This document shows, one piece after another, positions 1 through 64,000 of a DNA stretch of 64,000 nt; position 1 is the first letter of the stretch; each line of letters opens with the position of its first letter. The stretch is taken from contig CAMXCT020000276.1 of NCBI GenBank assembly GCA_947184155.2, positions 2,501 through 66,500 on the forward strand. The letters run 5' to 3'. Made by a program: the position numbers and the translations under genes. Source of the stretch: Cladocopium goreaui. Its lineage: Eukaryota; Sar; Dinophyceae; Suessiales; Symbiodiniaceae. The notes under the pieces were generated by a model. The model searched no databases. It worked only from the letters and a program-made list of their open reading frames with translations, and was not told the origin of the DNA.

Positions 1-2215
1 TAGATGGATAAGGAGGTAAGTACATAGTCAGAGAAAAAGAAAGAAAGAGATGCGGGCCAGGGGGGAATCGAATGGGGGGGCCCCCCCCCCCTAAGTCTCC
101 GTTCGTGACTCTCGGGTCTCAATTTCCGGGAAAGGAGCAGCCACCTCCCCCAGTACTAAACTAGTACTAAAGTACATAGAACTCAGGTAGCCTAGGCTAC
201 CTTTCGTGATGAACTGTTGGGTTCTACGTGAAGTCCGAAGTCGAAAGGATTGTACAAGATCACAGTGACATGCTAGAATGCAACATGTGTCGAACATGTA
301 GATGAATCTTCACCGAGACACTGCCCCAGAAAAACATAAACATGAAGTACAAACACGGTTCTTGCAATCCCATGTGGCTTCTGCTGGGATCGCTGCCAAG
401 GTTCGATAGCTAATTCCCTGACTTTCCAGAAGCTTCTGCAAAGCATTCTTCCTGAGGCAAAGTTTGGGAGCCAGCGGTCACTTGGTGAAAACAGAGGAAG
501 GAGGTGTCTCTATTAGCTACGCTTGGATCCATGATTAGGGCAGCACGGAGGTTGCAATCTCGGAATTTTTCACTACAGGACAGTACGGGTAATGCAACAT
601 GATCCATTCTTCACTTGTGGGCATCTGGCTCGCAACCATGGCGTGCCTCCAAATATTGAGACGTTTCCAGCTGCAAAATTCCCACCCGTGTCAACTTGCG
701 CGGCCGTGGTTCTTAAAGTGAGGGAACTTGCCGCTGGATGGGATGCTGCGCACATCTACCAGCTCCTGACACGGATACATCACCGCTTCTCTTGCAGTTG
801 ACTTCTGAGTTTTGAGGACCTGGCATTTGTTTCTGCACTTAGCATTGCTGACCATGACGAGAATTGGTGAATGTATGTGAATGCGCCATTTGCCCATTTC
901 CAGCGCTCTCCGCATCCTTTATGTTGAAGGTGCGTAGCAGCTTCAGAAAAGTCTCGGGCTGATGGTTGGAATGACCCACCGTAAGAAGCCGGGGGAAATT
1001 CCTCAGGTGAGGTCTGCTGCACGTGTTTCACATCCTGAAAGCATAGAACACATCACTTCCAGTAACTGTAAGAGGTTCACACGAATCAAGATATTGCCGA
1101 GAGTCAGCTCCTTTGGCAAATCCATGACTGAGGTTCAGTCTCATGGAAAACTGAAGCTGAAAAGCAATGAGAAAATTTGGATGGGGTGAGATTGTCGGTG
1201 AGCTGTCAGAGATGTCATCTCCTCTTGGCTGATGCTTCTGTGGATTTCATAAGCAAAACGATAGATTCACCGAGATTCACCGCTGCAATATGTCATACGT
1301 AAACCGAACCTATCTAGAATGTGGGATTTGCGGGTTCTGTTGTGTATTGCCTCTGTGGATGAGATAGTTTCTGTATCTTGCCAAATTCGACCATGCTGTG
1401 TTCTTTGAGCAACTGAAAAGTGAAAGCGCCAGACGGGAATATGTATGCAAGTGGTGAGAGCGGTAGTATCCGGTCTCCGGCATCCTGTGTCGTCTAGCCA
1501 TTCTGTGGCAGCAACCTATCCATTGTCTTCCCCGAGGACATATGCACAATATGCACACAGTATATCCACTTGGCTCATCCCTTCCTGGTCAGCCAATGTC
1601 AACCCTTTTTTTCCGTGGCATCACTGCAGGGTCGACAACTTACCCTGCAGCTCGCTCAGCTCCTCGCTTTCCTGGACATGAGGCTTCCAGATTCTTCCAG
1701 GTCTCAGTTGATCAACTATCATTGTCTTCACCAAGTATACGCATAATGAGATATGATATATAATATGATACATAACATTATATGACTATGTTCCATACTA
1801 TTCGTGCTAAATCTGATTTGCCAGCATTATTTGCCTACATTTGCCTACATTGACTCCTGATTTTACCTTTAACATGCTCATATTTTATTGTGCCGCAAGC
1901 GCACCTCGACTTATCAGAACCATTCAGTTTCAACAGGAAACTTGGACTAACACTCAGCGGATAACCTCCCATGAACTTTCTGAATCTAGCTATGAAGCTG
2001 TTGATATACCTGCAAAAGGGCCGCCAAACGTACTAATTATCGACAGATTATCGACATGTTCGGCAAACTCTGTCTCGAAAGGTGAATGACTCTCATTCTT
2101 TCGCTGCCATGCATGCGTTGCCTTTCCTGAACTGCAAATCCTATCATTTGCTTAGTTTTCTGCATCTGCTGGCCAAAAGGCTGAGATGGCAGTTGCCAAA
2201 ATAGATGCCAACCCC
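1..2215. other. Mostly unassigned sequence, no confident gene
   Basis: No reading frame here has convincing protein-like composition over more than about 35 residues. The best candidate is a minus-strand stretch at about 370-470 reading LRKNALQKLLESQGISYRTL, which could be a coiled-coil exon. A second is at about 790-850 (SAETNARSSKLRSQLQEKR), also minus. Neither has a recognisable intron border on both sides. The rest looks intronic or intergenic. A period-10 duplication (TTTGCCTACA twice) lies at 1830-1851. Confidence 0.4.
74..91. repeat. G7/C11 homopolymer junction
   Basis: A run of seven G is followed directly by eleven C, which can fold on itself. This is low-complexity sequence with no evident function and is also a place where sequence assembly may be unreliable. 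Confidence 0.8.
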
Positions 2216-2340
2216 ACGGTTCGGCACCCGTTGCGCCTGGTTGCTGAAGCGCAGCTTCTCGGCCAGCTTGCTGAAACCTTTCAGACGCTGCTCGTCCTTT
2301 TGGTACTTCTGATCCTGCTGGTAGGCCTGTGACTGCAGCC
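2216..2340 (-). CDS. Coiled-coil exon of an unidentified protein
   Basis: The minus strand reads AYQQDQKYQKDEQRLKGFSK and continues through KLAEKLRFSNQAQRVPN with no stop. The charged, Q/K/E-rich composition with heptad-like leucines is typical of an alpha-helical coiled coil. Codon third positions are G/C-rich compared with the flanks. Longer frames overlap it (2037-2825 and 2144-2632, minus), but outside this core they turn into random-looking sequence, so only the core is called. No protein family can be named. Confidence 0.45.
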
Positions 2341-3099
2341 ACCAGGAAGGGACATTGGATCTTATGACTTTGCCCTGCAAGAGATTCAAGTATAGCGAAA
2401 ACACCACAACATAGAAAGACAAGCCTATATTGCTGTTCTTTAAAAGGAATACAATTGGGGCCGGGATCAACACATTGTTTGGACTTTTTAATTGCAACAA
2501 ATTTAGGTTGTTGAAGCATTGTAAAGAGGAAGGGGTGCCTGAAAATTGAGGACTGACAGGACCCACAAAACCCCTTGTGCCTTGAAACTCCATGAAGCAA
2601 TTCATGATTATGGATATTTGAATATCGGACACACCTGCTTCGTAAAGGAAACCGCGGAGAGTCCCGCTTGAAAAACAGAAAGGGCCTTCCCTCTGCTGGC
2701 GGTCCGCTCAACATCCTTTTCCGAGGGCCGAGATGGAGACATCCAAGGTGTTGAATTCGAATACATGGGTCTGCTATGGTCTGTTCATGATCAGAACTTG
2801 GCAATATGACGTTGTGGTTGAACACCCACTGAATGATCTGTTTTAGGTCACGGTCGATTCATGCACAAATACTTGTGCACCAAGGAGGCACAAAAACTTC
2901 ATGTCAATAATGTACAAATCTATCTACACAAGCTCGTGAATCGACAGTGGCGAAGTTGAAAACGTGACAAACAGGGTGAACAAGAGTCAATAGGATTCTG
3001 CAAAAAAGACAATAGCTCTACTACTGTTGATACCTGAAGAAAACTGCTGAAACCGCTGTTTCAAGACAAGAAGAACGTCTTTACCATCACTGGCACGGT

Positions 3100-3185
3100 G
3101 ATAGTCCCACCTTCTCCTCTGCCTTGACAGTATCTTCCTCTGCTTGTAACACGGCCTGCAAGCTGACGCTTCCCAAACATCTCAT
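3100..3185 (-). CDS. Short coiled-coil exon
   Basis: The minus strand reads SVSLQAVLQAEEDTVKAEEK followed by VGL. The acidic and alanine-rich composition with i/i+3/i+4 hydrophobic spacing suggests a helical coiled-coil segment. Frames on either side degrade quickly, consistent with a single small exon of a minus-strand gene. The parent gene is not identified. Confidence 0.35.
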
Positions 3186-3860
3186 GCTCCTAGGATCTCC
3201 TAGGGCGCTAGGGTACTTGATTCGTAAGGTGATCAACGGATGGATTCCCATCGTCCGGAAGGCACCTAACTGGCTGAACCGTGTACGAAACACTCTCGTG
3301 GAAGTTGTAGTAGTTAGAAATATGTTAGAATGCTATTGCACATTGCTGCAGCCGCAATCAAGTTGTGTCAGACTTCAGATACCAATGCGGTTCAGTCATC
3401 AACCAGAAATTCACTGAGATATCGGATAAAAGACTACTCGAAAGGCAACTGGAACCACAGCTTTGTAATCCAATCATTCAAACCCTTGTCGACCGCAGTT
3501 AAGCTGGAATCAAATCAAGCCTCACTTCTGAAACCACGATAGAAACACTTGCGGAGATCAACTTGAAACCTCCCTCATATTTCACTCACAAATTGACACT
3601 TTGAAACGGATAGCGAATCAGTCCAATCATCACTTTTCTTGCCTCCAGGTTCATGAGGCGTGCGCGGTCCAAGAAGTTTGTCCAGGGCTGGTTCTTCAAA
3701 TCCTTTGGCTTGGCCAATCAGAAAAATCATCCGCAGAGCGATAACGCGTGACAATACAGAGGAAAAACTTAAAGTCTGAACGTGCTTGAACATATTACTT
3801 GAAGGTGAAGGCTTCTTCATGTGTAAATTCATGTCTGCGTCAATGCTAATCATGTCTTTG

Positions 3861-3965
3861 AGCTCACTGTGTCTGGGGTGAAGCTGTCCTCCTCCACATC
3901 CTTCTCCTCACTTTCAATGACCTGCTCGTCTGTCTTCAGGCCCCAAATGACATCAAACCTTGGTG
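3861..3965 (-). CDS. Acidic exon, unidentified protein
   Basis: The minus strand reads RFDVIWGLKTDEQVIESEEK and then DVEEDSFTPDTVS. It has protein-like composition with a run of acidic residues and G/C-biased third codon positions. The opposite-strand reading is serine-rich and looks like its shadow. A further minus-strand segment at about 3600-3750 is open in two frames and cannot be assigned to one. No family is recognised. Confidence 0.45.
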
Positions 3966-3969
3966 ATGC

Positions 3970-5500
3970 ATCCCCCGGTGACAGAACATGGCCTCAAAAC
4001 TCCAAGCACGATGCCACCTTTGTCCAAATCTGCCAATTACAAAAATCTAACACGAGGAATCTTGTCGGAACAGCTATGGCGATTCGGTCCGTCCAATGCG
4101 TTTGGTCTTTGCATCACAACTAGACTAGTAACTATGTCCAAAGTGCTGAACCTTGAACAAAGTATCGACTAAGTGACTATCCTTGAAACAAAGCGCATCT
4201 TTGAGCAAAAGCACCATGTCACAATTCGAGGCTGCCTTGTTCATGATGCTTCCAATACACTCATAGTTCTTCACGGTTCACCACATTCAGTCTGTAGTGA
4301 TTGGTTCTACACAGAGCTACTAATTATGCCATTTCCACATCCTTTCTCAATCTGGTTTGTTCATGTAACAAGCTGGTTCCAGCATCCACCGAACGCTCGA
4401 CACGGGTTTCCAGACCAATTCTTTGCATGTGCTGGAGATGCTGCTCCGAAGATGGAAACACAAGGTCCTGCTTTTGGAATTGATGGCCGTGTCAGAAACA
4501 TGGGTGAGCAGGTATTTGTTTGCCCCAAAAACAACACAAACAAGTAAACTACTAAGTAAACCAATGATTTTGTATGAGAGAATGTCTGTGCTTGTCTGCC
4601 AACCACTTTTGAAACTATCTCACTTCAACAATAAAATCACACAAAACTCTCTCACAATACTCACATGCCACATACCAGACAGCCCAACACACGGCACCCA
4701 AAGCTCAACTGTACCTGGTCCATCCTGGTCCTACCCGACTCGATCCACATGCCCGGCTCCTGCCATTGCAGCGCGTCTGCTGATTCCTGGCTGCGCGAAC
4801 AGAGTCGCACTAAGATGCCTCGGATCTGTTCAGATTTTCTGGCAACACGGGGAGAATCCAGGGAGAATCCATGTCTGTTTAATCTGTTTCCATTCTGAGA
4901 AACCAAAAGTATCCACAGCTTTTGGGATGATCATGGATGATCATTTTATGTCATGCGCCATTCTGTTCTCTACCAAGTGACACTGTCCATCCAATGACCA
5001 AGGTCACCCGAAAGGCTCTGCGATGGCGGCAGGACATGAGTCGAAAATGGGCCAATTGGCCGAAGATCTTTCGATGGAAAATATGGAAACGATTAAGGTG
5101 GGATGCTGGGGCTGTAGGAGTGGCGGTTCAAAATGTGCTGGAGCTTGAAGGGTACTTGAAGGGTACTTGCAGTGTTTACTACAACTTTGCAGCCTTCCCT
5201 GACATGGGGATTGTCTTGGACTCCTTTTGGTTTGGTATTCTGATCATCCATCAGACCTGGTGTTGCTATCCAGAGATTGATGTCTAAGTCTAAGTGGCAA
5301 CATAACCAAGAACACCTGAGAATTTAACAACTCAAGCAACAGCTGGTTTGAACACACATGTGACATGGCAGCGACACGCAATCAGCTAGCAGATTGACAT
5401 ATGGAAGCATCTGAAAGACTCCGACACACACACACACAATTCTTCATTAGAAAACACTGCGAGTCTCTCAAAAAGTATCACAAAGTATCCGGTCCAGCAG
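3970..5500. other. Weak exon candidates only
   Basis: A plus-strand frame of 124 codons lies at 4173-4547, and a minus-strand segment at about 4715-4860 includes SEQIRGILVRLCSRSQESAD. Both are protein-like in places, but neither shows a known domain or clear splice borders, so I do not call a gene. Period 10-11 duplications occur at 4850-4871, 4925-4944 and 5150-5169. Confidence 0.35.
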
Positions 5501-5507
5501 TGCGATA

Positions 5508-5602
5508 ATATGAGCTTCAAAGCGCTGCGACGCTCAGCCACTTTTTTTGCTGTCACAGGAAGTCTCGCCCGTACCTCAGCTGCTCTAGCGCATAATCTGC
5601 GT
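5508..5602 (-). CDS. Arginine/alanine-rich coiled-coil exon
   Basis: The minus strand reads ARAAEVRARLPVTAKKVAER and then RSALKLIL without stops. The composition (A, R, E, K, with spaced leucine and valine) matches the many coiled-coil exons found further along this strand. The exon is about 30 codons, in keeping with the small exon size of the window. It cannot be tied to a named protein. Confidence 0.45.
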
Positions 5603-6159
5603 ATAACAGCAAATGGTGTTGCAGCTCACAATCATGAAAGGAATGTCAGGAACAAGTGTACGATAATTATATCTCTTCCAAGATACACACAACCTCATGG
5701 AGTAGTAGGCCTGCCCCTTAATTCCTTAATACAACCACTAATTACTGAAGCATTAATGGAATCTACTTTAATAGCAAGTTCGTTCAGAATATCCGAACCA
5801 ACAAGTACAAGTACGACCTTCATTCCTGTCTCGAGATATTTGGGTCAAGCATTCATCCAGCTTTGGTTTTGAAATCGAACACTTCACCACAATACTTCTC
5901 ACACCGAAGCAGCATGAAGCAGCATCCTTAATACATATTGAACATGTTGTAACAATATTCCTGGCATCGTTGAGGACATCTCTGAGCTTCACACCATGCT
6001 GCAGGAGTCACCTGGCCAGAACGGAAGGTGGTAGAAAATATGTGGAATGTCATGACGGAATGGAGGATCATCCTCCAATGTTAGACAAATACAAGTGTCT
6101 TGAAGTTCCAAAGGATGACAAACGTCAACTGAACTGTTTCTGCAAGCGGCTTTGTGGCT

Positions 6160-6385
6160 GATTTGAGACCCCGCATCAACCATGGCCATGGAAGCCCCAT
6201 CCACCTGTAGGAAGGATCCAGCAGAGGGTCCACCTTCCAAAGTGTTGGCGGCATCCTGAAGCTTTCCCACCACGGTGGTTAAACGATCCATCCTCGGTCC
6301 AGAACTGGTGATTTGCTGATTCCCCAGATTCCAAGTGGCCAGTGGATCAAGTGGGCAGTCAGAGTCTTTGTTCTCAAACATGCTG
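6160..6385 (-). CDS. Exon of unidentified protein (about 75 codons)
   Basis: The minus strand carries an open segment including PLDPLATWNLGNQQITSSGP, then a helical part with MDRLTTVVGKLQDAANTLEG, then GGPSAGSFLQVDGASMAMVD. It is the longest protein-like stretch of the first 7 kb and has no low-complexity bias. A frame continues to 5989 but loses protein character after about 6160. No domain family is recognised. The helical centre resembles a short coiled coil. Confidence 0.45.
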
Positions 6386-6524
6386 GCTCAAGAACTGGGT
6401 GTCGAGAGAACTGCAACTGTGGTCATTGATGATAAGCCATCTTCAGTAAAACTATAATTTTCACATGTTTGGCTTAACCATCTGCTTCTAAGGGGGGTTT
6501 CAATCACTTTGAGCCGTTCCCTTT

Positions 6525-6800
6525 CTACTCACGCCAGGTCTAGCCATGCGGCACTTGTGCTTCGCGCTCAGGAGGCCCTGGAATACCTGACATGCACAGC
6601 TTCGTCGGACTTTTCGGGGTCCATGCTGTAATATGACGCAGACATGTCGTCACATACCTATCTTGTTTGTCTCGTGGAGAATTTCACAGAGTCCAGAGGC
6701 ACTCCTCACTCCCAGCAAACCCTGGACCTGAACCAGACGGCAGTGAGATGACAAGGCCTGCTTTGGGCGCCTGGCATCCCGGATGTAGCCAAATGACAAA
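6525..6800 (-). CDS. Two possible related exons
   Basis: Minus-strand segments at about 6525-6625 (CACQVFQGLLSAKHKC) and 6690-6800 (CRLVQVQGLLGVRSASG) share a 'Q(V)xQGLLxxxxx' pattern. They may be a duplicated small exon pair. They lie just downstream of the better supported gene at 7.1-8.5 kb on the same strand and could be its 3' exons. This is a weak call based on composition only. Confidence 0.25.
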
Positions 6801-7143
6801 ATCAGCAGAGGAAATGAATGGTAAGTGAAATCATTTGGTGAATTTCAAGCAAACGCAAAACTAATTTTCACAAGGGTTCAGATTGTGCCATGGTATGGCA
6901 TTGTATGACATCTTCCAAGTGATGCTTGACTGCCAACACAGTGCCAACACTCACAGGAAACGCCTCACCACTGGGACAATTGCACATGATCCAACCCCCA
7001 GAAAAACAATTGTTGGACCAGTGCAGGTTCAACCAAGCACACAACTATCACGACTATCACAATTCATCTGCTGAATACCATTGTGGCTCATGACTGAAAG
7101 CGTAATGATTGGAGCAGCACTGAACCTGGCGTTGCTGTGAATT

Positions 7144-8460
7144 TACCGGGCTCCCAAAGCCACGCTGATCAGGTCGACAATCGCCTCTGTCATGGAATCT
7201 GCCAGCTCATCGAAGGGCTCAGAGGGTTCCTGTCCGTGACTGCAACTTTTTATCAATTCTGAAGGTGCATGACAGTCTGACATACATTGTAATTCTCTAT
7301 AGCCAGCCTATAGCCGTGCCATTTCAGGTCAAAGTCCAAATTCCATGAATTTCCCTTGCTGCAACAATCCGACTTCCAGCCTCTACTGGCTCTGGCGGTG
7401 GCGGTAAAGGTTCCTGCTCAGTTGTGGTCAGATTTCACAGTGAAACCCTCCAGCTGTGTAAATGTTTAATAATTACCGTTAGACTATGTTAGACTTCTTC
7501 CGGCAAAACATCATCCGGGGGGAAACCCCCGGCCGGTGAAGAAACTTAACGACGGATGGCCAGAGAGCAGAACAAAAATCGCAACATGTATCTAGATGTG
7601 TACGTGTAAGAAATATGTGTCAAAGATTGTGTAAGATGAAGAAGTGGGTTTTCCCAAAGCTTCTTTTGAGCAGAGTGGGATTTTGCCGTTTGCATGTCCT
7701 TTTCTGACTCCTCCTTTCCATTTTGCTTCCCTCTCACTTCCCTCCGGATTTTGTAATTTACTGTTCTATCTTGCAAGATAAATCTAATTTTGATATCAAG
7801 AAGCGAAGTTGGATCCCCTCATCAGCTTGGAGCTCAGCTTTACGGGACTCGGGGAATCGTCCTCAATGGGTTGGGCATCTTCCTGTTCTGCATCCTGGAT
7901 ATCTTCTAACAGCTCCTGGCGGTGAATCTTGGAGAGATACTCTCCTTGGACCACATCAATATTTCCGAGTCACCACAGGTTGATGATGGTTGATGAATTG
8001 CACATTCAAAATGTGATGACTTGGAAAAACGAAGGGCTTGACTTACCTGAGTGGAACACGCACAAGTTTGTCACCGCAAATAGCTGCAGATCTCTCCTCG
8101 TCTGTCTCGCGACCGAGGAAGTCCTGCTGTTTGGCCTCAGTGGAACCAAACGAAGGAACTCAAGACCCCTACAGCACTCTTGAACATGGAAAACATCTGA
8201 CCACTGTGCCATGTTTTAAATGACGCCAATTGACACTATTCAAGCACACGTGTATACACATGTATAAACTATGCGCATCCGTGGTTAAACATGGTTGGAC
8301 AATCAGCTCCTGCAATCCGATTCTGTGAATTTATCTCTGATCCCTGACCGAAACGGATGACATCTCCTGCGATGTAGCTGAGAGACCAATTCGTCCAGCT
8401 CCGCTGCAGCTTTGGCATCGGGGGCATGTCCTTCGTGGCACAGACGGGTAATTCAATGTA
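7144..8460 (-). CDS. Multi-exon gene, acidic/proline-rich protein, function unknown
   Basis: Five consecutive minus-strand segments read like exons of one gene. In order they are: 8360-8460 (HAPDAKAAAELDELVSQLHR); 8046-8160 (STEAKQQDFLGRETDEERSA, ending GDKLVRVPLR); 7814-7950 (YLSKIHRQELLEDIQDAEQE, then DAQPIEDDSPSP); 7358-7436 (TTEQEPLPPPPEPVEAGSRI); and 7144-7248 (EPSEPFDELADSMTEAIVDL, then ISVALGAR). The exon at 8046 ends at CAG|GTAAGT, a textbook donor. The last segment ends with TAA, or with GGTAAAT as a donor, so the 3' end is uncertain. Together they give an acidic, mostly helical or disordered protein with a PPPP linker. No catalytic domain is visible. Exons further upstream may exist. 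Confidence 0.55.
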
Positions 8461-8469
8461 ACACAAATG

Positions 8470-9950
8470 GCATTGTTCGATGCTTTATGCTACGATATGC
8501 TACGATATGCTACGGTGATAGTGTACAACGAACAGCTACCAAAATCATGAGGTGATAAATTCAGCAAAATTTCCAAAATCAGTGGCTCCGTGTGCTTCAT
8601 TTTTTGACCAATCCCGAAATCATCCGAAATCACAAGTCAAGTAACATGGGAGCTGACCATTTTCGTTTGCACGTTTCGGATCGTTTCGGTGATTTATTTC
8701 CTGGTAAATCGCCAATGTGCAGGGATGAGCACTGGGTGCTGAGGGATTCTGATGATTCTGGTATGGTTCAATCGGTCCATCCCAGCCCAAAAAACCGTCC
8801 TTTCGCTTCAAAAGCCACCGCCTCAGTACTTTTTGGATCAATCCCAGAATCACGGAGCAAAGGACATTTGCGCAAGCTTGATGACCAACAAGAAGCAACG
8901 AGGGATGTCAATATGAGGTTATGATATGACCAGAAAAAATATTCCAATAAAACCAATGGCTTAATTGATATTGACACATGAGAGTTTTTCGGAGCAGTTG
9001 AGGCGCCCGGTATTTTGAGCTATGGGCTCACAACTGCTCTGATAGTCTTCATTCCCGACGAGTTCTCCGAAATTTGGCAAACAAGTTGTTGATCGTTCAC
9101 CAGCGAGTCAAAGTTCGAACCAGGGATCAGGATGCAGCAGGGTCCCATTTGGCACCCTTACCTTCTGATCCTCTTTGTTCGACCATTCCTACGTCACTCT
9201 TGGAAAGACAACCCCTGAAACACCGTAACATTTCGACTTTGATGGAACCGTTTGCAACGAAACCGTTTGAAACCTCCAAGCATGAATCGAAGCCATGTAC
9301 ATCATGAACTCAAATCTCTGCCATTCTGAGCATTACTCTGGGCACCAAGATGAGGATCTGACATGGGCCATGAGGCGATGGTATGCCCTTGGTGGTGCCC
9401 AACAAACCTGCCGCGTGGGTCAACTTAGGTGGCCCAGGTGGCGAGGTGTCCAGCCTCTGGCTTTATTTGCGCCAGAGCACGTTTTGGCAAACTCATCTGC
9501 ATAGCATTCGCATGAGAACGTGCTACCAGGATCACAACCTCGCCTCCAGGTCCAAGCTTCGAACCATGGCGGAAAGTGGATCAAATGATGGAATATGGTG
9601 GAATGTTTACAACTTGGGGCTGTCATGGCTGTCATGATTCTTCCACCAATTGCTGCTTCGTTTTTGCTGGTTCCTCCAAGGATACTTGTGAAATGACCGT
9701 TCCAACTGCAACTTCTCGGGTGACTAAAATGCTGACCTCAAATGCTTGGACAGCAGCAGCGATTGGCCAGATATGGCCAGATCATGCCAGACCAAGGTAC
9801 CAATATTCTATCATATTCTAGATATCTCTGAAACAGCAAAACATTTCGCACACGCAAAAAAATGTTTTGTCAATGAGCAAAGTGGCATGGTTTGCACGGT
9901 TCCCCCATGTTCCCCATTCGCCTTTTGTGTCTATTGATTGGCAATGCTCC
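8470..9950. other. No confident gene
   Basis: Several 60-110-codon frames overlap on both strands (for example 8592-8924 plus and 8768-8977 minus), but none is clearly protein-like along its length. A minus-strand piece at about 8780-8870 (DSGIDPKSTEAVAFEAKGRF) and a plus-strand piece at about 9380-9480 are the most exon-like. A period-10 triplication (TATGCTACGA) sits at 8486-8514. Confidence 0.35.
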
Positions 9951-10045
9951 TCCAGGCTCTCAGCATGTTGAGCAACAGCAGCTCGGTCTGTGAAGCCAGG
10001 AAGGACGCAACCCAACGTCGTAAGACCTGCCAGCTCTGAAATGTG
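9950..10045 (-). CDS. Sfi1-like repeat exon 1
   Basis: The minus strand reads WQVLRRWVASFLASQTELLL and then LNMLRAWRSIAN. The stretch LLLNMLRAWR fits the Sfi1 repeat consensus LLx3F/Lx2WK/R exactly. It is homologous to the exons at 11.8, 15.1, 15.75 and 20.5 kb. By analogy with Sfi1 it would form a helix that binds centrin. Confidence 0.55.
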
Positions 10046-13000
10046 TTCTATTGACAGGTCAATAATTTCTTTTAACAATCTACATATATACTTTTAATCT
10101 ACATCATTTGTATCTCTCCAAAAACTCTGAGTTATGGCATTTCACTGCAGAGTCCGGCAAGAAAACTGTTTGAATCAAAGGCAGGGACCATCAGTTAGGG
10201 TCGTTGAATGCTTTGGAAACCGTTTCAGCTTCACCTTGTCCAAACTTTGTTGCTGCTGCAGCATGTGATGAGTTTATATTTGAAAACATGGAGATCGTTT
10301 TCAATCTCCAAAACTAGGGTCAAATAAACTGAAAGAGAGGGTCCAGGCGTAGAAACATCTTTCACGCTCGTGCAAACGCTTCGAGGAGTTTTCGAATGTT
10401 TTGTAGCCTGTTCAAATGCAAAGATCGGAGCAAAAAGGATGTCTTTAATGTTTAGGCCCAGGCATCAGCTCAACGAGCGCAAGTGCCAGTGCAGGTGGAG
10501 ATTACTTTCCACAATAGCAATCATCAAGAAGATGTGCTTCATATTGCTTGGCAGCAAAGTATCTGCTGATGTCTCCAGCAGAACCCTTTTTTACAGACCG
10601 ACTTGTAGCGTCACCCGGGTTTTGCGGTGGACGGCCTCCTCTTTTCGCATCATCAACATCTGAGAAGCTTCGCACTTCAACAGTTCTGTCGCCATCTTAG
10701 CAACTTCTTTTCCCTGCACAGGGCGCCAATTTGAAGTAGAAAGGATTGAATGTAACATAATGTAACAATCTGCAACAACACATGATCGGAGACTTATCAA
10801 AGTATCCCTGAATATCTCAACAAACAATCCCACACGCTTGCCACGGATTCATGCTGTGTGCCAGTTCGGATATTGGATAATGCAATTTGATGCAATGATC
10901 TTGAAAGGAACCTTAAACTCACAAACAAGTAAGCACGTCATGGTAGTCGATATCTGTGTTCTGGAAAAGGACAAAGGGTGTATCGTATCCTGTGCATAAC
11001 ATTGTTCCCATGGTAGATTTGATGTAAAGTTTTTGCAAGCCATGGATAAAACACCATAGAGTCTAGAGCAATCCCATTCAACACCATGCAACACCAGCAT
11101 ATCATATCTGTTTCTCGCTGTCTTATCTGTCTTAGGCCTGCATCGGCGAAACTTCTGCTGGACCTGATGGTGCCTGGCCGTAGTGAAACATCATGTGAAT
11201 GACCCAACGCATCCAGCTCCATTGCAGATCATGCAAAACAATGACGCTGAAAAAGAGTGAAAAAGGAATGCATCATTGACAGATATTGACAGTACACATG
11301 GGCGACATACACACAAACTGAACTTCACAACAGCTGCCTTTTTCATTTGCGTTTGCAGTTCTTGCAGATCCGTCCTGCTGCTGAAACGTGGGTGCTTCCA
11401 TTGTGGCGGCATCAAATGCAGAAGTGACTCTCAACGGCCATGCAGATGTTATTTCCATCCATTTCCGTAGATTTCCATCCCCATCTGTAGCAGTCGACAT
11501 CCAGCATCCAGCTCTGCTGAGCGCCTCATTGCTTTGAGCTCCTGTGCTTGTGCCACAATAAGTTCACTTTGAAGACGGTCAGCCTGTCGCCAAGTGGCGT
11601 CAGCTTTGCTGTTTGACCTGTTATCCTCAATCTGTTTCAATTATTGACAACACTCTAGAGTTTGAAACTGAAGTGCTCAACAAAACATGCAAGCAAGACG
11701 TGTAATTCATAAATAACACCGCCATCCCATGTGGTTTTCGTTTCGTACGCTACCCAAATCATCTCATATCATCTAACCCACCCCAAAGATTTAACACCGA
11801 GGGTTCAGCTTCGCGTCTGCCTTGGCGGCGCGCCAGGCATCGAGGGTCTGCCGCAGCAGCGACTCCAACTGCGAGGCCAAGAGTGTAGACAGCACGCGTC
11901 GTGCCGCCTGCGAGAACGTTGAGAGCAACTCTGCCTGGAACCTGAGAATTTTTTAAAGTCATTTAAAGATCATTCCCAAGAGTTTGAAGAGTTAAAAGGG
12001 AAACCTGAAAATTCGAAGACCTGGAATCATGGGGGCAGATGGAAGCCTTTTTTTGTCTTGGTTTCTTAATTTTTCTGCCTTGAAGGTTCCAAATTCCAAA
12101 CCTCTCCAACTTTGCGCCGACTGGCACCTCCTCTCTACGGCCTAAAGCCATCTCCACAGCACGTGCAGCTGCAAAGCTTGGCACTGCGAGCTCCTACATC
12201 CACATCCATACAGATCATACGTCCTGATGACTTGCCTGAACAAATCCTTGACATCACCACTACCACTGTAACTCTGGTCCTGATTCTTTTGTGCCTGCTC
12301 TGCATCGAAGCTTGGAACTGCAAGCTCCTGCAATGAGGAAACTAGTAGCAGAGCAACAGGTGAATCAGGGTTGGAAGAAACAACGAAGTCGCCATCTGCA
12401 CCAAACCAGGATGCAAGAGAATTTTGTCGTCGTCGTCATCATCATCACCATCACCATCACCATCACCATCATCACCATCATCACCATCATCACCATCATC
12501 ATCATCATCATCAATCATCATCATCATCATCCATCATCATCATCATCATCATAATCATATATGGCCAAAGTATGTATATATATAATATACATAATATAAT
12601 ATATAATATAATTACTATGTATGTATGCATTATTATTCTACATAATATAATAATATAATGTATGTACTGAACGATCCACAACTTTGGCCAATTTATGAAG
12701 CGTGATGCAGCCCAGAATTTAGTGTCTCGCAAAACTAATTGCTCGGTGATTCTCATCCGTGCCTGTTCCCTTCGTCTCGCCTGTCCAAGGGTTTTGACAC
12801 CGGTGAAAACAGAAGATAAACAGCTCAACCTGAACAGTTTGCTTGAATTCACTATCGTCGCATGCTCTATCCCAAAGTCTGGGGCTGCATCTTAGCGTTC
12901 GGTTATCCAAAGTCATGAGGCTCGCGGATGGAATGCATCGTAGAGTGAACGTCTCAGTTCACCCCTTTGATTGGAAGGCTCACACCACTTTGCTATGTAT

Positions 13001-16000
13001 ACCATGGCCATAAAGCAACACAATAGCAACATACTACCTATTGGGAAGACAAGGAAAATCCACCCAAAAATCTTTTTCCAACAAGGAATGCAGTGATGTT
13101 CATGGCTGATTTGATATCTTCAAAACCATCAACATCCGCCTCCACTGCCTCCGCAACATCTTTGGAGCTTTGGGCCACCTTGCCACGATTTTCACAACTT
13201 GTCAAGTTGACGTTACAGCTTTAAGACTGTCAATATGCGCTGAAAGCAAAGGCTGTTCCCACGCATCCCTGCTACAAACACAAAGCTTCAAAGGACATAT
13301 TTCTGTCAGCCGACTTCATTCTTTCTAAATTCCAGCATATACATTAGCGTTCTGATTTGAGTTGACCAGAAATTGACACGTCCTGCCTGAGCCTCAGCAC
13401 TGGCGTGAGCAACACGTGCCTAAGTCAAGCAACGTTGCTTCTGCAACTCATGGTGATTGATGGTTGACAGCCGATGTGTTCACCGATTTCGCACCTCCTT
13501 CGCCTCCTCACACGCCAGCGCAGTTTGCTGCCTGAAGGTTTGTACAGCTGGGGAATGCTGGGGAACAAAAAAACATAAAAAAACATCTTTTTGAATCATT
13601 GCATATCATTGCTGAGATTTGCTGAGGACATCACTTGGCTGCTTGCAGTTCATCTTGCAATGTCTCTATGGAAACAGATTTGCTGGACCTCACTGAGAGA
13701 CATACCGAGACAATTGTGTGCCAAATCCAGGGACTGATTGCCGTTGCAACCCGATGGCAAATTTCTCAAGTCTAAGTGCTGCTGACCGGTGTCATCAAAA
13801 AAGAAAACAATTACAGTTGTAAATGAACAAGCAGGGATCTTCCAGTCGGCAACTTCAGCTTCCCACAACTCTTCTCTCAGAGCTTTGAATTTCTTGGTTT
13901 CATTGGACCTGCCGCTAAATCCAAACACAGGGCGAAACTAACGAACTCTAAATCTCTGGGGATACGCGAAAGATGATCTGATCTAAGGCTTTGCAGATTG
14001 TCTATACAAAGAAATACGAATTAACATGAATTAACTCTACTGGTGGAAAGGCCAACATACAACCTGGTGAGCAGGGCCAGAAAGGGACATCAGCTACCAC
14101 GTGTGAGAGAAGACAGGCAGCTGAATTGAAACCTTAAGGGTAGTAAATCTCTGAGAAATGCCAGGCCGAAACAGAACATTTGCCTCAAATCTTCAAGCTC
14201 ATCTTTCAACTTATCCAGTTCGTTCATCTGGTTGGTCCTGAGCATCCAAGTCAGGGAACAGTCGGCAAACCGTTCCTACGCAATTGTGACTCCGATCAAA
14301 CACATTTGGAAGAAATACAGCACTTTGCCATGGGTAGATTTGCCATAGTACTGCCATAGTACTGCCACAGGGCCTCTCTTCGTGCACTTCATCTTTCAGG
14401 CTTCTTAGCTTCGCCTCTTGAGACCTGGTGGCAAGCACTGCAAGTTGACAAACCTTTGACGGACGCAAAGCACTGACAGTTTTCTTTGACAAAGGGCTTC
14501 TGTTTTGAAACAGTGACAATTCTCAATTTTCACAAAATTCTCTGCACAAAGACTGTACCAGTCTCAGTTGTCTCAGCGCGTGGCAAAGCTTCCTGTAGTT
14601 CATCTTTCAAAGTCTGCAGACTCTCGGAGTTTATCAGCCTATCAATCCAAAGTGCTTCTTCAGAGCATTGCACGTCAACGCTAAAGTGACAAAGTAGACA
14701 AAGTACAAGTGCCTACTGTAAGAGGTTTTTGGACGCATCTGCAGCAGGCAGCAGCACCACGATGTAGTGTCAGTTTGAGTTTGATTGATGCTTGCTTATT
14801 CATGCTGCAGGAGGTCAGGTCTGTCATTTTGATCCAGGCGCACCTTTGATTTCGAGCTTCCTGGAGCTGTTCTTCCTGCAAGCGAAGATCCTCGCAGCAG
14901 CGATTGAAATTTAATCACTGAAACGTAAAGATTTGCTCTTCGTCATTGCAAAGTAGTGAAGAGCCATAATCTACTGATATCAAATATCAATTCAATAGGA
15001 TTCAATATAGTGTAACTTACAAGATTTTACAAGCAAACCATTTGACCAGATACAGCTTGTCGCCTCCCTCCAAGTATCATCAGATTTCCCCCGGATCTGA
15101 CTGGGCCTTTGCAGACTGCCAAGCACGAAAAGTGTTCAGCATCAGCGTCTCTGCTGACGAAGATAGCAATGTTGCCACCCAGTGTCGCAGGGTCTGCACC
15201 AAGTGATTCAGCAAACAAATCGTTCATGGCGAAGGATCTATGAACTATAATTATAGCCTAGCCTATATAGCTTCGACAAACACCAACAAGACCTGTTGAG
15301 ATTAAGGCGAAAAAATGTGGATTAGCGTCGAGTCATTAAGATCTGCGACACAGATATCTAGCCTCTTCCTTGCGCGTCATCAGCATCTGAGTAGCTTCGC
15401 TCTTCAACAACTCAGTCGCTATCTTAGCAACTTCTTTTTCCTTCCAAGAGCATCGCAGGGCACTAGGGCACTATGATGTTCTGCTGCACTCTATGGTCCT
15501 CTGCAAGTGGCTACTTTGTCTGAAATCCTGCCTTGATTTCCAAAGCTTCCTCACGAGCTGATGATGCCTGTCAGCAAAGATGTCAGGAAAACTGCCTCCT
15601 CAATTCCGCATACAGATCTGTTTAGATTATGGAAAGAGGAATGATGACCAAACTAGCGATCTTTGATGGTTGGATTTATATAATTTAATATCTAATTTAT
15701 ATCTAAACATATCTAGACATCAAAGATATTCAAAGATCAAAGTGATCTCTGCCTTGGCGGCGTGCCAGGCGTCGAAGGTTTGCCGCAGCAGCGACTCCAA
15801 CTGCGAGGCCAAGAGTGTAGACAGCACGCGTCGTGCCGCCTGCGCGAGGGCAGAACTCACGCCCTCAGAGAAACGAGGAAAACCATGGAAAACCTGGGAA
15901 AATGGAATCGAAACAAATAGAAACGATGTTCTTTCATGCTCTTTCTGTGTATTTCTCTTTTGTTTCCATTTTGGATCCAAACCTCTCCGACTTTGCGACT

Positions 16001-19000
16001 GGCACCTCTTCTCTACGGCCCAAAGCCATCTCCACAGCACGTGCAGCTGCAAAGCTTGGCACTGCGAGCTCCTACATCCACATCCATACAGATCATACGT
16101 CCTGATGACTTGCCTGAACAAATCCTTGACATCACCACTACCACTGTAACTCTGGTCCTGATTCTTTTGTGCCTTCACCTGACATAGAGACTTAGATAGA
16201 CTGATAGACTTAGCAAATCACAGCTTATCGGTAGCGCCGAATTGTCTGCATTTGTTACATGTGCAAAGCAGCTTGGACTGCCTTGCCTCTGCCAGGGATG
16301 CAGAGGCTCGAGCTGCCTGAAGCGGGTCCCATTGATTTCGCTGACGCTTCACTGAGTTGTACGGATACCAAAACATGATCGGCAAGTTCATTGGGATTAT
16401 AGCATCAACATGCATCAACATGGAATATGTAATGAATATGCAATGATTGTAATGATGATTACAAAACCAGCTGGACACAATATATTTGCCAACTCTGTCA
16501 TGTCAAATCTCCGGTCGCAGCCAGATATTTGCCTCATCCGCTGCATGTGCCAAGCTGAGTTGCAATGAAGCAACCTCGGTGGCCTGGCACGGTCCAAAGG
16601 GATCCAAAGGGCAAGAGGCAAGAGATGGAAAGTGGAAACTTTATGAAACTTTAAACAACCATGGATAGTGGAAACACTTTTTACATCAAATAAACCTATA
16701 GATCAAATAATTCTCATGACCATGTCAGAATCGTCGAGGAATAGCCTCTCGTGCATGCTCTTCCGCATGACGCTTTGCTGCAGCACGTGCCTGGGAAGCC
16801 GATGGGATCGGATGGGAGCCGATCTGGAGGACCCGATGGAAATCACCGTTTTCCACTGCCTCCTGGGCTTCAGCCTTTGCAGTAGACACTTGCTGCCTGC
16901 ACGTCCAAAGATGTCCAAAGCACACGTGTTTGGTTGAAGACTTAGCAAAGGCGATCTAGCGCTCGCAAAACTAGCGCTGAAGTGATTTCATTGGGGGCTC
17001 CTCCAACCCTGGTCTAAGATGGTCTCATAACGATTCACACACCTCACATCAGCAAGTTGGCTCTCCAATTCGCTGCATCGCTCCGATTCCCTCGGTTCGT
17101 ATCGGTTCGTGGTGCGAATCATCTACCGAAGCTTCCGATGGCCGACCGCCAGGCGTGACCTTCAGGACTCGACTGGGTCTCTGAGCTTCCGGGCTCACAA
17201 CGCGCTTGGAGCTCGCTGATGCAATCGGACCTGAACAGAAATTGCCAGATCTTGGCAGAAATTCGTGGAGATTTGTGGCACAACTGTGGTGCAGCGAAAA
17301 CGTTTGCTGAGTTCTTCCACCTTGCTTGCTGCAGCTCATCATGCAACTCGAGGTTCTCAGTTTCACTGGACCTGAGGGCACATTTGGCCATGGTGATGAG
17401 AGTGTCACCTGGATCAACAGACTCCAGGTGACACTCTGCACCGCTAGACGCCCCGGCCGAGACAGCTGGAGCAGCTGCAGCTCTTCTCGCAGTGTCTGCA
17501 AATCGAGCCTGGCGACAGCTGAAATGTGAAGCCGAAGAGAAAACATCGACTAAACGGGACCAAAGCGGACCAAGCCGAAAGGTGTGTTGGTATGTGGAGT
17601 CTTGCTGACATTTGCAGGATGCAAAGCTGCCGCAAAAAGCTCGTACCAAAGCTTCATCAAATGAGCACAGTTGAGAGCTGTAAAATTCACAGTTGAGTCC
17701 TCAACATCCAAAGTCTACAGGTCGAGAGCTGTCCTGGAGTCCTGTAACTCCTCCCTCAGCTGCGCGCTTCCAGATTCAGACCTGGGCAACTGAGACGGGT
17801 TGCTGACAAACAACTGGCAATTTGACAAGTACTATTGGAATCTAATCTATTGGATTTATATGGATTTATGGTAATTGCACTCACTACGTATATCAATTCA
17901 ATTGTCTGAAACATGTTCAATTCTGGTACACTGTGCACAAGTACATGCAAATGAAAACATTAGTATGCACAGGTGGATAAAAGTGAAAACGCATTTGAGC
18001 GAATTGCCCAACTAACTTCCACAGAATCTAACCAGCCGCGTGAGTCAGCAATCACCAACTGTCTTCTGAGATTCCCTGACACACGCAGCTGCGAAAGTGC
18101 TCGGGACCTCCGTGTGGTCAAACAACGGATTTCAAGCAACAGCAGGCTGACTAAAGTGATGAAAGGGAGATGGAAGGAAGATGAACAATGTTGCCAAAAA
18201 GAAATACGACCAGTTGAAATGATGTTTCAATATGTTTCAACTGTAACTGGTCTGCAGTTCGTTTTGGAAGAGACCGGCGCGAAGTCGTTTGTTGAACTCC
18301 CCTGCCACGCCTTTCCTCATCGAGGCGACTCAGTTCACGAGATTCCTCTGGCAACTTTTGAGGTCAGGGTAGGTTGACCAGGAGACTACCACAATCCTCG
18401 TCATCATCCTCCTGCTCTTTATTAAGATTGAGTCTTTTGAACACTTCTCCATTCAATTCCTTCAAGATCAAAACATATAACATCATCACCAGAACATAAT
18501 CACAACTTTCAAACGTTTTTCATCTTCTTTCATAGTTCCTTTATCACTTCATATGAGCCATGGTCAATACTCACTATATGGTTGATGGTCATCCCATCCA
18601 TAATAAGGATCCAAAAATCATGGTTATGAAACAAATCCCATTAAATCACCATTGGATGACTAGCCCCGTGTTTAATGGTTATTGACCATGAGTATTGACC
18701 ATAGCTCATATCACTTCCAAATCTCCGAATCTCCGAATCTGGATCTGTCTTGCGAATTGTGGGAGCCTCGCGGCTCGCCGCGGAGACCTCTTGCTTCAAA
18801 GACTCCACCAGCTTCCTGCCCCGCACGGGACATTTCCCGGGGGAATTTCGGAAAGGTGTGGCTCGGGTCTATATATCTCTAAGATTCTCTAAGATTCTCT
18901 AAGATTCTCTAAGATTCTCTAAGTCTATAAGATATCCTGGGATATCTTAGCATGGTTTCCGTTTGGATCACGTCCAATATTGAATTCGCACTAGCGTGCA

Positions 19001-22000
19001 ATAGCGTGCAACCTTGTTCTGACTTGCAATGTCCCCGGGTATCACCGGGTTTCGGCTCCTGAGGTTTGATGCCTCTTTGGCTTCTGCCAACGTCTCTTCG
19101 TCCACCTTCGGAGCTGTGCCACGAACAGTGGTGCCGAGCCAACTACATGTTGCTGTGTTGTGAACCTCTAGACTTTTGAAAGCTGGAGGCAAAGAGATTG
19201 AAGAAATCCACAGATATCTACAGCTTTCTATTCCTCACCCAACAGTTGCGTTATGATATCGTTTGATATCGCTATGGATTTCTGTTGGCTTCTCCCGGTG
19301 CCTGGTCACGTTTTCGGCCACAATGGCGGCAGAACCTTGACGCCGGTGGAAACTTGAACGAATTTTGCCGGAGAACAGAAAAATGATGTTCAATAGTCAG
19401 GAGCTTTCAAGACAAGGATTGGCTAAAGCAAACAAAAACACAGGGAAAAGAAATGACATGTTGTTGAATCCATTTGAATCCAAACATTTTTCCGATTTGG
19501 GTTTTTGAAAACATCATTCTGATGAGCTTTTTGATGGCCGAAAAAATGGAAGATGAACACTCAAAGAGCTTGTGATCAATGAGGCTTGGTCCCCTGCACC
19601 GCATCGGCCAAGTAGATGCTACCACATTCCGGACAAGAAGCTGCCTGAGCTGAGACGTTACTGTGACGTTTCCAACATAAAACCACTTTTGGTAGCTTCT
19701 TTTGGCCTTGTGGGTTTGCAAAATCCACCATTTGTATCCATTTGTCAGCAATTTCTTGTTCTATCTTCAGTCAATTGAATTCGAAAGTTCCAGATTGCAA
19801 AGATGCAAAGGGCTGCAATGCACAATCTGATGCGAGGATTTGGCAGCCCTTTGGCAGCTGGTTTGTCTTCTTGCAAGCAACCACTTTGCAACTGGATTGG
19901 TGTGTTGACCAAGTTTCCCCAAGTGCATGGACACATCATTGGTTCAAATAGTTTTTTCCGATTTCAATAACCTGCCAAAAGCATTCCTCACAATGCCGTC
20001 GATCCTCCAAACTCCCGGATTTCTTTGCAGGTTTCCTCTTGAGATCTCTTGAGGCATGGGCTGCTGCCAACTCCGCTCGCACTTCTTCCAGCTCTCGCCT
20101 CAAAGGAGCGATTCATGACCATGAGTGACTGTGAGTGAATCAGAGTCATCTTCAGAATCAATGTCTATCAATGTCATGATGAACCGACAGAATGCTCAAC
20201 CACCATCGACGAACCAAGCCTTTGTGCCAAAGCTTCTTGTGCTTGCTCTGCTTGGAGGCGCAGAGCCTGCGATGCAGTTCAACCCACAGATGTGAATCAT
20301 CCAAATCATGACAATACCGTATACCGTATACCCCTCAAACTAGAACTAGAGTAACTTGATGTAAGTAGAACAATAATGGCGATAATACAAACTACAGCCT
20401 GTCCTTGGAATGTTGAGTCGTTGCTCAATATCCGCCACAGAGATATTACACCGCCCAACCCCCGGCCTTCGCAGTGTGCCACGCGTGAAATGCGCGGTGC
20501 ACCAGTCGCTCCAGAGCAGACGCCAGAAGTGATGCAACTTGCCGTCGTGAAGCCTGGCAGGTAGGACAGGATGGCAGGATGGCCCAGCAGACAATTGCTC
20601 TGGTCAAGGCTGGGAAAGTTCATCTTTTTGAAGAAGTCAAACATTCTACTTACACAACGTTGTATGGTTTTTTAATTGCATATAGCGAAAACTGAAAGGT
20701 AAAGGGAGTAAATTAAGTACTTGGTAAACTTACCAATCTTCCAGAATCTTCCACTTCTACTCAAGTAGCTGACCGAGTTGACTGGTGTCAGAACCCGTAT
20801 GAACCCATGGTACATCCATCACCGCCTCTTGACTTCGCAGAAGCATCTCTGAGGTCGAGGTCGTTGCAATCTTCAGGTTGGCCTCCTTGAAACCCAGATC
20901 AGCGAGGTCCAACTGGTCACCCACAGAACCAAAATTGGTAGTGTTGCACCCCAACATACCCCAACTACATCTATAGTCATATTGATATAATGATACCTTT
21001 ACACCAAGAATCATTCTGGTGCGTCAAAAGACACATTTCAATTCATTATCACATTTACAAGATTTTACAATAACTTCTCCGTTTTTTCCGTATTTTACTC
21101 AGCTTATCACACTGCCCTGTTTGGGATGTTTGGGACCACGACAGCGACATCTCCATTCCGCGCCTGCGCCTCCCGGGCAGCTTGCGAAGCCCGCGCTTCT
21201 GCCAGGCCCGCAGCCAGCTCTCGGGCGGCCTACGGCGAAGCGATGAAGAAAATCGATGGCAACATATGGCAACCCTTTAAGCAGTGTAAAGCACTATTTA
21301 AATGTTTAGATCTATTTAATAGTCTTTAGTAGGCTGTAATTATCTGTAATTGCTACTATTCTATCATCATTCATCATCTATCAACTCTATCATCAACATA
21401 AAGCAACATATAATTCATGATGATAGACCTTGATGGCTACTTAACCAACTGGACAAGTAGATACAAGTAGCTTGAACTAAATGCGTTGTGAAGGGGTACT
21501 GATGATGTCAAAGCTTGGAAGAGCGGCTACTCGTCTTTCAGCTCAGGGTTGAGCTGCTGAATGTCGCCTGTCTGGTTGTTTGGGTTTAAAAAAACGAGAG
21601 ACCAATCATGGCACACAACAGCATACATCTAGTTGGTTCTGATATGCCCCCAGCAGTTGATGGACTAATCAATTCTTAACAAGTTTAATAAGCTTAAGGG
21701 TACCATCATCTCTATCCTGATTTGAACTGGGTGATTAGGAAACCCTCCCAACCCTGGTTGAGTCGCATTGCCAATGACGCCGCCAATGGCACCTTGGCAG
21801 CATGATCTGCTTCCTGTGCCTCTGAAAGAAGTTGAGCCCTGGCAGCTGCTCATGATCATGATGATCTGTGGATGATTCAGAGTCTTCTAAAACAAACAGA
21901 ACAGCATGGAACAACCGGTAATTGGAAAGGTTTGAAGAGGTTATTCCAACAACTCACCTTTTGGATCTTTTGGTTCTACTACCTACTGTAGTTGAGATAT

Positions 22001-22840
22001 TGGTTGGACCAGGTACTACAAATCACCAAATCATCCAAAAAATCCGGTCCTGGCACGAGCCAGCTCCTCTCGCAAGCTGGCTGCATTTCCCTGCCGTTGC
22101 TGAATTTTTGGGTGCTAAATTGATCTTACTTGAACCTCCTATATCCTCCTATAAGAGTAGTGAACTGTTTTGATTTTCAAATCATGTGAGGCGAGTCATC
22201 CTTAGTTCAGGATTGGTCCAGTGCTATGAATGTGAATGAACCGATCCCTTCAGACGCTTCAGACTTGTCTCAGAGCTGGAGTCGGACCTCCGTTTTGCGA
22301 ATCAACTGATTCAAATAGTCCGTCTGCTCATTCAGCTTTCTCTTGGCCTGAGATCAATCAGGTCAGAAAAACGAGGAAATCAGTGTTTGCCCCTGAAAAT
22401 AGCATTGCACATGAGCCAACATGAGCAAGCTACAACTTTGAAAACTTCATAATCTTCATACAATGGTTCATCCCCACTATAATTCCCATTATAATTTACT
22501 GTTTTAGCCATTATTTAATGAACTTCCACGGAAAATTTCAGGCTGGGCGGCGGGGCCTGCCGTTCTTCGGTGAGTTCCAGCTGCGATGCAGCCAGCTCCG
22601 TCCGCACCTCTGCAGCTTTGGCAATGGCCACAGCAGTTTCTTTCCTGCCAGGGACCCCAGGGACCCCAGGGACCGGGGAGGACCAAAGGATGCCCCACGG
22701 TGGCCGTAGAGCAAAAACATCACTTGCATTCTCTTAAGATAGCCAAAAAGAATTCAAAAGATATCACTTACCACCTTCAAAGCCCTCAGCCCGTCGCAAC
22801 TCTATTTTCTTGCGCGCTTCGAACCCCGATTGACGGCTCT
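9955..22840 (-). CDS. Large multi-exon gene(s): Sfi1-like repeats plus coiled coils
   Basis: More than 35 short minus-strand segments of 15-60 codons, spaced about 150-400 bases apart, share one style: A/E/K/R/Q-rich helical coiled coil. Five of them contain an Sfi1-type motif (LLx3F/Lx2W), the pattern by which Sfi1 proteins bind centrin, and at least nine carry an LKDELQEA-like heptad module. I infer one very large cytoskeletal, basal-body or fibre-type protein, or a tandem set of related genes. I cannot tell which, because start, stop and most splice borders are not visible. The individual modules are listed separately. The strand is consistent throughout. Coiled-coil homology alone would not identify function; the Sfi1 pattern is the only family-level clue. 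Exons at 23-35 kb of similar style may belong to the same gene. Confidence 0.55.
10605..10715 (-). CDS. Duplicated coiled-coil exon 'KEVAK', copy 1
   Basis: The minus strand reads KEVAKMATELLKCEASQMLM followed by MRKEEAVHRK. The same exon is present at 15,365-15,445 as KEVAKIATELLKSEATQMLM, about 80% identical in protein. In both places an Sfi1-like exon and the 'ELAVPSF' exon lie at higher coordinates in the same order, so a block of exons was duplicated. Confidence 0.6.
11325..11640 (-). CDS. Two coiled-coil exons
   Basis: The minus strand at 11,495-11,640 reads QIEDNRSNSKADATWRQADR, then LQSELIVAQAQELKAMRRSA. At 11,325-11,405 it reads SSRTDLQELQTQMKKAAVVK. Both are strongly coiled-coil in style and belong to the series between the 10.6-kb and 11.8-kb exons. 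The gap between them (about 90 bases) has stops in the relevant frames, so they are separate exons. Confidence 0.55.
11808..11938 (-). CDS. Sfi1-like repeat exon 2
   Basis: The minus strand reads, in the conserved frame, ARRVLSTLLASQLESLLRQT, then the tail of the motif with W near the end. LLRQTxDAW matches the LLx3Fx2W Sfi1 pattern. The DNA is over 90% identical to 15,745-15,860. A longer alternative frame (11,759-11,962 minus) is a shadow without this homology. Confidence 0.55.
11808..12300. repeat. Segmental duplication, block A (partner at 15,745-16,178)
   Basis: Two sub-blocks match the partner. The Sfi1-like exon (11,808-11,938) matches at roughly 90%. The stretch 12,116-12,297 matches 15,996-16,176 at about 98%, including sequence that looks intronic. 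The segment between them is more diverged. Near-identity across non-coding bases argues for a recent duplication or gene conversion. Orientation is the same in both copies. Confidence 0.8.
12105..12335 (-). CDS. 'ELAVPSF' coiled-coil exon pair
   Basis: Two minus-strand exons start with the same words: ELAVPSFAAARAVEMALGRR at about 12,105-12,200 and QELAVPSFDAEQAQKNQDQS at about 12,270-12,335. They appear to be a local exon duplication with intron-like DNA between. The block recurs at 16.0-16.18 kb. The composition is helical and coiled-coil. Confidence 0.5.
12424..12556. repeat. (CAT/ATC)n microsatellite
   Basis: About 130 bases of nearly pure trinucleotide repeat. Histidine-, isoleucine- or aspartate-only frames across it (12,291-12,658 plus, 12,342-12,530 minus) are artefacts of the repeat and are not genes. 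Confidence 0.95.
12557..12662. repeat. AT-rich low-complexity tract
   Basis: TATAAT/ATAATAT-rich sequence directly adjoining the CAT microsatellite. No coding potential. Confidence 0.85.
12720..12835 (-). CDS. Basic coiled-coil exon
   Basis: The minus strand reads GVKTLGQARRREQARMRITE, then QLVLRDTKFWAA. R/Q/E-rich and helical, it follows the series of coiled-coil exons. The upstream part of the frame (about 12,840-12,900, DRACDDSEFKQTVQVE) may be a further exon in another phase. Confidence 0.45.
13100..13550 (-). CDS. Three small coiled-coil exons
   Basis: Minus-strand segments at 13,470-13,550 (VQTFRQQTALACEEAKEVRN), 13,355-13,425 (ASAEAQAGRVNFWSTQ) and 13,100-13,200 (RGKVAQSSKDVAEAVEADVD, then GFEDIKSA). 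They are in the same orientation and style as their neighbours. Borders are approximate. Confidence 0.5.
13630..14895 (-). CDS. Tandem family of LKDELQEA heptad exons
   Basis: Six minus-strand exons carry the same short module. From high to low coordinate: 14,840-14,895 EEQLQEARNQR; 14,585-14,640 ESLQTLKDELQEALPR; 14,375-14,430 SQEAKLRSLKDEVHEE; 14,175-14,230 MNELDKLKDELEDLR; 13,850-13,925 KFKALREELWEAEVADWK; 13,630-13,675 SIETLQDELQAAK. The consensus is L-x2-L-[KQR]-[DE]-E-L-x-E-A. Spacing is roughly 200-300 bases. The pattern indicates growth of a coiled-coil rod by repeated duplication of one exon. Related copies occur at 17.3-17.8 kb. Confidence 0.55.
15090..15215 (-). CDS. Sfi1-like repeat exon 3
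   Basis: The minus strand reads LLNHLVQTLRHWVATLLSSS, then AETLMLNTFRAWQSAKAQ. The LMLNTFRAW stretch fits the Sfi1 pattern, and the first half aligns with LRRWVASFLAS of exon 1. An overlapping 66-codon frame (15,027-15,227) in another phase is longer but lacks this homology. Confidence 0.55.
15365..15445 (-). CDS. Duplicated coiled-coil exon 'KEVAK', copy 2
   Basis: The minus strand reads KEVAKIATELLKSEATQMLM, then TRKEEARYL. It is homologous to the exon at 10,605-10,715. It lies downstream (lower coordinate) of the 15,745-16,178 block, just as copy 1 lies downstream of the 11.8-kb block. Confidence 0.6.
15745..15860 (-). CDS. Sfi1-like repeat exon 4
   Basis: The minus strand reads AQAARRVLSTLLASQLESLL, then RQTFDAWHAAKAEI. 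LLRQTFDAW matches LLx3Fx2W. This copy has the cleanest reading of the module. A 152-codon frame (15,720-16,178) runs through it and the next exon, but the part between them is intron-like. Confidence 0.6.
15745..16178. repeat. Segmental duplication, block B (partner at 11,808-12,300)
   Basis: See the partner block. 15,996-16,176 is nearly identical to 12,116-12,297; the difference is mainly at the edges and in the diverged segment 15,865-15,990. Confidence 0.8.
16000..16910 (-). CDS. Four coiled-coil exons
   Basis: Minus-strand segments at 16,722-16,910 (VSTAKAEAQEAVENGDFHRV and ASQARAAAKRHAEEHAREAI), 16,505-16,595 (CQATEVASLQLSLAHAADEA), 16,215-16,350 (KRQRNQWDPLQAARASASLA, then EARQSKLLCTCNKCRQFG) and 16,000-16,075 (ELAVPSFAAARAVEMALG, duplicate of 12.1 kb). 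All are alanine-rich helical. The CTCNKC pair in the 16.2-kb exon could bind metal, but this is weak. Confidence 0.55.
17160..17800 (-). CDS. Four coiled-coil exons, three with the LREELQ module
   Basis: Minus-strand segments at 17,690-17,800 (SESGSAQLREELQDSRTALD), 17,430-17,530 (LDLQTLREELQLLQLSRPG), 17,290-17,400 (SSETENLELHDELQQARWKN) and about 17,160-17,240 (CISELQARCEPGSSETQSS). The first three repeat the heptad module seen at 13.6-14.9 kb. The reading frame alternates between exons, so long single frames across this region (17,049-17,649) are only partly coding. Confidence 0.55.
18005..18370 (-). CDS. Two coiled-coil exons
   Basis: The minus strand at 18,240-18,370 reads KLPEESRELSRLDEERRGRG, and at 18,005-18,130 RRSRALSQLRVSGNLRRQLV. 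Both are arginine/leucine/glutamate-rich. A 134-codon plus-strand frame (17,973-18,377) covers the same bases but looks less protein-like. Confidence 0.4.
18551..18708. mobile_element. MITE-like foldback element with 9-bp target duplication
   Basis: The ends are inverted repeats of about 22 bases: left arm ATGAGCCATGGTCAATACTC, right arm its complement with one mismatch (GAGTATTGACCATAGCTCAT). The element of about 160 bases is flanked on both sides by TATCACTTC (18,542-18,550 and 18,709-18,717). There is no coding capacity. Size, terminal inverted repeats and a 9-bp duplication fit a miniature inverted-repeat element mobilised by a Mutator-like transposase; the superfamily is inferred only from the duplication length. 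Confidence 0.7.
18700..19140 (-). CDS. Two coiled-coil exons
   Basis: The minus strand at 18,985-19,140 reads TVRGTAPKVDEETLAEAKEA, then SNLRSRNPVIPGDIAS. At about 18,720-18,850 it reads RGRKLVESLKQEVSAASREA. Between them lies a decamer minisatellite (18,881-18,921). The style is the same as the rest of the series. Confidence 0.5.
18881..18921. repeat. Decamer minisatellite (AAGATTCTCT)4
   Basis: Four copies of a 10-bp unit in intronic sequence. The unit length equals the period of the dispersed tandem duplications seen across the window. Confidence 0.95.
19280..19930 (-). CDS. Weak exon candidates
   Basis: Minus-strand segments at about 19,280-19,370 (RSSFHRRQGSAAIVAENVTR) and 19,590-19,690 (NVSAQAASCPECGSIYLADA) are protein-like. 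The second contains a CPECG pair reminiscent of a zinc ribbon half-site. The region at 19,800-19,930 is open in all three minus frames and cannot be assigned. No splice borders are certain. Confidence 0.3.
20010..20290 (-). CDS. Two coiled-coil exons
   Basis: The minus strand at 20,215-20,290 reads TASQALRLQAEQAQEALAQR, and at 20,010-20,115 LRRELEEVRAELAAAHASRD. Both have strong heptad spacing. They are GC-rich relative to the flanks. Confidence 0.55.
20440..20575 (-). CDS. Sfi1-like repeat exon 5
   Basis: The minus strand reads RRQVASLLASALERLVHRAF, then HAWHTAK. It aligns residue by residue with exon 4 (RRVLSTLLASQLESLLRQTF, then DAWHAAK). LVHRAFHAW fits LLx3Fx2W with L to V at one position. 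Confidence 0.6.
20757..20935 (-). CDS. Exon of about 55 codons, unidentified
   Basis: The minus strand reads VGDQLDLADLGFKEANLKIA, then TTSTSEMLLRSQEAVMDVPW and a short polar tail. It is protein-like throughout, acidic, and lies within the coiled-coil exon series. No family is recognised. Confidence 0.5.
21135..22840 (-). CDS. Six coiled-coil exons
   Basis: Minus-strand segments, high to low: 22,770-22,840 RQSGFEARKKIELRRAEGFE; 22,540-22,650 KETAVAIAKAAEVRTELAAS; 22,270-22,355 QAKRKLNEQTDYLNQLIRKT; 22,040-22,115 QQRQGNAASLREELARARTG; 21,765-21,845 AAARAQLLSEAQEADHAAKV; 21,135-21,240 AARELAAGLAEARASQAARE. All are alanine/glutamate/arginine-rich coiled coils. The LREELARA exon again matches the LKDELQEA module. 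The intervening 200-500 bases look intronic, except for a triplicated 10-11-bp unit (CAGGGACCCC) at 22,650-22,676. Confidence 0.55.
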
Positions 22841-22849
22841 ACAGCAACA

Positions 22850-24650
22850 GGTCCAAGAAGGATCCAGACCTTGTTCGCAAAGGTGCTTCAATGTGCTTGG
22901 ATACTAAGTATGTGCCTACCTTCACCTGATGCTCTAGCGGTGTATTTCATCAAATCTGTTGTAACTATTTTCCTGCTTACCTTCGGAACTCTCAGGAACC
23001 ACTGCAAATGCTGCCAAACCGCAACACAAAGAGAAGATCGTGATCCACTCGAAGAGTGACAATCCGATATGGTAGCTGATGTTCCTCTCCAGGAAAGAAA
23101 AATATATAACCAAGAAAGCATAAACTCACGAGTGTGGTTGATTTCAGCCAATTACTTCTTCTTCTGGTGTTTCCAAGGTAAACATGGGAAGGGTAAACAA
23201 TGGGTAAACAAAGTGCTGCGCATTGCCATGCACAGCAAGAAAGCTGTAAAAAAAAACAAATCTGACAGATCTGTTCAGAAACTCTGCAAATCCTCCACGA
23301 ATTTCCTGAAGACTTCCACTTCAGTCTCTGTGCTCCTCGCATGGTACAGGGTCACTTTGGAAGACACTTAAACAGATCTTTTTGAAACACACAGATTTGG
23401 GTCACTTTGAAAGATCTATGGTTGTTCGTGATAATTCCAACGTTTTGTTTGGTTCTTTGCAATGGTCGATGGTTTTAATAAATTCCGATTTTTGGAATCT
23501 CGCCTCTCGCAACATAAATTGGCACAATTCCGGCGGGTCCTGACCAAAACACCTTGCAAACGACCAGTTCGTAGCGATTTGAGAGCTCCATGGAGGGCCT
23601 TCAGTTCCAAGCCATTTCCCAGGTACATGCTGACCTCGGTGCGAAACGACTTGCTGATGAGCCAATATGCAAACAATGTGCCACGGTACAAGGTGAACTT
23701 CGCTGGGAGCCCAGTGGTCCAAAAAGCAATCCACGGTGGACACCTCCTGGGATCGAAATCCAACATGTCTGCGGATGGAGATGTCTAACCTTCGGCTTTC
23801 AGCCTCAGTTTGGTCTGAAAGAATCTGAAAACCCCCTTGGAAACCACACAATTACCGAATGTCGGAGTGTTTGACCACTTTTTAATCAAGCATTCGTCAA
23901 CATGAATCTTTCAACTGTTCCATAGTCCCATCCTCCTGATTGCAATCGGCTTCTGCAACCACTTTGGTGGCTCGGACTTGCAGCACACCTGACGTGAGAT
24001 TTCAGGCCTAGTCCCATCTGTCGGGGTGCATCTGTTACCCTTCAATGATGTTTTCTTGCTTAGGGCAAATATATACTGTATATATCTGTAAATAGATACT
24101 GTTCCATCTTGGTGTCCCCCTGCCATTGTATGCTTCTCGAGGTTCAACTACTAGTTTGTTTCAGGCTAACTGGCACACAATCATTGAATCATTCTCTCTA
24201 AGTAATGGCTCACTTGCAGGTAAGATTGGCCCAGCATGATTTCCGCGCAACATGATAGATGACTGCTTCGAACGCTTATAAAATTGCCCCGAAATGTCCC
24301 AAACAATTCATTATTGCACTTTTGCCCGAAATAAATGCCAGACCCAAAACATGAGAACATGTGAAAACCATAAACTGACAACATAATCCACTAGTAATTA
24401 GGTCGAAATAGCCTCTAACAATCGGCATTGCAGCTTCATGCGGCTTTCAAAGTACTGTACATCCAAAAACTGAGATGGCTCAACTTGTATAGGTAATCTC
24501 TCATAGTCTCTTTCCAACCTTCAGGATGCTGCGCCAGTTTCGATGCACGGCGAATGTTCGCTGCGTGATCTTGTCTCATCTCAACTGCCAGGATGTTGGC
24601 TCCTGGGGACTTTGGGGACTTTGGGGACTTTGAATCAAGTTCTTCTTGAC
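22850..24650 (-). CDS. Scattered exons of unidentified gene(s)
   Basis: Minus-strand candidates are 24,500-24,605 (ANILAVEMRQDHAANIRRAS, then KLAQHPEGWKETMRDY), 23,416-23,766 (a 116-codon frame with FTLYRGTLFAYWLISKSF and SMYLGNGLELKALHGALKSL) and 23,275-23,340 (TETEVEVFRKFVEDLQSF). The 24.5-kb piece faintly recalls the nucleotide-binding edge of FkbM-type methyltransferases, but it is too short to call. At 23.4-23.8 kb the opposite strand is also open for 108 codons; I favour minus on codon third positions. Confidence 0.35.
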
Positions 24651-25349
24651 AGGTCTACCAGAGCCTACCATGGCAGCAATCTGACAGCAATCTGAGCACA
24701 GGACAGGGACCTATCAGATCAGATCCTTCCTCCTTCACCACTCTTAACAAAAAAACGTCGCCTGTGGGCCATCGAGATGCTGCCCACAAGCAGCAGTCGC
24801 CCAAATGAGCTCCTGGCCAGCATGATGAATGGATCCACCAATGGTAAAATGCGGCAAAATGCCAAATAGCATCAAATCTCGCAAGTTCATCGCTATCCAT
24901 GGCTAAACATGCAACCAACAAAACTTGTAGCCCTTGCCTATGTCGACCAAATAAAGTGGCCAGTGGCTTCCCTTCAATGTCCTAAGCCCAATCCAAGTAC
25001 TTCAGCACACCCCAGTAGATTGCATGATATTTGCTCCCTGTCACTCCGGACAGTTTTTTTGTTTGAAACAAAACCACTGTGATGGTTTGACAAATCGCAA
25101 CTGACATCAACCAAATGGCAAACCCGAGACTGGACATGAAAGTAATGGGATCATGCGGGTTTGTGCAAAGGCTGCTCAAAGGCCAATGGTTTAGCATCGT
25201 GTTTTCCGTGGAAGATACGGGACGTGGACCAGCCAAGCGGCCGGTGGAAGTCGAGCATCTCCGCCACAGCCTGGAAAGCCTGATGGTGCCAAGGCCGAGT
25301 TAAAAGCCAAACACATAAAAAAGGTGCTGGTTTCGTGATTTCGTGCTCG

Positions 25350-25456
25350 AGATGATGCTGATGCTGATGCTGATGCTGATGCTGAAGAGGAGGAGGAGGA
25401 GGAGGAGGGACGAGGAGGGACGAGGAGGGACGAGGAGGGACGAGGAGGAGGAGGAC
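25350..25456. repeat. GATGCT microsatellite and GAGGAGGGAC decamer repeat
   Basis: GCTGAT hexamers are followed by a purine tract in which GAGGAGGGAC recurs about four times with period 10. The serine/isoleucine-rich minus frame across it is an artefact. Confidence 0.9.
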
Positions 25457-26517
25457 AACGACGACAAGGCTTGATATATCATCATTGTGTTTTTGATCAA
25501 AATGAACGCATACAGTATGAACGCCCTCTCCCCAAATCTGAAGACATCAAGTTCAAACAAATCCAGCTTGCGTTGAATTTTCAATAGGGCCAGCGGCCAG
25601 CTTGTCGCAATAGGGCCAGCTTGTCTGACCATGGCCTTTAACGCATGTTTCCTGGAAATTCATGATGCAGCTATATGCAGATGCAGTCTTGCGGCAGGAT
25701 TGCAGTGTGGGGATTCAAAGGCCCTGATGCGATCAGCCAGGAACCTTGGGTGTGGAATGGTGTGGGACACGTGTCGAACATGTGTCGTGGTGTTCGTGGT
25801 GTTCACCCTGCTGAAATCCTGACGCACATGGTCTCGAAATGGCACAAAAAAGGGGAACCTGCAGAACCCCAAGTATGACAGATTTTGACAGATGAAAAAT
25901 GGTCCAAGGAACCAGTAGCCATCTTCAGCATCTGGAAGTCCCAGAATGTGTGGAGGATGAAGACTCATAGGGAAAGTCACTGGCATGCTGTTGTTCGCCA
26001 ACAAAATCCGGCTTCCCTCAGACAAGTGGATCCTCCAGGGGGGACAACCGGCCAACCATCTGGTCGCAACTCTCCACCGTCCAGGAAATGCTACAGTTGA
26101 TGCTTGCCTTTGCCAACGATGTCTAGAGTCTAGATTGAAACTCATGTGACTCCAAATGATTCTGAACAACACTCAGCTGCTTCAGGTTTCAGGTTGATAA
26201 TGTTGATAACCAGAAGCCTGGTGTTTTTTTTACATACTTTATGTGTTATTACTGACTGTTTTTTTTGGCTATGTTTCTCTCCTGGCTTCTTCCATTCTGA
26301 ACTTCAACGACACGGTGACGTCTCTTGCAGCGGTGAGTCGGTCTAGGCCTGGAAAGACAGGTGCATCCATCAACTGCCATCAGCTTACCCTGGAATTATA
26401 AGAATCATGTAGAATCCCATTCATCCATTCATCTATGATTTATCTGTGATTCATTTATGATTCATCCAGGATTTATCGAATTGTTGTTGAGTTCTTTCTT
26501 GATTTTGTTGCATCTTC

Positions 26518-26811
26518 TTGCCCTTTAAGTCATGGTATGTCGCAATGTTAAAAGGGTGTTTCATGCCTGCAGTTCTCCATAGCTGGAAATTCGTTCAATC
26601 TAACAAACCTGACGAAGAAGCAGCACAGATTTCCAAGTTCTTTTCTAAGCCTTTTGCCAATGACACAAGTTGTCTTGATGATATCAGTGTCAGCCACGAA
26701 GAAGGAATGGCAATATTGAAACATCCAAAACCAGAAAGATCTGACTCCTTCTTGATGGCCATTAAAGATTGGTCTGTCAAACCAAATCGATTCAATAAAA
26801 TGGCCAGGTGA
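26518..26811 (+). CDS. Possible plus-strand exon (97 codons)
   Basis: The plus strand reads a complete-looking segment including FVQSNKPDEEAAQISKFFSK, DDISVSHEEGMAILKHPK and MAIKDWSVKPNRFNKMAR. The composition is balanced and hydrophilic, better than the opposite strand. It runs against the minus-strand orientation of nearly everything else in the first 57 kb, and no family is recognised. Confidence 0.3.
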   Translation: MPFKSWYVAMLKGCFMPAVLHSWKFVQSNKPDEEAAQISKFFSKPFANDTSCLDDISVSHEEGMAILKHPKPERSDSFLMAIKDWSVKPNRFNKMAR

Positions 26812-27320
26812 AGTTCAACAAACTAGATCATTCATGACTCTCTCCAAACAGTTGGAAACGCAAAAAGAGCAAATAAAAGCAAACAATCTATTGATATCTA
26901 TTGTCAGAAGATATCAGAAGCTGTCAACGTTGGTCAATATCGTGGCTGTCCCTGCGCCCTGCGTAGCTCACCTCTCCAAAGTGTAGCCCAAGGTGTTGTG
27001 ACCAACCGCACAAGACCTTCATCTTGAAACTCCTGTGGCGACTAGACCTGTTTTTATATTGCTCATATCCGGCCTTTTCTCCAAATTCTCAAATTTGGGA
27101 CTGCAATGACCCTGTTTTTACATTGCTGTCACTTAGGAGTTTTGGCTAATTTGGCACACCTAACCATTGGGGGTATCAAATCCCAGGTGACCCCCCAGAT
27201 CTGTCCTCCAAGCATTGCCAGACCTGAGTTGTCAGTTTCAATCTTGCATCGAAACGATGCCTTTGTCACACACATAAAGGTGCACAGACCAAGACCACAG
27301 ACATCCACAGACCATCACTA

Positions 27321-27398
27321 TTGAAATATATTGAAATATATTGAAATATGTTGAAATATGTTGAAATATATTGAAATATATTGAAATATATTGAAATG
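27321..27398. repeat. Decamer minisatellite (ATATTGAAAT)n
   Basis: About 7.5 copies of a 10-bp unit, with two copies carrying an A-to-G change. The isoleucine/tyrosine/phenylalanine-only minus frames across it are artefacts. Confidence 0.95.
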
Positions 27399-27510
27399 AT
27401 CGAAGGTCCATTTAATGGCCAAAACTGAGGGTCCCACCACTTTTTGGGCTGCAGCAGCAGGAGCCAAGGATAAGCTGTCCTGGGTAGTGAAGCAAATGTG
27501 ACGAAGAGAC

Positions 27511-28990
27511 TCAAGACTCACGGCTGTGAAATGCTCCGAAGCAGTCTTGTAATGTCTTGTAGCTCAAGCTGAAAACTGGAAGTCTGCTGAACAACCCCGA
27601 ACTCTTGTCCACTTGGATGGTTGAGAACAAGCCATCACAGCCAGACTGCAGCAGACTTAGCTGCCATGCTACCCAACTCTGAAATTCAGTCGTGATGGGC
27701 TGCACGCGCGCCGCGGCATGGGCTGCTGAGAGGGCAATCTCTGCATCACACGGATGCCCACTGCGGCTTTCACCAGCTTCCACATCTGGGACCGACCAAT
27801 TGCCTCCAGGTCACATTTGAAACATGCAAGGCCGCTGATTGAAAACAAATGTACCATCTTTTGGCATCGCGACCACTTTTGATTGAAAACAAATACGTTT
27901 TGCATCCAGCTGGGCTAATGGGTTATCCACAGCAAAAGATCAGCAAACTACAGGAAAGTACACAGGAAAGTATACGACAGATGGTGAAACGACTATCTTG
28001 TCGTACTCATTTGTACTCCACCTGAGCTCAGCCAGCTTTTCCAAAGGCGTTCCATCTGGGAGTCGGTGTCTGGAGCCCAAACATTTGCCAAACGTTCGGA
28101 GAGAATGGCCAGTAACCTCAGGGTCAGATCAAGGGTTGTTAAGGCTTGTTAAGGCTTGAGGGGCTATTCATCACATTCTTTTTCTCTGATGTGGTTGAAC
28201 CTGTTTTCGTCTGCATGAGCTCCAAATCGTCTGAAAAAGGGTGTCTGCCTGCTCCCATCTGTACCCAATGATGGATTCTCCAAAGACAGCTGAGAACAGG
28301 AGGTTTGATTCACATACCCTCGTTGCAGCAAGAGCATAATATGCAGATATGCATTCAACAACAGTTCAGACAAAGGCACGCAAAAAACGGCCAAGTAATC
28401 GCAGAAGTTGATGTCCAGGGTGCCAGAAAAGCAATTTTCAAGGACAAGAGAACCTGAACGAAAGAGCCCAGCAGCATGGACCGTATTGGGGCTGGGACAT
28501 GGTTCACTGCAGCTAAACCCATGATGACCAGCCATGTCCAGCCTCTTTGGCAGCAAGAACTTCGCTGCTGTCCTCAAAGCCTTTGTAGACATTGTAGGAT
28601 GATGGTGGCAAAGTCGGTTGAAAAACTTCCATGACCTCAGCTCACAAATACCAAAATATACCAAAATCAAACAACCCGAAATGGTTTGTTGTGTGGGACA
28701 CCTCCAAATGTTTGACCCGCTGCATCACACTCTAAGACGCTGCAAGCACATCCGCTCCACTCAGCCGTCCCAGCCTCCCCACCAAATTTCACCCCAGGGA
28801 CAGCGGGCCATGGAAAGAGAGTGAGACATAGCAGCAGGCCCAACGTTGCTGATGCAAACACACAGCGCTTGCGCAAATCTTTGGCGCCGTTGGTTCTTTC
28901 GTCGAAAAGGATCTCAGCCCTTAGAGGCACTGCCAACCAGCGCAACTTCAGTTGTGCGCAGCGAATGAAGCTGAAGGAAAAATGGAGAGC
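27511..28990 (-). CDS. Multi-exon gene, function unknown
   Basis: Four minus-strand segments are protein-like. They are 28,667-28,990 (LRWLAVPLRAEILFDERTNG and CVFASATLGLLLCLTLFPWP, a hydrophobic stretch that could be membrane-embedded); 28,164-28,600 (a 168-codon frame with STKALRTAAKFLLPKRLDMA and FCVPLSELLLNAYLHIMLLL); 28,015-28,110 (AILSERLANVWAPDTDSQME, then RLWKSWLSS); and 27,511-27,790 (PCDAEIALSAAHAAARVQPI, then TTEFQSWVAWQLSLLQSGCD). They may form one gene. The RLWKSWL end of the third exon is loosely Sfi1-like. Splice borders were not determined. Confidence 0.4.
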
Positions 28991-28999
28991 TATGAATTG

Positions 29000-29950
29000 A
29001 CCCACAATCTACACAACCCCTTTTGCCGAGTCGCCAAACAACTGATTCTGCCAGTTTCTGATAACTGTAGTAGTCTTGGGGCCGAAAGCAGCGGGTGTAG
29101 CCCTGAAGGTTTCTACGCCTTAGCTGCAAAGGGACCCAGCCGTTTCAAATCAACTCAAAGTACATTCCATATATTTCCATATCATTCCATCATCCGCGCC
29201 TTAAAATTGTCCACGAGACACTTGAAAACATCATCGAAAATGAGCTTTTGAAATGCGGCATTCTTTGAGGCAACCAGTACCATCCAAGATCATCCAAGAT
29301 CCAAGTCACACATCCCTCAACTTCGGTGAACGGCCAAAGATGGTGGTGCCGTGAATCGGGACGTGGTCACAGGCATCAATCATGTGGCGGTTTGCAAAGG
29401 CAAGGGCAAGATAGGGCAAGGGCTGTCTATGAGAAGAGTTCTGCATATCTTCATTGGATATTCAGATGATATTCACCGCAAGTGAAACCTGGATCAAATC
29501 TGCTTGTACCTTGATGTACCTTGCACCTGTTCCTTTGAGCCACCTGCAAGGAGCACAGTTGGGTAAGGGCGTAGGAAAGAAAAAAGTCCAAAGCTCTTGG
29601 TGGTTGATCTATGTTGACCCTTTTCCCAGGTAAACATGGGACTACCATGGACTACCGTTATAGGTTTCCTATGGTTTCCTGTTGAATCGCTCCAGAGAAA
29701 CAGCATCGGATCCTGCTGCGTTCCAGGTCGAAAGAGATCCCGTTGAGATCTGCCTCCTGGCTTCGTTGGACAAGCTGGGATCACTGCAGTCATGGCCAGT
29801 CTCAATCTGAAAAGGACATACCCGGCCTGGTAAACATACAAAAAGCTATTGAAAATGGCCCAGTCGAAATAGTGAGTTTTCCCATTAATAGCATGGTGGA
29901 TCTTTCCATAGCTTTTTGTAGGTTTACCAGGCCGGGTATCATGTGACATA
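29000..29950. other. No confident gene; contains a foldback element
   Basis: Apart from the inverted-repeat element at 29,819-29,939, only short overlapping frames occur. The 221-codon minus frame at 29,494-30,159 runs through both arms of the foldback, so it is not a real gene as it stands. Period-10 duplications are dense: 29,281-29,305, 29,506-29,527 and 29,938-29,977. Confidence 0.4.
29819..29939. mobile_element. Foldback/MITE-like element
   Basis: The arms are inverted repeats of about 35 bases: the left starts ATACCCGGCCTGGTAAACAT and the right is its complement with a few mismatches (ending GTTTACCAGGCCGGGTAT). The interior is about 50 bases and non-coding. Target duplication is not obvious. 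Confidence 0.65.
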
Positions 29951-29959
29951 TGTGACATA

Positions 29960-30755
29960 TCTGAAAACATCTGAAAACTGTAAACCGCCAACTCCTCCAT
30001 AGATCCACTCTCATCCTGGAAATCCGCTGCTGTCAACGCTGTCAATGGGCCCATCTGGGCCAATTTACCCATTCCGCCATGGGTAGACATCATTGGATAC
30101 ACGAATGCACAAAAACAAGGTATCATAACCGAAGATGACCAGTGTCCAATTGGTGGCACTCACTCAAGATTAAAGCTGCTGATAGTGCGACTCTCAACAA
30201 TTTCTTCTCTGGTGCTAAAAATACGCCAAAATACTTTCTTGAAGGAATTGTCACCCTTTATTCATCCACAACCCACTGAGAAAATCAGTGACGGAAACAT
30301 TTTACAGGAAGACATCTTTGGGGCTCTTGTTGGTCCATCCTACACCTGTAGACACTGTAGACTGAACAGCCCCTGGGATCCCCTGGGTGCTCAGCACCTG
30401 GGGCTTGCGAAAGCGCTGGCGAGTTTGCCGATGTTTCGCCAGGGCGGCATCTGCTCGCTCCTGAGGTGCAAACATGGTGCAAACATCTCACTTTGACTCT
30501 TGTCTCTCCCCTCGTAACCACTGAAAATGACCAGCGAACCATCAAGTTTTGAGACCTTCAAGTTTCACATGTTTCACCCATCCGGGAAAGGTCAAAGGTT
30601 GGATCCAACGCTGCACAGCTATGCTAAGACTATGCTAAGACTATGCTAAGATGCTAAGACTATGATTTTTTTTCTCCTGCGCAGCCTGATTCTGACTTTG
30701 GATCTTGCTCAGGCTGTCAGATCTCTCATCTCGATCCTGGAATCGCTGTCATGTT
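29960..30755 (-). CDS. Three exons, coiled-coil type
   Basis: Minus-strand segments at 30,668-30,755 (QRFQDRDERSDSLSKIQSQN, then QAAQEKK), 30,365-30,480 (APQERADAALAKHRQTRQRF, then RKPQVLSTQ) and 29,960-30,055 (LTALTAADFQDESGSMEELA). The first two are clearly helical and charged. They are probably exons of a coiled-coil gene like that at 10-23 kb. The stretch 30,580-30,662 between contains a period-11 repeat of ACTATGCTAAG. Confidence 0.45.
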
Positions 30756-30759
30756 CGTT

Positions 30760-31485
30760 GCCATGCCATGAAATATATGGATACCTTGGACATGTTTTTA
30801 TGAGAGGTGTTGGATGGTGTTGGGATCTCGGAATCTGATGTTGAAAAATCGCTGAAAAGACACATACCCGCTACGACATTGAATCATTGGTGGTGGTTTT
30901 CCTCACTTCGTCTCACATACTGCCAGATCTTCAAACATCTTCAAACAATCAAACCAGGATTGATGACCCCTGGCTAACCCACATGACAGGATGTAGGCAT
31001 TATCTAAAATCACCAAAATGTTGAAAACCCGCCGAAATGTAAGGGGTAGATAATATGGATAGATCATTAATTATATCATCATATGGGTCTAAGGGTCAAA
31101 ATGGGTGGTTCCAATGTACCCACACAGTTTCTGGCTTTTGGTGTGAAAAAGTCTGAAACCATGCCGTTCTGAGTACATCCCATCAGGGCACCAGGATTTG
31201 TGCCTTCAAGCGAGCTGGATTCATGTAGGGTGCGGATGTGGAACGACGAAGCTTGGAGGCCTTCGGGTGGCAAAGCACGTTGAACAGGACCATGAAGGGG
31301 GATGGAGGGCAGAATCGGAACATGAAAAAATGAACAAGATGCAGCCCACGAACCCGAATGCTCACACGTATGTCAATGGCACAGATGTCAAAACACATGG
31401 ATATGCAGTCAGGCACAATACCTTTCTGCAATAGTTTATTTGAACAGTCTTGTACATGTTTCCCTTGTTACCACTCTGCAGTGTG
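30760..31485. other. No confident gene
   Basis: Overlapping 60-85-codon frames on both strands at 31,079-31,434 lack protein character over their full length. Nothing else is seen before the satellite begins. Confidence 0.4.
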
Positions 31486-32218
31486 GAGTGGCAAGTGTAG
31501 AGTGTGGAGTGTGCAGTGTGAAGTAAGGAGTGTGGAGTGTGAAGTGTGGAGTGGGGAGTGTAGAGTGTGGAGTGAGGAGTGTAAAGTGCAAAGTGTGGAG
31601 TGTAAAGTGTAGATTGTAAAGTGTGGAGTGTAAAGTGTGGAGTGTAAAGTGTAGAGTGTGGAGTGTAGAGTGTAGCGTGTGGAGTGTGGAGTGGAAAGTG
31701 TAGAGTGTGAAGTGTGGAGTGTAAAGTATGGAGTGTAAAGTGTGGAGTGAGGAGTGTAAAGTGGAAAGCGTGGAGTGTAAAGTGTAAAGTGTGGAGTGTA
31801 TAGTGTAGAGTGTAAAGTGTAGAGTGTGGAGTGTAAAGTGTAAAGTGTGGAGTGTAAAGTGTGGAGTGAGGAGTGTAAAGTGTGGAGTGTAAAGTGTAGA
31901 GTGTGGAGTGTGGAGTGTGGAGTGAGGAGTGTAAAGTGTGGAGTGTGGAGTGTGGAGTGTAAAGTGTGGAGTGTGGAGTGTAAAGTCTCAGGTGAGGAGT
32001 GAGGAGTGTAAAGTGCAAAGTGTAAAGTGTGGAGTGTAAAGTGTAGAGTGAGGAGTGAGGAGTGAGGAGTGGAAAGTGTGGAGTGTGGAGTGTAAAGTCT
32101 CAGGTGAGGAGTGAGGAATGTAAAGTGCAAAGTGTAAAGTGTGGAGTGTAAAGTGTAGAGTGTGGAGTTTAAAGTGTAAATTGTGAAGTGTGGAGAGTAA
32201 AGTGTAGTGTGGGGAGTG
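31486..32218. repeat. Heptamer satellite (AGTGTGG/AGTGTAA)n
   Basis: About 730 bases built from a 7-bp unit, AGTGTGG alternating irregularly with AGTGTAA, plus variants such as AGTGAGG and AGTGCAA. Because 7 is not a multiple of 3, the three minus-strand frames all encode the same seven-residue repeat (TLYTPHS-like), and all three stay open. This explains the long frames of 218 and 290 codons there. No evidence of translation is visible. Confidence 0.95.
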
Positions 32219-32221
32219 CGG

Positions 32222-34515
32222 AGCTTCCCCCATAGACAGGGCGACGCCACAGGAAAACCAGAGACTCGAGACGAGACACGTGGGTGCAAAAAAATGAGCA
32301 TTTTGTGCGACACTTCCTCCAGTTTTGATATTTTCGACACGTTATCAAACAGGTTGGAATGTCACAAAGTGCCACGCCTGCCACGCAAAACGACATGACA
32401 ACCTGCTTGGACACATTCGAATAGGAGATGTTTTTCAGCTTCCCCCATAGACACGGCGACGCCGCAGGAAAACCAGCGACTCGAGACAAGACACGTGGAT
32501 GCAGAAAAATGAGCATTTCGTGCGACACTTCCTCCAGTTTTGATATTTTCGACACGTTATCAAACAGGTTGGAATGTCACAAAGCGCCACGCCTGCCACG
32601 CAAAACGTCATGACAACCTGCTTGGACACATTCGAATAGGAGAGGTTTTCCAGCTTCCCCCATGGACACGGCGACGCCACAGGAAAACCAGCGACTCGAG
32701 ATAAGACACGTGGATGCAGAAAAACCAGCATTTCGTACGAGACATCCTCCAATTTTCACAGTTGGCAACATGACAAAAGGACAAGTTTTGCAGCTTCCAC
32801 CATAGACACGGCGAGGCCACGGGAAAACCAGAGACGCGAGACGAGACAGGTGGGAGCACCAAAGCGAGCATTTCGTGCGAGACTTCCTCCAATTTTCACA
32901 CTTTGTAGCTTCAAAATCGACGTTTTCCCACGAGTTTTCCTTAGAACCGGAAAATTTGCTACCTCAAAATCGATGTTTCGTGCGAGGCTTCCGTCAATTT
33001 TCAGCACATCGCACAAAATGCCACGCCTGCCACGGAATTTGCACCTTGTCGCTACTTGACGCAGCCCTGCCAATGCGATTTACAAAAAACACGCAACAGG
33101 ACACGTCTAAAGTGCTGCGCCTGCCACGAAACATGACGATGGACACGTCCAAAGTGCTGCACGATTTTCAACACGTTGCGAAACACGTCTGAATGTCACA
33201 AAGTGCCACGCCTGCCACGCGAAACGAAGCAACGACACGTCTGAAACCTCCAAAAATGACCACCTCTGCAGAACTTCCCATAGGCACGGCCATACGGTCC
33301 TCACACGAACGGTTGCGGACGGTTGCGCTCGCGAACGCAACGTCGAGCGAACACACCCTCAACCCCCAGACCCCCAGAGTGAAACGGAAACCCTTGCTAC
33401 GCATTCGGGAAAAAACAAGCATTTCGTGCGAGACTTCCTCCAATTTTGATATTTTCCACATGTTATCAAACAGGTTGGAATGTCACAAAGTGCCACGCCT
33501 GCCACGCAAAACGACATGACAACCTGCTTGGAAACATTCGAAAAGGACATGTTTTCCAGCTTCCCCCATAGACACGGCGACGCCACAGGAAAAGCAGCGA
33601 GCCACGCCTGCCATGCAAAACAACATGACAACCTCCTTGGAAACCTTCGAAAAGGAGAGGTTTTCCAGCTTCCCCCATAGACACGGCGACGCCACAGAAA
33701 AACAAACGACTCGAGACAAGACACGTGCATGCAGAAAAAGCAGCATTTTCTGCGAGACTTCCGGCATTTTTCACAGTTGGCAACATGACAAAAAGACAAG
33801 TTTTGCAGCTTCCCCCATAGACACGGCGAGGCCACGGGAAAACCAGAGACGCGAGACGAGACAGGTGGGAGCACCACAACGAGCATTTCGTGCGAGACTT
33901 CCTCCAATTTTGACACTTTGCAGCTTCAAAATCGACGTTTTCCTACGAGTTTTCCTTAGAACCTGAAAATTTGCAACCTCAAAATCGATGTTTCGTGCGA
34001 GGCTTCCGTCAATTTTCAGCGCATCGCACAAAATGCCACGCCTGCCATGGAATTTGCACCTTGTCGCCACTTGACGCAGCCCTGCCAATGCGATTTACAA
34101 AAAACACGCAACAGGACACGTCTAAAGTGCTGCGCCTGCCACGAAAAATGACGATGGACACGTCCAAAGTGCTGCGCCTGCCACGAAAACTGCAACACAT
34201 CTTCTAAAAAAGTCACAAAAGTATTGCGCCTGCCACGCAAAACGATTTTCAACACGTTGCAAAACACGTCTGAATGTCACAAAGTGCCACGCCTGCCACG
34301 CGAAACGAAGCAACGACACGTCTGAAACCTCCAAAAATGACCACCTCTGCAAAACTTCCCATAGGCACGGCCATACGGAGTTCGTACGAACGGTTGCGGA
34401 CGGTTGCGGACGGTTGCGAACGGTTGCGGACGCGGACGCAACGTCGAGCGAACACACTCTCAACCCCCAGACCCCCAGAGTGAAACGGGAACCCTTGCTA
34501 CGCATTCGGGAAAAA
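32222..34515. repeat. Mosaic box-repeat domain (CGCCTGCCACG family)
   Basis: The domain is assembled from recurring boxes. Box 1 (GCTTCCCCCATAGACACGGC) recurs about seven times. Box 2 (TTTCGTGCGAGACTTCCTCC) recurs about nine times with variants. Box 3 has core CGCCTGCCACG, about twelve copies, usually preceded by AAAGTGC. A unit of about 214 bases is repeated at 32,226, 32,441 and 32,654. A longer unit (~620-710 bases) is repeated at 32,793-33,412 and 33,808-34,514, with about 395 bases of short units between. Both strands carry many open frames of 60-185 codons because stops are rare in the boxes; none matches a known family. It directly adjoins the heptamer satellite. Confidence 0.9.
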
Positions 34516-34639
34516 TTGCAAAACTAAGAACGAAATGAACACATGAACATATTTAACATATTCACATCATATCACCATGTTGAATCGTTGCGTTCATTGT
34601 ATTGTTTCCTCATTATCAACTCTTCAATCTGTTTCAATC

Positions 34640-34765
34640 AGAAATCCCGTTGCATCCGTTGCATGGCCTGCGCCTGTTTCCAGCTCTGTCGCAGATCCGC
34701 CAACTCCTCTGCAGCAGTGCTGGCCGCAGAGGAGGCATTGCTGAAGGCCGTGGCAGCCAAGATCT
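34640..34765 (-). CDS. Coiled-coil exon
   Basis: The minus strand reads AATAFSNASSAASTAAEELA, then DLRQSWKQAQAMQRMQRDF. Alanine-rich turning to Q/R-rich, it is strongly helical and GC-rich in third positions. It resembles the 10-23 kb exon series but is separated from it by the satellites. The upstream end is cut by a foldback element 30 bases away. Confidence 0.5.
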
Positions 34766-34796
34766 GAGAGCGGCCGCCGGGATAACCAGGATATGG

Positions 34797-34917
34797 GGGT
34801 TTCCTAAAATGAGGGTACCTCAAAATGGATGGTTTATACGGTTTATAATGGAAAATCCTATCAAAAATGGATGATTTAGGGGTACCCATGGGTACCCCCC
34901 ATTTTAGGAAACCTGTA
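34797..34917. mobile_element. Foldback/MITE-like element
   Basis: The inverted ends are about 24 bases: left GGTTTCCTAAAATGAGGGTA, right TACCCCCCATTTTAGGAAAC, with an inner palindrome GGTACCCATGGGTACC. ATATGG occurs on both sides and may be the target duplication. No coding capacity. The ends differ from those of the 18.5- and 29.8-kb elements, so this is a third family. Confidence 0.65.
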
Positions 34918-34949
34918 TATGGTGATAGAAAAACCATTTGCAGCCACCC

Positions 34950-36690
34950 CCTGCAAATGCTACTGGGTTTCTCCAGATTGGTTCCGTGGGTTCCACCCTA
35001 AAAATCACGGCAGAATGGGTTGAATTGCGGTCATGGACACCATTCAGAAATCCAAGACGGGGCAGGATGCACAGAATGTGTTTATATGATTTTATATGTG
35101 TTTATTGATTTGGAATTTGTTTGGGTTTTGTCTGTTTGGGCTATTAATAAAATTGGCCAAAGGGCCCACATGACGACCTATACAAAAGTGCCTAGAATAA
35201 GTGACTGAGGCAACTGCCACACTGCGCAAGGCCGTACTTGCAGCCACGCGGTTCCCCATGGACTGGCGAAGGTAACTTCAACATGCAACGACCAGTGACA
35301 CAGCTGGAAAATGCGGGAAAACCAGAAGACGATTTCAAATCATACCTAGACATACCTAGACTTTCTATGATTTTCGATGTTGCAGTTTGCTTAGAATGAA
35401 ATGTGCCACTGGTAAGGAATGATTTGGCCGCCCTCATACCTCGCATACCTGACCCCTCAGCCATCAGTGAACCTCACCAGAGAGTACCGACATCTTTTCG
35501 GGCCCTGGTAGTCCTAGCTGGGAATGCAGAACACCAGAGCTGGTCCAAAAATTGTATGGTGCAAACATATTATGGAAACATTTGCAACCCTGGTTGCAGA
35601 TCTCGCACTTCAAATCAGAAGCTCCTTGTGGTGTCCTTCCCCAGTTTCACATGTCGGCTTCAAGCGGCAGCAATTTTTAAAGGTGTCACAATCCTTGACC
35701 GATAAAGACACGACGGTCGAACTCCGTTCGTGGCTCTGTTGGATCCCACAATTGCGCTAGCAACTTCGATCAAGACTGTCTGCAAACAGCAATAGTCTTT
35801 CCATTGGACTCGACTGCTAGTTTTCTGTCTCTGGTCATGGGTAGTTTGAACCGCTGCAGGTCAAGTGATCCATGGTAAGATGGCAAATGGCGGATCACAC
35901 AATCACACTTGACAAAGTATCTCAGTCTGCCAAAAAAATGAACTGCTCATGTCGAAGCTGCCTTTTTGCAACTGCTGTGATAAGGAACTGCTGAGCTGCT
36001 GTCAATTGTCATCAGGGTTCACTATCGGCCAAATATGGCCTCTGGAACCTGTGGTTCTCACTGGGGAGCTCTGCAAATCGTCCTCTCTAACGTCAAAGGT
36101 GGCCTTTGGACCACACGTCGAAGAATTCTTGGCTCCATTGTGGGGCCGCGTCAATTTCATAGAATTGGGACGATTTCTCATCTGCTGAGTCCTTTTCCTG
36201 AATCTTTAACGCATACAGTACATTATACGTACGAGCGCAAGTCATTTTTTTGTAGGTTAGATAAGATCACACCAATTGCAGTCAATAGAAGAATTACACA
36301 GAATGCCACCCGGCAGGCCTCTGGATGTTCAAATCGCTCCCGTCCAGTTGCACATCATCCCGCACCTGTCAGCAGAGGCAACAAGAAACTTCCTATCCTC
36401 AGCCTCAGCTGTAGGAAGTTAGCAATTCTGAAGTGACTCATTGTCTAGATCTTCAAGGTTGGCAAGCTTCAGATCCTGGATATGCTAAGGTTTGGAAACT
36501 GACAGTGTCCGAGTTGCTGGAGAATGCTCAATCCGGAATCAATAGCGCCGCCTCCAAGGTCATCTGCTGCTTGCCCACGCTGTACAGGGTCTGGCAAAAA
36601 TGCTGTCAGCCATTCGGAGACCTGAGTCGTGCTAATGAAATCAGCGACTCGACTCGACTCGTCACTTGAACTCATGCGGTTCTTGCCCAA
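34950..36690. other. No confident gene; possible single exons
   Basis: A plus-strand segment at about 35,205-35,273 (ATATLRKAVLAATRFPMDWR) ends at AGGTAACT, a plausible donor. Plus-strand frames at 35,524-35,760 and 36,035-36,436 are open but unconvincing. Given the dynein exons just above 36,700 on the minus strand, further dynein exons were looked for here; none was recognised. Confidence 0.3.
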
Positions 36691-36699
36691 AAGTGCTGG

Positions 36700-38327
36700 G
36701 GCCCTCACGCGTTCTGAAAGCATCACCAACTGGGGAGAAAGCCAGAACCACGTACACATTTGCCTGCAAGCATATCTCCAGATGCGAACAGCTACAAAAT
36801 ATTGGAACAAATCAACGCACAAAACTGAGCAGGTTCAGAATTCTGCCGAGTTCTTCAAAACAAAGAAAGCATAAATTCCTAAGATCGAAGTCCAAGGAAA
36901 AATGCAGCTGTTACAAAACCTATTCAAAACCAAAACTCTCTAGTTTTATGATGTTTCATATTGTTTTATGATTTATGACCTGTAGCGCAAAATGAAAGTC
37001 ATCTCAGTATCCATTTTACAATCACTTGTGCACGGCTACCCTGACATGCCTGTTGACATGCAGCTCGGCAAGCTTGCACGATGGAGTCCATGTCCTCACA
37101 ACTCACTGAGGAAGCACCAGCAAATCATCTTGCAAGTTCAACCATTGAGTCCGCTACGATTCCAAGTGTGCTGTACTTAAGTTTGCCTCACATGCTTTGA
37201 CATTCAAGTAGAGGGAATGTTAATGTTTGTGTCCTCGTTCTTGTGTAGGTTGGGCACGTCGCCGGAATTCAGGACATTGTTGATGGCTTCAACCATTTGC
37301 TCGTTCACGATCCGGGTGTCTGTAAAGAGGAATGTCGTGACTTCTGCTCATTGGACATTTCATCAAGCAGGTCTTTAGGTCCTTTAGCCCATGATTTAAC
37401 TCTGTCATACAGTACCATAGCCCTTGACAACATCAATCTGGAAGATGTCATACTCGGACATGAAGCTGGCAAGACGAGAAAGAGACTGTCGACCTGATCC
37501 ACCAATTCCCAGCTAACAACGCATTGCCACTTGGTTGTCGAAGCACCCGGCACACACGCGCCACATGTTCACAGGCATCGGCGAACATGACCAAAGGCAT
37601 TGGGACACTGAACATGTTGTAGTCATCCAAGAAGCCTTCCATAATGGTCTTCATGGCACCCATACATACCCATACTGTCAACCTCCGGATAAAACGATCT
37701 CCAGAACTTTGTCGAAGATCTGCGAAGAGGCGCTCAGACTGTCGAAGACTGTAGGGTCGATCCCAGTCGCACTGAGCTGGCCACCCAACTTCCGCAGCCA
37801 CGCACGATCTTCGTCGGTGGTTAAACGGTCACCATAGACCCGCAATGACCCGCACATTTTCGTGACAGAAACACCGTGTCACAAGAGGATCTGAGACCTT
37901 CTTCGATTTCAAAGAGCAGATTCCCTGGGAGACTTTCCAGATGTCTCGCAAGTTGAAGGTGTCATGACTCTTGGAAGGAGTGGGCAACAAATCAGTTCCA
38001 GCTGCCTCAAAGGTGTCAATGGAGCAGTTTACAATGTTGTCCTGCCCAAGCACATTAGGAGAGGCTGGATTTTGATCTTTTCACAGTTGAAAGTCAGGGC
38101 TTTTGCACAAAATAATAGTTGCAGCGACACTTCAATTACAGCAAAAATGCTTGATTGTAGATTGGCATCAAGTGAAGCATGGATCAAACGCAACAGCCGG
38201 TCCTTCAAATCAATGATTGACTTTTTCGAAACCCTGCTGGAAGAAGTAGTCGAGAACGGTTGAGAAGATTCCGAAAATGGATTCCCGCGACATGTCTGAG
38301 GCCACCACTGCATTGTAGTGCCTGAGG
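36700..38327 (-). pseudogene. Dynein heavy chain fragment, AAA3 end to AAA4, with frame breaks
   Basis: Five minus-strand segments follow the order of a dynein motor. 38,221-38,327: LRHYNAVVASDMSRESIFGI, then FSTVLDYFFQQGFEK (AAA3, after the sensor region), with GT donor. 37,416-38,041: SIDTFEAAGTDLLPTPSKSH, TFNLRDIWKVSQGI, HENVRV, GDRLTTDEDRAWL, MKTIMEGFLDDYN, LVMFADACEHVARVCRVLRQ, then [20 protein letters not shown], the AAA4 P-loop. 37,225-37,340: TTFLFTDTRIVNEQMVEAIN, then NVLNSGDVPNL. 37,026-37,112: EDMDSIVQACRAACQQACQG. 36,700-36,765: ANVYVVLAFSPVGDAFRTR. These are hallmark axonemal dynein heavy chain words. The frame is broken several times (after HENVRV; near the P-loop; between GYG and DLKTCLMK), mostly by ~10-bp duplications, so this copy looks non-functional. 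The first 717 bases at high coordinate are also copy 1 of the tandem array. Confidence 0.8.
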
Positions 38328-38329
38328 CT

Positions 38330-39830
38330 GGTAACGGTAAATCCATGTACTTGTATCGGTGTCCAGCAAAGCTTCAGAAAGCAGACTTTGCGGGGTTTCA
38401 AAAAGATGGAATGTGTGTTTTAAGACAAACACAAAATAAATCATTTAGGATATTAGATCTCCTTTCTCCTTGTTGGTTTCAAAGTTTCCCAGCGATCTTT
38501 CAAGAAAATAGCGGCGGTCCACACCTCAAACTTGAAGCTCATCTCCCAGCAATGGATGACAACACCATAGAAAACTCTCCTGAAGGTCCTGCAGACCGCC
38601 CAATCCAAAATCCAAATCTCACAGACAAGAGAACACAGACCTCCCAGAATTGCCAGGCCCAAGCTCTTTGTTGCGCCGCCTGCGTCAGCTTCAACTCAAT
38701 AATTTGCAAAAAAACATCGACGATTCTTACGATGCATTCGACCCGATTCCTTCCGATTCCTTCATGTTCTTACGACTCGCTGCAATCCGATAATCCACCT
38801 TCCGGTGCACATTCTCAAACGTCTGGGGAACATCATGCTGCCAAAAGGCTCTTGCCTCAGCAAAAAATGAGACACGATGAGACACGTCCAAAACAGGCCG
38901 CAGCATCCAAACCCTGGAAACACTACCTGGAGATACATTATTAATACATTAAGTACATTGCATGCCCTGGTACAATCTTGCATCAAGTCAAATGATTCAA
39001 ATGATACTGTAAGTTCGCAGCTCTGTGCTCTTGCGGCACCCGATCACACACACGCTCCCCAACTAGGGGGAACAAGTCTTCAAGGACGAACCCTATGTAT
39101 TGCACCTCCGTCATTTTGCTGCCAGGGATTGCCAGGGCAACACACTTAGACACACTTGAGCCACGCTGACACAAACGGATAACAACCACGACTCTGCCCA
39201 GCTTGAAAATACTAGAAGAATCCCTGAAACTGTCAACCGTTTCCAAATCAATCAAGCGTGCCTGCGCATGCCAAAAAACCTTGCAGTTCATTGATCGCAA
39301 CACCCCGCTTCTTTTTCAAGCCACGGCGTTTGTTCGGAGATTGCAGACATGGCTGCGCTCCTTGAACATGGTTGCACCACGGTGTTTAGAGAAGCACCGC
39401 TGCTTCACCCAACTGACTCACTGGCGACGATATGGACATCAAAAAATCCTGGAAGGCGGTCAAAAGATCAAATTGACATAAATTGACTTTGCTGCATGCT
39501 TGATCATGTTGTATGCAACTGGTCTTGACTGTGTGATTATGTTTTTGGGTCTCTTGTCGGATTGGTTGATGGTTCTTGTGATTTCCCTCGCTGGTTGTTG
39601 TTGTCTCTTGCTGGTTCCTGTGTTCAATGTTGGCGGATACGTGTTGCATGTTGTTGAACAATGAAACCGATTCTGGGTTTGTCGTTCTTGTTGGCCAGCC
39701 TGCACCTATTCACTCTTAGTTTGATACTTTATACAGTACAGTATGTATTGTTGCAGGAAAACCCCGTCACAACCATGAAGAGCCCCATTTGTCTGGCCTC
39801 AGTCGCGGCCTCACACTCCGCAGCATCCGT
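38330..39830. other. Upper part of unit 1, probable introns
   Basis: Above the LRHYN exon no dynein words (for example the AAA3 Walker A or B regions) were found in any frame. Open frames such as 39,386-39,661 and 38,983-39,303 (minus) recur in each unit. The equivalent stretches of units 2-6 are the same. Period-10 duplications are frequent here: TCAAATGAT, TGCCAGGG, ACACACTT and AAATTGAC are each doubled. Confidence 0.4.
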
Positions 39831-39831
39831 T

Positions 39832-40191
39832 TCAGCCTGACACAGCTTTTGGACGCCCCAAGATTGCGTGGCTCGTTGCTTCAAGGAAAAAAAGCAATCC
39901 ACCAACCCAAGCCTCCTTGGGGTCAACTCTGCACCGAATCGTTTCAAACATCCAGGCGATGAACGCATAAATTGCCGCATAAAGATCTGCAAATACCTGC
40001 GCAAAAGGCATCCCAATTATGTATTGCACAGGTATTGCCTGCTCAGACCATCTGGCCAGCGGAAAGATCAGGCCTGGCAAAAGCGAGCCATAACCTGTGG
40101 TAGGCGAGCAGGACACGCACAAAGTCAACTTGCCCGCAGATTTTTTGGAAAATAAAATGATTCTGGTGGATTTGTCGCCTTTGCTCAACAC
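39832..40191 (-). other. Unassigned open frame conserved in all six units
   Basis: A 119-codon minus-strand frame includes a hydrophobic stretch (YGSLLPGLIFPLARWSEQAI, then PVQYIIGMPFAQVF). It is kept open in every unit (also at 42,818, 45,824, 48,833, 51,798 and 54,789). The plus strand is open over the same bases for 95 codons. With copies over 98% identical, openness is not evidence of selection. It may be an exon unrelated to dynein, or intron. I cannot assign it. Confidence 0.3.
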
Positions 40192-40620
40192 CGGCCTTCA
40201 AAGGTAAACAGGAGCACTTTCACCCGGGTTTTGAGCCAAACACTACTTTTCATAGTGGACAAGGGTGGCTTTGGTGGATTCACAACACATGATAGCAGAA
40301 TTGTGCACTTCCTGCCCTTGAGCAGCTTGGTACTAAGAATTCCGAAACACTCATACTGCTGATCTGGACAAAAACTTTCTTGGCCACTCTCTTTCTCTCT
40401 CTTTTTGTCTGCAAGACGTTTTCAGGAGCGCATACAGAAGAAATCAAATAGACTTTGAAATGCGTCTGAACCATTTTTGGTCTCAAAGGCCTTTGAGAGA
40501 GGCAAAGGAGTCTCCCTGTATCAAAGCACCGCACACGTTCTTGGAATCCGCTCAATTGGTGAACCTGCAATGGTGAGATCTTTGCATTTAGCACCCTCTG
40601 CCTGTGATACAGCAGGTCGG

Positions 40621-41327
40621 ACATGTTGTAGTCATCCAAGAAGCCTTCCATAATGGTCTTCATGGCACCCATACTGTCAACATCTGTCAACCTCCGGATA
40701 AAACGATCTCCAGAGGAACTTTGTCGAAGATCTGCGAAGAGGCGCTCAGACTGTAGGGTCGATCCCAGTCGCACTGAGCTGGCCACCCAACTTCCCACGC
40801 ACGCACGATCTTCGTCGGTGGTTAAACGGTCACCATAGACTGCCATAGACCCGCACATTTTCGTGACAGAAACACCGTGTCACAAGAGGATCTGAGACCT
40901 TCTTCGATTTCAAAGAGCAGATTCCCTGGGAGACTTTCCAGATGTCTCGCAAGTTGAAGGTGTCATGACTCTTGGAAGGAGTGGGCAACAAATCAGTTCC
41001 AGCTGCCTCAAAGGTGTCAATGGAGCAGTTTACAATGTTGTCCTGCCCAAGCACATTAGGAGAGGCTGGATTTTGATCTTTTCACAGTTGAAAGTCAGGG
41101 CTTTGCACAAAATAATAGTTGCAGCGACACTTCAATTACAGTAAAAATGCTTGATTGTAGATTGGCATCAAGTGAAGCATGGATCAAACGCAACAGCCGG
41201 TCCTTCAAATCAATGATTGACTTTTTCGAAACCCTGCTGGAAGAAGTAGTCGAGAATGGTTGAGAAGATTCCGAAAATGGATTCCCGCGACATGTCTGAG
41301 GCCACCACTGCATTGTAGTGCCTGAGG
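40621..41327 (-). pseudogene. Dynein AAA3-preAAA4 exons, unit 2
   Basis: Contains the LRHYNAVV exon and the LLPTPSKSHDTFNLRDIW exon as in unit 1. Type B: after HENVRVYG the frame breaks because GTCTATGG is duplicated with a CA spacer. From that point a second frame stays open down to 40,280 (192 codons). Ends at the DDYNM codon where unit 1 would continue into AAA4. Confidence 0.75.
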
Positions 41328-43606
41328 CTGGTAACGGTAAATCCATGTACTTGTATCGGTGTCCAGCAAAGCTTCAGAAAGCAGACTTTGCGGGGTTTCA
41401 AAAAGATGGAATGTGTGTTTTAAGACAAACACAAAATAAATCATTTAGGATATTAGATCTCCTTTCTCCTTGTTGGTTTCAAAGTTTCCCAGCGATCTTT
41501 CAAGAAAATAGCGGCGGTCCACACCTCAAACTTGAAGCTCATCTCCCAGCAATGGATGACAACACCATAGAAAACTCTCCTGAAGGTCCTGCAGACCGCC
41601 CAATCCAAAATCCAAATCTCACAGACAAGAGAACACAGACCTCCCAGAATTGCCAGGCCCAAGCTCTTTGTTGCGCCGCCTGCGTCAGCTTCAACAGCTT
41701 CAACTCACTAATTTGCAAAAAAACATCAACGATTCTTACGATGCATTCGACCCGATTCCTTCATGTTCTTACAACTCGCTGCAATCCGATAATCCACCTT
41801 CCGGTGCACATTCTCAAACGTCTGGGGAACATCATGCTGCCAAAAGGCTCTTGCCTCAGCAAAAAATGAGACACATCCAAAACAGGCCGCATCCAAACCC
41901 TGGAAACACTACCTGGAGATACATTATTAATACATTAAGTACATTGCATGCCCTGGTACAATCTTGCATCAAGTTGTCAAATGATTCAAATGATACTGTA
42001 AGTTCGCAGCTCTGTGCTCTTGCGGCACCCGATCACACACACGCTCCCCAACTAGGGGGAACACTTCGAAGAACCACCCTACGTATTGCACCTCCGTCAT
42101 TTTGCTGCCAGGGATTGCCAGGGCAACACACTTAGACACACTTGAGCCACGCTGACACAAACGGATAACAACCACGACTCTGCCCGGCTTGAAAATACTA
42201 GAAGAATCCCTGAAACTGTCAACCGTTTCCAAATCAATCAAGCGTGCCTGCGCATGCCAAAAAACCTTGCAGTTCATTGATCGCAACACCCCGCTTCTTT
42301 TTCAAGCCACGGCGTTTGTTCGGAGATTGCAGACATGGCTGCGCTCCTTGAACATGGTTGCACCACGGTGTTTAGAGAAGCACCGCTGCTTCACCCAACT
42401 GACTCACTGGCGACGATATGGACATCAAAAAATCCTGGAAGGCGGTCAAAAGATCAAATTGACATAAATTGACTTTGCTGCATGCTTGATCATGTTGTAT
42501 GCAACTGGTCTTGACTGTGTGATTATGTTTTTGGGTCTCTTGTCGGATTGGTTGATGGTTCTTGTGATTTCCCTCGCTGGTTGTTGTTGTCTCTTGCTGG
42601 TTCCTGTGTTCAATGTTGGCGGATACGTGTTGCATGTTGTTGAACAATGAAACCGATTCTGGGTTTGTCGTTCTTGTTGGCCAGCCTGCACCTATTCACT
42701 CTTAGTTTGATACTTTATACAGTACAGTATGTATTGTTGCAGGAAAACCCCGTCACAACCATGAAGAGCCCCATTTGTCTGGCCTCAGTCGCGGCCTCAC
42801 ACTCCGCAGCATCCGTTTCAGCCTGACACAGCTTTTGGACGCCCCAAGATTGCGTGGCTCGTTGCTTCAAGGAAAAAAAGCAATCCACCAACCCAAGCCT
42901 CCTTGGGGTCAACTCTGCACCGAATCGTTTCAAACATCCAGGCGATGAACGCATAAATTGCCGCATAAAGATGTGCAAATACCTGCGCAAAAGGCATCCC
43001 AATTATGTATTGCACAGGTATTGCCTGCTCAGACCATTTGGCCAGCGGAAAGATCAGGCCTGGCAAAAGCGAGCCATAACCTGTGGTAGGCGAGCAGGAC
43101 ACGCACAAAGTCAACTTGCCCGCAGATTTTTTGGAAAATAAAATGATTCTGGTGGATTTGTCGCCTTTGCTCAACACCGGCCTTCAAAGGTAAACAGGAG
43201 CACTTTCACCCGGGTTTTGAGCCAAACACTACTTTTCATAGTGGACAAGGGTGGCTTTGGTGGATTCACAACACATGATAGCAGAATTGTGCACTTCCTG
43301 CCCTTGAGCAACTTGGTACTAAGAATTCCGAAACACTCATACTGCTGATCTGGACAAAAACTTTCTTGGCCACTCTCTTTCTCTCTCTTTTTGTCTGCAA
43401 GACGTTTTCAGGAGCGCATACAGAAGAAATCAAATAGACTTTGAAATGCGTCTGAACCATTTCTGGTCTCAAAGGCCTTTGAGAGAGGCAAAGGAGTCTC
43501 CCTGTATCAAAGCACCGCACACGTTCTTGGAATCCGCTCAATTGGTGAACCTGCAGTGGTGAGATCTTTGCATTTAGCACCCTCTGCCTGTGATACAGCA
43601 GGTCAG
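40621..43606 (-). repeat. Array unit 2
   Basis: Type-B dynein part. Private features: CAGCTTCAA duplicated near 41,690, and the GAGACACG duplication present in other units is absent near 41,870. It has ATCCAAA duplicated near 41,605, like unit 1. Confidence 0.95.
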
Positions 43607-44313
43607 ACATGTTGTAGTCATCCAAGAAGCCTTCCATAATGGTCTTCATGGCACCCATACTGTCAACATCTGTCAACCTCCGGATAAAACGATCTCCAGA
43701 GGAACTTTGTCGAAGATCTGCGAAGAGGCGCTCAGACTGTAGGGTCGATCCCAGTCGCACTGAGCTGGCCACCCAACTTCCCACGCACGCACGATCTTCG
43801 TCGGTGGTTAAACGGTCACCATAGACTGCCATAGACCCGCACATTTTCGTGACAGAAACACCGTGTCACAAGAGGATCTGAGACCTTCTTCGATTTCAAA
43901 GAGCAGATTCCCTGGGAGACTTTCCAGATGTCTCGCAAGTTGAAGGTGTCATGACTCTTGGAAGGAGTGGGCAACAAATCAGTTCCAGCTGCCTCAAAGG
44001 TGTCAATGGAGCAGTTTACAATGTTGTCCTGCCCAAGCACATTAGGAGAGGCTGGATTTTGATCTTTTCACAGTTGAAAGTCAGGGCTTTGCACAAAATA
44101 ATAGTTGCAGCGACACTTCAATTACAGTAAAAATGCTTGATTGTAGATTGGCATCAAGTGAAGCATGGATCAAACGCAACAGCCGGTCCTTCAAATCAAT
44201 GATTGACTTTTTCGAAACCCTGCTGGAAGAAGTAGTCGAGAATGGTTGAGAAGATTCCGAAAATGGATTCCCGCGACATGTCTGAGGCCACCACTGCATT
44301 GTAGTGCCTGAGG
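43607..44313 (-). pseudogene. Dynein AAA3-preAAA4 exons, unit 3
   Basis: Same exons as unit 2 and the same type-B frame break at the HENVRVYG site. The downstream frame is open to 43,266 (192 codons). Confidence 0.75.
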
Positions 44314-46612
44314 CTGGTAACGGTAAATCCATGTACTTGTATCGGTGTCCAGCAAAGCTTCAGAAAGCAGACTTTGCGGGGTTTCAAAAAGATGGAAAGT
44401 GTGTTTTAAGACAAACACAAAATAAATCATTTAGGATATTAGATCTCCTTTCTCCTTGTTGGTTTCAAAGTTTCCCAGCGATCTTTCAAGAAAATAGCAC
44501 CAGGCGGTCCACACCTCAAACTTGAAGCTCATCTCCCAGCAATGGATGACAACACCATAGAAAACTCTCCTGAAGGTCCTGCAGACCGCCCAATCCAAAT
44601 CTCACAGATTCTCACAGACCGCAAGAGAACACAGACCTCCCAGAATTGCCAGGCCCAAGCTCTTTGTTGCGCCGCCTGCGTCAGCTTCAACTCAATAATT
44701 TGCAAAAAAACATCGACGATTCTTACGATGCATTCGACCCGATTCCTTCCGATTCCTTCATGTTCTTACGACTCGCTGCAATCCGATAATCCACCTTCCG
44801 GTGCACATTCTCAAACGTCTGGGGAACATCATGCTGCCAAAAGGCTCTTGCCTCAGCAAAAAATGAGACACGATGAGACACGTCCAAAACAGGCCGCATC
44901 CAAACCCTGGAAACACTACCTGGAGATACATTATTAATACATTAAGTACATTGCATGCCCTGGTACAATCTTGCATCAAGTTGTCAAATGATTCAAATGA
45001 TACTGTAAGTTCGCAGCTCTGTGCTCTTGCGGCACCCGATCACACACACGCTCCCCAACTAGGGGGAACACTTCGAAGAACCACCCTACGTATTGCACCT
45101 CCGTCATTTTGCTGCCAGGGATTGCCAGGGCAACACACTTAGACACGCTTGAGCCACGCTGACACAAACGGATAACAACCACGACTCTGCCCGGCTTGAA
45201 AATACTAGAAGAATCCCTGAAACTGTCAACCGTTTCCAAATCAATCAAGCGTGCCTGCGCATGCCAAAAAACCTTGCAGTTCATTGATCGCAACACCCCG
45301 CTTCTTTTTCAAGCCACGGCGTTTGTTCGGAGATTGCAGACATGGCTGCGCTCCTTGAACATGGTTGCACCACGGTGTTTAGAGAAGCACCGCTGCTTCA
45401 CCCAACTGACTCACTGGCGACGATATGGACATCAAAAAATCCTGGAAGGCGGTCAAAAGATCAAATTGACATAAATTGACTTTGCTGCATGCTTGATCAT
45501 GTTGTATGCAACTGGTCTTGACTGTGTGATTATGTTTTTGGGTCTCTTGTCGGATTGGTTGATGGTTCTTGTGATTTCCCTCGCTGGTTGTTGTTGTCTC
45601 TTGCTGGTTCCTGTGTTCAATGTTGGCGGATACGTGTTGCATGTTGTTGAACAATGAAACCGATTCTGGGTTTGTCGTTCTTGTTGCCAGCCTGCACCTA
45701 TTCACTCTTAGTTTGATACTTTATACAGTACAGTATGTATTGTTGCAGGAAAACCCCGTCACAACCATGAAGAGCCCCATTTGTCTGGCCTCAGTCGCGG
45801 CCTCACACTCCGCAGCATCCGTTTCAGCCTGACACAGCTTTTGGACGCCCCAAGATTGCGTGGCTCGTTGCTTCAACGAAAAAAAACAATCCACCAACCC
45901 AAGCCTCCTTGGGGTCAACTCTGCACCGAATCGTTTCAAACATCCAGGCGATGAACGCATAAATTGCCGCATAAAGATCTGCAAATACCTGCGCAAAAGG
46001 CATCCCAATTATGTATTGCACAGGTATTGCCTGCTCAGACCATCTGGCCAGCGGAAAGATCAGGCCTGGCAAAAGCGAGCCATAACCTGTGGTAGGCGAG
46101 CAGGACACGCACAAAGTCAACTTGCCCGCAGATTTTTTGGAAAATAAAATGATTCTGGTGGATTTGTCGCCTTTGCTCAACACCGGCCTTCAAAGGTAAA
46201 CAGGAGCACTTTCACCCGGGTTTTGAGCCAAACACTACTTTTCATAGTGGACAAGGGTGGCTTTGGTGGATTCACAACACATGATAGCAGAATTGTGCAC
46301 TTCCTGCCCTTGAGCAACTTGGTACTAAGAATTCCGAAACACTCATACTGCTGATCTGGACAAAAACTTTCTTGGCCACTCTCTTTCTCTCTCTTTTTGT
46401 CTGCAAGACGTTTTCAGGAGCGCATACAGAAGAAATCAAATAGACTTTGAAATGCGTCTGAACCATTTCTGGTCTCAAAGGCCTTTGAGAGAGGCAAAGG
46501 AGTCTCCCTGTATCAAAGCACCGCACACGTTCTTGGAATCCGCTCAATTGGTGAACCTGCAGTGGTGAGATCTTTGCATTTAGCACCCTCTGCCTGTGAT
46601 ACAGCAGGTCGG
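43607..46612 (-). repeat. Array unit 3
   Basis: Type-B dynein part. CGATTCCTTC is duplicated (shared with unit 1) and TCTCACAGA is duplicated (shared with units 4-6). It is thus a mosaic of the unit types. Confidence 0.95.
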
Positions 46613-47331
46613 ACATGTTGTAGTCATCCAAGAAGCCTTCCATAATGGTCTTCATGGCACCCATACTGTCAACATCTGTCAACCTCCGGATAAAACGATC
46701 TCCAGAGGAACTTTGTCGAAGATCTGCGAAGAGGCGCTCAGACTGTCGAAGACTGTAGGGTCGATCCCAGTCGCACTGAGCTGGCCACCCAACTTCCGCA
46801 GCCACGCACGATCTTCGTCGGTGGTTAAACGGTCACCATAGACCCGCAATGACCCGCACATTTTCGTGACAGAAACACCGTGTCACAAGAGGATCTGAGA
46901 CCTTCTTCGATTTCAAAGAGCAGATTCCCTGGGAGACTTTCCAGATGTCTCGCAAGTTGAAGGTGTCATGACTCTTGGAAGGAGTGGGCAACAAATCAGT
47001 TCCAGCTGCCTCAAAGGTGTCAATGGAGCAGTTTACAATGTTGTCCTGCCCAAGCACATTAGGAGAGGCTGGATTTTGATCTTTTCACAGTTGAAAGTCA
47101 GGGCTTTTGCACAAAATAATAGTTGCAGCGACACTTCAATTACAGCAAAAATGCTTGATTGTAGATTGGCATCAAGTGAAGCATGGATCAAACGCAACAG
47201 CCGGTCCTTCAAATCAATGATTGACTTTTTCGAAACCCTGCTGGAAGAAGTAGTCGAGAACGGTTGAGAAGATTCCGAAAATGGATTCCCGCGACATGTC
47301 TGAGGCCACCACTGCATTGTAGTGCCTGAGG
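46613..47331 (-). pseudogene. Dynein AAA3-preAAA4 exons, unit 4
   Basis: Type A, like unit 1: HENVRV is followed by a GCGGGT-CATT-GCGGGT duplication, giving a stop. After it, GDRLTTDEDRAWLRKLGG reads correctly in another frame. The ~10-bp AGACTGT duplication gives a second shift. Confidence 0.75.
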
Positions 47332-49608
47332 CTGGTAACGGTAAATCCATGTACTTGTATCGGTGTCCAGCAAAGCTTCAGAAAGCAGACTTTGCGGGGT
47401 TTCAAAAAGATGGAAAGTGTGTTTTAAGACAAACACAAAATAAATCATTTAGGATATTAGATCTCCTTTCTCCTTGTTGGTTTCAAAGTTTCCCAGCGAT
47501 CTTTCAAGAAAATAGCACCAGGCGGTCCACACCTCAAACTTGAAGCTCATCTCCCAGCAATGGATGACAACACCATAGAAAACTCTCCTGAAGGTCCTGC
47601 AGACCGCCCAATCCAAATCTCACAGATTCTCACAGACCGCAAGAGAACACAGACCTCCCAGAATTGCCAGGCCCAAGCTCTTTGTTGCGCCGCCTGCGTC
47701 AGCTTCAACTCAATAATTTGCAAAAAAACATCGACGATTCTTACGATGCATTCGACCCGATTCCTTCATGTTCTTACGACTCGCTGCAATCCGATAATCC
47801 ACCTTCCGGTGCACATTCTCAAACGTCTGGGGAACATCATGCTGCCAAAAGGCTCTTGCCTCAGCAAAAAATGAGACACGATGAGACACGTCCAAAACAG
47901 GCCGCAGCATCCAAACCCTGGAAACACTACCTGGAGATACATTATTAATACATTAAGTACATTGCATGCCCTGGTACAATCTTGCATCAAGTCAGATGAT
48001 TCAAATGATACTGTAAGTTCGCAGCTCTGTGCTCTTGCGGCACCCGATCACACACACGCTCCCCAACTAGGGGGAACACTTCGAAGAACCACCCTACGTA
48101 TTGCACCTCCGTCATTTTGCTGCCAGGGATTGCCAGGGCAACACACTTAGACACGCTTGAGCCACGCTGACACAAACGGATAACAACCACGACTCTGCCC
48201 AGCTTGAAAATACTAGAAGAATCCCTGAAACTGTCAACCGTTTCCAAATCAATCAAGCGTGCCTGCGCATGCCAAAAAACCTTGCAGTTCATTGATCGCA
48301 ACACCCCGCTTCTTTTTCAAGCCACGGCGTTTGTTCGGAGATTGCAGACATGGCTGCGCTCCTTGAACATGGTTGCACCACGGTGTTTAGAGAAGCACCG
48401 CTGCTTCACCCAACTGACTCACTGGCGACGATATGGACATCAAAAAATCCTGGAAGGCGGTCAAAAGATCAAATTGACATAAATTGACTTTGCTGCATGC
48501 TTGATCATGTTGTATGCAACTGGTCTTGACTGTGTGATTATGTTTTTGGGTCTCTTGTCGGATTGGTTGATGGTTCTTGTGATTTCCCTCGCTGGTTGTT
48601 GTTGTCTCTTGCTGGTTCCTGTGTTCAATGTTGGCGGATACGTGTTGCATGTTGTTGAACAATGAAACCGATTCTGGGTTTGTCGTTCTTGTTGGCCAGC
48701 CTGCACCTATTCACTCTTAGTTTGATACTTTATACAGTACAGTATGTATTGTTGCAGGAAAACCCCGTCACAACCATGAAGAGCCCCATTTGTCTGGCCT
48801 CAGTCGCGGCCTCACACTCCGCAGCATCCGTTTCAGCCTGACACAGCTTTTGGACGCCCCAAGATTGCGTGGCTCGTTGCTTCAAGGAAAAAAAGCAATC
48901 CACCAACCCAAGCCTCCTTGGGGTCAACTCTGCACCGAATCGTTTCAAACATCCAGGCGATGAACGCATAAATTGCCGCATAAAGATGTGCAAATACCTG
49001 CGCAAAAGGCATCCCAATTATGTATTGCACAGGTATTGCCTGCTCAGACCATTTGGCCAGCGGAAAGATCAGGCCTGGCAAAAGCGAGCCATAACCTGTG
49101 GTAGGCGAGCAGGACACGCACAAAGTCAACTTGCCCGCAGATTTTTTGGAAAATAAAATGATTCTGGTGGATTTGTCGCCTTTGCTCAACACCGGCCTTC
49201 AAAGGTAAACAGGAGCACTTTCACCCGGGTTTTGAGCCAAACACTACTTTTCATAGTGGACAAGGGTGGCTTTGGTGGATTCACAACACATGCACTTCCT
49301 CCCCTTGAGCAACTTGGTACTAAGAATTCCGAAACACTCATACTGCTGATCTGGACAAAAACTTTCTTGGCCACTCTCTTTCTCTCTCTTTTTGTCTGCA
49401 AGACGTTTTCAGGAGCGCATACAGAAGAAATCAAATAGACTTTGAAATGCGTCTGAACCATTTCTAGGTCTCAAAGGCCTTTGAGAGAGGCAAAGGAGTC
49501 TCCCTGTATCAAAGCACCGCACACGTTCTTGGAATCCGCTCAATTGGTGAACCTGCAGTGGTGAGATCTTTGCATTTAGCACCCTCTGCCTGTGATACAG
49601 CAGGTCAG
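46613..49608 (-). repeat. Array unit 4
   Basis: Type-A dynein part. It has a private 17-base deletion near 49,292 (ATAGCAGAATTGTG missing) and a GGTCTCAAAGG variant near 49,466 that breaks the otherwise shared 192-codon frame into two. Confidence 0.95.
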
Positions 49609-50315
49609 ACATGTTGTAGTCATCCAAGAAGCCTTCCATAATGGTCTTCATGGCACCCATACTGTCAACATCTGTCAACCTCCGGATAAAACGATCTCCA
49701 GAGGAACTTTGTCGAAGATCTGCGAAGAGGCGCTCAGACTGTAGGGTCGATCCCAGTCGCACTGAGCTGGCCACCCAACTTCCCACGCACGCACGATCTT
49801 CGTCGGTGGTTAAACGGTCACCATAGACTGCCATAGACCCGCACATTTTCGTGACAGAAACACCGTGTCACAAGAGGATCTGAGACCTTCTTCGATTTCA
49901 AAGAGCAGATTCCCTGGGAGACTTTCCAGATGTCTCGCAAGTTGAAGGTGTCATGACTCTTGGAAGGAGTGGGCAACAAATCAGTTCCAGCTGCCTCAAA
50001 GGTGTCAATGGAGCAGTTTACAATGTTGTCCTGCCCAAGCACATTAGGAGAGGCTGGATTTTGATCTTTTCACAGTTGAAAGTCAGGGCTTTGCACAAAA
50101 TAATAGTTGCAGCGACACTTCAATTACAGTAAAAATGCTTGATTGTAGATTGGCATCAAGTGAAGCATGGATCAAACGCAACAGCCGGTCCTTCAAATCA
50201 ATGATTGACTTTTTCGAAACCCTGCTGGAAGAAGTAGTCGAGAATGGTTGAGAAGATTCCGAAAATGGATTCCCGCGACATGTCTGAGGCCACCACTGCA
50301 TTGTAGTGCCTGAGG
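49609..50315 (-). pseudogene. Dynein AAA3-preAAA4 exons, unit 5
   Basis: Type B break at HENVRVYG. The LRHYN exon is preceded by GCAACGG rather than GTAACGG, shared only with unit 6. A 22-base stretch in the flanking intron (GTGTTTTAAGACAAACACAA) is missing, also shared only with unit 6. Confidence 0.75.
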
Positions 50316-52586
50316 CTGGCAACGGTAAATCCATGTACTTGTATCGGTGTCCAGCAAAGCTTCAGAAAGCAGACTTTGCGGGGTTTCAAAAAGATGGAAT
50401 GTGAATAAATCATTTAGGATATTAGATCTCCTTTCTCCTTGTTGGTTTCAAAGTTTCCCAGCGATCTTTCAAGAAAATAGCACCAGGCGGTCCACACCTC
50501 AAACTTGAAGCTCATCTCCCAGCAATGGATGACAACACCATAGAAAACTCTCCTGAAGGTCCTGCAGACCGCCCAATCCAAATCTCACAGATTCTCACAG
50601 ACCGCAAGAGAACACAGACCTCCCAGAATTGCCAGGCCCAAGCTCTTTGTTGCGCCGCCTGCGTCAGCTTCAACTCAATAATTTGCAAAAAAACATCGAC
50701 GATTCTTACGATGCATTCGACCCGATTCCTTCATGTTCTTACGACTCGCTGCAATCCGATAATCCACCTTCCGGTGCACATTCTCAAACGTCTGGGGAAC
50801 ATCATGCTGCCAAAAGGCTCTTGCCTCAGCAAAAAATGAGACACGATGAGACACGTCCAAAACAGGCCGCATCCAAACCCTGGAAACACTACCTGGAGAT
50901 ACATTATTAATACATTAAGTACATTGCATGCCCTGGTACAATCTTGCATCAAGTCAAATGATTCAAATGATACTGTAAGTTCGCAGCTCTGTGCTCTTGC
51001 GGCACCCGATCACACACACGCTCCCCAACTAGGGGGAACAAGTCTTCAAGGACGAACCCTACGTATTGCACCTCCGTCATTTTGCTGCCAGGGATTGCCA
51101 GGGCAACACACTTAGACACACTTGAGCCACGCTGACACAAACGGATAACAACCACGACTCTGCCCGGCTTGAAAATACTAGAAGAATCCCTGAAACTGTC
51201 AACCGTTTCCAAATCAATCAAGCGTGCCTGCGCATGCCAAAAAACCTTGCAGTTCATTGATCGCAACACCCCGCTTCTTTTTCAAGCCACGGCGTTTGTT
51301 CGGAGATTGCAGACATGGCTGCGCTCCTTGAACATGGTTGCACCACGGTGTTTAGAGAAGCACCGCTGCTTCACCCAACTGACTCACTGGCGACGATATG
51401 GACATCAAAAGATCCTGGAAGGCGGTCAAAAGATCAAATTGACATAAATTGACTTTGCTGCATGCTTGATCATGTTGTATGCAACTGGTCTTGACTGTGT
51501 GATTATGTTTTTGGGTCTCTTGTCGGATTGGTTGATGGTTCTTGTGATTTCCCTCGCTGGTTGTTGTTGTCTCTTGCTGGTTCCTGTGTTCAATGTTGGC
51601 GGATACGTGTTGCATGTTGTTGAACAATGAAACCGATTCTGGGTTTGTCGTTCTTGTTGGCCAGCCTGCACCTATTCACTCTTAGTTTGATACTTTATAC
51701 AGTACAGTATGTATTGTTGCAGGAAAACCCCGTCACAACCATGAAGAGCCCCATTTGTCTGGCCTCAGTCGCGGCCTCACACTCCGCAGCATCCGTTTCA
51801 GCCTGACACAGCTTTTGGACGCCCCAAGATTGCGTGGCTCGTTGCTTCAAGGAAAAAAAGCAATCCACCAACCCAAGCCTCCTTGGGGTCAACTCTGCAC
51901 CGAATCGTTTCAAACATCCAGGCGATGAACGCATAAATTGCCGCATAAAGATGTGCAAATACCTGCGCAAAAGGCATCCCAATTATGTATTGCACAGGTA
52001 TTGCCTGCTCAGACCATCTGGCCAGCGGAAAGATCAGGCCTGGCAAAAGCGAGCCATAACCTGTGGTAGGCGAGCAGGACACGCACAAAGTCAACTTGCC
52101 CGCAGATTTTTTGGAAAATAAAATGATTCTGGTGGATTTGTCGCCTTTGCTCAACACCGGCCTTCAAAGGTAAACAGGAGCACTTTCACCCGGGTTTTGA
52201 GCCAAACACTACTTTTCATAGTGGACAAGGGTGGCTTTGGTGGATTCACAACACATGATAGCAGAATTGTGCACTTCCTGCCCTTGAGCAACTTGGTACT
52301 AAGAATTCCGAAACACTCATACTGCTGATCTGGACAAAAACTTTCTTGGCCACTCTCTTTCTCTCTCTTTTTGTCTGCAAGACGTTTTCAGGAGCGCATA
52401 CAGAAGAAATCAAATAGACTTTGAAATGCGTCTGAACCATTTCTGGTCTCAAAGGCCTTTGAGAGAGGCAAAGGAGTCTCCCTGTATCAAAGCACCGCAC
52501 ACGTTCTTGGAATCCGCTCAATTGGTGAACCTGCAGTGGTGAGATCTTTGCATTTAGCACCCTCTGCCTGTGATACAGCAGGTCGG
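49609..52586 (-). repeat. Array unit 5
   Basis: Shortest unit (2,978 bases). Type-B lower part, with the intronic deletion shared with unit 6. Confidence 0.95.
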
Positions 52587-53304
52587 ACATGTTGTAGTCA
52601 TCCAAGAAGCCTTCCATAATGGTCTTCATGGCACCCATACTGTCAACATCTGTCAACCTCCGGATAAAACGATCTCCAGAGGAACTTTGTCGAAGATCTG
52701 CGAAGAGGCGCTCAGACTGTCGAAGACTGCAGGGTCGATCCCAGTCGCACTGAGCTGGCCACCCAACTTCCGCAGCCACGCACGATCTTCGTCGGTGGTT
52801 AAACGGTCACCATAGACCCGCAATGACCCGCACATTTTCGTGACAGAAACACCGTGTCACAAGAGGATCTGAGACCTTCTTCGATTTCAAAGAGCAGATT
52901 CCCTGGGAGACTTTCCAGATGTCTCGCAAGTTGAAGGTGTCATGACTCTTGGAAGGAGTGGGCAACAAATCAGTTCCAGCTGCCTCAAAGGTGTCAATGG
53001 AGCAGTTTACAATGTTGTCCTGCCCAAGCACATTAGGAGAGGCTGGATTTTGATCTTTTCACAGTTGAAAGTCAGGGCTTTGCACAAAATAATAGTTGCA
53101 GCGACACTTCAATTACAGTAAAAATGCTTGATTGTAGATTGGCATCAAGTGAAGCATGGATCAAACGCAACAGCCGGTCCTTCAAATCAATGATTGACTT
53201 TTTCGAAACCCTGCTGGAAGAAGTAGTCGAGAATGGTTGAGAAGATTCCGAAAATGGATTCCCGCGACATGTCTGAGGCCACCACTGCATTGTAGTGCCT
53301 GAGG
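52587..53304 (-). pseudogene. Dynein AAA3-preAAA4 exons, unit 6
   Basis: Type-A break after HENVRV, as in units 1 and 4, but combined with the GCAACGG and deletion marks of unit 5. The exon words SIDTFEAAGTDLLPTPSK and DTFNLRDIWKVSQGI are intact. Confidence 0.75.
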
Positions 53305-55579
53305 CTGGCAACGGTAAATCCATGTACTTGTATCGGTGTCCAGCAAAGCTTCAGAAAGCAGACTTTGCGGGGTTTCAAAAAGATGGAATGTGAATAAATC
53401 ATTTAGGATATTAGATCTCCTTTCTCCTTGTTGGTTTCAAAGTTTCCCAGCGATCTTTCAAGAAAATAGCACCAGGCGGTCCACACCTCAAACTTGAAGC
53501 TCATCTCCCAGCAATGGATGACAACACCATAGAAAACTCTCCTGAAGGTCCTGCAGACCGCCCAATCCAAATCTCACAGATTCTCACAGACCGCAAGAGA
53601 ACACAGACCTCCCAGAATTGCCAGGCCCAAGCTCTTTGTTGCGCCGCCTGCGTCAGCTTCAACTCACTAATTTGCAAAAAACATCAACGATTCTTACGAT
53701 GCATTCGACCCGATTCCTTCATGTTCTTACGACTCGCTGCAATCCGATAATCCACCTTCCGGTGCACATTCTCAAACGTCTGGGGAACATCATGCTGCCA
53801 AAAGGCTCTTGCCTCAGCAAAAAATGAGACACGATGAGACACGTCCAAAACAGGCCGCAGCATCCAAACCCTGGAAACACTACCTGGAGATACATTATTA
53901 ATACATTAAGTACATTGCATGCCCTGGTACAATCTTGCATCAAGTCAAATGATTCAAATGATACTGTAAGTTCGCAGCTCTGTGCTCTTGCGGCACCCGA
54001 TCACACACACGCTCCCCAACTAGGGGGAACAAGTCTTCAAGGACGAACCCTACGTATTGCACCTCCGTCATTTTGCTGCCAGGGATTGCCAGGGCAACAC
54101 ACTTAGACACACTTGAGCCACGCTGACACAAACGGATAACAACCACGACTCTGCCCGGCTTGAAAATACTAGAAGAATCCCTGAAACTGTCAACCGTTTC
54201 CAAATCAATCAAGCGTGCCTGCGCATGCCAAAAAACCTTGCAGTTCATTGATCGCAACACCCCGCTTCTTTTTCAAGCCACGGCGTTTGTTCGGAGATTG
54301 CAGACATGGCTGCGCTCCTTGAACATGGTTGCACCACGGTGTTTAGAGAAGCACCGCTGCTTCACCCAACTGACTCACTGGCGACGATATGGACATCAAA
54401 AGATCCTGGAAGGCGGTCAAAAGATCAAATTGACATAAATTGACTTTGCTGCATGCTTGATCATGTTGTATGCAACTGGTCTTGACTGTGTGATTCTGTT
54501 TTTGGGTCTCTTGTCGGATTGGTTGATGGTTCTTGTGATTTCCCTCGCTGGTTGTTGTTGTCTCTTGCTGGTTCCTGTGTTCAATGTTGGCGGATACGTG
54601 TTGCATGTTGTTGAACAATGAAACCGATTCTGGGTTTGTCGTTCTTGTTGGCCAGCCTGCACCTATTCACTCTTAGTTTGATACTTTATACAGTACAGTA
54701 TGTATTGTTGCAGGAAAACCCCGTCACAACCATGAAGAGCCCCATTTGTCTGGCCTCAGTCGCGGCCTCACACTCCGCAGCATCCGTTTCAGCCTGACAC
54801 AGCTTTTGGACGCCCCAAGATTGCGTGGCTCGTTGCTTCAAGGAAAAAAGGCAACCCACCAACCCAAGCCTCCTTGTGGTCAACTCTGCACCGAATCGTT
54901 TCAAACATCCAGGCGATGAACGCATAAATTGCCGCATAAAGATGTGCAAATACCTGCGCAAAAGGCATCCCAATTATGTATTGCACAGGTATTGCCTGCT
55001 CAGACCATTTGGCCAGCGGAAAGATCAGGCCTGGCAAAAGCGAGCCATAACCTGTGGTAGGCGAGCAGGACACGCACAAAGTCAACTTGCCCGCAGACTT
55101 TTTGGAAAATAAAATGATTCTGGTGGATTTGTCGCCTTTGCTCAACACCGGCCTTCAAAGGTAAACAGGAGCACTTTCACCCGGGTTTTGAGCCAAACAC
55201 TACTTTTCATAGTGGACAAGGGTGGCTTTGGTGGATTCACAACACATGATAGCAGAATTGTGCACTTCCTGCCCTTGAGCAACTTGGTACTAAGAATTCC
55301 GAAACACTCATACTGCTGATCTGGACAAAAACTTTCTTGGCCACTCTCTTTCTCTCTCTTTTTGTCTGCAAGACGTTTTCAGGAGCGCATACAGAAGAAA
55401 TCAAATAGACTTTGAAATGCGTCTGAACCATTTCTGGTCTCAAAGGCCTTTGAGAGAGGCAAAGGAGTCTCCCTGTATCAAAGCACCGCACACGTTCTTG
55501 GAATCCGCTCAATTGGTGAACCTGCAATGGTGAGATCTTTGCATTTAGCACCCTCTGCCTGTGATACAGCAGGTCAGAC
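52587..55579 (-). repeat. Array unit 6 (upper edge of array)
   Basis: This would be the first unit transcribed if the minus strand is used. Its upper edge at 55,579 passes into unrelated sequence (CTCCCAAAGCATGG). Private changes cluster at 54,495 and 54,850-54,880. Confidence 0.95.
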
Positions 55580-57350
55580 TCCCAAAGCATGGATCTTGCT
55601 ATCCCAGCGGCTACGAGCCCAGGGCTTTCCCCAGGTGGCACGGTTGAAGCCCGGATGATGGGCGCACATGTAAGATCCAGCCATATCCAGCCTCCAAGCA
55701 GGGACACATACAGTGTAACATGGACGCCATGGACGCCGATCCTGTGGAGCAGTAAAATTTTGATACCCAAGAATTGATTTTACTGGTATTTTTGATACCC
55801 AAGAATTGGATTCAATTTCACCATATTTCACCGTTTCAAACACTGGTAACACTGGTCCCACTGGTCCCACTGGTCGACGTGAAGTTTGATGCGGCTGCTG
55901 TCTGGTGATAGCCTGGGAGGCGATGAAGCTGGGCACCGCTGGGCACAGCATGGCACAGCCCCGTACGCGTGGTGCTGGAGGCCCAGTTTCTCGTTGAGGA
56001 ACCTTGGCAGCTGAGATGAACCATGATGAACCACAATTGGAGATGAAGAATTGGGCACGGCATGTCCCAAACTTAGGGAACCCAATAAATGAGAAAATAT
56101 GAGAAAATTGCTTGATTCCAGTGGGAAATCATGGGAAATCATCCTATGTTTGGGGACACACTGACACTTTTTGAAGTTTTAGACTGGGCATCCAGCGAGG
56201 TGCTGGACGTTGCAGTTGGAGGCGTTCGCATCGTTCGCGGGTCGTAATGCTAGCCCTTTAAGACCTGTCGATTTTGACATATTTTGACTTCCATGGTCAA
56301 ACATCGCAACATATCGCAACTAAACATTGAAATCCGAGCGCCACAGACTTCCAACTGAAAGGCAGTTCATTGTCTCAAGTGAAGGGATCATTTCTTGTTG
56401 AAACATTGTAAATATTTGTAGATAGTGTAGATAGTGTAGATATTTTTACATCATATAATCGCATTTGCATTTTTGCACGGCCTCGTCTACCACTTGTTGG
56501 AACTCCTTCCCCAATTGTGGTTTTTGTCGGCAAAGCTGTCGAGTGAGGCCACCTTTCAAATGGTTCCTTGGTTCTTGGTGTAACACGGTAACACCAAGGC
56601 AAGTGCGCATGCTCAAGTGGAGGAACATGATGAATTCCAAAACACAGAAATTTGAAGTCCCGGATAGTCCCGGTAACCCCAAGGCAATGGCTTCTTCCAA
56701 ACAGCAGAAATACCTTCCTTCATTTTTTTGATGCGCCTCAAGGTGGAGACTTGGACAGCAGAGCTTTAGGGTGACAATTTCAATGTACAAATTGTAGAAA
56801 TTCTACGGAGTACTTTGTTATACTTTGTTCATTTTGTTTCTGAGGCAAGAACTCAATTTCCAACGATGAGGTTTTGGTCACCTGAAGCGATGAAAGAAAC
56901 AAAATTGACAAAGTGGCGGCTATGTGTTGAATGAAAAACACCGATAAACCCCCAATCTGATCGCAAGAAATCTCAAATCACAGCTGTGTATCGGAACATA
57001 TCGGAACACCTCACAAAGAGCTCGCAAGACTTGACCCTTGTCCAGCTCACCGCGGCGTTCCTGGCCATTGCTGAATCGAACAGCTTTGAAAGTCCAACTT
57101 GTTCTTGTACAATTTATTCAAAAAGACTCACAAACACATAACCACGGATAAACAACATCAGTTTTCCAAGTTGCAGATTGCCCAACATCCCTATTGCGGT
57201 CCAAGATGCTCTATCCCAGTGTCGCAGCCACTCTTCAAGTTCATCCAACCTTTCGGAACCAACTTCGATACTTTTTTTTTGCAAATATATATATTTATAC
57301 ATTATAACTATATATATATATTATAGATATAATTTATAATATATATATAT
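55580..57350. other. Unique sequence beyond the array; weak exon candidates
   Basis: Plus-strand pieces at about 56,155-56,250 (LTLFEVLDWASSEVLDVAVG) and 57,010-57,090 (SQDLTLVQLTAAFLAIAESN) look exon-like. So does a minus-strand piece at about 56,455-56,570 (QKPQLGKEFQQVVDEAVQKC). No family is recognised, and no dynein sequence was found. A hairpin-forming stretch (CTTGGTGTTA...ACACCAAG type) lies at about 56,572-56,600. Repeated 9-11-bp words occur at 55,840-55,875 (ACTGGTCCC), 56,423-56,445 and 56,993-57,012. Confidence 0.35.
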
Positions 57351-57362
57351 ATAATGTATATG
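57283..57362. repeat. AT-rich (TA)n tract
   Basis: TATATA-rich low-complexity sequence between the array flank and the next plus-strand frame. Confidence 0.9.
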
Positions 57363-57566
57363 CGAATCGGGGATTGCCCGCCCGATTATGTTCCGGTGGT
57401 TGATGTTGAGGATAAATGTTCCAGTGACGACGTTACAAGGGCAGCTGCTTCCGCATTGCTGTTCTTTTCTCCAGTGCTGCAGTGGGTCTTGAGCCAAAGA
57501 GGCCAGTCATGGAACGCCCCTTTGGTGCTGGATATTAGAGTGCATGATTGTGCAAATATACAGTGA
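57354..57566 (+). CDS. Possible small plus-strand exon
   Basis: The plus strand reads RIGDCPPDYVPVVDVEDKCS, then SDDVTRAAASALLFFSPVLQ and a short tail before a stop. It is protein-like and follows two other plus-strand candidates at 56.2 and 57.0 kb. It starts inside the AT tract, so the first codons are unlikely to be real. Function unknown. Confidence 0.35.
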   Translation: MYMRIGDCPPDYVPVVDVEDKCSSDDVTRAAASALLFFSPVLQWVLSQRGQSWNAPLVLDIRVHDCANIQ

Positions 57567-57601
57567 TCCGTAGCCTACACTCTATTCGCACCCCCCACGC
57601 A

Positions 57602-57620
57602 TAGCCAACTTTGTTGGCTA
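57602..57620. other. Perfect 8-bp-stem hairpin
   Basis: TAGCCAAC-TTT-GTTGGCTA. It lies about 500 bases beyond the 3' end of the large minus-strand frames. It could be a foldback footprint or a transcript structure; no terminator function is claimed. Confidence 0.6.
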
Positions 57621-57629
57621 CGCGCAAAG

Positions 57630-58115
57630 GAGTGTCCTTTAAATTGATCCACTACACTCGCAGCTGTTCATTTATTGAATTACGGAGAGCTAAAGTCCAT
57701 TCAGAACTTCATATCTACATGGCGGCTTGCTACAATCTCTACCAAAAGATAAAGGTTCTGTTCACGTGCATGTAGACACGACGTAGTCGGTGTCTAGCAT
57801 TGAGGTTCATCCAATGTGGCGTAGCCAGCATGGAGTCTCACTCAAGCATGTGAATTAAAGAAATCAAAATACAAATTCGACTATGGAACTAGAAGTTTAC
57901 CTTCCCGTTCCTTCGTCGGTTGAGATGTAGACCGCTGTAGAAACTCAGCGTATCATGCAATGATGTTCAAATAAAAAAAATGTGTGGTCCTAAATTAGCC
58001 GGCTCAGAGTCCTCTCAGAAATCATTCAAAATGAAGTAGAGGTAAATCTCGAGCAATGATTGCATCCTCGCATCGCCAGGTTCAATCAGGACCTATGCAG
58101 AGGTCAGATCGCTTA
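57630..58115. other. 3' flank of the intron-free gene, nothing recognised
   Basis: No frame or repeat stands out. It separates the hairpin from the stop codon of the 58,117-59,409 frame. Possible 3' untranslated region for the minus-strand gene. Confidence 0.4.
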
Positions 58116-58116
58116 A

Positions 58117-59409
58117 TCATCTATATCCCCATCCATAGTATCCCTGTTGGTTCCAGTCTCCGCCACGGTGTGAATAAGATTTTCCACCTTTTCCTTGGTC
58201 TTTTCCACCCTTCTTTGGCGGGGTCACTGGAGCTTGTTTTGGCGGAGGAGCGGTTTCAACTGTTCTCCATGTTGCTGACGATGATGCTTTCGCTTTCGAC
58301 ACTCTTCCCAGTGCTGGTGCAGCCTTCGGGGCTGCTTTCGACTTGCCAGCGGCTGGATTAGCACGTTCACGATCAGCAGGAGTCGGGGTATCAGCAATCG
58401 CAAGTATGTGAGCTTCAGACAAGTGGATGCCCCACCTTGGTCGTTGATCTTCCCGTTGCTTAATGTGATTGTAGTCATCGATCGCATCATACAGCTTTTG
58501 GAGTAGAGGTCGTGGCAATTGTCGGCCATTCTGAAGGATCAGGTGTAAAAGTGATATTCTTCGAAGTGGTGGACGAAGAGCACACACAATGTCGACTGGG
58601 TTCAGCGTGATTGTGTCTTGAAAGTCAACGTTCCTGAAGAAATAAACAGCATTTACCCTATATGCACCTGCAATGATTCTTCTGACCATGACATCCTGTC
58701 GGTCAAGGGCGTCGCGGGCCGCTGTGGTCTTTCTCATCTCATCCATTGTTGTGTCACGCTTCGACAGCTTCTCCATCTCCTCATCAAAGAAGATATTTTG
58801 CAATTCATCATATGTGTAGCCACATTCAAGGGTGTATGTGAGAAGTCTTTTGAGTACCACTGCCCCATAGTATGCATTGACGAATCCCTCTTCTCCGATG
58901 TCGTCCTTTTGATTTGGTCGGCCGATCTCTTTGTAGAGCTCTTTCATCTGTTGTGCAGTTGGCTCAATGAGTTCACCATTTTCATCCTCGCCCAGGTAAG
59001 GTGTTCTTGAGCCCAGGTCCATCCTGAATTTCTGGTTCTGTTGAAAATGTTTCCATGCCGTCTCGATGTCTCCACAGAAGTTCCGTTGGAATAGTCTGTA
59101 GATTCTGACGATATGTAGTCCAATCTGCAACAGGAGGATCTTGATGAATTCTGGCTGAGCATCTCCAATTGTGCAAGGTTCGATTGGTAGGACCTTTGAT
59201 CCAAACTCAATCCGCTGCATCCATTTGGGATACTCAATCACTGCATCACGAGCTTCTCCAGCCTCGTACTCTTCAATGTTGATTTCATCGACCGCTATCT
59301 CTGAAGTCTCTTTTCTCATCTTGATTGAGAAATTTGTCGACCTCATCTTGTTCTCTGAAGTCTCTTTTCTCATCATTGATGTCGCCCTTCTTCGAGGCCT
59401 GATCATCAT
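58117..59409 (-). CDS. C-terminal part of a broken ~2,000-residue protein (glycine-rich tail)
   Basis: An uninterrupted 430-codon minus-strand frame. The first ~40 codons overlap the previous frame and are probably not translated in this phase. The true continuation begins near AVDEINIEEYEAGEARDAVI (about 59,290). A mostly helical domain follows (IKILLLQIGLHIVRIYRLFQ; DELQNIFFDEEMEKLSKRDT; AVYFFRNVDFQDTITLNPVD), then a proline/alanine linker, then a K/G-rich tail ending GGDWNQQGYYGWGYR and a stop. The tail resembles RGG-type nucleic-acid-binding ends. No catalytic family is recognised. The frame is the same as that of the 60,157-64,000 frame and is offset by one base from the frame between them. 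There are no introns in 1.3 kb, unlike the rest of the window. Function unknown; probably one gene with its two upstream neighbours. Confidence 0.7.
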   Translation of the reverse strand: MMIRPRRRATSMMRKETSENKMRSTNFSIKMRKETSEIAVDEINIEEYEAGEARDAVIEYPKWMQRIEFGSKVLPIEPCTIGDAQPEFIKILLLQIGLHIVRIYRLFQRNFCGDIETAWKHFQQNQKFRMDLGSRTPYLGEDENGELIEPTAQQMKELYKEIGRPNQKDDIGEEGFVNAYYGAVVLKRLLTYTLECGYTYDELQNIFFDEEMEKLSKRDTTMDEMRKTTAARDALDRQDVMVRRIIAGAYRVNAVYFFRNVDFQDTITLNPVDIVCALRPPLRRISLLHLILQNGRQLPRPLLQKLYDAIDDYNHIKQREDQRPRWGIHLSEAHILAIADTPTPADRERANPAAGKSKAAPKAAPALGRVSKAKASSSATWRTVETAPPPKQAPVTPPKKGGKDQGKGGKSYSHRGGDWNQQGYYGWGYR

Positions 59410-60215
59410 CTCCTTCTTCTGGTTGAGTTTCTTGTTCTGGACTCTTCATGGTGACATCATCATCATCTGGCATCACCTCGTCGTCATCATCATCACCTGT
59501 CAAATCGATCTTCACTTCCTCCCATGCTTTCTTGACATGGTCTTTGAGATCTTCTTCTCGATGATGTGATTCGGCACTTGGTACTGTAGCCACGGTGATC
59601 TTGATTCGTTTCCTCCATCCATGACTCACCAAAAATCCTTTGCACATCACACAAATCGATAATGGTGCAGGGGTCTCCATCAGACATGCGGGGCATAGTC
59701 GATGGTCCTCTTTGCTGGGATGATGAGTGACTGCCATCAATGATATTGCATCATTCCAATCCGGATGTCCAGGGAACAATCTGTGAGTATGACTGAAGTG
59801 ACCGGTCCTGATATCGACAAGTTTTCGAAGTTCATCCAGATCGGGTGATGATTCTTCAGGCACAATGTTTCCAATGAGCTTGTCAAATCGTTCAATGGTG
59901 GCCACCCTCTTTGCACCTTGCACAGAAAGAACAAGTTGATCTCTTCCCTTTGTGATCATGAGACGGTAGTAGTCCTTTTCTCTCCAGTCGTAATACCAAA
60001 CTGCATCGAATGATTCGAATGGAATTGTTTCTTGGACCAAAATGTGTCCGTCTGCTGACAATCTAGGGGAGAACTTGGCGATGGAATCGTACGTGATGTA
60101 GATGTAGACAAGATCAGTTTGATCGATCTTCCTGAATCTCAGCACCGTCTGACTTCTCACGTCCCACGGTGCGAATGGCACGAAGAACGTATTGATGCCC
60201 CTCCTCCGGGACGTA
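59285..60215 (-). CDS. Middle part: end of KptA-like domain, zinc cluster, acidic linker
   Basis: A minus-strand frame of about 300 codons, offset one base from both neighbours. It has no ATG at its start (the first possible initiator is GTG at 60,181), and the protein sense extends upstream to about 60,215. So it is a continuation, not a separate gene. It begins INTFFVPFAPWDVRSQTVLR, the expected last strands of a KptA/Tpt1 fold. Near residues 140-170 a CPAC...CVMC arrangement could bind zinc. A D/E-rich linker follows (DLTGDDDDDEVMPDDDDV). It ends in a doubled DEKRDFR sequence and then a stop where the frame is lost. The single-base offsets at both ends (one base missing, then one extra) are compensating. 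Confidence 0.65.
59298..59374 (-). repeat. 23-bp direct repeat, 54-bp period, inside the acidic linker
   Basis: TCTCTGAAGTCTCTTTTCTC plus three further bases occurs at 59,298 and again at 59,352. The 54-base spacing keeps the reading frame and repeats DEKRDFR in the protein. It looks like a tandem duplication that has partly diverged. It lies at the frame break between the middle and C-terminal frames. Confidence 0.85.
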
Positions 60216-63200
60216 GTCCTTCTCTGAAGATTTGAGCGATGTTGTCAAAAGTGGTGCAATGAAATCCTCCTCCAAGAGTGTATCCTACTCCAGGGTTCAT
60301 CTGATAGGAAGTCTTCTTGTCTTCGATGTGCACACCGCCTTGAACTCTTGAATGCGCCATAGGGGCACGGATTGCCACCGGCCAAAGCCAAATCTCTCGA
60401 TCTGCTGTGCCGATCTCCAACCTCAGTGTTTGTCGATCAAGTCTCGACGTCAATCCATCATTGAAATTGCTCATGACGTATTCCAACTCACCTTTTGTGA
60501 CCTTGAGTCCTAGCACTTGGGCTCGGATTCTCTTCGTTTGCTTGTACTCGGTGAAGATCACTCTCTGGAAATTGTTCCACCTCTCAACAAGTATCGGGTA
60601 GTTGACATGTGTAGTTCCAGCCAATGTATGTTGGTCTCTCCAAATGGCATCGTACTTCAAGATCGACTCAACATTGACCCAACCTGCCTCGTCGCATGGT
60701 AGTCCACGGTGATTTCGATTGTCTTTGACGCAACCCGCGGAGTGGCGTAGCGCTGCATTGAATCTTTTCGACAATTCGACTATCCATTGCGGATTTTCCC
60801 ACTTGTTGCGGATCCACTCATTCTCGCCATATCGATGCACCTTACACCAGCCCATCCCAAGATATTCTTCTCCATTGATGCGAGCAAGTTGAAGTGTACC
60901 AATGTTGTGGCCATGTGTGAATGGTTGGATGTACTTGAAGTTCCAGTTGTTTCCATGTTGTTTTCTTTCTTCAGTAAGCCATTTCATGTATACATCATGA
61001 TCAATGTGTTTCCAAGCGTTCAGCTCCTCAATGGTCGGCAAAACAGGCGGGGATTCCTCAGCCGCACGCTCAATCAGCATATCAAGCTCGTGACGATTCT
61101 TCACACCTCGGCTAATTGGGTTGACTTCGACACCATTCACTAAGTATTGTCCTCCTTCTTCACGATCACCAATGTCGTACATAAAGGCTGACTGACTGTA
61201 GAAGCACTTGGTCACTTCCTCTTTCTCAGTGAATCTGGTTCTTCCCCAACGCTTTCCTCGTGGCATGACGTTCTTTGGGAGCTTGTCTTTTCTGCCTCTG
61301 GTTGCAGCTTTGGATCTTTCGGATGATGATGGGGATTTGGACTTCTGATCCATGATCAATCTCATGCGCCATATGGTGTCCTTCATGTTCTCATCATCTG
61401 GTGTAGTACATTCGTCAATGCCATGCCTTCCACCACAAATGAAACAATATTGAACATCCAATGCATCTGAAATCAGCTTCTCAAATCGATCACGGATGTC
61501 ACGCACCTCGGTTCGGCGCTTCTTCGCTTCTGAAGGTTGTCCCCCCATTCCATCTTCCTCCTCCTCAATCTCGATGTCACCAGCTCCGGCATCAGTTTCT
61601 CCTGAAGCTTGTTCTGCTCGAGGGCCCCGCGCCGTAGGCGTCGTGGTCTCCTCATCAGGTTCATCAACTTCATCCACCTCTTCATCGCTTGATGAGACCT
61701 CAATCATTTCAGGGTGGTCATCGTAGTTGGCTTCTGGGAGCACCGGCATTCTGGTGATCTTCTTCTGCATGAGTAGGTCAAAAATTCCTGCTTCTTTCAA
61801 GATTGTAATCACCATGTCATTCTCGACCGGTGGAATGTATGCTTTCCTGGATCGGTTTCGCTTTGTGTTGATGGTGTCGGTAGGTCGACATGAACTGCTG
61901 AATAGCCAAAACGACTCTTCCAGTCCTGCGAGGCAATTGTCAAGGTTTGCCCCCCATCCAGCGAACATAGTAGGGAATTGAATACCCAGATCAAGAATTC
62001 CAAGCCAGAATTCGAAAATGTCGCCGACATACTCAGCTGTTGCGGTTGGATTGATCATTGATTCGATCTCCTCTTTGGTCAGCACGGTCTTCATGTAGTC
62101 ATGATAAGCGACGTTTCCACCATCCCAAAGCAGTCTGTAAAACCATCGCATTCGGTGCATTCCGCCTCCGCAATCCTCTGTACGAGTTTCACGTTGCACT
62201 GTGAATTGGGGTAACAGGTCTCGTCTGCATTTCCCTTTCACCATGTATGCAGGCATTCGGATGGCACCTCGATGTGATACCTGCTTGAGCACATCACTTG
62301 TCGTCCTGTATCCTGAAAGCATTGCAAGTGTCGCAGTGACCAGGAATCCACGGAGGTCCTTCTCGGCTTCCATTTCTCTCCAGTCAACGCACTCATTGTA
62401 GATGTTGAGCAATCTTGCAGCTACTCTTGCATCCTGTGAAAATTCATCCATCCCAATGTCTTCAGTACCGTAGATTGCCGCTCTTGTCCAGTTGCTTGCG
62501 CAATTCAGGCATCTTGTGCGGTTCTCAGTGCAGGTATTCAATCTCGAATCATTCTTGTGAAATCCTTTGCACACATCGCACATCAATTCGGAATCTTCGG
62601 TGACCTCGACCCAATGCTCATCCACATCTGTCAGGGGCTCCGGGGTAAATACTCCTCGTCGGATGTCTGACCATGCTCTCCTCTGGACTGCATCCTTCAT
62701 GTGTTTCATTCCTCCAATGATGTTTGCTGATCCAGCCTGAGCATCAGTGACCTCTCCAGCACGAATGCTGGGAATAACTCGTGGATGTTCTGTGCATCGT
62801 TTGATGGTTTCAATGTCAAATCCGGTGTTCTTCACATGGACACATTCTTCATTCAGGTCATGGACTGTATCATGATCCATTGCACAATGTAAGAAGACTT
62901 TCTGTCGCATCAATGACTTTTCAAGCATAGCCCAAATGACTTCCTTGCCTTCACCTTCTTTCCAATAAAAAGGCTCACGTCCACAAGCATATATCTGTTT
63001 CCAGAATCTTTCATTGGTGGAGTGAATAATGCCCTTTTCCTTCAAGATTCTTGCAAGCTCCTCGGCCATGGATACAATCGAAGATTGGGACCCAAGAAAC
63101 CGGGCATCTCTCAGAATGTTGACGAAAATTGGAAGATGTGCTGCTTGGCTGATTTCAGTGATGATCTCCGCCAATCTGGTGACGAAGTCTGCATTTGGCA

Positions 63201-64000
63201 TCAATATGCGAGTTTGTCCTCTGAAAAGTGCTGCAAAAGAAATCCAAATATGAACAGTGGCACTTGAAAATGCATTTGCGTTGCTTCGTAGGAAAGTCAA
63301 TGCATTTGTTGCCAATTTCAAGAAGTCCTCGGGTTTCTCCAGAGATTCATAGGGAAGTTGGTACACCTTGATGGATGAAATACCCATGTTGTCGAGCCCA
63401 GCCTCGATGTCATTAACGATCCTCGAACTAGATCTCGTTTGGTAAGTCAAATCCGTCAAGATGAGAGCTTTGTTGTTTCTCACTTGTCCTCCCAATTCAT
63501 CCCATTTGTCTAACCAAGGCTCCCCGATGATGAACTGTCCAATCTTGTTTCCCAATTTCTTGAGCTTGGCTCGAATCTCGCCCTCCACAGTCTCTTCAAT
63601 GCCCAATGTCAACATGGCTAGGACCTCCGTCACTGGATATCCTTTGCACCTGACAAACTCTGTGGTCGTGATGATGTAGTGGTAGAGCTTAAGCCATTCG
63701 TAGTCATTCTCATTGATCATGTGGGAATCAAGTTGACCTTCTGTCAGCATGTTGAATGACAAGGCAGCATGAAATGTCAATCTTCTCAAATACTGTTTCC
63801 AGATCAAATTGGATCCATACTTGTGAGTAGTGTGAGGACCCTCCACGATTGAAAGTACAAAATCCTTGCCGGATCGCAGGAATGCAATTCGTTGTTCCTC
63901 ACGAGCATAGTCTTCGGCAGCATGGAGACGCACTTCCACGGTTGAAGGTTTCCTTCTCTTCATCCAGTCTTCAGTTGGAATCCAATCTTCATCTCTTTCT
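60157..64000 (-). CDS. Large intron-free protein with zinc knuckle and KptA/Tpt1-like domain, 5' partial
   Basis: An uninterrupted minus-strand frame of 1,268 codons from ATG 63,963; it stays open to the window edge (EDWIPTEDW precedes the ATG), so the true start is outside. Residues ~1-450: alpha/beta sequence, no family recognised. ~460-493: CDVC...CLNC cluster, likely zinc-binding. ~750-805: acidic linker. ~838: CFICGGRHGIDEC, a CX2CX3HX4C variant of the retroviral-type zinc knuckle. ~880-910: basic stretch. ~1055-1268: KptA/Tpt1-like, with ELSKRFNAALRHSA (conserved RH), RGLPCDEAGWVNVESIL, KRIRAQ and FHCTTFDNIAQIFREGLRPG. Known Tpt1 enzymes remove a splice-junction 2'-phosphate from tRNA using NAD. 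Here the usual QGHS after IRA is replaced by QVLGL, so activity is doubtful. The frame stops at 60,157, where sense continues one base out of phase. Zinc knuckle, size and lack of introns suggest a mobile or retroposed gene, but no reverse transcriptase or integrase is in view. Confidence 0.75.
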   Translation of the reverse strand, partial: ERDEDWIPTEDWMKRRKPSTVEVRLHAAEDYAREEQRIAFLRSGKDFVLSIVEGPHTTHKYGSNLIWKQYLRRLTFHAALSFNMLTEGQLDSHMINENDYEWLKLYHYIITTTEFVRCKGYPVTEVLAMLTLGIEETVEGEIRAKLKKLGNKIGQFIIGEPWLDKWDELGGQVRNNKALILTDLTYQTRSSSRIVNDIEAGLDNMGISSIKVYQLPYESLEKPEDFLKLATNALTFLRSNANAFSSATVHIWISFAALFRGQTRILMPNADFVTRLAEIITEISQAAHLPIFVNILRDARFLGSQSSIVSMAEELARILKEKGIIHSTNERFWKQIYACGREPFYWKEGEGKEVIWAMLEKSLMRQKVFLHCAMDHDTVHDLNEECVHVKNTGFDIETIKRCTEHPRVIPSIRAGEVTDAQAGSANIIGGMKHMKDAVQRRAWSDIRRGVFTPEPLTDVDEHWVEVTEDSELMCDVCKGFHKNDSRLNTCTENRTRCLNCASNWTRAAIYGTEDIGMDEFSQDARVAARLLNIYNECVDWREMEAEKDLRGFLVTATLAMLSGYRTTSDVLKQVSHRGAIRMPAYMVKGKCRRDLLPQFTVQRETRTEDCGGGMHRMRWFYRLLWDGGNVAYHDYMKTVLTKEEIESMINPTATAEYVGDIFEFWLGILDLGIQFPTMFAGWGANLDNCLAGLEESFWLFSSSCRPTDTINTKRNRSRKAYIPPVENDMVITILKEAGIFDLLMQKKITRMPVLPEANYDDHPEMIEVSSSDEEVDEVDEPDEETTTPTARGPRAEQASGETDAGAGDIEIEEEEDGMGGQPSEAKKRRTEVRDIRDRFEKLISDALDVQYCFICGGRHGIDECTTPDDENMKDTIWRMRLIMDQKSKSPSSSERSKAATRGRKDKLPKNVMPRGKRWGRTRFTEKEEVTKCFYSQSAFMYDIGDREEGGQYLVNGVEVNPISRGVKNRHELDMLIERAAEESPPVLPTIEELNAWKHIDHDVYMKWLTEERKQHGNNWNFKYIQPFTHGHNIGTLQLARINGEEYLGMGWCKVHRYGENEWIRNKWENPQWIVELSKRFNAALRHSAGCVKDNRNHRGLPCDEAGWVNVESILKYDAIWRDQHTLAGTTHVNYPILVERWNNFQRVIFTEYKQTKRIRAQVLGLKVTKGELEYVMSNFNDGLTSRLDRQTLRLEIGTADREIWLWPVAIRAPMAHSRVQGGVHIEDKKTSYQMNPGVGYTLGGGFHCTTFDNIAQIFREGLRPGGGASIRSSCHSHRGT

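Follow-up and report, generated by a model that had tools for sequence, protein, structure and literature searches.

Does a dynein motor segment that occurs six times in a row belong to a working gene with an internally multiplied motor, or is it a decaying array? We addressed this question in the window, a 64,000-nt stretch of contig C276 of Cladocopium goreaui. Self-BLAST and alignment resolved six head-to-tail units of 2,978–3,009 bp at 37612–55579. A preliminary description had already proposed six units of ~3 kb with sharp common borders, and these are borne out; the array ends at 55579 as given there, but starts one base later than its 37611.

37612..40620, minus strand: array unit 1 (3009 bp), last in minus-strand order, the sole unit continuing into AAA4
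40621..43606, minus strand: array unit 2 (2986 bp)
43607..46612, minus strand: array unit 3 (3006 bp)
46613..49608, minus strand: array unit 4 (2996 bp)
49609..52586, minus strand: array unit 5 (2978 bp)
52587..55579, minus strand: array unit 6 (2993 bp), first in minus-strand order

All 15 unit pairs are 98.83–99.60% identical over ungapped positions, with 12–35 substitutions per pair; 18 length changes (the alignment end not counted) also separate the units, some of them private to one unit. The five inner junctions are alike except for one base, the inner borders are sharp and common, and the sequence changes at both outer edges. Copies arranged head to tail, with borders in common and unlike flanks, characterise the array as a tandem segmental duplication.

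On the minus strand, the dynein exons of each unit begin at the end of AAA3 and stop just short of AAA4, an earlier assignment upheld by Pfam AAA_lid_1, PDB dyneins and a match to another contig, C5833.

38222..38323, minus strand: exon A of unit 1 (RHYNAVVASDMSRESIFGIFST...), end of AAA3, by tblastx to C5833 and alignment; frame broken in all six units
37612..38046, minus strand: exon B of unit 1 (DNIVNCSIDTFEAAGTDLLPTPSKSH ... DDYN), AAA3–AAA4 lid region, by AAA_lid_1, PDB dyneins and alignment; frame broken in all six units
37207..37611, minus strand: single-copy continuation of exon B into AAA4, covered by three AAA_8 pieces; frame broken at the P-loop
36551..37206, minus strand: last colinear pieces of the dynein fragment, by blastn/tblastx against C5833
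38325..40620, no strand: the ~2.3-kb part of unit 1 that has no dynein match; the portions searched have their close copies in the array only

The dynein match is retained under Pfam profile search: AAA_lid_1 matches the LLPTPSKSH exon (E 1e-4) and AAA_8 (dynein D4 region) matches three pieces that lie at the unit-1 border and past it (E 1.1e-7, 5.6e-9 and 2.1e-10), all above cut-off. A PDB search with the LLPTPSKSH exon returned 53 sequences up to E 1, mostly named dynein heavy chains, with DNAH1 as the best match (1.1e-10). The LRHYN exon (exon A) by itself had no Pfam match, and was placed by its protein identity to C5833 over 34 residues (tblastx: 94% except in units 1 and 4, where it is 91%). 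AAA3/AAA4 motor sequence is recognisable, and the AAA_8 matches agree with the proposal that only the last unit, unit 1, continues into the AAA4 P-loop, except that the frame is broken there. Some three quarters of each unit are devoid of dynein match, and three ORFs from the non-dynein part of unit 1 (one crossing the unit border) had no match in Pfam. Genome searches with two stretches of the unit found close copies nowhere outside the array, except for 100 bp at C4878 and, on the dynein side, matches on C5833, C6162 and C78.

The relative on C5833 (411479-415165), single copy for this stretch and 72–91% identical in DNA to the array fragment over aligned blocks, is a candidate for the intact paralogue that the preliminary description had suggested to look for. 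It is open over exon B, and is called open only where it was read; one of its three AAA_8 matches scored across a TGA, which is probably an exon end. Measured against this relative, exons A and B carry frame-breaking length changes common to all six units, and the single-copy AAA4 part has a further break at the P-loop, so that the motor exons have no open reading frame in the six units or in the AAA4 continuation. Since the six units have these breaks in common and exon B is open in C5833, the piece would have died before its multiplication. Silent differences from C5833 exceed replacing ones in two stretches (8 to 3 and 9 to 5), which, judged from the sequence, suggests past selection; this excess would fit a recently dead gene and also one in use, and the same holds for a 153-bp stretch of exon B that is identical across the six units.

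At every inner junction, a coding exon breaks off midway and DNA with no dynein match follows. Within C276:1-156500 (of a 275.3-kb contig), homology to C5833 is confined to 38324-36551 and the repeats of this segment, with the exception of 65 bp matching near C276:155.4 kb. The exons flanking the fragment in 16.5 kb of C5833 (403001 to 419500) found no match in this part of C276, where the neighbouring dynein exons (AAA1–AAA3 before; stalk and AAA5 after) are missing, and beyond 36551..37206 blastn and tblastx detected no match to later C5833 sequence. The dynein piece is, therefore, cut off at both ends within these 156.5 kb, while earlier exons could lie in the remaining 118.8 kb. All six units retain the intron between exons A and B; the piece is therefore not a retrocopy (processed pseudogene), even though a 1.6-kb intron present further on in C5833 is absent, there being none between the two parts of the AAA4 continuation.

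In all likelihood, then, the array makes no motor protein, and is a dynein pseudogene that was truncated and then multiplied by tandem duplication and unequal exchange. A working gene with a multiplied motor segment or alternative exons is most improbable: the conserved protein sequence of exons A and B and the intron kept between them would suit such a gene, but the identical frame breaks in all six units, the junctions in mid-exon and the lack of neighbouring dynein exons in the 156.5 kb examined contradict it. An internally multiplied functional motor, as entertained in the preliminary description, is rejected on the common frame breaks and the truncation, together with the flanking C5833 exons left unmatched in these 156.5 kb. 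That the assembler turned one or two real copies into six is unlikely, if somewhat less so; the units are ~99% alike, and near-identical contig pairs do occur (C224/C781, 99.97 and 99.94% over two stretches), but the units differ by the substitutions and length changes given above, including changes private to one unit, such as would not arise from duplicating a single sequence. We give just as little credence as to the working gene to an array retained as a non-coding element, whether transcribed repeat or structural satellite, in which the dynein letters would be incidental. The large part of each unit without dynein match and the likeness of the units are what it would lead one to expect, but recent tandem copies are alike without any need of selection, and close copies of the two searched stretches are nearly confined to the array, with the exceptions already named.

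For the truncated pseudogene, we infer the order of events, the mechanism of the first join and the absence of function. A dynein heavy chain fragment (end of AAA3 through AAA4) would have lost its frame and outer exons, after which a 3-kb stretch (~0.7 kb of the fragment and ~2.3 kb of upstream DNA) would have been duplicated head to tail. The founding join may have fused the upstream border to mid-exon B via a 2-bp overlap (GT), as in end joining or template switching. Later copies would have arisen by unequal exchange among the units, shuffling their differences; the differences between units form cross-cutting patterns, as predicted by exchange. Tandem duplication with unequal exchange is commonplace in dinoflagellates.

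As a gene, the array is a relic, and nothing about dyneins is changed by it. Its proposed use as a record of local mutation proved sound: six copies and a single-copy relative let some insertions be polarised, and the comparison exposed an 8-bp-plus-AT scar. Several of the insertions that differ between units consist of an 8-bp duplication around a constant AT (N8-AT-N8), and five of the seven scar sites differ between these ~99% alike units.

37658..37675, no strand: N8-AT-N8 scar, unit 1 only; duplication absent in C5833
40674..40691 (unit 2 shown), no strand: N8-AT-N8 scar, units 2–6; duplication absent in C5833
37837..37854, no strand: N8-AT-N8 scar, units 1, 4 and 6; at this site, units 2, 3 and 5 have a different 8-bp duplication with CA, and C5833 has neither
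44600..44617 (unit 3 shown), no strand: N8-AT-N8 scar, units 3–6; nearby, units 1 and 2 have other differences
38869..38886, no strand: N8-AT-N8 scar, all units except unit 2
39120..39137 (unit 1 shown), no strand: N8-AT-N8 scar, all six units
39470..39487 (unit 1 shown), no strand: N8-AT-N8 scar, all six units

The majority of the 19 length differences listed between units are not of this form; plain tandem duplications also separate units (e.g., alignment rows 1088 and 1154).

N8-AT-N8 scars are present on many contigs of the same genome. Among exact 8-bp repeats with a 2-bp gap in 225 kb, the gap is AT in 89 out of 110. For period 10, the run length peaks at 8, the mark of a target duplication of fixed length, and the duplicated sites show a preference of 1.55 bits, where none of 1,000 random sets exceeded 0.81; these sets were drawn without the complexity filter used for the sites, which introduces a small bias. 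The symmetry of this preference, calculated excluding the two columns forced by site selection, was reached by 2 of the 1,000 sets. Two satellite-rich stretches (L017 and L018) were left out of the run-length peak, gap and site-preference counts; periods 6 and 7 also gave many 8-base runs, mostly satellite repeats in these two stretches. Simple 10-bp tandem slippage was rejected as the origin of the scars, as it expects at least 10 matching bases and no fixed spacer. A 50-kb E. coli control contained no such repeat, a weak control since under one is expected by chance. Of six near-identical contig pairs, two were nearly without differences, and in three others no exact N8-AT-N8 difference was seen. 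Among repeats that frame longer AT...AT inserts, no excess was clear apart from triple scars (20 of 100 listed rows at 12 bp). The literature searched, short on subscription journals, yielded no description of N8-AT-N8 scars.

From their sequence pattern, we read the scars as footprints of a transposase-like activity with a putative donor. Eighteen of 88 scars fit nTnnnnAn, a target preference of the hAT type, versus a background of 7.5%. A search for intact donors (8-bp duplications plus inverted ends) yielded 41 pairs, many of which are a TCCATGGA inverted-repeat cluster, AT-rich repeats or the array itself. One case was perfect (C276:127846-133395), and exact matches to its end sequence number 24 genome-wide, versus three for the reversed control. 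These 24 include three pairs, all three with an 8-bp duplication, and 18 single ends, partners having been sought within the fetched stretches. This candidate donor family is ATCCCCCGTGGTACC-ended, with ends A...T; with so few end matches genome-wide it is far too rare to be the sole source of the scars.

We consider it possible, and only just short of probable, that the genome is under very frequent, perhaps continuing, 8-bp-duplicating insertion around a fixed AT, by a transposase-like enzyme whose two cuts lie 8 bp apart and which either leaves no element or excises it almost immediately. Extrapolated from the sampled density, the genome would contain several hundred thousand scars. If so, the six dynein units have caught the process in the act, and it would be a main cause of gene death and small insertions in these algae, with a possible bearing on the origin of dinoflagellate introns. 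As a transposase footprint, the scar would offer a direct handle on small-insertion gain and gene loss in dinoflagellate genomes.

With axonemal dynein heavy chains (DNAH1 being the best PDB match), the array shares the AAA3–AAA4 lid sequence and the start of AAA4; unlike them, it has six copies of one segment, no complete motor and no open frame. Transposons of the hAT or P type make 8-bp target duplications and leave excision footprints, which the scars resemble in the 8-bp duplication, the few bases left between and the symmetric target preference; they depart from such footprints in their nearly constant AT spacer, their very high number and the lack of a matching number of elements found. 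In dinoflagellates, the consulted parts of three papers describe tandemly duplicated exons, genes and pseudogenes (PMC8045281, PMC10522408, PMC11453091). Like the array, these are head-to-tail, slightly differing copies in a very large, pseudogene-rich genome; the cases in those parts are mostly whole genes, whereas the array unit is a truncated piece, mostly outside the gene and dead in all copies. Introners, small DNA elements with target duplications that occur in dinoflagellates, also resemble the scars: in the sections consulted, duplications of 3–9 bp are cited for introners in general, 8 bp for Aureococcus, 4 bp for Symbiodinium microadriaticum and 3–5 nt for Amoebophrya (PMC9860276, PMC7789003). 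A Symbiodinium-type introner, a spliced-out element within a 4-bp duplication, does not account for the scars, in which the 8-bp duplication holds AT alone and no element.

The interval 37612-55579 is occupied by six head-to-tail units of 2,978-3,009 bp, whose pairwise identity at ungapped columns ranges from 98.83 to 99.60% (15 of 15 pairs), confirming the six-unit tandem array with a dynein segment proposed in the preliminary description. We number the units from the lowest coordinates; unit 1 alone runs on into AAA4. The window has a G+C content of 46.6%, and the genome that we searched comprises 1.166 Gb in 6,202 contigs; for a different published assembly of C. goreaui, 1.2 Gbp, 44.38% G+C and 6,843 scaffolds are given (PMC9412976). 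Minisatellites lie at 31480-34515 (one array of 21/28-bp units, plus clustered repeats 109 to 215 bp long), and two overlapping minus-strand ORFs of 442 and 319 aa are found upstream of the array (58117-60244). The dynein exons are:

Exon A, every unit, minus strand: RHYNAVVASDMSRESIFGIFST...
Exon B, every unit, minus strand: DNIVNCSIDTFEAAGTDLLPTPSKSH ... DDYN

Pfam was searched with ten translated pieces. Exon B matched AAA_lid_1 (E 1e-4), with the second lid family, DYN_lid, below its own cut-off, and three pieces at or beyond the unit 1 border matched AAA_8 (E 1.1e-7, 5.6e-9 and 2.1e-10). No Pfam match was obtained for exon A, for three ORFs from the remainder of the unit (one spanning the unit 1/unit 2 border) or for the two ORFs at 58117-60244. 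Searched against PDB, exon B retrieved 53 sequences up to E 1, mostly named dynein heavy chains; the top match, DNAH1 (1.1e-10), hints at an inner-arm dynein type without proving it.

Of 11 genome matches to 40000-41500, seven fall within the array and one, of 74%, lies on contig C5833; the other three are weak and belong to two further contigs. Over the two stretches searched, 38330-40000 and 40000-41500, no close copy of the non-dynein part occurs in the genome outside the array except for a 100-bp match of 79%. C5833 carries a single-copy dynein relative in which the exon B frame is open (411761-412435), preceded by AAA_7 matches; one of its three AAA_8 matches extends across a TGA. Comparison of 16.5 kb of C5833 with positions 1-156500 of C276, the contig in which the window spans 2501-66500, showed homology only in window 38324-36551 and its repeats, bar one 65-bp match near C276:155.4 kb; neither the AAA3 exons preceding C5833:411479 nor the sequence past 415165, up to 419500, has a counterpart in that part of C276. 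One C5833 intron is missing in the window copy, where its two exon parts abut directly:

Intron of about 1.6 kb, C5833:412372-414012; corresponding window site 37430-37450

The edges of this intron have a short direct repeat in common, GTAT as judged by eye. The difference may reflect a gain in C5833 by an introner or a clean loss. An intron apparently begins with GA in the alignment of the units with C5833; dinoflagellate gene prediction, as described in PMC8045281, allows for GA donors. Directly before the C5833 dynein exons lies a ~500-aa open frame (408508-410064, L059), which on visual inspection resembles a stretch of a reverse transcriptase polyprotein. Elsewhere in the genome, contig C1852 (L022/L052) holds a long intron-free dynein stretch with AAA_7 and AAA_8 matches in a single 3,785-aa open frame, and contigs C781 and C224, perhaps duplicates of each other, carry dynein stretches (L030/L031 and L038/L039) that are 99.97 and 99.94% identical.

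Aligned with C5833, exons A and B show frame-breaking length changes common to all six units, and these would predate the copying because every unit has them; the single-copy AAA4 part beyond unit 1 has an extra frame break at the P-loop. Judged from these reading frames, the dynein fragment is dead in all units, and a functional motor with an internally multiplied segment, as had been entertained, is rejected with high confidence. Past selection on the fragment is visible in an excess of silent over replacing differences from C5833 in two clean stretches (8 to 3 over 153 bp; 9 to 5 over 84 bp); a third stretch, crossing the P-loop break, gives 13 to 9. The six units do not differ in the 153-bp stretch, about as expected from their low divergence.

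All five inner junctions read ...GACTACAACATGT joined to C(C/T)GACCTGCTG..., while the outer edges of the array read ...ACATGTTCAGTG... and ...GGGAGTCTGACCTG...; the overlap at the junction is two letters, GT, suggesting that the founding join would have been of the end-joining or template-switch kind. Among 51 gap-free two-state columns, 11 set unit 1 apart; some of the 11 lie in columns 55-63, where the alignment superimposes two different insertions. Another seven place units 1, 4 and 6 together against 2, 3 and 5, and two alternate (1, 3, 5 against 2, 4, 6). Exchange between units is expected to produce patterns that cut across one another in this way.

The decaying array proved useful as the record of local mutation that it had been suggested to be, in that it led us to a class of scars. 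The unit alignment contains 10-bp insertions in which 8 bp are directly duplicated and the two copies are separated by AT (N8-AT-N8). Exact scars lie at seven sites along the unit. Every unit has the scar at two of these; the remaining five sites are variable, with the scar in unit 1 only; in units 2-6; in units 1, 4 and 6; in units 3-6; and in all but unit 2. The duplication is absent from C5833 at the first three variable sites, and the last two fall outside the C5833-homologous part. At the site of units 1, 4 and 6, the other three units carry a different 8-bp duplication with spacer CA. Most of the 19 length changes tabulated between units (one a mere alignment end) are not N8-AT-N8.

Over 152,241 bases of C276 and C5833, excluding array units 2-6 and the minisatellite at 31301-34600, 100 period-10 repeats have exactly 8 matching bases, as against 2.2 in Markov shuffles, and 77 of them have the AT spacer; in window 1-31300, AT is the spacer in 26 of the 34 cases where an 8-bp sequence recurs exactly after 2 bp. 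In a wider, low-complexity-filtered sample (225,182 bases, 40 stretches, a few overlapping or near-copies), the count was 89 of 110 (88 of the 89 sites distinct), with at least one scar in 24 stretches; this sample leaves aside L017 and L018 (C276:136501-156500), a satellite of GGATTAG-like repeats. A 50-kb stretch of E. coli contained no such repeat with any spacer (chance expectation under one). Extrapolated genome-wide, the scar density in the 40 stretches, which are not a random sample, corresponds to roughly 460,000 exact scars, a figure valid only to an order of magnitude. Three places in the window (8486-8514, 18876-18923 and 27319-27397) hold short arrays of a 10-bp unit, readable as three to eight successive N8-AT copies, as though the scar had formed anew at one site.

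The 88 duplicated sites have in common a sequence preference that is weak and symmetric: it amounts to 1.55 bits, none of 1,000 random sets exceeds 0.81, and two of the 1,000 reach the observed symmetry. Taken together, the constant duplication length, the almost invariant spacer and the symmetric site preference point towards a putative transposase that would leave one base per element end. One candidate donor is:

5,550-bp element, C276:127846-133395 (L016-L017 region), identical 15-bp inverted ends ATCCCCCGTGGTACC, starting ATCCCCC, 8-bp target duplication

With A...T ends, such an element would leave behind the spacer as observed. Its end sequence has 24 exact genome matches against three for the reversed control, and two more end pairs, on contigs C979 and C1227, are each flanked by an exact 8-bp duplication. 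This rare ATCCCCC-ended family is a candidate donor, to be taken as a lead only; hundreds of scars against so few elements speak against an ordinary, long-lived transposon as the source.

A literature search on dynein heavy chain tandem pseudogenes in dinoflagellates gave no such array among the matches listed; the dynein array is a further instance of an already known phenomenon. As for the 8-bp duplications of the scars, the target duplications given for introners are 4 bp in Symbiodinium microadriaticum, 3-5 nt in Amoebophrya and 3-9 bp in general (PMC9860276, PMC7789003).
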